Source of the DNA: Utricularia gibba
Taxonomy: Eukaryota; Streptophyta; Magnoliopsida; Lamiales; Lentibulariaceae
Length of the DNA stretch: 64,000 bases
Assembly (NCBI GenBank): GCA_002189035.1
Contig: NEEC01000011.1
Span: forward strand, 186,001-250,000
Direction of reading: 5' to 3'
Shown: positions 1 through 64,000 of the stretch, piece after piece
How positions within the stretch are numbered: the first letter of the stretch is position 1
Layout: each line of letters starts with the position of its first letter
Translations under genes and position numbers: made by a program
Notes under the pieces: model-generated
The model's database searches: none
Seen by the model: the letters and a program-made list of their open reading frames with translations, nothing else
What the model was told of the DNA's origin: nothing

Positions 1-125
1 CGATGTCTATGAAAAACCAAATGGATAAATGATAATTGCAAGCATGGAATACATATTTCCTATGTCCCTTTAACTTAGAATCACATAATTTACTTACAAT
101 TCAAATACATTTTAAGCTATATGAC

Positions 126-374
126 TCAACAACCAATGAGTAAATTCAAGTCTGATTTCATTCGTAATGTCTTAAAAACCCTATAAAAACCCCAATCATT
201 GAGATATCTCGCAGTCCTCTCCTCCCATGATTTGTCTGTCAAGAATTTGTAGTTGAGTTTGAATTGCATCGCTTTACAATCTGATTTTTGTAATAGACCA
301 TAAGTAATGTGTTGCTGCTGCATATCCAACAGACTTGAATCCTGAAGATCATGAACTCTTAAATATGAGAACAT
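126..374 (-). pseudogene. Plant mobile domain (MAIN-like / PP7-long-form-like) fragment
   Basis: The 82-residue reading frame has the layout of the start of a plant mobile domain (PMD). A 'DSSLLDMQQQHIT' segment resembles the D-x-S-x-L-x-x-Q-x-x-H start. It is followed by a spacer with a Trp-Glu and by 'LNDWGFYRVF', the position where PMD proteins carry a G-F-Y motif before the 'LI..LV.RWRPETHTFH' block. The frame stops right after 'LNLLIGC', so the W-R-x-E-T-H-T-F-H core is absent. PMD domains are known from MAIN-like proteins, PP7-long-form homologues and MULE-type transposons. I infer a truncated remnant. No flanking exon was recognised. Recognition rests on a short diverged stretch, so confidence is modest. 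Confidence 0.4.
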
Positions 375-1875
375 GTCAATCTACAAAAAAAAATTACATA
401 TTTAATAAGAAATAGTATAATAAAATAATAAATTAAATATATTAATCAATAATAAAAACATATTATTCATAAAAAAATCTTATGTTAATGTAAAAAAAAT
501 TAAAAAAATTCATAAATATCATATGAAAAATTAATAAACAAAATGATTAATCAAATAATAAAAAATAAAATAACTAATTTGATTGTTCTCGTGTAATAAA
601 AAAATTAAAATTTCAAAACTTACGAATATAAAAAATATATATAAAAATTTAATAATCTCATCATTATAATCAAAATATTTTTTATTCAAAATTTTACAAT
701 TACAAAATATGAAGTATGATGAGAATATATATATTAATAAGATAATAAGAGGACGAGTGAGCCTCCCATTGGAAATGAGATGGGAGGGTGGACTCGTTGC
801 CATTGGAAGCCAGAGACATCACTATGGATGGTGCCTTGCAGTAACACATAGCAAGGTGCCATCAATGATGATGCCATGATGTAATTCGTTGTACATTGCT
901 TTTTTTGTTTTAATATTTTTTAAAATATTAATTTTAATAATATATATTTACTCATTTAATTAACAAATTAAAATCCTAATCATTTTCTCATATTTTCATC
1001 TATTCTCACCTTGAATGTTTGATAATTAATTATTGATTGTCATCGTTGTCGGTCATCCAAAATTTGATAATCATTGTTCATTGATTATCACTTTAATTTT
1101 TATTTCTCTTTTTATAAATGTTCAATTTTTGATTAAAAATTATTTTATTTTAATATTTCAAAAATAATTTATATAATTTATATATTATAAATTGAAATTA
1201 ATTTGACACTTATAATTTTTCAAATCAAGTATTGATGTATTCGAATCCATGAATCTAAGAATCTATGCACCCAAACCAATATATCCTAGCTTTGTGGTGA
1301 AAACAATTTCCACTAAATGCATAGTCTTCATTTCAATTTATATAAATTGAAATTACATGCATTCATGAAACACGAAATATTTTTCAAATATTCAAAATGT
1401 ATTAATTTAAATTCAAATAAATATAAACAAGATAATAATTCTGCACTCCAGCCAAATGACCCCTTGGAGGATTATGAGCCAATGTCTAATTATATGAAGG
1501 ATGGCATTCTAAAATGTGTGAAGAGGCAACATGGCTTGAGGTGTGTTGTATATTTTGAAAGAACTAAAGACAACACACATAATAAACGTTTTTTTATTAT
1601 ATTTTGAAATGATAAAATATTAAACAAGAGAGGAAAAGTTATGGGGGTAATCCAACCCATCGGCTACTTATTTAATAAATATATATTTGTTACTATCGTG
1701 TGTGTATATCATATGGAGCGGAGGATCCCGATCTCTTCTCTTATCCCGGCTTCCTTATCCCCGAGCCAACCATACACCACATAGCTACCCTTTGGGGTGT
1801 GGCAGCCCCTGAACCCCGGGATCCGAACCACACAAAATCACTTGTGTCTCCACCCCCCATCCCTCACACCACGCC
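375..1875. other. AT-rich intergenic region and PEX11B upstream region
   Basis: Very AT-rich sequence with no credible gene. A TATA-like AT run lies near 1670-1690, about 190 bases before the PEX11B start. From 1700 the composition becomes GC-richer and pyrimidine-rich, which fits a 5' leader. A short perfect hairpin at 827-863 is listed separately. The small reading frames here (531-803, 1317-1607) look like chance translations of AT-rich DNA. Confidence 0.5.
827..863. repeat. 13-bp perfect inverted repeat (hairpin)
   Basis: GATGGTGCCTTGC at 827-839 is mirrored by its exact reverse complement at 851-863, with an 11-nt loop. The symmetry continues imperfectly outwards for a few bases. It may be the core of a small foldback element. 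No function can be read from it. Confidence 0.6.
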
Positions 1876-2550
1876 ATGAATGACGCAGTGGACAAGCTCG
1901 TGCTCTTCCTCGGAAAGAGAAGCGGGATCGATAAGCTCGTGAAGACCATCCAGTACACTTCCAAATTGGCGCACTGGCACCTGCTCAAGACCCACCCCGA
2001 GATCGCCAACCGGGCCAAACAATGGGAACTCACCGCCGGACTCAGCCGGAAGGCCTATCGCACCGGCCAATTCCTCACTGCCTTCAACGATCTTCGGCGC
2101 AGCCCCGGACGCACACGTCTCCTCCGCACCCTCGCTGTTCTCGGAAACGCCGGCCAGATGGTCTACTACTTATTCGACCACTTGCTCTGGCTCGCGCGAG
2201 TCGGCGTTGTCGACGGCAGAATCGCATCCAGAATGAGCTTCATCTCTGCCTTCGGGGAGGCGCTGTGGTACGTGTTCAACATCACGGCGGATCTGATTTT
2301 GATCACGGCGGGGATCAGGGAAGAGAGGAAGATTATCAAGGGAGGTGACCCAGAAGAGGGGAGGGCGAGAATCGAGAAGATCAAGATGGATCGGGTGATG
2401 AGACTGATGGGCATAGCCGCCGATTCCGCCGATTTTACGATCGCGGTGGCGGAGGTGGAGCCCAACCCATTCTGCAGCCATGTGATTACACTGGGCATCA
2501 GTGGCCTCATCTCTGCTTGGGCCGGCTGGTACCGAAACTGGCCTTCTTAG
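1876..2550 (+). CDS. PEX11B: Peroxisomal membrane protein 11B (PEX11B-type)
   Basis: Intact single-exon frame of 224 residues, the usual length for plant PEX11. PEX11 proteins sit in the peroxisomal membrane and drive its elongation and tubulation before division. The sequence matches the plant PEX11B subgroup along its length: the N-terminal amphipathic region (V-D-K-L-V, F-L-x-K-R-x-G-I-D-K-L-V-K), the G-L-S-R-K-A-x-R-T-G block near residues 54-64, a hydrophobic segment around 92-112 (Y-Y-L-F-D-H-L-L-W-L), 'SFISAFGE' near 120, and a C-terminal hydrophobic segment ending in 'SAWAGWYRNWPS', typical of PEX11B. The first ATG is used because homology begins immediately after it. The coding region is clearly GC-richer than its surroundings. 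No frameshift or stop is seen, so it is likely functional. Upstream is an AT-rich promoter region; downstream are a microsatellite and a Rab pseudogene. Confidence 0.95.
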   Translation: MNDAVDKLVLFLGKRSGIDKLVKTIQYTSKLAHWHLLKTHPEIANRAKQWELTAGLSRKAYRTGQFLTAFNDLRRSPGRTRLLRTLAVLGNAGQMVYYLFDHLLWLARVGVVDGRIASRMSFISAFGEALWYVFNITADLILITAGIREERKIIKGGDPEEGRARIEKIKMDRVMRLMGIAADSADFTIAVAEVEPNPFCSHVITLGISGLISAWAGWYRNWPS

Positions 2551-3040
2551 TTGCGCCTGCCTCTCTCAGTTAACCGTTTCACATGGATGAATGAAATTTT
2601 AAATCGAAATATACACATACATATATCCATCCATCCATCCATCCTGCCCCCTCCCTCTGTGGCGTGGCAGTTGAAACTTGAAACTGTAGCACTGAAACCA
2701 AGTGCGCAGATATACATATATTTTGAAAGAATGTAAAACCAGATAGAAGAGACATGAATGGTGCGGTGCGGTGCCACATAGCTGTTACCAATGCTGTGTT
2801 GGATGCAGGCTGAGTTGCCATCCTAACACATGATGCAAAGAAATGTCTGAGAGAGCAGAATAAGCAAAACTGTTGTTAATATCCGCATGAAAGCCCCTCC
2901 TCCACATTACTGGCATTTCATTTTTAGCAGTTAAAGTTTCCATGAAAGGAATTGGAATTCCAACAAATTTTTCAGTCGCATTGTGTGAAAAAAGGTCACA
3001 CGAGCAGAGCAGTGTATTGAATGTGTATGCTCTGCTCTAC
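2551..3040. other. PEX11B 3' flank
   Basis: 3' untranslated and intergenic sequence after the PEX11B stop. It contains an ATCC microsatellite at 2625-2644 and no credible reading frame. Confidence 0.5.
2625..2644. repeat. (ATCC)5 microsatellite
   Basis: Five uninterrupted copies of ATCC about 75 bases after the PEX11B stop codon, probably inside the 3' UTR. Such repeats are often length-polymorphic. Confidence 0.9.
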
Positions 3041-3757
3041 CTTTGCTGTATCGTATTGACAGATCATTCTTGTTTCCCACCACATCCTTGCTGGCAATGG
3101 CGCTAAATTTCATTCCACCATTGCTTGACATTGTTAAAGCTTTCCTGCTCAGTGACATTATAATTTACAATCTGCAGATAAAGGATGTAATATCAGGCAT
3201 AGGAAGAGCAGCCGAATACAATGAGCCCTAGTAGTAAGTAACTACTCGTTGTGCTTCTGAATCCCATTGCACGCAACAGTATCACCCAGAGACCCTCCAA
3301 ACTACCAAACCAAATCTAATAACTATATATACAAAAACACAGGATCCAATGTTCCATAGAGGCAGGCAACGAATAGCAACAAAACCCAATCCACAAAATG
3401 CGTTAGCATTTTCAAACAACAGGCGAACACAACAACCCAAACACAACCTTACAGTCTGGAGTAGTTTTATAGATTTCTCAATCTTGTTCCTCAGCGTTCG
3501 AATTTTCTGAACGAAAGTTGACAAGTTCAAGCAAATCCAGAACTGATAAAACATACATAAACCCAATCCATACAACCTCAACTCCAATTGTATCATAGCA
3601 CACTCAAAACAAACAATGGTTGGTTGATACCATAGCACATGAATAAAAAAACGACATATCTGGAAAGCGTAACAAAAGTTATAGGCTTACGCCAAGTCTT
3701 AAGAGAAGGCACAACATCATTTTCCCACACCAGAATAGAAGCTTCAACAGGTAGTCG
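3041..3757 (-). pseudogene. Decayed RABD/Rab1-type small GTPase pseudogene with introns retained
   Basis: Four exon remnants lie in gene order on the minus strand. (1) 3757-3691: preceded by TTGCAG, followed by GTAAGC; it holds 'DYLLKLL' and the P-loop 'SGVGK', with about 12 bases lost between them and frameshifts after. (2) 3506-3453: from AG to GTAAGG; it corresponds to Rab1 'KIRTVEQDGKTIKLQ' with indels. (3) About 3270-3213: a broken W-D-T-A-G-Q-E-R ... S-S-Y-Y-R-G-A-H-G region lacking the switch II core. (4) 3171-3041: starts after CTGCAG; it reads 'YNVTEQESFNNVKQWWNEI', then a stop, then in another frame 'VGNKNDLS'. Rab1/RABD GTPases act in ER-to-Golgi traffic. This copy cannot make a GTPase. 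Because introns remain, it is a decayed gene duplicate and not a retrocopy. Some drift obscures the exact exon ends. Confidence 0.8.
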
Positions 3758-4130
3758 CTGCAATGCAATCAAATTCTAGGATCGCAACATAATGTCCTCA
3801 GCTATTAAATACCCTACCGATAACGATCCAAATTGATCTCCAAAAATTAACAGCATCTAAAAAATGAATGTAGTATCATTTTCATATCTAATCCACCAGA
3901 ATACGTTTGACAAGACAAAATAACCAACGAGATCCCGCGAATTCGTTTTCAATGTAAAAGAAATACTATTCGTAACTGCTCAAAGGAAAGTGCAAGGTGA
4001 TGGATGGATCTAGCAACCACCGTACCCAACCCAGGATCTAAAAATAGCAGTACCACACAACACACAAACTTCCCTTCCCTCCTCGGACAATCAAAAAAAC
4101 GAGTTTACTATTCGTTTTAAACCTGAGAGA
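3758..4130. other. Intergenic spacer between Rab pseudogene and LIP2 leader
   Basis: No gene is recognised. On the minus strand it is upstream of the first recognisable Rab exon and could contain remnants of that gene's first intron or leader. Confidence 0.4.
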
Positions 4131-4943
4131 TTGAATCCTATTCCTTCCCCTCACCCAACCCCAATTCCTCCAGAGAAATCTGCCGAGGGACGGCGGAAAG
4201 CCCTAGGACTCGCGTCAGAACTGCGTACGCGTTGCTATTGTTCTTCTCCAGCCTCAAGGCCCGGTAGAACAGTAGGAACACTGTCAAGGGAAGATCTTCA
4301 GGTAGCATCCCCAGAACCATTCCCCAATTCTTTCTTTCGTTGCTAGTGTATGAGTTTTGGTTGTGGATTTTGGATTTTTTTAGCCAAGATTGATCATTTA
4401 GGAACAGATGAGAAGAAGAGCACTCGCGGTGAAGATACTGAACATAAACATCTTCGCTATCTTTGCAACAATGCAGGTTTCACTCGGCAATCCACCTCAG
4501 AAGCATGGTTTAGGAAACCCATTGTGGCACAGATAGGCAAGATGATTATGCATATGGTTTTGATTGGGGTGTTCAGTTTCTTCACCACCACCGCCTGTGC
4601 TCTTCTTCTCATCTGTTCCTAAATGGTCAATCTTGGCTTGCTTCGGGAATGAGTTGACTTGAAGGAACTCTTGAATCAAATCGTAATCTGGGATTTCCCT
4701 GTTAAATTAGGCCTTGAGGGTTCGATAATTCCATGCAACTTGAAGTTTGTGGAACTGACCCCCTTCCTGTTTTGTGATGGCACAGAAGATGTATATATTC
4801 TGAAAGGATTGCCACGAGTCCTTAGGTCACTTACCTGGAAATTCATTAACAATATCCTGTCCTCTTTCCTTTAAAGTTTAAACATTCCCGGTTTTCTGAT
4901 ATGGAGCATCTACAATCTGTATGATTCGTTTCTCCTTTTTCAG
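4131..4943 (+). promoter_or_regulatory. Probable 5' leader and 5'-UTR intron of the octanoyltransferase gene
   Basis: 4131-4340 is GC- and CpG-richer than its surroundings and contains a CCCTAG-type leader motif. A good donor (TTCAG|GTAGCA) lies at 4301/4302. A strong polypyrimidine acceptor (TTTTTCAG) ends at 4943, three bases before the ATG at 4947. I infer a non-coding first exon and an intron of about 640 bp. A diverged fold-back repeat lies inside that intron (separate entry). A 60-residue minus-strand frame at 4138-4320 overlaps the leader. It is protein-like in composition, but I do not recognise it. RNA-seq would settle the structure. Confidence 0.45.
4382..4638. repeat. Fold-back (inverted) duplication inside the inferred 5' intron
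   Basis: 4382-4423 and 4597-4638 are inverted copies of 42 bases with a single mismatch. Weaker similarity continues inwards through most of the loop to about 4490 and 4505. Read towards each other, both arms translate to the same peptide motif (AKIDHLGTDEKKST, then E-T-E-H and YLC-N), on the plus strand for the left arm and the minus strand for the right. Transcription would give a hairpin of about 100 bp per arm. Confidence 0.75.
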
Positions 4944-4946
4944 GAC

Positions 4947-5650
4947 ATGGCAGCAGTCCGAAGGCTGGTCATACGGAAGATGGGCAACGTCAACTATGCA
5001 GAGGCATTGAACCTCCAAGAGAAGCTGGTCTCAGAGCGGAAGCTGCACAGGATCCCAGACACTCTTCTCTCCTTACAACATCCACCAACTTACACACTGG
5101 GGAAACGGCGTACGGATCACAATCTTCTCAAATCTGAAATGGAGCTAAAAGCCATGGGTGCTGAAGTTCACTACACACAGAGGGGGGAGACGTCACCTTT
5201 CATGGCCCTCACCAGGCAGTTCTGTATCCCATTGTTTCTCTGAAAGAGCTTGGTTTGAAAGCTAGAAAGTACGTGGAGAAGCTGGAATCGACCATGATCG
5301 AACTCGCCTCGTTGTATGGGGTAGGTTGCCGAGCAGGAGGTGCAGGTGGTGAATGGGGTGTTTGGGTTGGGGAGAGAAAGATAGGTGCGATCGGGGTTCG
5401 CATTTCTTCTGGGATTGCTTCTCACGGTCTGGCGTTCAACATCAGTACTGATTTGAGTTATTTCCAGCATATTGTGCCCTGTGGGATTGCAGATAAAGAG
5501 GTAACTTCGTTGGAAAAAGAAGCTAAAGAAGCTCTTCCTTGCGAGCAAGTGATCGAGGACAGGCTCCTGGCTTGTTTTGTCAAAAATTTTGGTTACACCA
5601 ATGTTGTTGTTTCCTCCGATACAATCCATGAGTTCAATCCAAAACCATGA
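4947..5650 (+). CDS. LIP2: Octanoyltransferase (lipoyl-protein ligase B type, mitochondrial LIP2-like), frameshifted
   Basis: The product family (LipB/LIP2) moves the octanoyl group from acyl carrier protein to the lipoyl domains of H protein and 2-oxoacid dehydrogenase E2 subunits. This is the first step of mitochondrial lipoate synthesis. The N-terminal frame has 'VNYAEALNLQEKLV', 'LLSLQHPPTYTLGKRRTDHNL' and 'GAEVHYTQR'. The second frame continues with 'DVTFHGPHQAVLYP', then 'GVWVGERKIGAIGVRISSG' (conserved Lys), 'SHGLAFNIS' and 'VPCGIADKEVTSL' (conserved Cys). The two frames join at the R-G-G motif, where a run of six G (5182-5187) is one base short of the seven needed; the upstream frame then ends at 5243. 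Otherwise about 234 residues are complete, and no long plastid transit peptide is present, which fits the mitochondrial form. The ATG at 4947 fits because homology starts there, just after a splice acceptor. The indel may be an assembly error or a real null allele. Confidence 0.88.
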
Positions 5651-6547
5651 ATGGATTTTAGGGGTCGTAGGTTTGTCCATACTGTGGATTTGAATTATGT
5701 GGATCTCAAAACATTGTGTATACACCAATGCCCTTGAATACCCTCCTAAATCCACGCCACCTATATTCAGTAGTCACACGTCGCTAATCAATTGCACATG
5801 TGCACACTACGTCTAGGCTTCATGTGCTTATTGCCATTGTAACAATGCATCCGAATGCTTGTTTCCTGATTGTCGTTTTTACACACACGTGTTCCAATGA
5901 TTACGGTGAGTGGTATTACTGCGATAGATATATGTTTTCTATACTAAGGCATGTTCTATACATTGTTTTGTTTTATATTCTCATTTTTTAAGAATAAGAA
6001 TGGCTAAAAGGCTATAACACTAACAACATAAATGTTTTTATTTTTCTTTTTAAAATATCTTTATGTTAATTTAATATCATAAATTATTTGAAAACATGAT
6101 AACCAACGATCAAATTCATATAATATGTTCATCTACATCTTGTAATTCAATTTTCATAATAGAAGAACAAATGGCACAACAAATAGTGTTCTAGATATCA
6201 TATATTGAAATATGCTTGTTTCAATATCATTTTATTCTTCATTATTGACTAAAGATGATTTCTAAGTATAATGATAAATAATTTTATATCGTCTTAAAAC
6301 ATATTTTTTTATCACAATTTATAGTTGTTTGTATCCACTTTATACTTTATTTTCTTATTATTTTTTATTAATTTTCATATTTTATATTCATTTATGATGA
6401 CAATTATGTAAGTACATATAAACTGCCAAAATAATAAATAAAGATCATATTTACAGTAAATTAATTATTTAGAAATAATATAAAAATATTTGATAACAAT
6501 ATATAATAAAACGATTTTAGAAAAAATAAAAATAAAGACTTTGAATC
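5651..6547. other. 3' flank of LIP2 and AT-rich intergenic DNA
   Basis: 3' UTR followed by strongly AT-rich sequence with no recognisable gene. From about 6420 it begins to resemble weakly the first part of the LTR family seen intact at 16034 and 56784. Confidence 0.5.
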
Positions 6548-7592
6548 AAAGATCCACTATATTAATACTCACCCATATGTGTGTGTATAACTTGAGTAAT
6601 GGTCTACTTGCTCAAGTTTTAAGAGTGTTATTCTAAAGTATTGATAATACATAAATTTTTTTAATTTTATGCTATGAAAATTATAATCTTTTGATCATGT
6701 TTTAGGTGTTTATTTTATGATTTTAATTATTCTATAAAATTTAGAAAATATGTGATTTTTGTGTGTTGGTGGGCTAAACACAAGGATTTATCTCATTCCA
6801 TGTTCTAACCCAATTGTGATGCTAATAGCAGGTTTCAAAAATCAGGGAAGAAAACGAGGATTTTGTGTAGCGTCGTGTAGCAAGAGGAGCACCATAAAAG
6901 AAGAAGACAATGAGTGCACTTTCATGATGGAAAACTGCAAATCAGAGACAGAAATAGTACAGTTTTCAGAAAACAGTACTTGCTTTGGAAACTAAAAGGA
7001 GAAGATATTTTGGAAGAAAGAAAAGATTAGGGGAGGGAGCTTGAGCAACGAAGAACACACACGTGGAGAGCTCCTTCTACACGAACAACACCAACAACAA
7101 AAAAGAAGAAGGCAATTTTTATGGATAAACACTCTCCAACTTGAAAAACATCATCAAGAACCAGTCCAATGCTATTGTTCTGGGTTATGAACAGTAGCAG
7201 ATGGGGAACAAAACAAGTTTACTTTGTTTTTTTAGTTTGCTGAATTTTTCGTTTCTATGACTAACTATCTTATGATGTTTTTGATGTTTTCACCACTTTA
7301 TCTTAATGATATCATACTTTATTTTTCACATATGAGTAGTTAACTTAAGGATGACTTAAGGTGCAGAATGGTGATGTGGCGCTACAGTTCATAAGACAAT
7401 TGATCATTGTTTCTTAGCTTTTTTTTTTATCGTTTCTTGGATAGACCTAAGGGTGGAAATGGCTTCGCAACTTAGATGCTTAATTTAGAGGTAAATTAAC
7501 AAATCAAAGTGGGAATAGTAGGTGTTAGTCTTGAATAGAACTAGTAGAGTCGGGTAGACCTAATTCTATATATCTCGCACATGAATAGACCG
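6548..7592 (+). mobile_element. LTR fragment (TGATAA family) inserted in an older LTR fragment
   Basis: 6548-6641 matches the mid part of the LTR family at 16034 and 56784 (ACTCACCC, CTTGAG, a C/T-TGCTC-AAG-TTT stretch, GTGTTATTCTAAA). At 6642 a new LTR starts with TGATAATACATAAATT. It follows the copies at 27158-28319 and 49570-50865 through the shared 'GTAGACCTAAGG', 'TTTAGAGGTA' and 'GTAGGTGTTAGTC' stretches. It is cut off near 7592, so the right terminus and target duplication are missing. It carries no protein-coding capacity. Confidence 0.65.
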
Positions 7593-7832
7593 AAGTTTAG
7601 GATGGATGATGAAATTAGAGATTATATTAATCAAAAACATAATCGTTCGTTGCAGAGGTATGCAATGAGAAACAAGAAGAACTTGATTGGGAATCACACA
7701 TGATGGGAATGTCCACTTTACCCTTTCATAAACAGGGCTGACAAAACTATATAAATAGATCAAAAAATCGAATGATACGTGGCTTTTCCCACCTTTACAT
7801 CTTCCATATTTCCTATCATCACACCAAGCTTC

Positions 7833-8842
7833 CTGTTGCATGTCATTTCCTTAACAAATTTTAATTTAGAAAAATGTAAAACACAAAAGAGTGTATTACA
7901 AGTGTCGATCTCAGGGAGTTGAGTTTTGTAAAAAGTTTTTTGTAGAAAACTTTTACAAATTGTCACAGGTTTGTAAAAGAGGGTTTTTGAAGTGCAGAAA
8001 TAAAAGTTACTACGTAAGTAATGGACCCTGACTAGAATGTAGTTTTTGGGAATGAGATTCCGTTTACTTCTTTTGTCTATACTCGCCTTGGCTTTCATTG
8101 ATTCCTTTTGAATAGTTGGTTATAGAAGCAAGGAATAGCTTACTCTCCCTTACACTCTAATTGACAAGGAGACATGAGAATAACTTTATGTGATTCCCCC
8201 TTGGACGATTGAGAAGACAAGAACATTGTCGTCGATTGCCTTCAAAACTGAATTCTACACGTATGCCCAGCTGTTGCCAATGACCAATGACAGGTATGAG
8301 TTCACTACCTATCCATTGTCACAGTACCTCGGTCACGAACAATTCGCTGCTTCTCTCGAACCGATAGGGATAGAGATGGTTCTTTTTACCTTACTTTTCA
8401 TCAAAATCCACGAGGAGTGGCCGACTACTCATGAACCATGATTAGGAGACGTTATAGAAAGACTACAACAAGACATGTAGAAGTATGCAAAATTCGGAAG
8501 AATTCTAGTATAGAGATGAGATTAATGCTCAAGACTTAGAAGGAAATTTCATCTACTCCCAGAAACTAAAGAGTTTTAGCCATTAATGGCTATGAAAACA
8601 AAGAACAAAAAGGCAAGCTAATCTTCCTCCCTTGGTGGAGAGGAAGAACTAAAAGTGAAGTCTAGAGACAAAGTGAAAAAAAGGTATGAAAGATATTGTT
8701 CCAAGTTTGTTTTATTTCACTCCCCACGTGCATTAACTCCTTCTGGTCCTCTTTCCATCATTCTTTTTATCTTGTGTGCACCACCAGCTTTCTCATGCGT
8801 GCAAGCACGCCAATCATTGCTGCAGGCTCTGACATTCCATAA
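7833..8842 (-). mobile_element. Truncated LTR (TGTTAAGTGTCATTTT family), minus orientation
   Basis: It is the reverse complement of the 3' three quarters of the LTR at 43637-44925. It starts with TGTTGCATGTCATTTCC (the LTR end) and runs through 'GGAGACATG', 'CAATGACCAATGACAGGTATGAG' and the 'CTCCCCACGTGCATTAACTC' block. It stops near 8842, about 300 bases short of the LTR start. Short frames within it are not genes. Confidence 0.75.
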
Positions 8843-8849
8843 CATGAGG

Positions 8850-10149
8850 ATTAAGATATCTAGACAATTTTTGACGACATCAAATATTGGAAAACCATCT
8901 GGTAAGAATTTTTTTTACACATTTTTTCATTTAATGTTTTCATTAATCTTTTATATTCATGTTATTGTATCCTAAGGTGTCCAATTCTTGGATAAATATG
9001 ATAAAGAATGTCTGAAAGCATTGATAGTGGGAAAGGACATGCAATGGATGGATGTCAAACCACCAATTGTAATTGAAAAAGGTTCATTCTGTATATGGTG
9101 TGGCACTTCTCGAAAGACTGTGCGGACTCAATCTCAAGAGCAAGTGGTCGAAGAAGAGAATTTGACATATAATAGAGCACATGATGAGAACAACATAGGT
9201 TCATCTACTTGATAACAAAAGGAGGAGAATGATATTGCTCAGATGCGTTTACAGTTTCTAGCAACCAAGGATGAGATTGAGGAGCTAAGGGAAACTATCT
9301 ATCATTACGAATCAAGATTTTCAGTATTCATTCCGGAGAATGACAACTTGAGACCTAAGAAATTAATCATCTTAGACATTAACGGTTTGCTAGCAGATGT
9401 TGTGTACATGGATAAGACACGAGCAGCGGGAAGGCCTGATTTCATCGTTGAACGGCGAGCAGGTAAATAGTATAATACATTTTATTATCCTAATGATTTA
9501 TACTTATGATGTTCATTTTCTTACTGTAGTTTTCATAAGACCAAACAGAATTGGTTTCTTGGATTGGTGCATGGAAATGTTCGACATTGCATTTTAGTCT
9601 TCGCATCAAGAGTAAGTTTCACCAATACTCCTACTTTTATATGTCATTGCATTAAAACACTTATAATAACTTTGATTGTTTTGCAGTGATCTTGTGCATA
9701 AAATAATTGACTATATTCTGTCAAGTTGCAGTTGTAAAGAACTTGCATTTTGTTGGGGTATAAGTCAATGCACTGACACTGGAAGATGTATTGATTGATG
9801 ATTCAATCAATAATGCTACAACGTTCAGAAATCATTACAATCCAAGTAACACATTATTGATTGATGATTCACTCAAGAAATCGCTTCTAAATCTGGTAAC
9901 AAACTTATCATTTTCTTCCAATATTCCAGAATATACTAGTGTTGAGTATTTTTACTATATTCAAAGGTAAACAATGCAATATTTTCCTTTTCTTACAAGA
10001 TAACTCAAATGGATGACAATGCATTACATAACAATGGATACATGCGATTGTTTTTGGAAGGATTATATGAAACAGATGATGTGCCTAGCTATGTGGAAAT
10101 GTTTCGATGTGGTCAAGCTTCAATTGAAGAAATTCATGAACATTGGTAG
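8850..10149 (+). pseudogene. FCP1/NIF-like HAD phosphatase pseudogene, copy 1
   Basis: Five exon remnants match the plant FCP1-homology (NLI-interacting-factor-like, HAD superfamily) family. 9243-9466 holds a charged helix and the nucleophile block 'LIILDINGLLADVV' (D-x-N-G-L-L-A-D, the variant usual in this plant group), ending at GTAAAT. An exon after TTACTGTAG has 'RPNRIGFLDWCMEMFDIAF', then TAG (9595-9597) where the family has the Trp of a W-S-S-R motif. An exon after TTTTGCAG carries 'FCWGISQCTDTG'. Then comes 'NTLLIDDSLKKSLLN', and finally a C-terminal exon ending in TAG at 10147-10149. An N-terminal part (8988-9212) has a 'WCGTSR' motif shared with copy 2 at 32210-34505. The stop and frame breaks make a working phosphatase unlikely. 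Members of the family dephosphorylate proteins such as the RNA polymerase II CTD. Confidence 0.75.
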
Positions 10150-10319
10150 ATTTATGAATCTATGAAAAATCAATATATATAGTATGCTTTATGGAGTATG
10201 TTATCATTTTGGAAATAAAATTTTTGTAAAAGATATATATCAATTAAAAGAATGTTAACATGTAATACTTAAAAATAATATACAAGTAATACAATGGTTT
10301 GATCATATTTTTGATTATA

Positions 10320-11390
10320 TAAGGATACAATGATTATAATCATGAAATATTATATTGTTTGTAAATATGTAGAAATTTGAAAAAAATTACATTTATTAAT
10401 TTTAATTCCTACATACTTATTATCATTAATAACTCTTTATTTATTTATCTTTAATACTATTTTAAATACAAAATGTAGTATTTATATTAGTTACAAAATA
10501 AAATATAGAGATATAAAGAAATATTAATCCATAAAATTTATATGAACAAGAATAAAAATACAATGAGTATAATCATGAAATTATATTATTTGCAATATAT
10601 AGAAATTAAAAAAATATTTAATAATTTTATTACTTGTTTAATTATTATCGTATATAATCTGTTATTTATTTATCTTTAACACTATTCTAAACTTTATAAT
10701 AGTTGTTCGAATTTTTATTAAATTCATTGTTTGATAACAGAAATTTATATAAATATTTATTATCTCTAAAAAAGGAGAAGTTCATTCTCTTAATCTTTAT
10801 TATCATCTTAATTTGTATACAAATATTCTTGGTTTATATTTAGATTTTTACATTTACAATTTTAAAAAATTTTGTTTTCAAAATGCATTATTTATAGTAA
10901 TTACAAAATAAAACATAGAGATATAAAGAAATATTAATCCGTAAAATTTACATGAATAGGAATAAAAATACAAGATTATAATCAATAAATATTATATTAT
11001 TTACAATATATAGAAATTTAAAAATATTATATTTAATAATTTTATTTCTTATATAGTTATTATCTTATATAATCTTTTATTTATTTATCTTTAACACTAT
11101 TTTTAAACTTTATAGTAGTTGTACAAATTTTTATTAAATTTTTTGTTTGATAAGAGAAATTTATACAAATATTTGTTATTTCATAAAAAAAAAAAGAGAA
11201 GTTCATTCTATTAATCTTTACTCACTATCTTAATTTGCATATAAATATTCTTGGTTTATATTTAAATTTTTACGTTTAGAATTGTTATAAAAAATTTTTT
11301 CAAAATGTATTATTTGTATTAACTATATAGTAAAACGTAGAAATATAAATCCATTAAATTTATATGAACAAGAATAGGAATACCACAACA
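10320..11390. repeat. AT-rich tandem array, period about 410 bp
   Basis: Landmarks recur at constant spacing. 'GAACAAG/GAATAGG' plus AATA-rich sequence is at 10544, 10954 and 11365 (steps of 410 and 411). 'TTGTTTGATAA-AGAAATTTATA' is near 10729 and 11145. A shorter first unit begins near 10323. The array ends against the 3' end of the MULE transposase remnant. The units are diverged and non-coding. Confidence 0.75.
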
Positions 11391-11402
11391 TAATTCATGA
11401 TT

Positions 11403-12640
11403 CTAGAATTTATTTTTGTTTTCCTCGCTTAAATGTACGTTTATATTTTCAAAAAGGGAAGCACAACGTGTTCGCATCCCTTGAACCGTAGTCTCATCAT
11501 AAAGCAATCTCCACTCCTCTTTAGATATTCTTTCGAAATAGTAATAGGCATCAATCGAATGTCTTGTTATCTCGCTCATGACCATACTGAAATCAGTTTT
11601 GGTTCTAACATAGGAAGCTCTTTTGATCCATTGTCCCAAACCGTTTGATTTCGAATGAACATACGATATACAATTTTTTCTAATATTGAAGTTGCACCAC
11701 CGATGTATGCCATAGGGAGGGCTAAAGCACTTGTAATTGTCATAAGCGTCAATAATCCTAGAAGCACGATCAGAGATGATACAGACATCTTTCCTTTGAC
11801 AAATAACATTATTAGTGAGATTATGGAAGAAAAAATCCCAATCCTCAAATGATTCTCCATATGCGAATGCATAAGCGATTGGGAAGACACAGTTGTTAGC
11901 ATCAACAGCAACGCAAACCAACAACTTGTAGTCGTATCGTCTGTACATGTGAGTTGCATTAATAAAAAGCATGGGTTGACAGTATCGAAATCCTTCAATA
12001 GCAAACCTTAAAGCCCAAAACATATTTCGGAACACCTTCTTCCCATCTAGATCACCACCATGATGTCATATCACAATTGTGACTGGGTTTTGAATGTGAA
12101 GCTTTCTTAGATATCGTAGTAGCTTAGTAGTAGAAGTTTTCCATGTTTCATAGCGAATCTCAAAGGCTCTTGTTATACAACCCTATGTCTGCCAATAGGA
12201 TATCTCATAATACCATTGATGCTTTACATAGACTTGCACAAACTTAACATTTATCTTTCCATCCAAAAGTGCAACCAAACGTGGTGCAATGAATTTGATT
12301 GTATGTTAACATTAGATGTCTCAAGATCAGCTTTAACATTGCAAATATGCGGTTCTACAAGCTTCGAGATCTTCCAAGTGTTAGATTGTGTCTCAAAACC
12401 TGCCCTGAGATAGAATGGACAGTTAGAAGTTTTTTCTTTTGCCTGACGACAAATGCAAGCATATGTCTTTTTATCACTTGCCATCATGCGGGTCTCTCAA
12501 TATGCTATAGAAGTATTGTAGAGAGCAACTGCATCAATAAGGGTCTGTTTATCTGGAAAATGCATCACTTGTCGTAATTGATTTGATTCCTTAGCATATG
12601 AATCATTGTGAACAGATATATCAATATCATTAGCATACAA
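11403..12640 (-). pseudogene. MULE (MuDR-type) transposase remnant
   Basis: Read on the minus strand, an N-terminal MuDR DNA-binding region comes first ('MHFPDKQTLIDAVALY', 'CPFYLRAGF', 'W-K-I-S-K ... PHIC'). 'KVFRNMFWALRFAIEGFRYC' then leads into the MULE DDE domain ('KLLVCVAVDANNCVFPIAYA', 'ISDRASRI', 'PPYGIHRWCNFNIRKN', 'ISKEEW'). The longest frame is 11403-12035; upstream parts lie in other frames with stops. The first catalytic acidic position, normally I-D-G-T-H, reads I-N-A-T-H here, so catalysis is probably lost even apart from the frame breaks. The C-terminal zinc knuckle (SWIM) is absent. No terminal inverted repeats were identified. Confidence 0.85.
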
Positions 12641-12656
12641 GTTTGATTTACGTGGC

Positions 12657-12697
12657 TTCTATTATCATATATCTCATCAACATATATGATAATAGAA
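12657..12697. repeat. 16-bp perfect inverted repeat
   Basis: TTCTATTATCATATAT (12657-12672) and its exact reverse complement (12682-12697) are separated by 9 nt. It lies just upstream of the MULE transposase remnant. Confidence 0.75.
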
Positions 12698-14779
12698 ACA
12701 TATTCATGATCATTTGAAATAAAAGTTTAAAATACTAAATATTAAATAGAAAATAGTAATGTTAAAAAATATAAAGAGATTAGAGAATTTCACCAACATA
12801 AGAATGTAAAGATGGAAGTCTAATTTATCGTATTTTTGTTAAAAAAAATCGAAAGTCGAATAAAACATATCATTTCATTTGACTTTAATTTTCAATATTT
12901 ATAAAATTCTGAAAATGTTGATTTTTATAAAATATTCAAAATATTACTAAAATGGTATCTTATTGAAAGAATTCTAACCATAAGGAGATGAAGATTCCCA
13001 AAAAAGATCAAATGGCACAACCAAGTCTTGTGTCGGATAATTGTTATTGTTGCACACCTCACTAGTTTGTTTGTTCAAGTTGAACCTCTAATCTGCAATT
13101 GTAAAAAAGTTCATACCATTTTATATTGCAACTTATGATTTAAAACCTCAAAATTTTTCTAAATTTCACGTGGAGCATGACTACTAGAAGTCCCCTCCCA
13201 TCATGGGTTTGTTTGGACAAACAATTGAATTCCATATACCGAATTGGTAGGTAATAAAATATAAGGTAATACGTCGGTACTTGAAATTTCCGTAAAATTC
13301 TCATTTTACGGAAATAGCATAATAGAATTTTGCATTTATGGTAAAGTGAAAATGCAAGGGTGATATTTGGAAGTTCATACCTATAATTTCTATAAGTTTA
13401 ACCTTTATGATTTTTACAGGGTCTCTATCATATACATTGTATCCAGATGTATTTTGAATTAGATTTCCTACGTAGCACACTTTGACAAGAATCTTAATCA
13501 TTATCCTTTAATGAAAAAGGAAATTTTAGAAGAGAAATTAATGAAAAAAATTACTTAAAAGTGAATACAATACCTATCACATGCGATTGCCAAATTCTAC
13601 TGTAATATAGCACCACCTGTAGTTGAGAAGTTGAGAAAAAAAGTGAGATGATTCATACTAAGGATAATATGATGGGAACGATTATCATATTTTATATTGT
13701 GTGGCTGTGAATTATAAGGGATAATATGAAGATAAATAAGCGATCGAAGATGGTGCGAATGGGTATCATAAAAACCAAATGAATAATATAAATTTAAATT
13801 TGTATTTTAAATCTTTTTAAATTTTTTTCTTATGTAATATTTAATTTTTTTCTTTAAAATTTATTATTGTAAAATTTAATATTAAAAAATTTCTATAAAA
13901 AACCACATTAATAAAATGAAATAACTGGATGTGGCACATATGCAGCACCCAAAGCTTGGCGCTACTTGTTAAAACAGCCAGCCAATCGTATTTATATAGA
14001 AAAATTATATTAAAAGATGTTTTATAATTCTATTAAATTATAAATTCAATATTAATTTAAAGTATGTTTTTATTATTATATAATAGTTGAAATTTAAATA
14101 ATAATTAGAATTTAATTAAAATGTGGTATTTTATAAATGAAAAATGGAAATTAGGGTATTTCGTAAATATAAAAAAATTAAGTAATTTCATAAAATAAAA
14201 TATATAATTTGTGGTATTAAACTTATTTGTGCATTATTGTACAAATGAATTTATAGATCTAATTATTTTACAAAGAAATATAAAAAAGTAAGTAATTGAC
14301 AAATTAGAACAAAAAATTCCAATTGATTGCAAATGAAAAATTGTAATACATGTAAAATACCAATAAAATAAAAATTTATAATATTTTGTTAATCTCTATC
14401 TTTTGATACGAGTTGGCCCATACCTATGCCTAGGTCTAGTTATAACTCATATGCAATTTGATTCTAAGACTATGGCCTCATCACTTATGCTGCACTTCAG
14501 TACAAATCCCGTGTTTGAAGGTACTTGAGACCCATTACTTATACAATTATCCATCAAAGGTTTCTTCATTTCAAATTGCTGTAATGTTTCCTATTGATCA
14601 CTAATCATGCATTGCAATGTAAACTCAAGGTTAACTCTCATCATTATCAAAGATACAAATCACCTTCTTACCTTCATAGAATGTGGTAAGAACTATATTT
14701 GTCTTTTATGCACTAACACTAGTCTCTCTTTTTTGCTCAATAAATTTTTTCTTATAGAACCTCTCAATGTGACTTTGTC
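12698..14779. other. AT-rich region without genes
   Basis: No recognisable coding sequence in about 2 kb. It holds a compact perfect hairpin at 13286-13315 (separate entry) and long A/T runs. It may include terminal regions of the MULE or other degraded elements. Confidence 0.5.
13286..13315. repeat. 13-bp perfect hairpin with 4-nt loop
   Basis: ATTTCCGTAAAAT at 13286-13298 and its exact reverse complement at 13303-13315 flank a TCTC loop. This very compact cruciform-capable site stands out in AT-rich DNA. Confidence 0.75.
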
Positions 14780-15520
14780 TTTACAATAATTGCATATGAT
14801 GTATGGCCAATAGATGCACAATAGATGCACTTCACTGATTCACTTACTTCTGGTTCCTTTTCTAATTATTCACCAAATTTTGGTTCTCTCTTTTTCTATC
14901 CATTTGTGCTATTGTAAAATGCTACATTTTTAGAATGGAGAAGATCAACTTGAGTAATCATCATGGTGATTCTCTTTTCATTGGCTTGGAGTGAACCGAT
15001 AAAATCTCCAAATGTTTGTTTTGCAAAATCCATCTTTAGTTCTTTCCTTAATTTGTTATATTCATCCAATGCACAAACGTGGGCTTAGAAGTTTAGAGGT
15101 AGAGTTGACATTGCCTTCTCCACCAATCTTTCTTCTAATAATGTTCGTGCAAGTGTTTTGATTTCATTAACATGCCGCATAGTTCTATCAAAATAACTTT
15201 GTAATGTTTCAATTTCAAGCATGTGATTAGACTCAAAATCCATCATCTTGTTTCTCATGTCGATTGGCGTAATGTTATCATTTCTATCATAAATTTCCTT
15301 TAACCTATTCCAAATTTCTTTTGTAGATTTGCAGAAAAAAACCTTGTTGAACATCTCTCGAGTTAAGGCTTGGTGCAACACATGCAATGTCTTATATTTA
15401 TTCTCAATCTTCTCACAATAGGTCTTCTTGTCTGCTATAGTTGACTTTTTGTGATTTCTTCAGTCACTTCTTTTCAACTACATCCCACAAGTTGAATGCC
15501 CTTAGGTGAGTAGCCATTGG
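14780..15520 (-). pseudogene. Copia-type gag polyprotein remnant (UBN2-like)
   Basis: On the minus strand, 'HLRAFNLWDVVEKK' lies near 15510-15460. The main frame (15387-15085) has 'LHQALTREMF', 'STKEIWNRLKEIYD', 'LQSYFDRTMRHVNEIK' and 'LLEERLVEKAMSTLPLNF', the typical order of copia gag domains. After a stop, 'ALDEYNKLRKELKMDF' continues in the same direction. Near 14805-14842 a zinc-knuckle-like C-x-x-C ... G-H is visible. Several stops and frame shifts break it, and no protease, integrase or RT was found next to it. It is an isolated gag relic. Confidence 0.8.
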
Positions 15521-16033
15521 ATGGTCAAGGCGAAATAGTTTTTCCTATAAAAAATTGGAGTTGCACTTTCCATCATGATTTATGAGATTATAAAAAACCA
15601 AACTTTATTGCACTAATGTGCACCTCAAAGATCTTCCAACTTTGTTATCATAATAAATTTTGTAAATATGAACTAACGTAAAGTAGATAAAATAGGTGGG
15701 ACTACCTTACTTGATTTTATTTCATTAGAAAATATTGAATGTCCATTTCATAGTTTGATGATTCAGATTTCCGTGCAACTATAACCCTTTGCAATAGAGG
15801 ACTCATTTTGCAAGGGTTTTCAAAACTAATAAATAATATTACATGGTTTTAAAATAGTAGAAATGAAATAGTAAAAATTGAAAATAATTTTTAAATTAAA
15901 TAAAAACTCTAGAACTACCACTAGCAAGTGCTCCATTTTGTTAACTAGCAATGCTAAATCATATCATTTTAATCAAACAAATGTTTAATACTAGATTACT
16001 TATATTTTGATTAAACTTTTGTTGAATACCATC
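15521..16033. other. Spacer between copia gag relic and solo LTR
   Basis: AT-rich, no gene. It may hold leader sequence of the copia relic, but no LTR boundary was seen. Confidence 0.4.
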
Positions 16034-16929
16034 TGATGGTAATTCTACAGGTGCACAGAAACCGTCGAAGTAATAAAATAAGATTGTATCCACAGAGAAT
16101 TGTTATTGGAATATTCTTTTCAAAACAAAGAGTTAAAAAGATTGGAAACAAAAGAAAGATTTGGTTTTTGAAGATAATAAGAAAAGTGGCCTTGTATCTA
16201 AAATACATCTTACTTGAAACTCACCCTTGCGTATGTACAAACCTTGAGAACTGACCTGCTTGCACAAGCTTTGGGGTGTTATGTTAAAGTAGTGCTATTC
16301 GATGACCGTTATAGCACCGTCCCTTGTCTTGTGGGATTATGGAATCAACCACGCCACTAGAGCCATTTCACCTCTTGTGATAACTCATGTTTTCCCCACA
16401 CCCAAATCTAACCCCTACACCTCACACCTCGCAGACAGATTAGATAGAATGTGCCTTACCAACGATGTCCGATTGAGCCCTTCCCCTTAGATGCTTGAGA
16501 CCAATCTTTGATTCTCCCACACTCCCTTAGGGTTATATGGTACTAAAGATCACGTTGGTGAAGAAAACGTTGCGACAAACAAAATCAAACCTCAAATTAA
16601 ATGCTGAAAAACATATTAAGACAGTCACGCGCGCAGGACTTGCGCAAGCAAGACTTCATAGCAGATCCTCAGCCGCAAGCGCTCACACACGCATGCTTGA
16701 CTCTAAACAACAAAAGTTGATAAAAAACGAAAGGAAAGGAATCCAAAACATGCTAGACTCGACTCTAAACCCTAGATTGACTCTATGGTCATCCACCACT
16801 TTACCCTTCTTTAAGATATTTATATAATGGTGGAGATTTATCAGGCTTTCTTGATGAGCTCACTTCAAATCTTTTGTCCGAATCTTCTAATATTTGTCGA
16901 GATTTCAAGTGACACAAAATCGCTTATCA
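16034..16929 (+). mobile_element. Solo LTR (TGATGGTAATT...CTTATCA family), copy 1
   Basis: It begins TGATGGTAATTCTACAGG and ends ACACAAAATCGCTTATCA, so the termini form the TGAT/ATCA inverted pair of an LTR. It is homologous to 56784-57946 over its length. The flanking 5-mers are CCATC (left) and ACATC (right), a duplication with one mismatch. There are no internal retrotransposon genes on either side. Orientation is arbitrary. Confidence 0.8.
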
Positions 16930-18740
16930 ACATCCTACACAAATATAATTTTCCTATTGAATTTACAATGTTCACATTCCCTAAAAGTCTAGGCATTTAA
17001 TCTATGTGTAATATTAGATATTCACAACTCATTAATGGAATTTTGTAAGAATGTTATATCATCCAATCTTGTTAAAAAATGTTGTGAGATCATTTTCAAT
17101 CATCATTTTAAAGTCTAGCCATTTGTTGAAAAATATTGTGAGATCATTTTAAAACAATATTATTCAATCATGAATTTTCTTTTATGCAATATTCTTCTTA
17201 ACCATAGATTTATAGCGTTTTTTCTATCATTCTCCTCTTTAGGTCTAGATCCCCCTGCCACAAGCGTTCGGAATCCTTCAAACAACAACAAAAGATGGGT
17301 TTCAAGCAACCCCATAGCTGTTTCACGGACTCATCACCATCGGACCGTCGCAAACAAGACACGGTGTTAGCTGCTGTATACAGGGTGAAAAGGGGACGAT
17401 AATCAAATCATCATCAGAACAAACTGCAATACCATTTTCATTCGCAACTAACGCATGTTGCGTCCAAAGGTGTCCTAAGATTTATGCGTTGCTAATCACT
17501 TGATGATTTTACATCGTGAGAAGAGGTGAACTGGAAAGCCAAGATATGGCAACTCTTTCGGGTCCGTAAAGGATTCAGAAGCAGGTTTCTAGCATCACGA
17601 GAGATGAGAGATCTCAAACCCTCAGCCCAAGTGTTGGAAATGACGAAACTTTCGCATCATCAACATCAATTACAGACCCCTTCACACTGAAACCGCAAAT
17701 GAAGAAAACGCCACATGGAAAAAAAATAATATTAGAAAGGGGGAAATGCAGTGCTCAGAGTTGGCGATTTGGAGATTAGGTTCGATTCTGCCAGCAAGCT
17801 TTCCTCAATTCACTTCAGAAGAGGGAGCTTATCTATCCTCATGGCCAAAGAAAAATTAAATCCCAAAGAGCAGTTTTTGATAGGGAAAAAAACACTGGAA
17901 TATATAGATCATCGCTCGGTTCAGCGGGGTAGTCGACACGCAAGCAAAAATCTCTGAAGAGAGATCAACCTGCATTCCGGTCTGTTGAGCTTGAATTTTC
18001 CGAGTCGTCACAGCGAAAATCATCTCCAAAACTACCCATAGTTTAAAGAAACGCAAGAAGAAAAGCAATTGAGGAGGAAAATGAAATTGCCTAGGGATTC
18101 AAAGAGACGCTGGACTACAGGCTAGAGCAGAAGCGGAACCCAAGGGCGGAGGAAATTGCGGCAGCTTTGCCACTATAAAGAGTCTGCTTAGGGTTTCAGG
18201 GTTGCATCCTCTGGGCCTCGGCCCGAAATAACGAACAGAAGCCTATGAAGCAAACTCGTAGTCCCACATACAAGACTGCCTATTTAAGGACTTGGCCTAA
18301 AAAGATATCTTTTTGCAATTCATGTTTTTGATAGGAAAAACATATTCCTAAATTAAATATCAAAAAACAGTTTTAATAGAAAAAAAAAAACTAAAATATT
18401 TTTCAATTAAATATATAGATATTTTATTTTCTACCTTTATATCTCATGTTAAATTTATTTAAGATATAATCTACCATCATATACTTCTAATTGGTTCCAA
18501 AAAAATCATCCTTTTGCATTCATCCAGGGCAGACTCCATTACCTGATAAGGTGTGCACTGTCCTCCTCACCAACTGGTTGGGTCCTAAACTTGTGCTTGT
18601 TCAAACTCCAAAATGGTCATCAAGGAGTTAGCAATTTTCATCGAAATGGGAGATATATCATCACTAGCATAGATATGGACACACAAGTATACACAAGAGT
18701 AAGTCCAATCTTGCCACCCACTTTATGTGGGTATACATAC
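16930..18740 (-). other. Low-repeat island with a possible decayed minus-strand gene
   Basis: 17250-18260 is GC-richer than its surroundings and matches no repeat in the window. On the minus strand, a leader-like stretch with an AGGGTTTC motif near 18195 precedes a candidate first exon, 'MGSFGDDFRCDDSENSSS', at about 18032-17965. That exon ends at a GT. Further down are 'FFICGFSVKGSVIDVDDAKV' and, near 17480-17280, 'NENGIAVCSDDDLIIVPFSP' and 'VKQLWGCLKPIFCCC'. Stops and frame changes separate them. I do not recognise the protein. It may be a broken gene or the first exons of an unfamiliar one. 16930-17250 is AT-rich with small internal duplications. Confidence 0.3.
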
Positions 18741-18863
18741 CACCAAGCGGAACACCAAAAACATAACCAGGTGCAGCATATCCGGCTACACCCATAATCG
18801 GAAAATCAGCCTCCTCTCGAATACCGATTTTCGCCTTCAACATTTTGGTGCCCACCAACTCAC

Positions 18864-20260
18864 TTGAGAAATCCAAGATCTATTATCCCACTTGAGAAAT
18901 CCATAGAAGCAGCTCACCAAACATTTATTATGGCGGAAAACAGCATGGTCACCAACTCACGCAACGAGGGGAGTGCCGGCATACAAGACACCGGCCTCAT
19001 GGCTATCAATAAAGAACAACTCAAAGCCCTTATGATGAAAATCTTCTCCGACCTTAAAGCATCCTCAGGGCTGAACTCCAATGAAAAGGAGAGGACACCT
19101 GAAACCGCACGACGAGCAGAAAAACAACCCCTGATTCCGGAGTATCTTCCAGACACAGAGACCAATCCGAAACCGAGGAGGAGATGTTGCGAAGGAAGAG
19201 GCGCAACCAAGTCATCTATGAGCTAGGAACAGACAGGGGAAATATGATTGGCGAAATCTTAGAAAAAAAGGAAGAAGAGTTAAGGAAAGAACTAAACGAG
19301 ATTCGGGAGAAGAGAAGGCTTATCGGCAGACAAATGCCGCCCAAGGGGAGAGAGAGTAGAGGCTTCAGAAATGCCTTCGACCAGAACGTGTGCACTGGGA
19401 GAGGAGACGTTTTGGCTGATATCGATTTGGCTCTAAGAAGCAGTGTTGAAGAAGTAGCAGGAACCCCAGCACTACGCTTCGACCCCTTCTTGGATGAATT
19501 AATCGGGGAAGAATCGGAGAGGGGATTTAGGGTCCCCGACAGACTACCCACATATGACGGAAAAGGGGACCCCATATCCCATGTAACCGACTTCGACATG
19601 AGGATGGGCACGGTCCGGCATTCGAAAGCCATAAAGTGCAAGCTATTCCCTTGCTTGCTGTAGAAGGAGGCAAAGACTTGGTTCAAGCGGTTAGAACCAT
19701 GTAGTGTGGGATCTTATCGGGAGTTGGTGTTTCTCTTCACTACCCGATACGCTATCAACCTCGAAGCTCCACCTTCAAAGGCATCGATGTACTCTATTCG
19801 GTATGACCACCGAAAAGAGAGCTTCAGAAGATTCATCGATCGATTCAACTGCTTAGTTCAGGATGTTCAACTAGATTTGAAGGAGAGAGTGGAAATAATG
19901 AAGCAAGCCCTAGGAACGTCCAAACTAGGGCAAAGTCTATCTAAGTCCCCACCAAAGAACCTTGGGGAATCACTGAGAAAGATCATGAAATACATTCGAG
20001 TTGATGACGACCTTAGAGCCGAAATGAAGAGCCACGTAGAAATTTGGCCGATCTTGCAGCAAGAAGTGCAGCCCAACAGGGTCCCCCGATCGAAGTGTAT
20101 CTAGTGGAACCGACCAGAACGGACACCTATTGTGAGATACACAAGACAACAGGGCACGATACTGTCGATTTCCATGTGATGAAAAGGATGATCGAGCAGT
20201 ATCATGCTGACGGTGGAATGAATGGTGTGACATGAAACCCCTCAGAAAGGACGGAATGCA
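18864..20260 (+). pseudogene. Tat-like Ty3 gag remnant
   Basis: The frames are broken but collinear: an acidic/basic N-terminal region to 19226, then 19184-19663 with a Lys/Glu-rich coiled coil ('KKEEELRKELNEIREKRRL') and the gag entry motif 'LPTYDGKGDPISHV'. A TAG after 'KLFPCLL' replaces a Gln codon. 'KEAKTWFKRLEP', 'ESFRRFIDRFNCLVQDV' and 'SLSKSPPKNLGESL' then complete the Retrotrans_gag domain (to 20104). A Cys-His segment follows in another frame ('YCEIHKTTGHDTVDFHVMKR', 20130-20190), as in Tat-lineage gag. At least two frame changes and one stop are present, so it is non-functional. Confidence 0.85.
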
Positions 20261-20379
20261 AAAGGGGACATCACGAACACCCCAGGAATGAGGGAAACCG
20301 ATATCCAAAATTCCCTCCTAGGCCATCATGAGTTGCCCCACATACCGGTAGAAACCTAACCCCTAAAAGGAGATAGGAC

Positions 20380-21199
20380 AAACCAGAAGGTCCAAGAGAT
20401 GCCAATCAGTTGCAAAACAGCCCCCCTTATATTCGGGAAATCCATATGGTATTCGGGGGCACCGAAATTGATGAATCAGGGAAAGCTAGGAAGAGATATC
20501 TTGATGAAGCTACAAAAGGAGGGGTTGTCGAAATCAGGAAAGATCGGATGGAGAGAGCCGATTGGGAAAAGGAAGAAATCAATTTCTCTTAAAGAGACGT
20601 CCTCGTCGACCCTGTTGCACGAAATGAACCTTTGATGGTAGCTGGAATATGTGGAAGTGCCAAGGTGAGAAGGATCCTCATTTACTAGGAATCCTCCTGC
20701 AATATCATGAAGAAAGAGGTGGCCGAGTTATTCATGTCATCCAAGGAGGGAGATATATGTCCGATCCGCATGGAGTTATATGCTTTCGATCAACGGGCTG
20801 TGTAGACAGTTGGAAAAATAACCTTGTCTGTGACATTCGGTGCTGTAGGATGAAATCGGACGGAAAGGTTGGAATTATTGATACTGGATTCGGAGGTCTC
20901 ATATAGCATCATTCTTGGCCGACCCGGTATCAATCAATTCGGTATGATACCCTCAACTGTGCATCTGAAAGTTAGGTTTCCAACACCAAGAGGCATCTAT
21001 ATGCTGGATATCGAACAACCAGTTGCCCGATCCTGTTATGTGTCTTCCTGCCGAGATCCCTTCGCGAAGAAGCCAAGAATGATGATGGTGGAAAGAGAAT
21101 ATCATGAACCTCCCAGGCAAGCGATGGAATCGGTAGGATACAAAAAATTTCAGTTGGTATTGGAGGATATGCAGAAGATGACCCGCATTGGCACCAACC
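20380..21199 (+). pseudogene. Tat-like Ty3 aspartic-protease region remnant
   Basis: 'IREIHMVFGGTEIDESG' matches the start of the Tat pre-protease domain. 'DVLVDPVARNEPLMVAGI' and 'KVRRILIY' then reach the active-site position, where D-x-G-S-S should stand but a stop precedes E-S-S. 'ELLILDSEVSYSIILGRPGI' and 'VRFPTPRGIYMLD' complete the C-terminal half. The region is spread over three frames. It ends abruptly at 21199, where an unrelated LTR begins; no reverse transcriptase follows. Confidence 0.8.
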
Positions 21200-22330
21200 T
21201 GTTGGGTTTTTCGTAGACATTGTATGTCTCAAAAGCAGCAGAATTTTAAAAATTTTGATAAACTCGAAACGCAGATCTTGGAATACGGTACACATCAGAC
21301 GAAGGGATGTTCAAAATACCTTTCAGATGACTCCGTTGTTCACCAACCACCAATAGCAGATGGCCTCTATGGTATCCACACGTGGATCACTCCGTCGATA
21401 ATCTTCTCAAGGCTCTTGAATGCTCGTCGAATTTCTAAGGTGCTAGTAGAGAAAAACGCCTCCTTGTAGATCAGTCTCAGAGAGCATGAAGACCTTGGGG
21501 CAAATCTCAAGATTTGAAGCTTTTTGATAGATATTTTTTGTGACATATCAAATCATATCTCCATAAAAATCTTATCTGTTGGAGACATGTATATGTTCCA
21601 AATCATATCTATATGAGATCTTTTATTTTGAGTTAATCAATATTAATCTCAAAATAATTCTCTATTTAATTTATCCACTATACCAATTAATCTCATGTAA
21701 TTGTGTCATTCTATTTTATATCGATGAGTGACTCCATTATTGTGTGTGACCCTATAGGCTTCCTCAATCAAGGTCGTAATAATGGATTTGTTAATTAACT
21801 CTTAATTAGTCAAATCCATCATTATCGATCATGAGTGATGTCTAGCAACATATCATGATCCCCAAGATTAAAGAATAATCAGGTGAACTGATTGAGCCTT
21901 TCCATGACCAGCCACCATGGAATGAACAGCATTCATCATACTTATATCTCATTCGGTACCAGAACATGGGTGTGTGTCTTTGTGATGTATCGAACTTATA
22001 ATTGCATTCAAGCACTAACACTCAATGACCTACTCAAACAATTCGAGTGTCATTACACTAGGCCCAGGACTTACTGTTAGGGAACTCAAAGTGTGCCAGC
22101 TTATCCGTATTTGTGATATGTTTATTTCACAAACACTCTAGCCAGGGAGTTTTTTAACTTGAACATAAATGCTTGAAGAATCTCACATTATGATCTCATC
22201 ATAATTTCTATAGCACATAGATCAAGTAGAGGATTTTATCAATGATGTAAACTTGATCACAATTCAAGGTAAACATCAAAGGATAAGATTTGTCAATGAG
22301 TTGATTGTCTTTAGAACACATACATCAACA
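21200..22330 (+). mobile_element. LTR of the TGTTAG...CTAACA family, no target duplication
   Basis: It starts TGTTGGGTTTTTCGTAGACA and ends AGAACACATACATCAACA. It is collinear with 41976-43513 but lacks about 370 bases between two GTTAGG-like words (the segment 42897-43260 of the other copy). The flanks CAACC and CTGGG do not match. The left flank is Tat protease sequence and the right flank is gag of another Ty3 lineage. The LTR may therefore mark a recombination junction. Orientation is arbitrary. Confidence 0.8.
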
Positions 22331-22917
22331 CTGGGGTGATGGAAGAAGCAATTTGTTTGAGGGCATTTCAATTTACTTTGGAAGGAGGAGCAAGGATGTG
22401 GTTTAAATTCCTTGAAGCCAAAAAGCATATCAGATTGGGCTGACATGAAGAAAGCATTCTTGAGCAAATATTTTCCTGCCTCTAAAGCTGAAGAAATTAG
22501 AAAGAAAATCAGTGACATTGAGCAAATGAATGGGGAGTCACTTCATGAGTATTGGGAGAGGTTTAATCAATTGCTTGGATCTTGTCCTCACCATGGTTTT
22601 CAATCTGCTTCCTTGGTCAAATATTTTTATGATGGATTAATGTACACTGATCGATCCATGGTTGATTCAGCAGCAGGGGGATTCATGAGAAAAAAGACAC
22701 CAATCGAAGCTCTTTCTTTGCTTGAGGAGTTGGCTGAGCATTCTAGGCATATTATTAGAAAGCAGACCTCAAACAAGAGAGTATATGAAGTGGAGAGTAA
22801 GCCCAGGGTTTCAGAGATTGATCTCACGAAAAATGTTGCTGCTATGTCAGAAATGATGAAGGGGCTATTCTTATTCCAAGCCAAGAACATGCCGTGCGGA
22901 AGCTGTCACAGAACAGG
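22331..22917 (+). pseudogene. Ty3/gypsy gag fragment (lineage related to 60040-64000)
   Basis: It begins mid-domain with 'EEAICLRAFQFTLEGGA' and 'MWFKFL'. After a frame change it gives 'ISDWADMKKAFLSKYFPASK', 'ESLHEYWERFNQLLGSCPHH', 'KYFYDGL', 'ALSLLEELAEHS', 'MSEMMKGLFLFQAKN' and the first half of a CCHC knuckle ('CGSCHRTGH'). This is a standard Retrotrans_gag domain. The Q-A-K-N-M-x-C-G-x-C-H segment is almost identical to the minus-strand element at the right end of the window. It is cut at 22917/22918 by an LTR fragment inside the zinc knuckle. Confidence 0.85.
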
Positions 22918-23778
22918 GCATATGCTTATTACTAAAGAAGCTCACACAAACCATAAATCATACAAATAACACACAAAAATCTAGGTCTACCTGGATTCTT
23001 GTTTTCCCCCGAATCTTTGGTCTACTTCTAATTAGGGTTGTTAAGTTGGATTTCACTACTTCCCCCTCCTGGATCTATCCTGGTTTATTAAAGAAGTGGC
23101 ATGACTTATGGCTGATTAGGTCTAAGGATTGATTAGCATGTTTCTCCCCTTTCACCCTAAGGCACCCCCTAAATACTTAGCCACTCATAACAAGGGAAAG
23201 AAAAACATTTTCATAACCTAGAAACCAAAACATGTTCATGTTGTTGTGCAACAACAAGAAAGAAATATAAACAAAGACAGAAGATGATAAACAGCCCATG
23301 CTAAAAGCTAAATCTATTCCTAATTAGGAATAGTTTTCCTGATAAATGAAAAGTTCAAGTGTAGCTGAAATCTTCTTCTTCGTCCTCCATGGTTCTTCTG
23401 TGACTTTCCCCCCAGAAAACCGTCTCCAATGAGGAGATCTACCTTCTCTCTCCATCTTTTCCCCCTTTTTGTCCAAAATCCTCCTTTTTCTTCTTCTTGG
23501 ATTTTGTATTCTTCTTTTCAGACTTTTTGCCTCATTCTCTGCCACCACACTGTTCATATTCGCCTCCTTGGGATGTGTGTTGCCGACATGTGCTGCATTG
23601 CTCAAATAAAACTATTAGAAGTAAGGTTGGGACTAAATCGATTTAGTCCCAACTAAGACTAAAGAAACACAACTACGATAATTTTCACAAAAACATAGAA
23701 ATAGGCAAGAAAGCTAATTTTTGTAGCACAATATGAGTAATTTCATGTACTCAATCATTAAAAAAATATGTCTTATCA
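22918..23778 (-). mobile_element. Truncated LTR (TGATAA family), minus orientation
   Basis: Same sequence as the right three quarters of 37261-38328 (shared 'AGGTCTACC', 'CTAATTAGGGTTGTTAAGTT', 'GATTTAGTCCCAACTAAGAC'), ending TATGTCTTATCA at 23778. The first 300 or so bases of the LTR are missing at the junction with the gag fragment. Confidence 0.75.
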
Positions 23779-24823
23779 GATTCCCCTAAAAACATCAAGG
23801 CGCGAGATTTGTACTAAGCCTTTCGTATAGGACTTGACGGGATTTGGAAGAGGACCGATATGTGTCGAAAAGCTTTACTCTAAAGGGTGTTGGAGGATCA
23901 ACCGAGAAGTTCCACCGAAAACCTAGAGAGGGTGCCACCCAGACAAAAGAAGACCACCAATTGTAGTGGGTATCCAGGGCTTTCATAATAAAATTAGGAT
24001 TATCCTTGAATCGGTGAAACTGAAAATGAGATCAACCGTCCATCGAAGACTTTGCTTTACAAACAGCTATTTTGAAAAGCTGAAGAAAGTCTACCAAAGT
24101 CATAGGCGGATCCATACTAGCCGAATAGAATAGAAAGGTAGTGAAGCAAAAGATGGAATACGGCACAAGGCAGTAAAGTGGTATTGCAAAAGTGTAAAGA
24201 AAGCGGACTATCAAGGGATGAAGAGGGAAGCGTAAATCGCTTTCGAAGTAAGCCAGGGCAATCGGTACTCATCTAGAATTGAGTACCAAATGCAAAGAGA
24301 AGGAATGTTTAATTCGCTAGATCTTCTACCCATTTTTGGAAAAACGAAAGAAGGATCAAACCCTAGAACGAAGCAAAACCCGAAGGAGAGAAGAAATCAA
24401 AAGGAAGAAAGGGAACTCGGTTAAACCCTAAGAAATCAAGTAGGAAGACGAAGACCCAATAGATACCTCTGCAGTTCCGGTGAACATGACGGCAACAAAG
24501 CGATGGACGAACACGACGGAGCATGAACAGCGCTGAAGTCTCGCGGGTGAACAAAGAAAGCCAAGGGGATAAATGACGGGAGGAGCGCATATTTATAAGG
24601 GAGATATTCGGAAGACGAAACAGCGCAACATTTGAGGTGCCCAAAATGAGCGGGAAAAAACACGGAGCACCCGGTAGACGACACGTGGCATAGAGGTCTC
24701 TCTAAATCGGGTTGAGACTTACTCATGGGAAAGCGGCATGCCCGAAATCGGCATAGCAGTGATTCTGATTCACCGACTTGACCTAAAAAGGTCAATATTG
24801 GTAAATTAGAGGGGCTGAATGAT
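23779..24823 (+). other. 3' internal region of the Tat-like element
   Basis: GC-balanced sequence without a recognisable protein. It ends in a purine-rich AGAGGGGCTGAATGATAGGG stretch that looks like the polypurine tract and LTR start. On the minus strand there is a TATAAATA at about 24592 and long frames (24363-24795), which are probably incidental. Confidence 0.45.
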
Positions 24824-25351
24824 AGGGGTACAAATCAAATATGGGTAATCGGTCCCTGAAAAGCTGTCAAAAGGTGCTTTAGTGGGATAGCACAGGACGA
24901 CAGACTAATAATCATCAAGATCTGTCAGCGGCGGCCATTTGGCATTGTTTGAGAAGTGGCCAAATTACGAGAGAGCAGGTGGCGGTTATCTGAAAAGCAG
25001 GACCATTGTACAGACGCAGAAAGTAGCTGACATCTACAAAATTCAGGATTCGGTCAGATCGACCTGTTCTATTAGTAAGAGGAATCCTAAAGAGTAAAGG
25101 GTTCGACTAAAAGCCTTCCAACCTGTATCTTTTCCCACCATCTCCGTCTAGTGAAGATTTTCTCGGCGAGCTCCAACAACTTCGTGGTTTTTCCGTTCTT
25201 CGATGGTTTCCACGTAAAATGCTCCACCTCACTTCATTTCTGCTAAATGAGCCGAGCGGAACACCAAAAACATAACCAGGTGCGGCATATCCGGCTGCAC
25301 CCATAATTGGAAAATTGGCCTCCTCTCGGATACCGATTTTCGCCTTCAACA
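24824..25351 (+). mobile_element. Probable 3' LTR of the Tat-like element
   Basis: It starts near TGATAGGGGTACAAATC after the polypurine-like stretch and ends at GCCTTCAACA. Its last 100 bases match 18743-18840, which is followed by GGTGCC. Related sequence occurs at about 44937-45470. The start is approximate. Confidence 0.55.
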
Positions 25352-26277
25352 AGGATGTCAAAGAATCGATGGTATCATACAATCCGCTTGGGTACCTTTT
25401 GTTGTTTCAATTATTTTATCTTCCTTTTCTTCACTCAATATATGACAAACACGTGAATTTCAATACAAAAAATTATGCTAGGAGTTCTTGAGTACAAGTT
25501 CAAAAGGGAATCCTTGAAAAGCTTCTTAAAGCGTTTTCAACAATGTGGCATAAGGAATGTCACTCTCATTAAAAAAAGAGTGGAGAAATAGAGAAAATGC
25601 TTGGGTCCTTGCATACTCAACAAAAATTTGCTCACTAAAAACTCATAGACTTAGGTGGACTTCATTTTCATGTGCACCAAGTACATTGTATTTGATGATA
25701 CCTTGAGAGATGTTTTTAATGAGAAGGAGAATAAAGACATCATTAGGATCAAGGTGATGGAAACTTTGGAGGATGTTTGGGTTTTCAAGAGCCAGAAGAC
25801 CCTCAAACCTTAAAAGAAAATATCATGCCTAGAGGTCTTGAACATCAGAACCAGACCTAGGGCATGCGCATGTTATGTAAGTTCCACCATACCACCTCGT
25901 ATTATGCTAATGAATATGTGTTGTGCATCATGAACTTTGAATAGCTTTTCGACCAAGGACTTTTGATGATCCTTGAGGTGAGGTTCACTCCCAAAGGAGC
26001 TCAAGGAAGAATAACGGGTACAACCTCCCAAGGCTCACCCAAATTAAAGCATCAAAGAAGGAGCACATGACTTAAAAGAAATGTTTGGAATAGAGCTAGT
26101 CAAGTGACCCAACAAGGAAAGGGAAGGCATCTAAGGGCATTCAATCGACCCTACCAAAGCCATTCATAAACCCCCTTCTACAAAGAGATTAATTGTTTGG
26201 AGCGGATCAAGGAACTATGGGCCACCTCCCTCACTTTCTTTATTTCATAAGGCATTCTCCTGCATTATACAACCATG
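25352..26277 (+). other. Unassigned region, possible gag relic
   Basis: Short phrases such as 'LEYKFKRESLKSFLKRFQQC' (about 25480-25550) recall the gag R-x-x-E-S-L-x-x-F-x-x-R-F motif, but stops follow quickly and no further domain is recognised. Confidence 0.3.
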
Positions 26278-26282
26278 AACTC

Positions 26283-28621
26283 TAATAACATATGATTTTG
26301 AGTGATGAGTACATGGAAATTACTCATATTGTGCTACAAAAATTAAGTATTATTGTCTAGTTCTATATTTTTGCGCAGAAGTACTGTAGTTGTGTTATTT
26401 TAGTCTTAGTTGGGACTAAATCATTTAGTCCCAATCTTCTAATAGTTTTCTTTGAGCAATGCAGCACAGGTCGCGGGACCAATCCCAAAGAGCCGAATAT
26501 GGACAGTGTAGTGGCAGAGGAGGAGGCAGAAGTCTGAAAAGAAGTACACACAAAATCAAAGAAAGAAAAAAAGTGGGATTTTGGACAAAACGGGGGCAAG
26601 ATGGAGAGACAAAAATATCTACCCTATTGGAGACACACGACACAACTTTCTGGAGAATTTTTCTAGGGGGGTGGGGGGGGGAGAAGGAGGAAGACGAACC
26701 ATGAACGAAGCTGATGCTTTAAGATTATTTTCTGTTTTCCAAAGAATATTACTCTTAGCTAAGAGTAGCTAGCAACATTTTCTAGTTTTCTGTTGACATT
26801 TTAAATTCTTTGCTTGTTTATTTTCTAGTGTCGACTGTGAGATGAGTACAATGTGGATGATATTTTATGTTCTATTTTCGTTTATGTTAAGCATGATTGG
26901 CTAAGTGATTAGGGGTGCCTTGGGGTGAAGAAGGAGAAATGTGCTAATTAATCTTTAGATCTAATCAACCATAGGCCACGCCACTTCATTAAAAAACTAG
27001 GATAGATCCAGGAGGGGGAATTAGTGAAACCCAGCTTAACAACCCTAATTAGAGTAGACCAAAAATTAGGTGGAAAACAAGAGTCCGGGTAGACCTAGAT
27101 CTTGTGTGTTAGTTGTTTGATTTATGATTTGTGTGAGCTTGTTTAGTGATAAGCATAAGATAACACACGAATTTTCCTATAATTAGAATAAGAAAATTAT
27201 GCTTTTGAATCATGTTTTAAGTGTTTATCTTATAGTTTTTAGTATTTTTACCAAATTTTAGGACATAATGTGATTTTATGTGTTAATGGTCTAAATCCTT
27301 TGATTTAGCCCATCCCATGTTATTAATATTTTTCCTAGTCCAGCAGCAAAGTTCTAAAATTAGGGAAGAGACATGAATTTCGTGCATGTAGAGATTTGAA
27401 GAAATGGGCAGCATTAAAAGAGGAGAAATAATGTACTGTTCTGCTGTCCACCAGCAGGTTCAAGTCAAGAACAATGCTGGTGTCAGGAACAGTGTAATGG
27501 AGTAAAGGAGGGAAGATATTTTTTGAAAGGGAGAGAACGTATAGCGACGGGTAGAGCCGACGAGGGAGCTTCTCCCTGAACACGACGTGCACTGAACCAG
27601 GAGAGGAGAAGAAGAACTTCATCCTCAAGAACAGCATCGGAGCCCAGTCCAGCGCTACTGTTCTGACCCGGGAACAGTAGTAGATGGAAACCAGAACTCT
27701 TACTGCTTTATTTTCATTTGTTGATATATTCAGTTTCTGCAACCAACTCTTTCATGATGTTCTTGACATTTTCTTTGCTTTATGTTAATGTTATCATGTT
27801 TTACCTTCAAAGTATGAGTAGTTAGAACCTTAGGGATGACTTAAGGTGAAGTATGGTGGTGAGTGCTTAGGGTTAATAATGAAATTTATGTTTGTTCCTT
27901 AGCTCTTGTTTCGATCAATCTATGGGTAGACCTAAGGAGGGGGAACAAGTAGTTTCACAACTAAGATACTAGGTTTAGAGGTAGACCAACAAATCAAGAC
28001 GGGCATAGTAGGTGTTAGTCCGGGGTAGAACCAGTAGAACCGGATAGACCTAGTTCTATATGCTTTGCATGAGGGTAGACCTAATTGCAATGTTGGTTAT
28101 GATATTGGGGACTAGCTTAGCTGAAAATATGATGAATGACCTGGGTAGACATAGGTTGTTTGAAGTTGTGAGTGTAGGAACATGGTAAATTAAATTAGGC
28201 ACCTTAGAATAACACCACCTGCAGATCCTTAAGACATCTTCGTGTAGATTAGGGCTTATAAATTAATCTGATAACGAAATTTCTATTTTTGCAACGACAT
28301 TAGTAAATTTTGTTTATCAACATACATCCCCTAGGAGTCCCAAGGCATCACCCATTTCATCTTAGAAACTACCGAGTTCCAAAGCGTAATAGTTTTCTTT
28401 ATTGTATTCCATCGTAGTTCTACCTTAGTCCTAGTTAAGACCAAATCTATCACCGTGATACTGATTATGCATTGACTTTCACATAGCAAACATCTGCTCT
28501 TTGTGTTCGACCCTAATCACTATGTTCATAATTGTATTATGCTTGAATGTGTGTTAGGTTATAAATTTATTTGATAGGGAAAATTGAAATTTAGCGACAT
28601 TACTAAATTTTTCATTTATCA
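26283..28621 (+). mobile_element. Solo LTR (TGATAA family) carrying a nested LTR
   Basis: The left end TAATAACATATGATTTTGAG and right end CTAAATTTTTCATTTATCA correspond to the reversed termini of 37261-38328. Identical 5-mers AACTC flank it (26278-26282 and 28622-28626), a perfect target duplication. Without the nested LTR at 27158-28319 its length is about 1.17 kb. It contains a striking G-run, G6-T-G9, at 26666-26681. Confidence 0.88.
27158..28319 (+). mobile_element. LTR (TGATAACACAC subfamily) nested in the LTR at 26283-28621
   Basis: It starts AGATAACACACGAATTTTCC (first base mutated from T) and ends ATTTTGTTTATCA. The host LTR is collinear again on both sides. The flanking 5-mers GCATA and ACATA differ by one base. 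It is homologous to 49570-50865 and 6642-7592. No coding content. Confidence 0.82.
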
Positions 28622-28879
28622 AACTCTATTTACCTTAGGCCACATTTGGTTTGGTAGTTTAGGTGGGTTTCCACGTGGGTTTTAGAATAAGCACCCGTTT
28701 GGTGCATGGGTTTCAAGCAAGTAAAAATATACCCACCCGTTGCCTATATACCCGGCGGGAACACGCCGAGCTAGGGTTTAACTAAACCGAGGGAGGGGGG
28801 TGGTCGGTTTAGCTAAACAAGGGGTGAGGCTTGTTAATATACTTATATTAACATACTTGGTTGGGATGAATCTGTTAAT

Positions 28880-30150
28880 ATACTTATATTGAAAAACTTA
28901 TCATACGGGAAAAAAGTGCAAAAAAAGTATGCATCAACTGAGAACTTGAGATGTAGGTATTCCCTTACAAATAAGATTGCAAAAAAAGTTGAGTGTATTA
29001 GTAGGTTGGTGAGTGAAGTTAACTATGCATCAACTGAGAACTTGAGAATCAGTCGAGATGCCTTCAGTATTTTATGTCTATTAGAAAGGTTGGAAAATAT
29101 GTTACAGTTCTACAGATGGTTTGCATAAAAAAATGTTTTAAGGAATCTTAGTTCACCATAAAAAAATGTGGGTGAAGAATCATGTTTATAGGAGAAGCAT
29201 TGAAACTGAGTCTCGGTGCTTCCAAAAGATGTTGCATGCGGTCCTTTGCCTTTATGAGGTGCTACTAGATACCCAATAGCTGCTGGAGAAAGTGGATCCG
29301 AAGGAAAGTTCTAAGACTTCCAAGTAGACACATCTTTTATATATGTTTTTTTTAGAATGTAGCTATAATTGACTATGTAATTACATGGTTTTGTTGGGAC
29401 CATGGATAGTACATACATTGGTATATGAGTGAAGAAATCTGAAGTTGCAAGGTATAGAAATCGAAAGGGTGTGATATCCACAAATGTGTTGAGTGTATGT
29501 GATGAATACATGAAATTTATATATGTGCTTGCTGGGTGGGAGGGGTCTACTGCAAACAGTCAGGTGCTAAACGATGCTCTCTCAAGATCCAATGGCTTTC
29601 ATATACGCCCAGGTATATCACTTGTTTAGTCCTTGCATGAGATTCCAATTATTTTATGGAAATTAATATGTTATGACACAAGAACATATTACCTATGCGA
29701 TAATGGATATATCAATTAGGGCTTTTTGGCACCATACCATGGAGTTGGTTATCACATGAAGGATTGGGTACAAGGAAGTGGAGTACCTCAGAAATTGAAA
29801 GAGCTATTCAACATGTGGCACACATCAGCTAGAAATGTGATTCAACGAGCTTGGGGCTTGATGAAGATGTGGTGGGGTATGCCACGGTCGGCTAGCTACT
29901 ATTTAGTAGATACATAGAATCGAATTGTATTAGCATGTGCTTTGCTCTATAACCTCATTCAAAAGGAGATGGTCATCGATCCCCTAGAGGATGAGGTCCC
30001 ATTGCACTTCCAGAATGAAGTCAGGGAAACGAGTGATACAAAAGACGCCACATCGTCTATTGGAGGAAGTTAGGCATGGAATAGATGGCGTGACAAGCAA
30101 GCTCAGGTGATGTAAACCAAGTGGCTTGCAATTCACAGACATCGCTAATG
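28880..30150 (+). pseudogene. PIF/Harbinger DDE transposase remnant
   Basis: Collinear pieces of the PIF/Harbinger transposase: 'TENLRISRDAFSILCLLERL' (about 29030-29092), 'MLHAVLCLYEVLLDT' (29230-29275), then 'RYRNRKGVISTNVLSVCDEY' (29450) with 'FIYVLAGWEGSTANSQVLNDA' split over 29510-29580. 'APYHGVGYHMKDW' (29726), 'FNMWHTSARNVIQRAWGLMK' and 'NRIVLACALLYNLIQKEM' follow. A W-x-x-W-R-D tail ends near 30110. The second Asp-containing block (S-x-x-D) reads S-T-A-N-S, where D is usual, so a catalytic residue is lost. Stops and frame shifts occur between blocks. Confidence 0.9.
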
Positions 30151-31351
30151 TAGGCCTGCTTTAGATTGTTGTGTTATTGCTTTTTCTAAATGACCATTTC
30201 GAAACTATCATGACATTTGTACTAGATTTGTTAATCGAAACTTGTATGCATTAGAAAGATTGAACAAGCATCACATAGATACATATCAAATGCACAGTCA
30301 TAAATACATCAGGCATACTCTAACATGAACACTGATACTCATAGTATCCAGTGCTTGCTACAAGTAGTGGTGGGATTCTACCATTGTGATGTGTATTACC
30401 ATGAGATAACAAGGTATTACATGGAGGACCATTGGACACAGCATCGCGATTTGGGGACGAGGTGCTTCGTAGGGCCTATAAGACATTACATGCTTCGTAG
30501 CACTATGTGTTGCACTGTTTGGTGCTTCGAAATTTTGGAAAGACATGAGTTTGAAGTTGCCCCATATTATCGGGGTATAATTGGTAGAACACCACTACTC
30601 CCTTTTACCAAACACCATGAGTCGTAAAATCCAATGCTTTTGAATGCCTGTGTTACACTACGCACAGAGCAGCACTGCATGCTACCTTATCCAGTATTCT
30701 ATTTTTCAATAAGAAATGAGTTTAAATGATGCAATTATCTAGCATTAAATGCGCTGGGAGGGTGTTAACCACATTGGGCTATCAATTCTCACCTATGCAC
30801 AATAAAGGCATTTGACATTTCTCACTTTCCAAAACAACTATATTAATCATGCTCTTACACCTCCTTGCTTCCGCCATACGTTCAACAGCACCGCATAAAC
30901 ATGATTCCATCATGCCCCATCAGAAGAGCTTCGCGACGTGAGGCAGAATAGTACGTGACCTATTCATATGCATTTCAGAATCTTCCTTTCTTTCGATAGT
31001 GTGATTTCTGTTTTTCTTTTGATAGATGTTGATGTGTGAAAAACTACATGCCTGCTTTTCAATTCCAAATGGATACACAATGTTCTAAAACACCAGCTAG
31101 AGTTGGAGCAATGATATTTGCCTTCAGCACCGAGCACTTTTAGTGTGGATTGCGACTGCCCCCGCCTCCTTTCATGATGTAGATACTTGCTGCACTCCAG
31201 ATCCCACTCTCATACTCTACTCCACGTTATGTGCTGCACATACTCGCGTTTTTGCATATTTGTGAAGTGGAGAATATATCTCCGAAAATGCATGTCTTCT
31301 TTGCAGTCTCCATGTGTGTGCAATGTAAGAGGAGGCTGCACTATTCTCTTT
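30151..31351. other. Interior of the Harbinger-type element, no gene recognised
   Basis: Sequence downstream of the transposase. Repeated words such as GGTGCTTCG and GCACTGTTTGG occur at 30470-30530, and related TGCACTG/GTGCTTC words reappear at 34690-34860. The frame at 30325-30627 shows no family features. Confidence 0.45.
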
Positions 31352-32208
31352 ATGGCAAATTGTTGGGTTTCTCGTAGACATCGTATGTCTCAAAAGCAGT
31401 GGAATTTGAAAAATTTTGAGAAACCCCAACACAGATCTTGGAATACGGTATACATCAGACATAGGGATGTTCAAAGTACCTTTCAGATGACTCCGTTGTT
31501 CACCAACCGCCAATAGCGGACGGCCTCTATGGTATCCACACATGGAGCACTCCGTCGATAACCTTCTCAAGGCTCTTGAATGCTGGTCAAATTTCTCAGG
31601 TGCTAGTAGAGAAAAACGCCTCCTTGTGGATCAGTCTCAAAGAGCACGATAACCTTGGAGCACATCTCAAGATCTGAATCTTTTTTTATAGATATTTTTG
31701 ACATATCAAATCATATCTATATGAGATCTTTTATTTTGAGTTTAATCAATATTAATCTCAAAATAATTCTCTATTGATTAAACTCAAAATAAAAGATCTG
31801 ATATAGATAAGATTTGGAACATACATATATCTCCATAAAATGAGATCTTTACAGAGATTTGATTTGATATGTTACCAAATATCTATCAGAAAGATTTGAT
31901 CTGTAGAGATTTTCCATATCTTTGTTCTCTCTGAAATTGATCCAAAAATGGACGATTTTCTCTACTAGCACTTGAGGAGATCGACCATCATTTTTCTTCC
32001 TTGAGAAGACTATCAACAGAGTGCTTCATGCGTGGATACCGTAGAGGCCATCTACAATTGATGGTCGGTAAACAACGGAGTGTACTGAAAAGTATTCTAA
32101 GAATCGCCTTATCTGATTCATAATGTATTGCAAGATCTGCATTTGGGGTTTCTACAAAAGCTTTAAATTCCACTGCTTTTTTGGCATGTGATGTCTACAA
32201 GAAACCTA
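31352..32208. repeat. Fold-back of two LTR halves (TGTTAG family), head to head
   Basis: 31352-31750 is the left part of the LTR seen at 41976-43513, in plus orientation. 31773-32208 is the same left part in minus orientation, ending GAAACCTAGCA. At the centre, 31724-31750 and 31773-31799 are perfect 27-bp reverse complements around a 22-nt spacer. The outer parts are diverged. A transcript would form a long imperfect hairpin of about 400 bp per arm. No target duplication was identified. Confidence 0.82.
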
Positions 32209-32209
32209 G

Positions 32210-34505
32210 CATTAAAAACGTTAGAAGCGCATATCATTTTTGTATGGGTATGCCCACCCAACGATGCAAAATGGCCAACAAGATTGACCATGTTAGAGAA
32301 TGTAGGACACCCATCAGGTAATCACATGCAAATACTTTAAATATTCTAAATTCATGTGCATCAAATGGCATGTTTTTTGTCGTCCTGTTGTAGGAGTTGT
32401 AGGAGTGGAGGTCTATCCAAAGCGTGCAGCAAAGCGGTTATTAAATTTGTTCTCTAGCATAACAAAGTCTCTTGAGGACATCTTGCCACCCTTTTTTAAT
32501 ACCCCTAAAACACAACACCTGTGGTGTGGAGCCCTTCGACACCGTACAATGTAAGAGTATGAACAATGATGCGGAGGATGTGGTCCATGAAGAGGGTGAA
32601 AACGTGCACCCATAAGGCAACAGTAATAGACCAAAGCCGATCTTGACACTAGACGATGGGTACGTGTTAAGTGTCATTTTCTCACTATTTCTTAGGGTTT
32701 TTTTTTGCTTAATTGTGATTAAAAATATCTAATTAGGAGTCTATAATATTAGATATAGGTTTTAATCTAGTTTAGGGTAATTATCCTAAATCTTGTATTT
32801 TATCTAATAATTTTGCTAGTTTAATTAAGTTTTTCTAGAGGCGTACACATGGCAGGAAGTGAGAGAAAGAGGGAAGCAAATGGCGACAAAATGGATCTTC
32901 CCGAGATGACACTCCTTTGATTTTGGAAGACTGCAAACGCCTAATCATGAGCTTTGACGTGCGGAACATGGGACTCTCTGACAAGAGAAATCAATACGTA
33001 CCAGTCAGAGCAGACGTTGGCTTGCAAGTCATTCCAGTCTAGCAGAACCAGAGGAACACGAAATCTAAGACAAAATAATCCAGCTCAGTTAAGTTCGGAC
33101 AAGTTTAGTTTTACTTTCAGTTTAATTTAAACTTTTGTTTCTCTCTTTAGAGGATTTTCCTCTTGCTTCTCTTTAGAACCTTGTTTTCGTTTTCTTTAGT
33201 TTGTATTGCCGTTCGCGGCTAGAAACTCTCGTTTCTAAGTTGGGATACTCCCAGATCTATGTTTCGTATGTCTTCACGCGACTATGTTACAGTCTTTCTA
33301 TAACAGCCCCTTATTTAACCAAAGAAGAGTGAAGACGCAATAAACATAGCTGGGCAAGATTCCAAACTCTGGAGCATTCGCTTATTTGAGGTTCATCGCT
33401 TAGGTTTATTTCTTTTGTTTGTTTACAACCCTCTTATCCCCTTACTCAAGCTTCATCATTTACATTTCTTGCACTTTTACTTTACAAAACCGATTATAAA
33501 TCATGATATTTGTATTCGGTGTACATCACCTTTCATTGAAAAACCACTCCCTACATTCGACACCCGTACTACGCTTTTGTGTTTTACGAGTTTTAAAAAT
33601 ATGAAAATTTGTTGTGGAAACGACACGCATCAGTATGGCATTGCCACTATAAAGTACACCGAGTTGGAGAGATTGTATGTCGAGAATCTTGAACTCTATT
33701 GACGACTCGCTTGGCATGAGTGCACAATCCCACCACGGAAGTTATTAATATTTGATGTAAATGGCGTACTTGAAGACATTGTGTATCCTTAGGATGTCAA
33801 GTGGGGAACTCTGAGGCCAGATGCGGTTATTTATAGGCAAAATGGTAATGTGCTAAATTCAACCATGTGCATCCATCACGATGCGATACTCTCAAGTTTG
33901 ATATCAGTTTAATATTTTTAGCATGTTTCAATACTATTATTATAGTTGTAGTGTATCTCCGACTAGGAGCACGTGAGTTGATTATTTGGTGGGGTAAGAT
34001 TGATGCATGATTATGTGGTGGGGTCCGCATGATACTGATGCTTGATTTTATCAATAACAAATTTCAATGAACAATTGTATGATGTGATCTAGTGGTTAAT
34101 AGGACCTGTAGCCGCTAGCAAGCTCGTCTTCAAATGGGATGGATCCTGGACTATGGACACTACTTGTCCAGTGAATGACAACAGGAACAACATCGTTAAA
34201 CTAAAGCTATTGACTCATCGTCTTAATACACTACTCATTTACGATGTGCCATACAAGTCACTATGCAACCCGGTGAGTGTCTCATCACTCTCTTGCACCA
34301 TGCCATTGTGTATTTGGTGATGGTATACTTTCATTGGACAACCGAAGAATGCCATATTCCCAACAACCTACAAGTACACCACGGACAACAATTGTTTCCT
34401 TGTTCGAGGGTTGATATCAGGTCGTTCATGGAAGTGCTCATTGACATAATGGATGTTACCATGTACGTCGATTGTCGACGAGTAGGTCAACATCCAATAA
34501 ACAAG
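32210..34505 (+). pseudogene. FCP1/NIF-like HAD phosphatase pseudogene, copy 2, split by a solo LTR
   Basis: Same family and order as copy 1 (8850-10149). An N-terminal exon after TTGTAG at about 32392 has 'RLLNLFSSITKSLEDI' and 'WCGALRHRT' (compare 'WCGTSR' in copy 1). After the solo LTR (32665-33632) come 'IKYTELERLYVENLELY', the nucleophile block 'LLIFDVNGVLEDIVYP', then a stop. Next are 'LVFKWDGSWTMDTTCPVNDN', 'NTLLIYDVPYKSLCNP', and a C-terminal 'SFMEVLIDIMDV ... GQHPI' ending near 34505. The second acidic block is I-Y-D instead of I-D-D. Stops, frame changes and the LTR make it non-functional. It lies between the transposase and Myb/SANT remnants of the Harbinger-type element. Confidence 0.72.
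32665..33632 (+). mobile_element. Solo LTR (TGTTAAGTGTCATTTT family) inside the phosphatase pseudogene
   Basis: Starts TGTTAAGTGTCATTTTCTC and ends GGAAACGACACGCATCA. Flanking 5-mers are GTACG and GTATG (one mismatch). Homologous to 39442-40788 and 43637-44925 but about 300 bp shorter through internal deletion. No internal element genes. Confidence 0.85.
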
Positions 34506-35476
34506 TAACACCTGCTATGGAAGCACTACAAGGTTATTGTGGTAGACGACATACCTTTAATTTGCTTGAATCTTGCATGAACGATGGTATTCTAACTTTT
34601 CTATTATGTGATCAAACAACTATTGCGAATGCACCGCATGTATTAAGATCCGGTGCCATATCTGACAACTGCACAGTGTGTCCATATGCAGTGCTTCATT
34701 ACACTCAACACCAATGCGATGCTCTTCCATCACTTCTTGATAGCACTGCACTGTAATGCATCCTCGTTCAAAGCATTGCGTTTATGAATTAGTGCTTCAA
34801 AGCATAACACCGTGCTTGCTCATACACACTGCACTGTAATGTGTCTTCTAATATAGTGCTCACGCCTTGCACACAACCCCGCCACTTCAATCTAGTGTTG
34901 CATATACAAGTTACATATATTCATCTCCCTACTACATTTTCATGTGCAATACCATACATATTTGCTTAGAAAATGTTTAGAAGATGAAATACATCCAGTC
35001 CATGAGTCCAACAAAATGCCAAAAGTGCACAAATGATTTAAGATCTAGTGTTATATGCTAGAATACGCACAATCAGCTCTCTTTCGCAATCAATCGAGGC
35101 AAGAAACTAGCACAACCTCACCTGGTTGAAGCTAATCATCTCCGCTATGGTAAAACGTTGGATTGCAGAAAGTTGCAGCAATATACCTCTCATGCTCATT
35201 GTCCACCAACTCTTGCGCTTGCTACACCACTGTTAATCCCAAGTGATGTAGCTCCTTGCATGTGCGCACATTCAGCTCCTTTAATTCTCTCAGGAATTGC
35301 ATATCATCATCGATTCCCCTCGGCCCCCGTTCGCTTCATCCAGACCGCCGCAAGTAGTCGATGCTGTTATGTGACTTGGAGTCCCGACTCTCAGGGGTGA
35401 CATTCACACCCTCTGTGCCACAATCAAATGGGTCACAAGATTTGTCCGTTCATATGCTATCCAGTGATATCTGGAT
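34506..35476. other. Interior of the Harbinger-type element, no gene recognised
   Basis: Contains repeated TGCACTGTAATG words (34745-34840). The reading frames at 34472-34756 and 35158-35400 show no family features. Confidence 0.4.
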
Positions 35477-36046
35477 CTAGGAGACAATCCGAAGATGCAT
35501 CCAAATTCTCAGCAATGTCTTCGATGAATTTTCTCTTCCTTGTCGCACTATATAGGTCATAGTATTATCTCCATTAGCTCGATCCTTTCTAAAGATTTCC
35601 CACTACTCCATGTAATACGGCCACGCTTTGTATCTTAGTACACACAGCCTCAATGCATGCTGGCATAACCACACGACAAGCTTGGGATATAACACCGCTG
35701 ACTATAGGACATACGTACCTGGTCAATCTCCTTCAAGGCCTCCTCGTCAGAATCTACAGTGTAGGTTAGCTCGCTAAAATCAGTGCCCGACCTTGATGAA
35801 AAAATCTACAGGGAGGTAGTAGTCTTTTTTCTATCTATGCACCTTATTGAATATGTGCGGGTGTGTACGGATGTGAGTTCCTGGGCAGATTTAAAAGAAC
35901 TCTGTCTCTAGCGCTCGGTGATACCCACCCCTGAAACCTTTCTCAATTTTCCAACCTTCTTTTACTCTTTGCTTCAGAGCATGCAAAAAGTCCTTCTCCT
36001 CATCTGGCTTCCAAGCTCATTTTGTTGTTTTAGTGGAGTCTTCCAT
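35477..36046 (-). pseudogene. Myb/SANT-like protein of a PIF/Harbinger element, remnant
   Basis: From an ATG at 36046 the minus strand reads 'MEDSTKTTK', a stop, then 'AWKPDEEKDFLHALKQRV', 'EGWKIEKGFRGGYHRALE' and, after another stop, 'ICPGTHIRTHPHIFNKVH'. This is the Myb/SANT-like DNA-binding domain of Harbinger accessory proteins (W-x-x-E-x-x-x-F-L...G-G-Y...P-H-I-x-x-K-x-x-x-W-K). Near 35600, 'WEIFRKDRANGDNT' matches the conserved 'IFGKDRATG' end of these proteins. In active PIF elements the Myb/SANT protein partners the transposase for DNA binding and nuclear entry. This copy has several stops. Confidence 0.78.
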
Positions 36047-36453
36047 GACATTTGGGCTATGCATACTTGCGGTCTATACTTGAGGAAAGAAAATAGCAAT
36101 AAAAAAGTAAAAGCATTGACAACTTACGACAAATAAACTCTATAATCGATTCTGAAATCAACAAATTTCAAGTGAGAAACTCCACACAAGGAACGGCATA
36201 CGCAATCTACAGTTAACTCATGGCCTAAAGCCCTCACTTACCGGTTAAATCCCTGAAGATCTCGTTGCGCAGCAGCACCGCATCCCCATGGATGATGTCG
36301 GTGGTGAAAGGGGTAAACAAATTGTCACAAAAAGGTGTAATAATTTTGGGAAAGCCTATATTGGTAATTTCATGTGAACATTTATTATAAACCTAATTTT
36401 ATAACCACGTACCAAGCATATTTTCATCTTAAACCCAAAAAATTTAAACCCAT
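36047..36453. other. Spacer between Myb/SANT remnant and nested LTRs
   Basis: No gene seen. It corresponds to sequence upstream of the minus-strand Myb/SANT start inside the Harbinger-type element. Confidence 0.4.
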
Positions 36454-38811
36454 TTTTGCATGTTGCTTCCTCAACAAATTTTAATTTAGAAAAACATAAA
36501 ACACAATAAAGCGTAGTACGAGTATTGATCTCAAGGAGTTGAGTTTTGTGAAAAGTGTTTTACAATAAACTTTTAAAAATTGTTGCGGGTTTATAAAAGG
36601 GTGTTTTTGAAACACAGAAATAAAAGATACAACACAAGTAATGAACCTTGACTAAGGGTTGCAATTCCTGAGAATTGGATTCCATTTCCTCCTTTTGTCT
36701 ATCCTTGCCTCGGCTTTCATTAATTACTTCTGAATAGTCTACTTTCTAATGCACTCTGATCGACAAGGAGACATGGGAATAGCCTCATATGATTCCCTCT
36801 TAGATAATTCAGAAGACAAGAGGATTGTCATCCATTGCCTTCAAAATCGAATTATGCGCGTTTATCTAGCTGTTGCCAATGACCAATGACAGGTATGAGG
36901 TCACTACCTATCCACTGTCGTGGTACCTCGATCACAAACCATTCGCTACGCCTCTCGAACTATTAGGGATGGAGATGGTGTTCTTCACCTTGCTCTGCAT
37001 CAAAATCCGTAAGGAAGGGTCTGCTACTCATTGACCATGACTAGATGATGTTATAGAACGACTGCAACAAGAGGCATAGAAGTATGCAAAATCTGGAATG
37101 AATTTAGCAAAGAACCGAGATTGATGCTCAACACTTAGAAGGAAACTTCATTTATTCCCCGAAACTAAAAGGGTTTAACCACGAATGGCCATGAAAACAG
37201 AAAAAAAAAGGAAAGCTAAGGTGTTCTTCTTTCGTGGAGAGCAAGAACCAAAAGTTCAAGTGATAAACGAAAAATTCACACGTCGTAAATGTAAATCTCT
37301 CCTATCAAATAAATTTATAACCTAATACACATTCTACCATAAAACAATTATGAGCATAGTGATTAGGGTCGAACACGAAGAGCAGGTGCTTGCTATGTGA
37401 AAGTTGATGCATGAAATTAGTGTCACGTTGGTAAAATTGGTCTTAGCTAGGACTAAGGCAGAACTACGATGGAATGCAATAAAGAAAAATAACAAGTTTT
37501 GGGATTCGATAGTTTCTGGAATGAAATGAGTGATGCCTTGGGACTCTTAGAGAATGTATGCCTATCACTAAACAAGCTCACATAAATCATAAATCATACA
37601 ACTAACTCACAAGATCTAGGTCTACCCGAATTCTTGTTTTTCCCCATAATCTTTGGTCTACCTCTAATTAGGGTTGTTAAGTTGGGTTTCACTACTTCAC
37701 CCTCTAAGTGCTTAGTCACTCATGCTTAAGGTAAACAAAAGTTGAAAAGAAAACATCACCCACAGTGTGCTCATTTCACACTCGAATACCAGAAAGCAAA
37801 CAAGCGAAAAATGTGAAATGTCAACAGAAACTAGAAACGTCGCTAGCTACTCTTAACTAGGAGTAATAATTGTTAGAAAAGAGAAAATAATGTTCAAGCA
37901 TGAGCTTAGTTCCTGTTTGTCTTCCTCCTTCTTCCTCCCCAGAAAAACCTTCTTCAAATAGCTGTTCGTGAGTCTCCAATGGGGAGATCTGTCTTCTCTC
38001 TCATCTTCCCTCCCTTTTTATCCAAAATCTCACTTTTTCATCTCCTTGGAATTTGTGTGTACTCTTTTTCAGACTTCTGCCACCTTCTCTGTCACTACAC
38101 TGTTCATATTCGGCTTCTTGGGATTTGTGTTGCGACCTGTGCTGCATTGCTCGAAGGAAACTATTAGAAGATTGGGACTAAATCACAGATTTAGTCCCAA
38201 CTAAGACTAAATTGGCACTACTACGATACTTATGTGCAAAAATATAGAACTAGGCAATAAAGCTTAATTTTTGTAGCACAAAATGAGTAAATTCCATGTA
38301 TTGAGTCACTCAAAAATATGTGTTATCATCAAGTCTCAAAACAAAGTACAAAAAAGTCTGAAAGATTGTTCCCAAAATGTTCTAAGTTGGTTTTAATTCA
38401 CTCCCCACATGCATTTAGGGTTTAAGGTTTAACTTTCTTTTTCCCCTCCCATCATTCTTTCTGTCTTGCATGTGCCACCGGCTTTCCCATGCATGCAAGT
38501 AAGTGCCCAATTGTTGCTACAAACTCTAACATGTAAGTCAAGGGTCCTAACTAATGTCAGTCTTCTGCCCACCAAAGTCATGTCAAAGGCACCAAACGTC
38601 AGTATCTAGTCTTCTACAACACTCCAAGCCTGCTTCTTGACATTTTGGGTGAAAGTGCACGAAAAAAGACAAAAAAATATGTGAAAAATACAAAAATAGG
38701 ATTTTTCTGAAAAAATAGAATACTTATCAATATAAATCCTAAATTGGACGACTTAACAATTAATTAGCACGTAATAATACATAATAAATAATTAGAAAAT
38801 GACACTTAACA
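36454..38811 (-). mobile_element. Solo LTR (TGTTAAGTGTCATTTT family), minus orientation, with nested LTR
   Basis: The right end AAAATGACACTTAACA is the reverse complement of the family start, and the left end corresponds to the family end. Flanking 5-mers are CCCAT and CCCAC (one mismatch). Removing the nested LTR (37261-38333) leaves about 1.28 kb, equal to the 1,289-bp LTR at 43637-44925. The left boundary is approximate because its first bases have drifted. Confidence 0.8.
37261..38328 (-). mobile_element. Solo LTR (TGATAA family), nested
   Basis: TGATAAACGAAAAATTCAC ... AATATGTGTTATCA, flanked on both sides by TCAAG (37256-37260 and 38329-38333), a perfect duplication. It is inverted relative to 26283-28621 and inserted in the solo LTR 36454-38811. 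It is 1,068 bp long with no coding content. Confidence 0.92.
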
Positions 38812-38920
38812 CCCACGATCCAAACACGAATAATCTTCTAAACCCATCAAATCCATTTATCTAAACTTAAATAAACTAAACCCGGGTTTAAGTGTTACCC
38901 AACAGCCAAACATGGCCTTA

Positions 38921-39441
38921 GGGTTGTGACTCACTTATTTGCTATATGGCTTTGTCTTCTCTATCTATTAAGGAATGAACTCTATTTTCTATTACTGACA
39001 TTGGGACTATTGATCATATGCTCTATTTATGTTTCAATTCACCTTAATGCAATGGAGAATGAGATAGAACTCAAACATCCTCAAATATGAAAGCCCTATT
39101 GCTACTTATCTTTGGAGGTTTACTTATTAGAAATTCTCAATCTCAAATTCATGATCAAAAGGATGTCTCAAGGCTCCTTAGTTGAGAGGTTGAAAGACAA
39201 ATACATTTGAAGGCAATAGTTATACCTACTAACCTTCATGCAAGGCTTTCAAATAAAATCATTCAATAGATTATCCATAATCTCTTTCAATAGTTGGTTG
39301 CAAGACATCTTCTCCTTCAATCTAAACCTCGTACTTGCTCAACAGACTGTTTGAATGCTGAAATATTGTTTGGGTGTCATGCTGGAACTCTTCTTCATCT
39401 CTGTAGTTTGCTGGAAAATGCAGTTCTTCTACTAGCACTAC
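38921..39441. other. Region between Harbinger-type element and next solo LTR
   Basis: No gene or repeat recognised; the frame at 39294-39482 runs into the LTR and is spurious. Confidence 0.4.
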
Positions 39442-40788
39442 TGTTGAGTGTCATTTTCTTACTAATCTTTCGATCATTTTAGATGTTTAAATGTAATTAG
39501 GATTGTCCTATTGTAGGTTTATAATATAAGTTTTAGGTTTTATCTAGATTAGGATAATTATTTTAATTGATGTGTTTTATCTAATATTTTTTTGTCTAAT
39601 TTTGTTTAAGTTTTATTAGGGGTGAATACGTGGTCAAAATTGTGAGAAAGATAGCATCACATGGCGACAAAATAGATATTCCTGAAGTGATATTTCCTTG
39701 ATTTCCGGAAGACTCTAGACATCTAATGATGAGCCTTGACATGAGGTACACGAGAGTCTCAAACAGAAGACATCACTAGCGTACTAGTGTCTGAGCAAGA
39801 GCTTTCTCGCAAGTCACTCCAATCCATAACAAGATTATGAACACATAAAAACTCAGACAGAGTAGTTCAATTTGAGTTTAGACTTTCATTCTAGTTTCAG
39901 CTTTAGTTTAGACTTTAGTTTGTCTGTTTAGAGGATTTTTCCTCTAGCTTCTCTCTAGAAATTGTTTTCGTTTTCCTACTTTGTATGACCATTAATGGCT
40001 AGAAACTCTTGATTCTGTATGGGGACACTTCTAGTTCTACGTTTTGCAAGTTATTCTCCATTTCTTCTTTGAATCTGATAGGGTTTTATATATCTACGTA
40101 CGATTATGTTACAGTCTTTCTATAACACCCCCTTATTCAAGATTCATAGTTAGATGATAACTACCTATAAGTTTTGAAAAGGAGCAAGGTGGAAAGCACC
40201 TCATGCCCTATTGATTCGAGGGAGACAATGTTTTGTCGTGGCTGTACTTCAATATCAATGAACCGATAGTGACCTTGTATTTAAACTCATTGGGCCATTG
40301 GTAACACTCGAGCACATGCACACAATTTGACAGTGAGGGTATGATGTGATGACCTCTTATCTTCCCGTTCATCCATGGGGGAGCAACATCGGGTATTCTC
40401 GCGCCTCCTTGCAAAAGAGTGTAAGTAAGAGTTAGCAATTCCTTCATCCTATTACTGAGTACTTAAGAAGATCAAAAAATAGTAGAAATGCGACAAAAGT
40501 ACTTGGATAGGATTCCAATCTCAAGAACATTCTCTTTATTTAAGGTTTATCGCTTAAGTTCCTTTCATTTCAATTGTTTGTTGACAATTTGCTTTCCCAA
40601 GCTTCATTATTTACGTTTCTAACATCTTTTATTTCAAAAACCTGTTTACAAATCGTAACAGTTGAATTCGATGTAACTTCACCTTTCATTGGAAAAGCAA
40701 CTCCATGTGTTCAACACCTGTACTATGCATTTTGTTTTTTACGAGTTTTAAATATATTTAAAATTTGTTATGAAAACAACATGCATCA
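39442..40788 (+). mobile_element. LTR (TGTTGAGTGTCATTTT family)
   Basis: Starts TGTTGAGTGTCATTTTCTTAC and ends near ACAACATGCATCA. It is collinear with 32665-33632 and 43637-44925. The flanking 5-mers (ACTAC and ACCAT) do not match well, so target duplication is not established. No primer-binding site or gag follows it. Confidence 0.75.
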
Positions 40789-41970
40789 ACCATTCATCTA
40801 CTCCCAAAAGCCTTAGGAAATTCTCCTACTCTTCTATGCAGATCTCAATTGCACTTCTAGATGTTGAAGATTAGTTCAAGTGTCACACTTGAAGTTCTTT
40901 TCCTTCGTCATCTTCCTCCCAAAGTTGTTGGAAAATTCCTCTTCTCCAAGACCAGCTCTCCTTTTTGTCTCTAGAGCTTCCCTCCAGAATCATCTATCTT
41001 TTCTTTTGATTTTTATTCATGTACCCTACAATTAGATCATGCCAATCCGTCCCATATCCTAAAAATCAGAGTTGTCAACATCCTATTTTTCGGCTGCAGT
41101 AGACTTGTAATTCTGCTTTTGGGGCTGCAATAGATCTTTTTTTTTTCTTTTTCTGTGAATTGGTTTGAAAATATCCTTTCTTCTTAATTAAGCTTCTCTT
41201 GCAGACCTATAATTCCACTTTTTCCCTGTTCTAAAAAAGTCTTCTAGAGTGTGAGTTCATACAGCCCAACCAAAGAGGTTGGACCCATATAGACCTTGAG
41301 GAACAATAGGCCCACATTAGCATCAGATTAAAGGGAAATTGGGTCTATTCAAGTTTAATTCATGCAAAGATGAAGTCAATATTCTTTGGGTATTTCACCT
41401 CTAATTTCATGCATTTATGCATATTTCTTACCGATATCTAATCATAAAAACATCAAAATAAAACACACCATTAGTTGACAAGGTTTGAACACATGAAGAA
41501 CCTGATGGAAAACAAGCAACTAACCCTATTGGGTTTAAGGAGGTTACCCTTTGGAAAACTAGGAGAATAACGCTCATTAGCATAGAACCTCAATAATAGC
41601 TCATTGTTATCATTTATACTTTGAACTCATCTTCCATAATGTTTTTTAAAAGTTTCAACCTAAAAAAGGAAGTCATACAATGAAAAACTACATTGTTGTT
41701 GTCAAGGAAAAACTACATTTTATTTTTACCTTGTATTCCTTCAAGTTTCACTCGTAGACTGACTATTAAGCTAAGCTTTGCCCTATATACCTTGAAGAGG
41801 GGACACTAAACACGACACCATTGAATTTGTTGAGGATCCATGTTGACATGACTTCTTCTCAACTACCCAACAATAGGTATTCAACATCGCCCATTGTCCA
41901 ACAGTTGATAACCCAGGTTGGTGCTAGGTTAGAACACCATGTAGTGACCAGTAAGCATATGTAGCATATT
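40789..41970. other. No gene recognised
   Basis: About 1.2 kb of ordinary composition. It could be internal sequence of a degraded LTR element whose 3' end is at 43514-44925, because the next feature is a solo LTR with a clean duplication that splits this sequence. Confidence 0.4.
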
Positions 41971-41975
41971 GTAAA

Positions 41976-43513
41976 TGTTAGGTTTCTCGTAGACATCGTA
42001 TGTCTCAAAAGTAGCGGAATTTTAAAAATTTTCAGAAACCCCCAACGCAGATCTTGGAATACGGTATACATCAGACTAAGGGATGCTGAAATACCTTTCA
42101 GATGACTCCGTTGTTCACCAGCCGCCAATAGGAGACGGCCTCTATGGTATCCACACGTGGAGCACTCCGTCGATAACCTTCTCAAGGCTCTTCAATGCTG
42201 GTCGAATTTTTCAAGTGCTAGTAGAGAAAAACGCCTCCTTGTGGATCAGTCTCAGAAAGCATGAAGACCTTCTTGGAGCAGATCTCAAGATCTAAATCTT
42301 TTTCGATAGATATATGGTAACATATCAAATCATATCTCCGTAAAGATTTTATCTTGTGGAGATATGTATATGTTCCAAATCTTATCTATATATGATCTTT
42401 TATTTTGAGTTTAATCAATATTTAATCTCAAAATAACTCTCAATTTAATTTATCCACTTTACATCGTTCAATATTTATCTTGTACTCTCAATTCAATTAC
42501 ATCTCATGTAATTGTGTCATTCTATTTTATATCGTTGAGTGACTCCACTATTGTGTGTCACCCTATAGGCTTCTTCAATCAAGGCCGTAATAATGGATTT
42601 ATTAATTAACTCTTAATTAATCAAATCCATCATTATCGATCATGAGTGATGTCTAGCAACATATCATGATCCCTAAGATGTAAGAATAATCAGGTGAACT
42701 GATTGAGCCTTTCCATGACCAGCCACCATGCAATGAACAGCTTTCATCATACTTATATCTCATTCGATACTAGAGCATGGGTGTGTGTCTTTCTGATGTA
42801 TCGAACTTATAATTGCATTCAAGCACTAACACTCAATGACCTACTCAAACAATTCGAGTGTCATTACCCTGAGCCCAGGACTTACTGTTAGGCTTTGATG
42901 CAATTACTTGAGATATGATCTCATCGCTAACATGAGTGATGAATCCTTTATTGATCAATCAACTATCTCCAACCTTATGGAGTCACATCCCTACTCATCC
43001 ATACTAGGCAAGCCATGGTTAGACTCCCACTAGCAATGAGCGAAAATGTGAGCTTAAGATTAAGATAACTTTGTTGACCTCAAGTCTAAGCTTACTTGCA
43101 CGGCTGTCATATTCGAGATCTTGCTACTGACACTTGGTTAGCTTCTCATAGTAGCATCTCGAAGATGAGTCATCTAGTGAATCGATTCTCTAATCGACAC
43201 CCACACATAGGTTCTAGTAATCTCATTACGTCAATTGTGAGAACCATTGTATAAACAGTTTAGGGAACTCAATGTGTGCCAGCTTATCCGTATTTGTGAT
43301 ATGCTTATTTCACAAACACTCTAGCCAGAGAGTTTTTTAACTTGAACATAAATGCTTGAAGAATCTCACATTATGATCTTATCATAATTTCTATAGCACA
43401 TAGATCAAGTAGAGGATTTTATCAATGATATAAATTTGATCACAATTCAAAGTAAATATCAAAAGATAAGATTTTCCAATGAGTTGATTGTCTCTAGAAC
43501 ACATACACTAACA
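41976..43513 (+). mobile_element. Solo LTR (TGTTAG...CTAACA family)
   Basis: Perfect terminal inverted hexamer TGTTAG/CTAACA and a perfect target duplication GTAAA (41971-41975 and 43514-43518). Length 1,538 bp. Homologous to 21200-22330 and to both arms of the fold-back at 31352-32208. No internal retrotransposon genes, hence a solo LTR. Orientation is arbitrary. Confidence 0.93.
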
Positions 43514-44925
43514 GTAAATACCTGATGTAGGATGAATGTGCCTTAGTAATGCATCATGACTTAGGTTCTTCCCCTTTTGGTGGATTGTTATGATTTTCAT
43601 ACTTGAGGACAAGCATGATTTAAGTATGGGGGAATATGTTAAGTATCATTTTCTAGTTGTTTATTAAGTATTATTATGTGTTAATCTAGTGTTAGGTCAC
43701 CCAATTTAGGATTCATATTGATAAATATTCTATTTCCTTAGAAAAATCTTATTTTCTATTTTGTATATATTTTCTTTGTTTTTTTCGTGCACTTTGACCA
43801 AAACATGTTAGGAGGTAGATGTGAAGTGTTGCAGGAGTATTGCAGGAGATCAGACACTGGCATATCGTGCCTTGCACGCAACATGGAACAATTGTGGGTA
43901 GAAGACTGACACTAGTCAAGTCCCTTGACTTATGGCATGTCAGAGTCTGTAGCAATGATTGGGTGGTAACTTGCACGCAAGGAAAAGTTGGTGACACATG
44001 CAAGACAGAAGGAATGATGGGAAGAGGATCAAAAGGAGTTAATGCATGTGGGGAGTGAGATAAAACCAACTTGGAATACTTATTTTCGAAGTTTTGACAT
44101 TTTCTCTAGATTGAGAACTTTTAGGGTTCTTTCAGTACTCCAAGGAAGAAAACTTTAGCTTTCCAATTTCATTTATGTTTTCATGGTCCTTTGTGGCTAA
44201 ACTTCTTTAGTTTTTGGGAATAGATAAAGTTTCCTTCTAAATCTTGAGCACTAAACTCAATTCATCTCTGAATTCACTCCAAATCTTGCATACTTCCATG
44301 CGTCTTGTTCAGTCTTTCTGTAATGACTCCTAGTCACTATTCATGAGTAGCCGTCAACTTCTTGTGGATCTTGATGAAGAGTAAGGTGAAAAGAACCAAC
44401 TTCAACCCTACCAGTTCGAGGGAAGTAGCGAATTGTTTGTGACCGAGGTACTGCGACATTGAACAGGTAGTGACCTTGTAATTGCCACTGGGCACACGCG
44501 CACAATTCGGTTTTGAAGGCAAATGACGACAATCCTCTTGTCTTCTGAATCATCCAAGGGGGAATCACATGAGGCCATTCCCATGCCTCCTTGTCAATGA
44601 GAGTGTAAGGGAAAGTAGGCTATTCCTTGCTCCTATAACTAGCTATTCGGAAGGAATTAGTGAAAATCGAGACAAGCATAGACAAAAGGAGGAAACAGAG
44701 TCCATTTTCAAGGACTACATCCCCTAGTCAAGGTCCATTACTTGGGTTATAACATTTATTCTTGTACCTCAAAAACCCACTTTTACAAATCCGTGACAAT
44801 TTGTGAAAATTTTCTACAAAACACTTTTCGTAAAACTCAACTCTCTAAGATCGATACTCGTACTACGCTCTTTTATGTTCTACATTTTATATATTTAAAA
44901 TTTATTGAGGAAATGACACACGACA
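43514..44925 (+). mobile_element. 3' end of an LTR retrotransposon: internal tail, polypurine tract and 3' LTR
   Basis: The internal tail includes 'CTTGAGGACAAGCATGATTT' and a purine tract (TATGGGGGAATA), the usual 3' end of plant Ty3 elements. Immediately after, at 43637, the LTR starts TGTTAAGTATCATTTTC and ends AAATGACACACGACA at 44925 (1,289 bp). This fixes the plus orientation of the TGTTAAG LTR family. The element body upstream is lost or split by the solo LTR at 41976-43513. Confidence 0.8.
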
Positions 44926-45548
44926 AAGGGTCTGAATGATGGAGCTTGAAATCAGAGCGTGCCATGTGACAATAATTACAAGGAAGTTGTATGTGTTCCA
45001 GATGGGAAGTAGAGTACCAAATTGGTTTTCGCTATCCGAAATCGGTTGGGAAGAGGAAAGCGGCTCCTTCCAATCTGCAACATACGGATGGGGTAACAAA
45101 GATCAGAGTAGGATAATGTTGGCCGTTTCAACAAAGCTTGAAAAGTAGCCGAATTGTAGGAGCCTTAGAGCATCCGACAGTTATGTGCCAGTAGGACCAC
45201 ATGTGCAATCACCAGGTATAGAAAGCAATTGACATCCATAGTATTCGGTCAGGAGAACATCTCCTATAAATTAGGGAATATTCAAAGAAAAAAGGATTGA
45301 ACTCTCGACACACCATTTTTGTATCCCTTCAACCCTTCTCTCTAGTGAAATCCATTTCTCTAGTGAGCTTCCCCAGCTCCGTAGTTTTTTCATCCCAATA
45401 TTTTCCATGTAAAAATCTTTTTCTTTCGTTTCTTTCACCCTAACAGCAACCCACAAGCAAAAAGTCATAAATTGACTACGAACAAATCAGCTTCTTAACT
45501 CGAAAACTGATTCTCTTCGATAAAACTGATTTTTTATCTCAACAAAGT
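44926..45548 (+). other. Probable fragment of another Ty3 LTR/leader
   Basis: It starts with a polypurine-like AAAGGGTCTGAATGATGG and contains a CT-rich stretch ('CTCTCTAGTGAAATCCATTT') resembling 25110-25230 of the Tat-like LTR. It is likely a diverged relative of that LTR; the boundaries are uncertain. Confidence 0.35.
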
Positions 45549-46110
45549 GGATGAAGAAGCATGTTTGATACCCGAGTTGGATGTTGAGAGGACTTTAGAT
45601 GAAGTGAGAGTTATGGATGTCACTAGCGAGAAGAGGAAGGAAGTGAAGCTGCTCCCAAAATACTTGAAGTACATATTTTTTTGAGAGAGAATGTAATAGT
45701 TTTCTTGTTATTATTAGTGCAGATGTCACTCCGAAGTAGGCCAAAAAGCTCTCAAAGGTTGAAAAGAAAGATAGGAAAGCTATTGGTTGGACTCAAGGAC
45801 ATCCGAGGAATTTGCTCATTAATTTGCATGCATCAAATTCTCCTAGAGGATGATGCCAAGCCAATCTGATAGCTCAAAGAAGATTAAATCCAACCTTGAT
45901 GGAAGTTGTGAAGAAAGAAATAGAGAAGCTATTGAATGAGGAGATAATTTATTCCATTTTGAATAGAAAATGGGTCAGCTCGATTCACGTGTTGCTGTAG
46001 AAGATAGGAATTACAGTTATCACAAACGCTAGGAGGAAACAAGTCATCATTCGAGTGAAAAATGGATGGACAGTTTGTATTGATTATTGAAAAATGAACG
46101 ATGTCATGAG
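45549..46110 (+). pseudogene. Ty3/gypsy pol fragment (start of reverse transcriptase)
   Basis: 'VDEEACLIPELDVERTLDEV' and 'VKLLPKYLK' are followed, across frame changes, by 'KKDRKAIGWT', 'LKDIRGICSLICMHQILLED', 'LNPTLMEVVKKEIEKLLNEE', 'IIYSI', 'KWVSSIHVL' and 'GWTVCIDY'. This is the well-known entry into Ty3 RT. The fragment stops after 'MNDV', where the fingers domain would continue. It belongs to the same lineage as the minus-strand element at 60040-64000. Confidence 0.85.
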
Positions 46111-46345
46111 ATATTAACGTATCTTGTTTGGTCGCATGTTTTTTCTCTCTTGGTACAAAGTTTGTTCGATGTCTGGCAAGTACTAGAGCTTGGGATAACT
46201 TCAATTAATAAATTTGATATTACTTATCTACCCTTTGACATCTTGCCCAAATTCTTTCTAGGGTTCTTTAGTGTGTATTGTGCTGCTTCGATTGCAAATA
46301 CTTATGATTGTAACCTGTCAAGTCAATTCTCTCGCATAAGTATCC

Positions 46346-47137
46346 ATGATGAGTTCTATCATCGATAATAACAATGCTCAATCCAAATCACAGCGGGATT
46401 GGAATGCTGAAGAGGAATGTCTTCTGGTTGTGGTGTTCAATGAAATAATTGATAGTGGTTGGAAGAGGAAAAATGGCTTTTAGAATGGGTACTACGTTGC
46501 ACTACATAAGGCATTGAAGAAACATAAACCAGATGCTACTTTGATAGCAATCCCTCATATCTCATCGAAGGTTAAGATTTGGAAGAATGAATACTGTATG
46601 ATTATGGATGCACTCACATGATCTCAAACTAGCTAGAATAGCACCACTCAAATGATAGATGCCTCAAATGAGCTATGGGATGAATTGGTTAGTATGTTAA
46701 TGGGTGATATTATTATTAACTAGTTACATGAGTTCTTTATGCTTGGTGTTCTAAGAGCTTATATAATTTCTGGGAGATTGTCAATTGTTCTAATAATCCA
46801 ACAAAGTTTTGATGTGAATGTGATTATCATTGCTTATTAGGCTAACATCAAGGGATTGAAACAGTTGAGATATAGAGTGTGGCATTTTTTTAAGGATTGG
46901 ATTGATATTTTCGGTTCAGAAAGAGGTACTAGGAAGAATGAAGTAGCTCATGAAGAGACTTCTAACCATGCTTCAATTGTTGCTTATGATACTGAGTATA
47001 AATCAAATCCACCCAACATTGAACTAGGATCACCCCAAAGTCAAATTTCTGTTTTTGTAGCTGATTCAAAAACCACTAATGCATCTCATTGTGAAGGCAA
47101 ATCATCTATTAATGCTAACAATAGTGTGGGGCCCTAA
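46346..47137 (+). pseudogene. Myb/SANT-like protein of a second PIF/Harbinger element
   Basis: One frame from the ATG at 46346 reads 'QRDWNAEEECLLVVVFNEII', 'DSGWKRKNGF', a stop, 'NGYYVALHKALKKHKPDATL', 'IPHISSKVKIWKNEYCMI' and 'ASNELWDELV', the Myb/SANT-like DNA-binding domain. After further stops it continues to a polar Ser/Asn-rich tail ending at 47137. At least four in-frame stops are present. With the minus-strand transposase tail at 48289-48650 it shows the same convergent arrangement as the larger Harbinger-type element. Confidence 0.85.
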
Positions 47138-48288
47138 AAGAAGAAAAGAATTAAAAGGCAAAGAGTTGATGATGTTGTTGTAGATCATGTAGGAGAGCTC
47201 AAGGAATTGTGAAAGGGCTCAGATGCTATGGCAAACATAATCAATAGAAACTTGTTGCCATAGCAGATGCTCACTTATCACAACAACATGAAGCGATGTC
47301 TCTGCTCCGTGGCATGAACTTGATGGGTCTTGAGTTATGTCTCATGCCTTGCCTTGATAGCTATGACTTATTTTGGATGTTGTTTTTAAATCAAGTTATC
47401 TCTTATTAGGAGGTGTGAAGACAAAGAGGATGTGCAGCTATTTTTATGTCTATCTATTGCAGAGCATAAGGCAATGATATGGCAAATAGAAGGTGATATC
47501 CCAAGTGATGAAGAAGATGGTCGACAATAGCTGGTATATTATCTTTCGTTGGACTCTAGTTCAATTTGCTATTTGTAACCAAATTGCAGTCAGTTTTTTG
47601 TTCAAGTTTCTTGGGGTAGATACATATAATCAAGCTGTAGCTAGCTTTTGTGGGATTCATTATCTGTAATCAGATTATGATTGTATTCTAACATATTTTT
47701 CAGGTATTTTTTTACTCTATATTTGGTTCTTTTTTTTATGTAAATAGCCTTAAATCCACAGCAAGGATTCCAGTGTTTGTGCACTATGCAGAACGCTACC
47801 CAAAACAAAAGTTGACAGAAAGTTAAAATATAATCTAGATTTTGGAGAACCATGTTTTGCAATTAATTCAGATGGTTCGTACACACCAATAGGTTCTTCA
47901 TGAATCTCTACAATGATATCATCACGCAAACCTAACATAGGCAAGTTCTCTGCAATCTGAAGATGTACTCGATGTTCAATATATGAACAAAGTGAGTTGA
48001 TCTCATTCATGTAACCGAAATAAATCGAGTAAACAAACAGTATGTTCTGCCAATTGTACATGAAGACAGGCAATATGATGATGACATTGTAATCCTTGTA
48101 AATTGCACATGAAGATAGATAGTATGTTTTGCAAATTAAATCGAGTAAACAGAGGTAGTGAATCAGCAAAGGAAATAGGGATTATACTTAATAGTAAAAA
48201 GTTGAAAGTTACTGATGTCTCAAAGAAAAAAACTGTCCTCATTTCAATAGAAAAATAAAGTCCACAAACTTAGACAAATTGTCTTATG
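47138..48288 (-). other. Interior of the second Harbinger remnant; unrecognised minus-strand exon-like stretch
   Basis: At about 47960-47760 (minus) a coherent stretch reads 'ENLPMLGLRDDIIVEIHEEP', then 'IGVYEPSELIAKHGSPKSRL'. It is preceded by an acceptor-like GATTGCAG. I do not recognise the family. 48010-48170 contains a pair of similar stretches ('AAATCGAGTAAACA' with 'TGTTCTGCCAATT/TGTTTTGCAAATT'), a local duplication of about 90 bp. Confidence 0.3.
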
Positions 48289-48650
48289 TTACAACACAAA
48301 ATGCAATCTATTGCTATAGTCATTCCACATATTAGCAGCAAGTTCATCCCACCAAGTGCACCATTGTTGTGATGTCTCCATAGTTATGCACTCATTGTTT
48401 CCTTGATTAGTTGCAACTTCACAAAAATTTTCCACGACCTCATTCTCCATATGGTGACACTCCACATTCATCCTTATGAACTCTGCAACAATGCACAAGC
48501 AAGGATGATGTAATTTTGTGTCAAATTGGATAGTGCGATGCTGATCGTAGTATTTTCTGTTCCATGTTCGCTCGATTACATTCCTTGTAGAGGCATGCCG
48601 CATGTTATATAACTCCCTCGCATTGTGAGGTGTAAATTACTCTATCCTCA
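48289..48650 (-). pseudogene. PIF/Harbinger transposase C-terminal fragment
   Basis: The minus-strand frame starts 'MRHASTRNVIERTWN' (the family has H-S-x-A-R-N-x-I-E-R). It jumps by deletion to 'YYDQHRTIQFDTKLHHPCLC' and 'IVAEFIRMN', and ends with the usual W-x-D-E-L-A-x-x-M-W-x-D-Y tail. The catalytic DDE core is missing. Confidence 0.82.
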
Positions 48651-49003
48651 TTTTTTTAAGTGGCATCTGACGTTTCAATATAGAATGAGGAATTCTTGAC
48701 AATTAGTGTACCCATTATCACAAAGATAGTAACAACCTACAACCAAGCAAACGCACATCAACATACTATATAAAATTTTGCAGTAGTCATCACAATACTT
48801 AGATTACGAATCTCTATGCATTCAAAGACTACCAACTTCTTTCGACAAGGTGCTTTTTAATACTTTACTATCGGTTGTCGATCCTTTTTTATGGGGTACT
48901 CTCACTAGCAAGTATATAAATAAAATTCATATTTTGATTGCACACACCTAAAATGTTGAAAGTAATATATCATTCTTTTTTCGATGCTTAGTACTCTCAC
49001 TAA

Positions 49004-49259
49004 GAGTATCTTTACTCATTTCCAACTGCTGATGTGGCATTTCCGAAAATGGGGTAAATGTTTTCAGAAATGATTAAACATGTTTCTCATTTTTTCAGGA
49101 AACAGAAATAAGTAAACCCTGTTTCCTTCCAGAAACGGTTTAAAATATAGTTTAGAATCTTTATTTTAATATTACGATTTCTGGAAATGAATATAAAAGG
49201 AAACTTAATATCTTAAGGAAATGTCATGTCAACATTTCAAAAAATTGGTAAAGATACTC
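49004..49259. mobile_element. Tourist-like MITE
   Basis: Termini GAGTATCTTTAC and GTAAAGATACTC are perfect 12-bp inverted repeats. They are flanked on both sides by TAA (49001-49003 and 49260-49262), the TWA duplication of PIF/Harbinger-mobilised MITEs. Length 256 bp, no coding capacity. The imperfect inverted symmetry continues inside (CATTTCC and GGAAATG words). Confidence 0.9.
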
Positions 49260-49569
49260 TAACATACACCCTTGCCTCAATGTATGAACTATCTAAAACA
49301 TCTAAACAGTTCAACATCCAACACAAACACATGGGTGACTCAAATAGATACACTATAAAGTTAATAGAAAGAAAATACATTCAACAATTACCTCAAAGTA
49401 CTGGAATCTTGATGTGGCATTGCTACTTGTTATCGGTTCAACCTTTGCAAGCAATTTCTCTTGTATGTACAAAAAAGTAGCAAAGACAAACTTGAAGTGA
49501 TAGCTAATTGTCCATGTGGATCTCTAGAATGAATATTTTTGCACCCTTATTTTCTTATGATATGCTAGA

Positions 49570-50865
49570 TGATAACACACAATTTATTAGTGTTTTTAAG
49601 TATTTTAATTCTTATTTGAATATTTTGATAATTGTAGTATTATTTGTATTTTTATGCATAATATATACTAAATTAATGATTTAGTCTATATTATGATTTT
49701 TAATATTCTTCTAAGTGTTAATAATAGCATTATAGATCACATATATGTAGTTTGTATGCACAAGTCGATGGGCACAAAATATAAGGAGGAAACATAATTG
49801 ATATTCAGTTGCCTACAGTCTGTAGATTTAGACCAAGAGCAGTAATGATGTAAGTAATAGTGAAATATATTGAAAAATGAAAAAAATAAAGGTGGACAAA
49901 GCTATTTTGACAAGGAGAAAAGAATGAAATCAGACCCCAACAGTGGGAGGAAGGAGGCAATTGAGAAGAAATTTCAACCTAAAGCTCTCCAACACCGAAA
50001 CCAATTCCATGCTACTATTTCGAGCCAAAAATTGTAGCTAACGGAGAATCCATAATTGAACTTTACTTTCCTTTATATATTGTGAACGTTTTATGATTAT
50101 TGTTCCACTTTTGAATTTGTGACCATGAACATGCTTATATTTTCAGTTTATGAAGTAAGGATTCTACTTTTCATTATTAGTGGCTAGACTTTAGAGATGT
50201 CTTAAGGTATAAGGATTTGCTAGATAATTTACAATTATGTACATTAACAGTTCATTTTTTACATTCCTCGAGTAGACCTAAGGGAGGAAAGTGAACAATA
50301 TTGCAACTGAAATGTTTGATTTAGAGGTAAACCAACAAATTAAGACGTAGATAGTAGGTATTAATCTTTGGTAAAATCGAGTAGATCTAGTTTTACATAT
50401 TTTGTACATAGGTAGACCTAAGTGTAAAATGAGTAAGGATACTAAGGATTGTCCTAGCCAAAAATATGAAAAACGATATGGCTAGACTTAGATTGTTTAG
50501 TGTTTGCATATAAGCAAATTATATATTAGATTAGAAACTTGAATATCACATCAACTGAGTTACTTTGAGTCATTTTAGTATTATTTAGTGCATAAGTCTA
50601 GTATTTATTACTTTCTGTGTTGTGATTTGATTTTAATTATCGAGCTTAGATATCATAATTAGTTTGACCTTGAATTAAGAGTAAAATTTATTCTGAATTC
50701 TACATCTCGAAAAATGCATTGCATGCACCAGCTTCTTATAATCGACCCCAAAATCCACTATATGATTTATATTGAAATTTTATTTTATGAAGATTAGAGA
50801 TTATAAAATTATTTGACACGTAAATTTATTTTCTTTTGCAACAACACAAATATTTCCATTTATCA
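49570..50865 (+). mobile_element. Solo LTR (TGATAACACAC subfamily)
   Basis: TGATAACACACAATTTATTAG ... ATATTTCCATTTATCA with perfect flanking duplication CTAGA (49565-49569 and 50866-50870). Length 1,296 bp. Shares the 'GTAGACCTAAG', 'TTTAGAGGTA-ACCAACAAAT' and 'TAGGTATTAATC' words with 27158-28319 and 6642-7592. Confidence 0.93.
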
Positions 50866-50870
50866 CTAGA

Positions 50871-52190
50871 ATACCAAGGAAAATGCACACCTTCTCAATA
50901 ATACGGTATACCAAGAATTAGTGATGCCTACATAATCACAGAGTAATACACACAACCTTCTAAATAAATTATGATTCATCCGGATTTCCTCTAACAATGT
51001 GTGAACATCAGTAACAAGGTCATGAAAATGTTCTAATTATCTTGATATCTGTATTGTATAAGAATAATGATATCACAATAATGTGGACAATAATATTGTG
51101 CTGGTTATAATTTAAGAGCACATTTGCAATAGAATGAATATCACAATAATATAGACAATAGCTAAATTCCTATTCAACATATCAGCAAACACCAACAAAT
51201 CGCTCTGCTCCTCAAATGAATCTATTTTGAAGTTACAAGAAGTCCTAGTGAAAATAGAGACAGCATGATATAAAATTGAAATACAATCAATGACTTTGAA
51301 TCGTATTCAGAAAACCGCAAACATCAAAAATCATAAGTCTTACTATATAGCAAAGGATACGATGGACACAATTATATAAAAAGAGAAAGAAGCAACTGAA
51401 TACCAAATTCAAATACAACAAATCGAAAATCGAGGGATGTACGTACTGATGCGATGAACGATTTCTGTTGTCAAACACGTCTTTTTTCACTTGGACAAGT
51501 GAGAATCACTAGTGGGTCGATCAATTCGAACCCAAGATTGAAATTGGAGTTTCAGTATGATGAATTTAGCAATCCTCAATTCAAGAAACAAAAGGGTTAA
51601 GTTTTTTATTCGATTTTAGTCTTAAGTTAAAGTGTAAATTACTAAACAATTGAGGACAATGTGGTAATTTCATATATTTCGTGAAATGAAATAAATTATT
51701 ATAAATTTAACAATGGATGAAAAAAATATATTAATTACTAAAATCAAATTATGTATTTAAGTATACAGTGAATATGTGCATATACCAATTACCAAATACA
51801 ACCTAAGACAAGGTTGTCTTCTAGGCTTGCCTCCCACCCATGGCATGCACGCCTACACCTTGCACACTCCCGACTATGCCTCCACTCAATAGATGCCCAT
51901 TCAACAATGGATGGACGGCGGTGTCGGTGGTTGGTAATCCAAAGAAAAAAATAAGAATTTCAAATTAGGAGTCAATTTTATCATAATTAAAACACAGTGA
52001 CTATTGTTTTGTTCGATTTTTGAGAACCTAATATACTATTTAGATAAGCAAGAAAGATTATATATGTACTGATAAAAAAATAAAGATTATTTATGCAATT
52101 ATTTTCATGCATAATTGTGCCTCATGAAGAGTTGCGTTTTCCTGTCCCGAAAAAAGAAGTCCTCATCTGGACAGCTAGCTCATCGCTGGG
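50871..52190. other. Intergenic region upstream of the receptor kinase
   Basis: AT-rich, no gene recognised. The frame at 51287-51490 (-) has no family features. Confidence 0.45.
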
Positions 52191-52199
52191 GCTGTCTCG

Positions 52200-53197
52200 C
52201 TTTACGCCCCCGCCCCGGCCCCGGCCCCTTCCCGGGCCCCTCCCACGCTTCTTTTTCATCAATGCTTCCATATAAAAATAATTCCCGCCTCCAGTTAATC
52301 CGCTGTATACATATATATCTATACTCTTTTGGTTTACTGATTTCCTCCTCTCTCTCGGTCCCTCTTTCCCTCCCATGTCAAGTCGCTCTCTCTCACCAGG
52401 CACGAGGCCATGGGCGCAGCTCAGCTCAGCTCCGCCAACCACTCCCAGAAGAAAACCCCCTTTGTTGGGTAGGTGCAGTGAAGGGAAGGGAAGGGAAGCA
52501 TTTACTGGTCTCACCCCAACCGCGGCTCCACGTAGGATGGATGCATGTCCCTGCCCCAACCGGAGGGATCTGCCGCGCGCCAGGCCGTAATAAAATCCGC
52601 TTCAACTGCCCGCGCGATGCCCTCGTCCTTTTCCATTTAATGCTCCACTCTCCACTTCGGAGGGGAGTCTCACACAACCAACACACTTCAAGCTGTGTAC
52701 CACCCGGGGTGCCGTGCCAACCCGCTTTTTTCCTGCCTCCCTTCTTTCGATTTTCCCTACCCCTGCTTTCCCCCTGTAAATTTGCCCTCTTGCCGCCTCC
52801 AAGACCATTCCGGTGAAAGTAGTAATTTTGGGGGCGGAAGCGTTTCCCCTCATCGAGGAACAAGATTCCCCACGGGTATTGCTTTCCTTTTGACCGGGAA
52901 TTCTCTAGCCAACGAGGTTGTGTTCCTGAGCTGCTCTTGGAATTTGTGGGTGTGTGTCTGCGCTACCTATGAGAAAGCAGCATTCCATCGGTGCATTTCG
53001 CCCGCCTGTTTGTATTTTGCGGAATTCTTGACTGTTGCGAAGAGCTGTATAGATCTCCCTGGGGACCTTCCAGGGTTTCAACTCTAGTCTTTTTAGAGCA
53101 TACTCTTTTTAGTGTTTCGTTATTGCATTCTTTTGGATCAATCAGGCTATGTGCTAAAAGGGTTGGATCACCCGATTCTCAAAACAAGAGAAAAAAA
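52200..53197 (+). promoter_or_regulatory. Core promoter / 5' leader region of the receptor kinase gene
   Basis: An abrupt rise in GC. 52206-52243 holds repeated C-tracts (CCCCGGCCCCGGCCCC type), so the minus strand is G-quadruplex-capable. 52345-52395 is a CT-rich pyrimidine patch, as common in plant core promoters. Several ATGs and long open frames occur before the real start, so a long leader with upstream ORFs or a 5' intron is likely. The transcription start cannot be set from sequence. Confidence 0.5.
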
Positions 53198-56139
53198 ATG
53201 AGATGCCTATATGCTCTTCTATTGCTCATTTCTTTATCATCAGTCTTGGTGAATTCCATCATTCCTTCCTTGAATGACGACGTCTTGGGGCTTATTGTTT
53301 TCAAGGCTGATATTCAAGATCCTGCTGGGAAATTAGCTTCTTGGAATGAAGAAGATGACAGCCCTTGTAACTGGGTTGGTGTAAAGTGCAACCCCAGATC
53401 CAAAAGAGTTTCTGAACTTTCCCTTGACGGGTTTAGCCTCTCTGGCAAATTGAGCAAAGGGCTTCTTCAGCTGCACTTTCTCCGCAAGCTGTCTTTGGCA
53501 AGAAACAACCTAACGGGAAGCTTAACTCTCAGTTTAACACAGCTCCCTGATTTGAAATGGCTCGACTTGAACGAAAACAGTATCTCTGGGTGTATCCCCA
53601 GCGACTTTTTCACCCGCTGCGGGTCTTTGAGATCCATTTCCTTGGCAGCAAATGCGTTCTCTGGCCCAATCCCTGAGAGTTTGGGCTCTTGCCTCTCACT
53701 TGTATCCCTCAACTTTTCAAGTAATCAGTTGTCTGGATCGTTGCCGTTAGGACTCTGGTCATTATCTGGTCTCAGATCTCTCGACATGTCCAATAACTTG
53801 TTGGTGATCAAGTCCCTGAAGCGATTGAGCATTTGAGCAATCTCAGAGCATTAAACTTGAGGAATAATCGGTTTACTGGGGAAGTTCCTCGTGGGATTGG
53901 GGGGTGCTTTTTGTTGAGATCAATTGATTTGAGCAACAACTTTTTTCAGGGGTTGCTTCCAAGCACAATGCGGAAGCTTTCTTTGTGCAGCAGGGTCGTT
54001 GTGGGAAGAAACAAATTGACAGCCGAGTTGCCTGCATGGATTGGAGAAATGACTAGCGTTGAGTTTCTGGATCTTTCTTCAAACAACTTTACTGGCAACA
54101 TCCCTGCTTCATTTGGCATGCTTCGATCTTTGAAATTCCTCAATATATCACGCAATGCCCTTTCTGGGAGCGTGCCTGAGGCTATTGGAGACTGCCTGAA
54201 TCTTCTTGTCCTTGACATGAGTCATAACTCTTTAACAAGCAGTCTACCATCTTGGTTATTTAAGATTGGAGTGCAGCAGGTTCTGGTTTCCAATAATGGA
54301 TTCAGTGGAAGTCTAAATTATGTTTTTGAATCAGCTGTGGAGAATTCCAAGGAAAAGCTCTTGTTTTTGGATGTCTCTGATAATAAGCTATCTAGTGAAA
54401 TTCCTTCTGCCATTGGAGGCTTTAGCAGCTTGCGGTACTTGAGCATGGCAAGGAACTTGCTCACCGGCAGCCTTCCACTGACCTTTGGAAATTTGGGGAG
54501 CTTGGACTTCCTTGATTTGAGTGATAATGCACTGAACGGCAGCATACCCATCTCCATCAGCTATTGTTCGGCTCTTATTTCCTTGTAAGTTTCTTCTCAA
54601 TTTCATGAGTTGATTATTCTATCAAGTTCTTATTCCATGTATCTAATAATCTGGTCTTTTGTTGAATCTGGAAGATTTCTTGCTCGTAATCAGTTAGCCG
54701 GTTCTGTACCTGGATCACTTGCAAAGCTCAGTCACCTAGAAGACGTGGACTTGAGTTCTAATAAGCTGACAGGCACTCTGCCAAAGCAGTTGACTGATCT
54801 TCTGAATCTTAAGCTGTTCAACATTTCACACAATGAGCTACAAGGTGAACTGCCCGGGGGTGCATTCTTTGACACTATCGATCCATCTTCAGTGTCCGAA
54901 AATCCATCCCTCTGTGGAGCTGCAGTAAAAAGAAGCTGCCCCACTGTTGTTCCTAAGCCGCTGGTTCTCAATCCAAATTCAACTGATGCAGCACCCGGTT
55001 TGATGCCCCCTGCTTTTGGTGCTGGAAGGAAGATTCTTAGCATATCTGCCCTCATTGCAATAGGAGCTGCTGCAGCTATTGTAATTGGCGTGGTCGGTAT
55101 CACGATACTCAATCTTCATGTGCGTACTGCAACGTCCAACTCTGCTGCACCTCTTAACTTCTCCGGAGGTGATGAGTTTAGCCGCTCCTCATCCACAGAT
55201 GGTGAGTCAGGGAAGCTGGTTATGTTTTCTGGTGATCCTGATTTTCGCGCATCAACACATGCGCTGCTGAACAAAGACTGTGAGCTGGGGCGTGGTGGAT
55301 TTGGAGCTGTTTACAAGACCATGCTTGGCAACGGGCGCCCTGTGGCCATCAAGAAGTTGACCGTTTCAAGCATCGTCAAGTCGCAACAAGATTTCGAAAG
55401 GGAAGTGAGGTTGTTGGGGAAAGCCAGGCATTCCAACCTGGTGGCTCTTGATGGCTATTACTGGTCTGCTTCTCTGCAACTCCTCATATATGAATTCGTC
55501 TCTGGTGGGAATTTATACAAGCATCTGCACGAAGAGTCTGAGGTAGGGTGCCTCCCCTGGAACGAGAGATTCAACATAATTCTTGGTACAGCAAGAGGGT
55601 TGGCTCATCTCCACCAAATGAACGTCATCCACTACAATATAAAATCAAGCAACATCTTGATCGACAGCAAGGGGGAGGCAAAGGTTGCGGATTACGGCCT
55701 AGCGAGACTCCTTCCCATGCTGGACCGTTACGTGCTGAGCAGCAAGATCCAGTGTGCACTCGGTTACATGGCGCCTGAGTTCTCTTGCAACACCATAAAG
55801 ATAACTGAGAAATGTGACGTGTATGGGTTCGGGATCTTGGTTCTGGAGATTGTGAGTGGGAAGAGGCCGGTTGAGTACATGGAGGATGACGTTGTGGTTC
55901 TTTCAGACATGATCAGAGGAGCGCTGGATGAAGGGAAAGTTGAGGAATGCGTGGACAGTCGTCTACAGGGGAAGTTTCCGGCGGAGAGCGTCATCCATGT
56001 GGCCAAGTTAGCGCTGCTCTGCACATCGCACCTGCCATCCCATCGGCCACAAATGAGCGAAGCCGTGAGCATGTTGGAGCGCATGAGTTGCACATCCGCA
56101 AGCCCGAGCGAGTCCCCGGACTCGAGTAACTGCTACTAG
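53198..56139 (+). CDS. LRR receptor-like kinase, At3g28040-type (predicted pseudokinase), one intron, frameshifted
   Basis: The ATG at 53198 starts a signal peptide (residues 1-21) followed by an LRRNT ('SLNDDVLGLIVFKADIQDP', 'SPCNWVGVKC') and a long array of plant LRRs. A transmembrane helix lies near residues 582-610 ('ISALIAIGAAAAIVIGVVGI'), and a kinase domain runs from about 660 to the C-terminus. Exon 1 ends at 54584. The intron is 54585-54674 (GTAAGT...GAAG, 90 bp, phase 2), which restores the L-x-x-L-x-L-x-x-N register. The total is about 950 residues; homologues are about 1,000. The glycine loop (GRGGFGAVYK) and VAIKK lysine are present. HRD is replaced by H-Y-N and DFG by D-Y-G, as in the 'probably inactive' At3g28040 group; APE is kept. 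At about 53807-53815 one base is missing (LRR 'NNLL-GDQVPEAIEHL'), shifting the frame to a stop at 53834-53836. Confidence 0.9.
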
Positions 56140-56778
56140 GAAATGGATGGGATGGATTTCACATGTGCAAAACAAAACCGGATCCTCTTCGCCGCGTGCT
56201 GCGCTGCTATGCCCGGCTTCTGCTGCTGCACTCTCACTTGTCGTTGATCTTGTACTCCTTTTTTCAACTTGCGATACCTTTGGAATTAGAAGCTTCCGTT
56301 GGCTCTCTCTAGTCTAGCTGGAGATTTCTTGCAATTTGCAAATGGGGTGTGAAATTATAAAAAGATGTTCATAGAATCAAGTAGAGCTGATTTATCCATT
56401 TTTAGAGTAACACGTCTTCTTCTTGTAGACTTTGAGAATTATGCTCCATCAAATCAAATTCGATTCGAAGGCGGGGGGGTGTGGGAGTAAAGTGTTTTTC
56501 CCTAATTTTTATTTAATAGGTATAATTAATCCTCAAGTTTTTTATTTCAATTCAAAACCAGATTTCGAAACCTTCAATTGAACCAAAATTGGAACCGTAC
56601 GGATGGTTTTGATTCAAAATTGGAACCGATAACCTTGAATCAAATCGGCATCTAAACTAATCGATTAATGTTTGAATGCGTTTTCCAGGCACTCATATGA
56701 ACCATTGTGAGTGTCTGGTAATGAAGTTTTTAATAATTTTTAATTTTATATGTTTTGATATTAGCAAATAATATATTT
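56140..56778. other. 3' UTR and flank of the receptor kinase
   Basis: No further gene. Contains a G-rich GGCGGGGGGGTGTGGG stretch near 56471. From about 56510 it turns AT-rich. Confidence 0.5.
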
Positions 56779-56783
56779 AATAT

Positions 56784-57946
56784 TGATGGTAATTTTACAA
56801 TTGCACAGAAACCGTCAAAGTAATAAAATAAGGTTATATCCACATTGAACTTTATTGGAATTTACTTTTCAATATTGGAATTTACTTTTCAAACAAAGAT
56901 TGAAAAAGATTGAAAACAAAGAAAAGCTTTGGTTTTAAAAACAATAAGAAAAGTGGTCTTTGATCTAAGATCCAACTTCCTTAAAACTCATCCTTGCGTA
57001 TGTGCAAACCTTGAAGAATGACCTGCTTGCGTAAGCTTTGAGAGTGTTATTCTAAAATAGTATTACTTAGTGACCGTTATAGCACCGTTCCTTGTTTTGT
57101 AGGATTATGAAATCAACCAGAGACATTTCACCTCTTGTAATAATCTATGTTTTCCCAACACTCAAATCTAACCCCTATGCCCTCACCTCACAGATAGATT
57201 AGACAGAATGTGTCTTACCAATGATGTCCAATTGAGCCCTTCTCTTTAAGTGCTTGAGGCCAACCTTTGATTCTCCTAAACTCCATTAGGGTTATATGAT
57301 ACTAAAGATCACGTTGGTAAAAAAAGACATTGTGAAAAACAGAATCAAACCTCAAATTAAATGCTGGAAAATATAGTAAGTCAGTCAAACACGCAGGAGT
57401 TGCGCAAGAAAGGCTTCACTGTAGATCCTGAACTGCAAGCGCTCACACACGCATGCTCGACTCTAAACAACAAAAGTTGATGAAAGATGAAAAAAAAGGA
57501 ATCCAAAGCATGCTAGATTCGACTCTAAACCCTAAAATTGACTCTATCGTCGACAATTCAATCTTCGGGTTTGGATCTTTACATAATGATCGGAACTTGT
57601 CGGGCTTTCTTAATAGGCTTACATCAAATCTTCTATCTGAATCTTCTAAGATTTGATACAAATCTTCTAAAATAAGATCCAAATTTTTTAAGATATGATA
57701 CGAATCTTATCTCATCTAGATAGACCAAATATTTGCCTCCATCAAGGTTAACTCGAAAATACTCCAAATTATTCCAAAATTATTTTGAAAAATCACAAAA
57801 CACAATTTACCTCCAAAAAGATTAAAGTGATATTAAAGATATAAATTTTTTTTAAAAACACAAGGAAAATGAGATAAAAAGAATGCGAAACCCATCTAAG
57901 TGAATCATACAAAATATCAATATAAGTGACACAAAATCACTTATCA
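56784..57946 (+). mobile_element. Solo LTR (TGATGGTAATT...CTTATCA family), copy 2
   Basis: TGATGGTAATTTTACAATTG ... ACACAAAATCACTTATCA. Flanking 5-mers AATAT and AATAA (one mismatch). Length 1,163 bp, about 270 bp longer than copy 1 at 16034-16929, which lacks part of the right half. No internal genes adjoin it. Confidence 0.85.
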
Positions 57947-57951
57947 AATAA

Positions 57952-60030
57952 TATCAATTTTTGTATATCACAAAATCTATGTGATATATTATGTTAATTT
58001 ATCAAATACCTTAATTTAGAATAGTTTCTAGAATATCTTAATAAATTATAATCAAAATGAATATAATTTGTGAATTAATGAATTATAAAATTAATAGCAA
58101 TTGAGAATACATGTGATAAAATTAATTTATTAAAAAAAATACAACAAAATTAGAAATCATATAAAACAAATAAAGCTATTTTTGTGTATTTATTTTATAT
58201 TTAAATAGATAGTTTTTATATAATATTTTGTAAATATTATCTATTTTGAAAACTAAAATCAAAACATCATCTATTTCATAAATTTTTTTTTAAATTTCAT
58301 CTATTTTGGAAATGAAAAATAAAAAAATTATATAAATTAGATTTACAAAATTAAAATCACACATTTCACACCTATTTTGCATAACCGTTTCTAAACACCC
58401 TTAGCAGTCATTAAGGGTGGCTAGAGTAGATCCTAAGCACCCTTTGGAATGAATATGAGTGCTTGACAATTCGATAACCACAACCAAAAAGGATACGCTG
58501 CCCAAACATACTTAATAGTGGTTATGCATGTCGAGTATGATCAGAGGCACTCTTAGAAATCAGTATGAGTGCCTCAAAATTGATCTAGCGGATCACCATT
58601 CACTGGAAATCAGTATGAGTGCCAACTACAATGTGATTGTTCACAATAACTAATATTAGAGGTTAATTCTAACTATCCCATATGAATGCATAATAATCCC
58701 ATAAGACATATCCCTCACATATGGATAGCTGTTGATAACATCGTTTTTATTGCATTTTTTGTATGTATTTTTAAGGATGTTTTACATGGTAAAATATTGT
58801 TTCGTGTGTCTAATTGCTTCCTTTTTGTGTGTCTAGTCGGTAGGAATATGTTTATTGTGAAAATTGGCTCATTTGGCAATAATTGAGCCGAAAACTCTAA
58901 TATTTTCTTTTAGCTTGTGTCTAAGTTTTAACAAGATAAGAGCTAGTACTAACAGCATACTTTCCATGTTGATAAGTCAAAAGTGACAGAAAAACTTTGA
59001 AAAAGTTATTTTTCGCCGAAAGCAACCACATTCTGAAAAGATAAGATATGGATCAAAGATATTCCTTCTAGAAACCCATTGAAAAGATAGAGATACCCTT
59101 CCCTTGAGCGGTAAAATAAAAGATGAAGTAGGAGAGAGACAGCTTACAAAAGGAGCGTGAGCAGAGGGGAATGGGGTTCTCTAGCGAAAAGCTCTGACCA
59201 GCCTCAAATCTACATTTCTAGATCGTATTTCCGCCCAAAACTTCACACTCCAGCGATCTACAGCCCATAGAAGCAGCCTGAAACTTTTATTTTTATTTTT
59301 TGCACTCCCGTTTCCATTGAACTTGCTACTGTTACCTTCTACGTTTCCATACTTACCTTTATGTTCTTGGTGCTTGGTTGTGAATAAGAAACATCATGTA
59401 TACTTTATTTTAGCTTATGAACTTGTTTATGTTTGAATTCTTCAATCTTTGGTTCTTGAGTTTAACATGTTTACTGTTCATATGACCCTTTGCTCTGTTT
59501 TTGGGTTTGTTAAAGCTAGGTTTAAGTCTATGGTCTCTCTTGAGTGACACAAGATTCAAACCCTGGGGTAAAACCCAACCAAATCACTATCATTTTAAAT
59601 TTTCCATGCACTCTTGTTATTTTCTAAGCTTCTTCATCCCCGTCAACACCGACTTCATCATTGGTTTTAGCAGCATCATCATCCTGGCGTTCGTGCTTAG
59701 CAGGCATCTTGGGAGAGATTTTATGCAATTCTCAAGAACAAGTGATGGATTTTGAAACAAAGTGAACATTAGGAGTGCATTTACCCCCAAATTCACAAGG
59801 GATAAGGGTAATTTCGTAAAATCCAGTGTTTAATCACAATTCCTGAAAATAACTCCCTTGCAACTATGACATATTACCCCTTTTTCTTCTCAGGAACACA
59901 AAGCACGTCACAATAACTCCTACTTTAATCTAATAGAACAAAATAAAATAAAAATAAAAATAAAAACTGACATAATTACAAACTTGAGTTGTCTCCCAAG
60001 AGCGTCCCTATTTCTAGTCTTCAACTCGAC
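57952..60030. other. Intergenic and LTR-like region downstream of the Ty3 element
   Basis: 57952-58400 is AT-rich. 58440-58640 has three copies of an 'AATATGAGTGC / CAGTATGAGTGCC' word. At 58732 a TGATAACATCG start resembles LTR termini, and the following kilobase (to about 59760) has leader-like CT-rich sequence. It may be a truncated LTR. The minus-strand Ty3 element should have its 3' LTR here, but I could not define it. No host gene is seen. Confidence 0.4.
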
Positions 60031-60039
60031 TTCCATCAT

Positions 60040-62640
60040 TTCTACATTGTTACTGTATCCCTCGGAATAAAAATTATATTGGTGTCTCTATCATAAATCT
60101 CCACCATTCCATTTGGGAAAACTTCCTTCACCACAAATGAACAAACCTAGAGAGATTTGATTTTCGTTGGATGCAACTTCAGTTTAGATTGAAACAGCAA
60201 CACTTTTTGGTCAACTTCCAAAGTTCTTCAGGAAATGTGGTTGCCGTGATAAGTTTTAGTTCTAACTTTGAACAACTTTGAACTCTCATAGGCATCATTT
60301 CTCAACTCTTCTAGTTCTGAGAGCTGTATTTTTTTTTGACTTGCAGTCAGACTTTCATCAAGGTTTAACCTCTTTATAACCCACTAGGCCTTCCTATTCG
60401 GGTTGACTACTTTTTCCAGAATTTGTTTAATTTTCTTGTTTGATACCTATGTTTGGCCATTTGTTTGTGGATGATATGCTGTTGATGGCTTGTATCAAAT
60501 GTTGAACTGCTTCAAAACACTACTTAAAGCCTAAGTACAAAAGTGTGCAATTCTATCATTGATCAGCACCTTAGGAGTCCCATAGTGTACAAAAATATTG
60601 TTATGAAAAAAATCAATGACAATCTTTGCATCATCTATCCTTGTAGGAATGGCTTCAACCCACTTTAAGATATAATTAATGGCCACTAAAATGTAGTTGA
60701 ACCCTATAGAAGTGGGGAATGTACCCATAAAATCAATGCGTCAAACATCAAATAACTCACATACCAAGATTCCTTATTGAGGCATTTCATCTTTATTGAG
60801 TAAATTTTCCACTCTTTGACATGGTTCACACCCTTACAATAAGGATAACAATCTCTAAAAATGTGAGGTCAATAGAATATACAGTCTAAAATTTTTCTCG
60901 CTATCCGGTTTGATTCATGATGGCCACAAAGGGTCCTGCATGACAAGAATTGATAATCTTAGGAATTTCAAGCTAATGAACACACCTTCTAATGATGTCA
61001 TTATTGCATCATTTCCATAAATAAGGATCATCTTAGATATAATATTTGGTTTCACTCTTCAATTTGTTCTTCGTGTGGTAATCAATTCCCCGATGGCATC
61101 ACTCCTGCTGAAAACAAAGTTAGCCAAGTCAGTAAACCGTGGTTCACAAATGTTATTCCTAACTTAGAATAATTTTCCATGCATAAACATTTCAATGATA
61201 GGACTATCATTCTTTTTTCCATCTATCTTGCTTAGACGGTCGGCCACCATGTTCTCATTCCCAAGTATGTCCTTAATTTCAATGTTGAACTCTTGTACAA
61301 GAAGAATCCATTGGATAAGTCTTGGTTTTGAGTCCTTCTCTATCAAGTGCTTTACAGCTGAATGGTCCGTGTAGATAATCACCTTGCTACCTAAAAGATA
61401 ATACCTGAATTTTTCCAAAGAAAATATTACAAATAAAAATTCTCTTTCAATCAAAGTGTAATTTCTTTGCTTCTCATCTAAAATTTTGGAAGCAAAAGAA
61501 ATAACATGATGTTTCCCTTCAACTTTCTGTCTCAAAAACTGCTCTTGCAGCATGACTACTAGCATAATACATAATTTCAAAATCATACCTCCAGTTAGGT
61601 GGTTGTATCATAGGAGTAGTGGTCGTAGCTTCTTTCAAGCAATTAAAAACATTTTTGCATAAATCATCAAAATTAAATTTCACATCATTGTGCAAAAGTT
61701 TACTAAAGAAAAAGCAATCTTAAAAAAATTCTGAATAAATCTCAAAACCAACATGTCCTATAAATAATCTCACACCCTTTACATAAATGGGATACAGTAA
61801 TTCAGTCATAATCTTAATTTTTACTTTATCTACCTCAATACCTTTCCTAGAAATAACATGGACAAACACAATTTCATGATCTATCATAAAATGATATTTT
61901 TCAGAATTAAGAAATATTTTTCTGAAAAATGATATTTTTTTAGAATTAAGAATAAGATTTTTCTCAACACATTTTCACAAGACTTGATCCAAATGGTCTA
62001 AATATGACTCATAATCGTCTCCATATATTGTAAAATCATTCATACAAATTTCAATAAATTCCTCACCAAAGTTGGAGAAGATACTTGTCATACACCTCTG
62101 CAAGGTAGCAGGGGCATTGCACAATGCAAAGGACATCTTTCTATAGGCATAGGTCCCAAATGGACAAATGAAAGTGGTCTTGTTTTGGTTTGTACCTAAA
62201 ATTGCAACTTTGTTATATCCAGAATAACCACCTAAAAAGCAATAAAAAGATTTTTTTTGCTAATTTTTTCGAGCATTTTATTAATGAAAAGTAAAGGGTA
62301 ATAGTGATTTTTAGTCAGTTAATTTAACTTCCTATAGTCTATGCACATGCGTCACTCATTTTAGATTCTTTGTGGCACCATCTCTCCCTTCTCATTCTCC
62401 ATCATTGTCATACTAGTGAGGGAGTGGATAATACGTGCATCATGAAGTTTGATAATTTTCTGTTTTACCACTTCCATCATGTTTGGCACATTTATGGTTG
62501 GCAAACAGGTTTGGCTTCATCTTTTAAAAGAATTATGTGCATGCATATAGAAGAAGAGATTCCTTCAATATCTGCAGGGGTCCAGCCAATCGTCTTCTTG
62601 TTTCTGATCAGCACCTCGAGTAGCTGCATTCTTGGTCTAA
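60040..62640 (-). pseudogene. Ty3/gypsy pol remnant: RT, RNase H, integrase
   Basis: In element order on the minus strand: RT entry ('TIGWTPADIEGISSSICMH', 'MMEVVKQKIIKLHDARII', 'MCIDYRKLN'), then 'TFICPFGTYAYRKMSFALCN' and the active-site region near 62046-62030. That region reads C-M-N-D-F where this lineage has F-M-D-D-F, so one catalytic Asp is lost. RNase H (61586-61164) is well kept: '[20 protein letters not shown]', '[20 protein letters not shown]', '[11 protein letters not shown]'. The integrase core (60728-60531) has 'YILKWVEAIPTRIDDAKIVI' and 'FVHYGTPKVLINDRIAHFC'. Near 60230-60050 is the C-terminal 'KVLLFQSKLKLHPTKIKSL' and 'VVKEVFPNGMVEI'. Many stops separate the blocks. Confidence 0.9.
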
Positions 62641-64000
62641 GCTAAGATTATTAGAGATGATAACAAGATTTTTCATTTTTTCATCCAAGAATGAGTACTT
62701 CAAGTGCATTGGCAATGGCTTCAACTCTAATGTTCTCTCTTTCAGGGTCTTAATTTGCATAGAATTCACTTCATCTGACCTTGTTTCAGCTTCCGCTCTT
62801 CTTCTCCTTCTCATGAATAGTCTTTCCAAATATCTCATCAGCTTTCATATGTTCTTCCTCTAACAAGTTGGGACATTTGTCAACAATGTGCCTCATTCAA
62901 TGACAATTCCCGCAAGACATATTCTTAGCTTGGAATAAAAAAAATTCCTTCATCATCTCAGATATAGCTATCACATTTCTCATCAACTTACTTTCTGATG
63001 CCTTTGGCTTCTCATAAACTCTTCTATTTGAAACATGTTTCAGCGAAAAATGATTCCTTATGCTCTTCTTCTCCTTCTCATGAATAGTCTTTCCAAAATG
63101 TTCTTCAACCAATTTATCCATCATATCTAGAGGCTTGTAGAGGTCCTAAATTGAGAGTCTCATACAAAGAAAATGATATCACATTTATGGAGGCTCTCAG
63201 GTCACCCATTGCTCTCCTAATATTCAAGTTGCCAATTTTTCAAGGAATAAAAAAAGTTCTAAGGTCCTTGCTTTTTTTTGGTAGCTTCCAAGTGAGAAGA
63301 GCTGAGAAACTTTCACTCAGCTTCACTTTGCCTTTTTCGTTAGTATGCGCTTAGACATACACATTTGTTTCAAGTATTTCACACTTTTGGGTACCAAGTC
63401 AATATATTCCAGAAATGTCAAATTAATTGAATATTACCTAAAGCTCTCAATATTTTTTCCTTCTCATTTTGTTCCTTTCTTGCCTTTAGCCTTCTTGGTA
63501 ATGGTGGAGAGGTTACTTTCACAATGAGAGGCTTTGTAGCAACCTCCACCTCATGTTCTTCAATAACTCCTTTCACTATAGCTACATACTCATCTCCTGC
63601 CTCTGAATTACTCAGGTTGGACTGATTTTCTTCAACACTTTTCTTTTCTGTTTCTTAATGTCATTACACTAATATTTTGCTCTCCCCCAGAGTTAGGATT
63701 CTATTTGACTTGCAATAGTAGGGTTCATTTTTGCTATAGTTCCCCAATCTCTACTGCCAATTGAGTGACTTGAATTTCCAATTTCTTGATAGCTTGTTGG
63801 TTCTCAGCTTCATTTTTAATAGATTGGGTCATGAAAGTCGTCAAGATCTCCTCTAAAGAATTTCCAGAATTATCCTAGTTTGAAAGCTGAAATTACTGTT
63901 GCACCTACTAGTTTGGCTTTTGAAATAGTGGAGTCTTATATGAATGCTATTGTTGCTCTTGAAAATTCTACTAGAACCCTTGCTCCAAAAGATGAATTTT
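62641..64000 (-). pseudogene. Ty3/gypsy gag-protease remnant, rearranged, cut by window edge
   Basis: From the window end, gag-linker 'ENQQAIKKLEIQVTQLAVEI' (about 63810-63740) and 'PPLPRRLKARKEQNEKEKIL' (63510-63440) lead to protease-region pieces ('PLKIGNL'-like and 'ASINVISFSLYETLNLGPL', 63230-63130). Then, out of order, comes a gag C-terminal piece 'AISEMMKEFFLFQAKNM' with a CCHC knuckle (C-G-N-C ... H ... C, 62935-62880). A 36-bp exact direct repeat at 62795-62830 and 63062-63097 brackets this misplaced piece. The element continues beyond the window. Confidence 0.8.

Follow-up and report, generated by a model that had tools for sequence, protein, structure and literature searches.

A decayed three-gene PIF/Harbinger element of Utricularia gibba with a Transposase_28-HAD gene also present in hAT elements

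Introduction

PIF/Harbinger elements (PHIS) are described, in the excerpted text of PMC4482050, as encoding a DDE_Tnp_4 transposase and a Myb/SANT protein, bearing short terminal inverted repeats (TIRs) and generating a TWA-type 3-bp duplication; according to an excerpt of PMC9710019, every PIF element known so far from plants or animals contains two genes. Enzyme genes have been reported in other DNA transposons. A TET/JBP dioxygenase gene is common to several superfamilies of fungal DNA transposons, Harbinger and hAT included, and Phytophthora HarbingerS and MuDR families carry a SET methyltransferase gene (PMC12730594, excerpt). Arabidopsis Vandal MULEs possess the accessory genes VANC, which acts through hypomethylation, and KIU, which is joined to a captured Ulp1 enzyme domain (PMC13317346, excerpt).

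Results

Element boundaries and later insertions

The window analysed here, a 64,000-nucleotide stretch of U. gibba contig NEEC01000011.1, contains at 28638-38917 a decayed three-gene PIF/Harbinger element encoding a DDE transposase (+), a Transposase_28-HAD protein (+) and a Myb/SANT protein (-). Its termini are GGCCACATTTGG at 28638 and, inverted, GGCCATGTTTGG ending at 38917, and a 3-bp TTA duplication lies on either side (28635-28637 and 38918-38920). The left TIR (28638-28651, +, GGCCACATTTGGTT) agrees with the right one (38904-38917, -, placed by terminus comparison) at 11 of 14 bases. In the sister copy L001 (301-6671, 6,371 bp, TTA/TTA), which carries the transposase (+), phosphatase-like (+) and Myb/SANT (-) genes and none of the three insertions described below, the 14-bp TIRs are identical (14/14), with GGCCACGTTTGG at either end. 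Flanking triplets are identical in 9 of 11 other two-ended copies by reading (8/11 in an automated tally), five of them being TWA. The termini, the flanking TTA and the collinear L001 thus confirm the proposal of the initial annotation that a single PIF/Harbinger element lies here, and third-gene sharing throughout the family departs from the two-gene definition of the group.

Self-comparison revealed nested repeats in the window. The element is split by three insertions overlooked in the initial annotation, which occupy approximately 31361-32206, 32665-33628 and 36456-38805. The first is a repeat whose halves match 21200-22081 and 41976-42892 in opposite orientation, and the second (+), which we read as LTR-like, is related to 39442-40788; both were recognized by window self-comparison and by their absence from L001. 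The third, delimited by self-comparison and comparison with L001, is a repeat itself interrupted, at approximately 37257-38330, by another repeat.

A search with the joined flanks of the window element returned no place matching across the junction among the 40 scored of 552 candidates; of these, 38 are repeats whose match is confined to the left flank and ends 8-16 bases before the junction, and the remaining two are the flanks themselves. For L001, one place, on C213, can be aligned with the two flanks (64% over 347 bp); the alignment has an 18-bp gap across the junction and therefore suggests an element-free relative of the L001 site rather than the exact target. No exact empty site was found for either element.

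Transposase and Myb/SANT genes

The transposase gene remnant (28850-30130, +) matches DDE_Tnp_4 (PF13359) above the Pfam cut-off at 29402-29953 (50.9 bits, 4 stops), as expected from the transposase remnant first placed at the left. The most variable codon position was in phase in 14 of 19 overlapping test windows (L001 reference 440-1700), at low divergence, and median dN/dS values were 0.43 and 0.37. The Myb/SANT gene remnant (approximately 34990-36050, -) was located by aligning it with the Myb peptide of the family (107/107 codons aligned, 3 stops) and by collinearity with L001. The profile search with PF12776 gave no row for the window remnant itself and matched collinear sister copies, e.g., L004 and L001 (C507:588866-589150, -), so that the initial placement of a Myb/SANT remnant at the right also holds. 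The median dN/dS of the Myb gene is 0.26.

Structure of the middle gene

The gene lying between these two, hereafter gene 2, is larger than initially annotated and encodes a Transposase_28 domain (PF04195) followed by a HAD/FCP1-like domain (PF03031). The Transposase_28 exon (31072-31359, +) is truncated by the insertion at 31361. Its PF04195 row at 31126-31305 (30.8 bits) contains two TAG codons, and the same profile is matched in sister copies L008 (E 8.4e-12) and L016 (E 3.3e-8); this domain, overlooked in the initial annotation, was assigned to the first part of the gene. A linker exon remnant (approximately 32395-32660, +) is collinear with L001 3322-3734. The HAD (FCP1/NIF-like) exons occupy 33652-34541 (+) as E1 (33652-33852), E2 (33951-33983, broken), E3 (34069-34272) and E4 (34401-34541). 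The PF03031 (NIF) assignment rests on sister copy L004, with its exons joined, rather than on the window copy (E 1.4e-9, 38.3 bits for a curated cut-off of 21.8), and scanning the unspliced genome with this profile gave no row at element copies. The FCP1/HAD pseudogene initially annotated between transposase and Myb/SANT is therefore correctly positioned and corresponds to the HAD exons, but it is part of a Transposase_28-HAD gene and not a plain FCP1 gene.

HAD phosphatases usually carry two catalytic aspartates in motif I, DxDx(T/V). In gene 2 the third residue of this motif is Asn in all 33 legible copies, while the first Asp is kept in 29 of 33 and replaced by Tyr in both copies of the L026 subfamily. 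A host HAD/FCP1-like relative (L066, C4:3539180) has Asn at the second Asp position too, and consequently the label "phosphatase" is uncertain; the D-x-N motif, together with the Tyr of the L026 subfamily, would argue against an ordinary phosphatase. This host gene resembles gene 2 in its DxNGxLADI motif I, its WSSR motif II and the position of its last intron. It differs in that no Transposase_28 domain was seen in the 2.6 kb read and in forming a long separate branch of the gene tree.

Distribution of gene 2 among Harbinger elements

Copies L001 to L021 are collinear with the window element. Searches gave 40 places matching the left terminus and 39 merged loci matching the phosphatase stretch, in a single order and strand, beyond chance expectation; 28 of these 39 HAD loci have the element left end or the transposase upstream on the same strand, compared with 0-2 per feature in flip and shift controls. 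Two divergent Harbinger subfamilies have gene 2 at the same position, with one bounded element each (L025, C1:5811727-5819655, TAA/TAA; L026, C98:2909769-2917268, TTA/TTA). FCP1-like sequence thus lies between transposase and Myb/SANT genes elsewhere, in collinear copies and in two more subfamilies, and this shared position supports the initial suggestion of an uncharacterized Harbinger lineage carrying the gene, not that of capture by this single element. Each of the 22 family copies read contains at least one stop.

Among the matches listed, 22 of the 40 left-terminus matches lack a HAD match within 6.5 kb, 19 of which also lack a transposase row within 4 kb. A HAD row lies downstream of 35 of the 137 merged Harbinger transposase rows listed, and 22 others listed have an opposite-strand Myb row and no HAD row, indicating that gene 2 is not general to Harbingers in this genome. 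In the transposase tree the HAD carriers cluster, with support (84/84) that is not strong, and are adjacent to a lineage that lacks a HAD row.

Gene 2 in hAT elements

Three TIR-bounded hAT elements, whose 8-bp duplications agree at 7 of 8 positions, also contain gene 2 (L031, 4,887 bp; C402:1730682-1736332; C375:567238-575240). The hAT dimerization domain (PF05699) within the TIRs and the 8-bp duplication are features of these related elements and not of the window element. Eight hAT loci were read, three of which could be bounded on both sides; their ends were located by their sequence, an automatic TIR search on three loci having given weak AT-rich pairs only. Copies of gene 2 form one clade per element family, except for the divergent Harbingers, which form two, and a topology uniting all Harbinger copies is not rejected (AU p 0.08). 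A search for a CACTA link with the PF02992 profile gave no match here and none in controls either. A MULE row lies within 5 kb of 5 of 87 HAD loci, in mixed arrangements.

Selective constraint

Gene 2 is constrained about as strongly as the transposase, and related copies of this gene reside inside three bounded hATs. Its median dN/dS values (0.29-0.36; 0.36 for the linker over 210 pairs) compare with 0.37 and 0.43 for the transposase, while a +1-frame control gave 0.64-1.06. This similarity to the transposase indicates that gene 2 was kept as a working gene and, given that the same kind of gene occurs inside an unrelated transposon type of the same genome, it resembles an accessory tool which these elements have retained and shared.

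Discussion

Gene 2 is an accessory gene common to two transposon superfamilies, with a predicted role. We consider it very probable that the window element belongs to a three-gene Harbinger family whose constrained gene 2, also found in hATs, is host-derived, has passed between superfamilies and is helpful to the element. A host HAD gene with introns and the DxNGxLADI motif would have been joined to a Transposase_28 domain within a transposon, the resulting gene would then have moved between elements of the Harbinger and hAT superfamilies, and it may have been retained for its benefit to the element.

Other histories account less well for these observations. Uptake of a host FCP1 gene by one element, as Pack-type cargo, would fit the existence of the host relative at C4:3539180 with its matching motif and last intron position, but the gene has the same position and orientation in other copies and two further subfamilies, its dN/dS is well below 1, and element copies have the Transposase_28 exon of which none was seen in the host gene. 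The shared position in differently flanked copies leads us to reject this very improbable scenario. The repeat nest forming the window might likewise suggest two abutting Harbingers plus an unrelated pseudogene, as envisaged in the initial annotation; L001, which holds identical contents in one piece between identical TIRs and TTA/TTA, contradicts this, as do other collinear copies, making it the least credible reading, discarded on the evidence of L001.

More plausible than either, albeit still improbable, is that the element lineage inherited gene 2 as a useless passenger: the usual second Asp of motif I is missing, as is the first in one subfamily, and a sister transposase lineage manages without the gene. 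Yet its constraint is similar to that of the transposase and it is retained in two types of hAT as well as in three subfamilies of Harbinger. There seems little chance that the Transposase_28-HAD gene is instead mobile in its own right, perhaps as part of an LTR element, and has repeatedly inserted into Harbinger and hAT elements. Such an origin would fit the Transposase_28 domain reported in 23% of Retand LTR retrotransposons (PMC6317226, excerpt) and the 84 of 129 Transposase_28 rows found here without a HAD row within 4 kb downstream, but position and strand are constant within each family and the gene copies cluster by element family (with two clades for the divergent Harbingers); nor were any LTR ends noticed next to the gene.

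Returning to the accessory gene reading, the likeliest role, proposed tentatively, would be that of a nuclear trans-acting factor binding or dephosphorylating a host phosphoprotein, leading to silencing relief or higher element expression; a part in regulating the transposase or the Myb protein, or in choosing targets, is less likely. To our knowledge, HAD-type chemistry has not been linked to transposons, and no publication pointing to a Transposase_28-HAD transposon gene was found in open-licence PMC text at the level of titles and abstract starts.

Harbingers being described as two-gene elements, a selected third gene in three subfamilies and in hATs indicates that plant DNA transposons can keep and exchange an enzyme-like accessory gene. 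Gene 2 provides a sequence handle on how they cope with host control. It may also account for some of the plant genes annotated as Transposase_28 ("putative gypsy type transposon"); as a caution, some genes annotated as FCP1/HAD-like in plants may belong to transposons.

The window family shares the transposase, Myb/SANT protein, TIRs and TWA-type duplication of two-gene PIF/Harbinger elements and differs from them by the third gene between the two. From the excerpts cited above, VANC and KIU are likewise accessory genes of plant DNA transposons, with an enzyme domain joined in KIU; they belong to the MULE superfamily, VANC works by hypomethylation, and the likeness to gene 2 is one of description only. 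Phytophthora HarbingerS, also compared by description only, similarly combines a Harbinger with a chromatin-related enzyme gene, in this case a SET methyltransferase in oomycetes. The fungal TET/JBP transposons, as excerpted, resemble our case in having one accessory enzyme gene across superfamilies including Harbinger and hAT, but the enzyme is a dioxygenase instead of a HAD protein, the kingdom is another, and here a Transposase_28 domain is added. It is conceivable, if doubtful, that plant Harbinger and hAT elements share a dedicated Transposase_28-atypical HAD gene that moves between superfamilies and counters host silencing or transcription control via a phosphoprotein; by analogy, and with the same reserve, gene 2 might then be the plant counterpart of the fungal TET/JBP genes, with different chemistry.

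The window element and its contents

The element at 28638-38917 starts with GGCCACATTTGG at 28638 and ends, in inverted form, with GGCCATGTTTGG at 38917, and is flanked by TTA on both sides. The remnants of a transposase, an HAD domain and a Myb gene were found between these ends in the order and on the strands that the initial annotation had reported. The transposase remnant scores above the Pfam cut-off. For the Myb remnant, a profile search listed no Pfam row, but its whole length can be aligned with the Myb peptide of the window's family. Relative to the reference copy L001, the element contains three insertions, at about 31361-32206, 32665-33628 and 36456-38805.

Self-comparison showed a nest of repeats in this region. 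One of them, about 0.85-0.9 kb long, occurs at 21200-22081, 31361-32206 and 41976-42892; the two halves of the 31361-32206 copy match the other two in opposite orientation, as in a foldback element. A Myb_DNA-bind_3 match with 3 stops at 46400-46684 (+; 34.5 bits) probably marks another Harbinger-type element, and a MULE transposase domain (PF10551, 45 bits) lies at 11673-11969 (-) in an open frame of 220 aa.

One family with one gene order

Copies were sought in the U. gibba assembly only (100 Mb, 516 contigs). The left 193 bases of the window element match at least 40 places, and the HAD stretch 33680-34520 gave at least 62 rows that merged into at least 39 loci. Among these 39 HAD loci, a left terminus is present within 6.5 kb upstream, on the same strand, in at least 18, a transposase row within 6 kb in at least 24, and either of the two in at least 28; in at least 13, a Myb row follows within 4 kb on the opposite strand. 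Controls with flipped strands or positions shifted by +50, -50 or +200 kb gave 0-2 per count. Conversely, the HAD stretch lies downstream of 18 of the 40 left-terminus matches listed. In nineteen of the other 22, the 4 kb downstream contain no transposase row either, which fits deleted derivatives or copies left unscored; the remaining 3 have a transposase row and no HAD row.

Twenty-one loci (L001-L021) were picked for their HAD match, L001-L017 also for a terminus match, and thus show order rather than frequency. L001 is an element at 301-6671 with identical 14-bp ends and TTA/TTA, and L002-L021 align collinearly with it, on the same strand, over much of their length. Large parts are missing in several copies (e.g., L005, L006, L008, L011, L012, L014, L017), the left part is missing in L018 and L019, and an extra or inverted piece occurs in L003, L006, L009, L017 and L020. 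The alternative that two abutting elements and an unrelated pseudogene had been mistaken for one is refuted by L001, in which the contents form a single element, and by its collinear relatives; the gene between transposase and Myb recurs in other copies at the same position and on the same strand.

Ends were sought in 18 loci, and a script tallied both ends in 11 and identical triplets in 8. Revision by eye left out L002, L007 and L014, in which the left match is an internal look-alike, and took in L010, L011 and L016, which had one mismatch beyond the script cut. The revised set again comprises 11 loci with both ends, with identical flanking triplets in 9 (TTA 3, TAA 2, TAG 2, TCA 1, ATA 1) and differing ones in L003 (TAA/TGA) and L017 (CTA/TTA). 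Once the window element and L001 are counted, identical triplets occur in 11 of 13; the duplication is therefore 3 bp, and in the present-day sequences it is usually, though not in every case, TWA.

Make-up and conservation of the third gene

Among the 22 copies (window and L001-L021), three blocks of the element show low divergence, separated by stretches in which it is high. The second of these blocks, at about 2640-4440 of L001, is longer than the HAD domain. Its 5' part matches Transposase_28 (PF04195; E 8.4e-12 in L008, 3.3e-8 in L016), and the HAD exons of L004, once joined, give a match to NIF (PF03031, E 1.4e-9) and a weak one to the PDB entry for UBLCP1 (E 2e-4); single HAD exons searched one by one against Pfam gave no match. 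Judging from order, spacing and splice-like GT...AG ends, we infer that both domains belong to one gene, hereafter gene 2.

Pairwise dN/dS was computed from 19-21 copies per exon set, with stop codons skipped and values raised by post-insertion decay. Medians for gene 2 were 0.34 (Transposase_28), 0.36 (linker) and 0.33, 0.29 and 0.35 (HAD exons), next to 0.43 and 0.37 for the transposase and 0.26 for Myb. A control read one base out of frame gave 0.64-1.06 (0.64-0.89 for gene 2), in part below 1 yet well above the true frame. Stops occur in the exon sets of every one of the 22 copies, numbering 19 in the window copy; all eight exon sets are present in 12 of 22.

Gene 2 in other Harbinger and hAT elements

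A HAD protein query gave at least 221 matches, with the best 150 of 402 candidates scored; those listed merged into 90 HAD loci, of which 42 reach 55% identity and 48 fall below it. A Harbinger arrangement (transposase row upstream or Myb row downstream, within 6 kb) was found at 13 of the 48 divergent loci listed (shifted controls, 1-3 of 90). A same-strand Transposase_28 row lies within 5 kb upstream of 26 of these 48 loci. Two bounded elements of divergent subfamilies, L025 (C1:5811727-5819655, TAA/TAA) and L026 (C98:2909769-2917268, TTA/TTA), have the gene order of the window's family.

Gene 2 is not general to the Harbingers of this genome. Among the 137 merged transposase rows listed, a HAD row follows downstream in 35; no HAD row accompanies 24 others with a Myb on the same strand and 22 with a Myb on the opposite strand. 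For a transposase tree, 34 sequences were taken (12 of the 22 window-family copies, L025, L026 and 20 others), two of which were too short and left out. The ten with a same-strand Myb form one group, together with one that has no Myb row nearby (86/94). The HAD carriers form another group, whose support (84/84) is not strong; it adjoins four elements that lack a HAD row, and a convergent Myb row is present in three of these. The one of these four that was read has transposase and Myb and no Transposase_28 or HAD frame.

A hAT dimerisation domain lies upstream on the same strand (1.8-3.4 kb) at 8 of the 48 divergent loci listed, downstream on the other strand (0.86-1.25 kb) at 5, and downstream on the same strand at 1; one C244 locus appears in both lists, and shifted controls on 87 loci gave 0-2. 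Three of these loci are bounded hAT elements that enclose gene 2, each flanked by a duplication alike at 7 of 8 positions: L031 1529-6415 (4,887 bp, GATGTAAC/GGTGTAAC), C402:1730682-1736332 (5,651 bp, ATTGAATC/ATCGAATC) and C375:567238-575240 (8,003 bp, GGAAAAAC/GGGAAAAC). At the other five hAT loci read, only the left end (L028), only the right end (L023) or neither end (L024, L029, L030) was found. Directly outside the L031 hAT, a frame at 1065-1337 (+) resembles the end of the L025 Harbinger Myb gene; the hAT may thus have inserted into a copy of a Harbinger.

At four hAT-linked HAD loci (C1:4837140, C414:470281, C213:3039907, C3:5136928), a second Transposase_28 domain follows the HAD exons at a distance of 1.3-2.3 kb, on the same strand. 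Among the 129 Transposase_28 rows listed genome-wide, 84 have no HAD row within 4 kb downstream; upstream of these 84, on the same strand within 5 kb, a hAT row occurs in ten and a MULE row in four, the shifted MULE control also giving four. Transposase_28 is reported in 23% of Retand LTR retrotransposons (PMC6317226), and is therefore not specific to DNA transposons.

Origin of gene 2

The initial annotation proposed either capture of a host phosphatase gene or an uncharacterised Harbinger lineage carrying one. A gene 2 tree was built from 25 rows: 10 of the 22 window-family copies, 8 divergent Harbinger rows, and 5 and 2 rows of two hAT types. It recovered the window's family, both hAT types and two divergent Harbinger groups with good support, and joined hAT type 2 to the L025-type Harbinger copies (96/94). 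This requires either that gene 2 passed between superfamilies at least once or that the same fusion was gained in parallel; a constraint holding all Harbinger rows together was not rejected (AU p 0.08). The host HAD/FCP1-like relative L066 (C4:3539180), the single host row in the tree that included it, has motif I and the last intron position in common with gene 2, which points to captured genomic DNA rather than a processed copy as its origin.

Two genes are described as the rule for PIF/Harbinger elements (PMC4482050; PMC9710019), and no report of gene 2 in Harbinger or hAT elements was found among the titles and abstract openings of the open-licence PMC papers listed. The window element very probably belongs to a three-gene PIF/Harbinger family in which gene 2 has been kept and is shared with hAT elements; our confidence is slightly lowered because gene 2 is absent from many Harbingers here and one subfamily lacks the first Asp of motif I.

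Catalytic motifs and possible role

The third residue of HAD motif I, usually the second catalytic Asp, is Asn in all 33 legible copies, and the host gene L066 has D-x-N as well. In the HAD superfamily, loss of this second Asp generally weakens turnover. Of the 33 copies, 29 retain the first Asp; L006 and L019 have lost it, and both L026-subfamily copies read (L026 on C98, L072 on C451) have Tyr instead. Motif II reads SSR in 25 of 32 copies and the DD pair of motif IV is present in 17 of 26. We favour a role in which the gene 2 protein would help the element against host control, acting through a phosphoprotein. This proposal is built on analogy with TET/JBP in fungal transposons (PMC12730594), with SET in HarbingerS, named in that paper, and with VANC/KIU as presented in PMC13317346.
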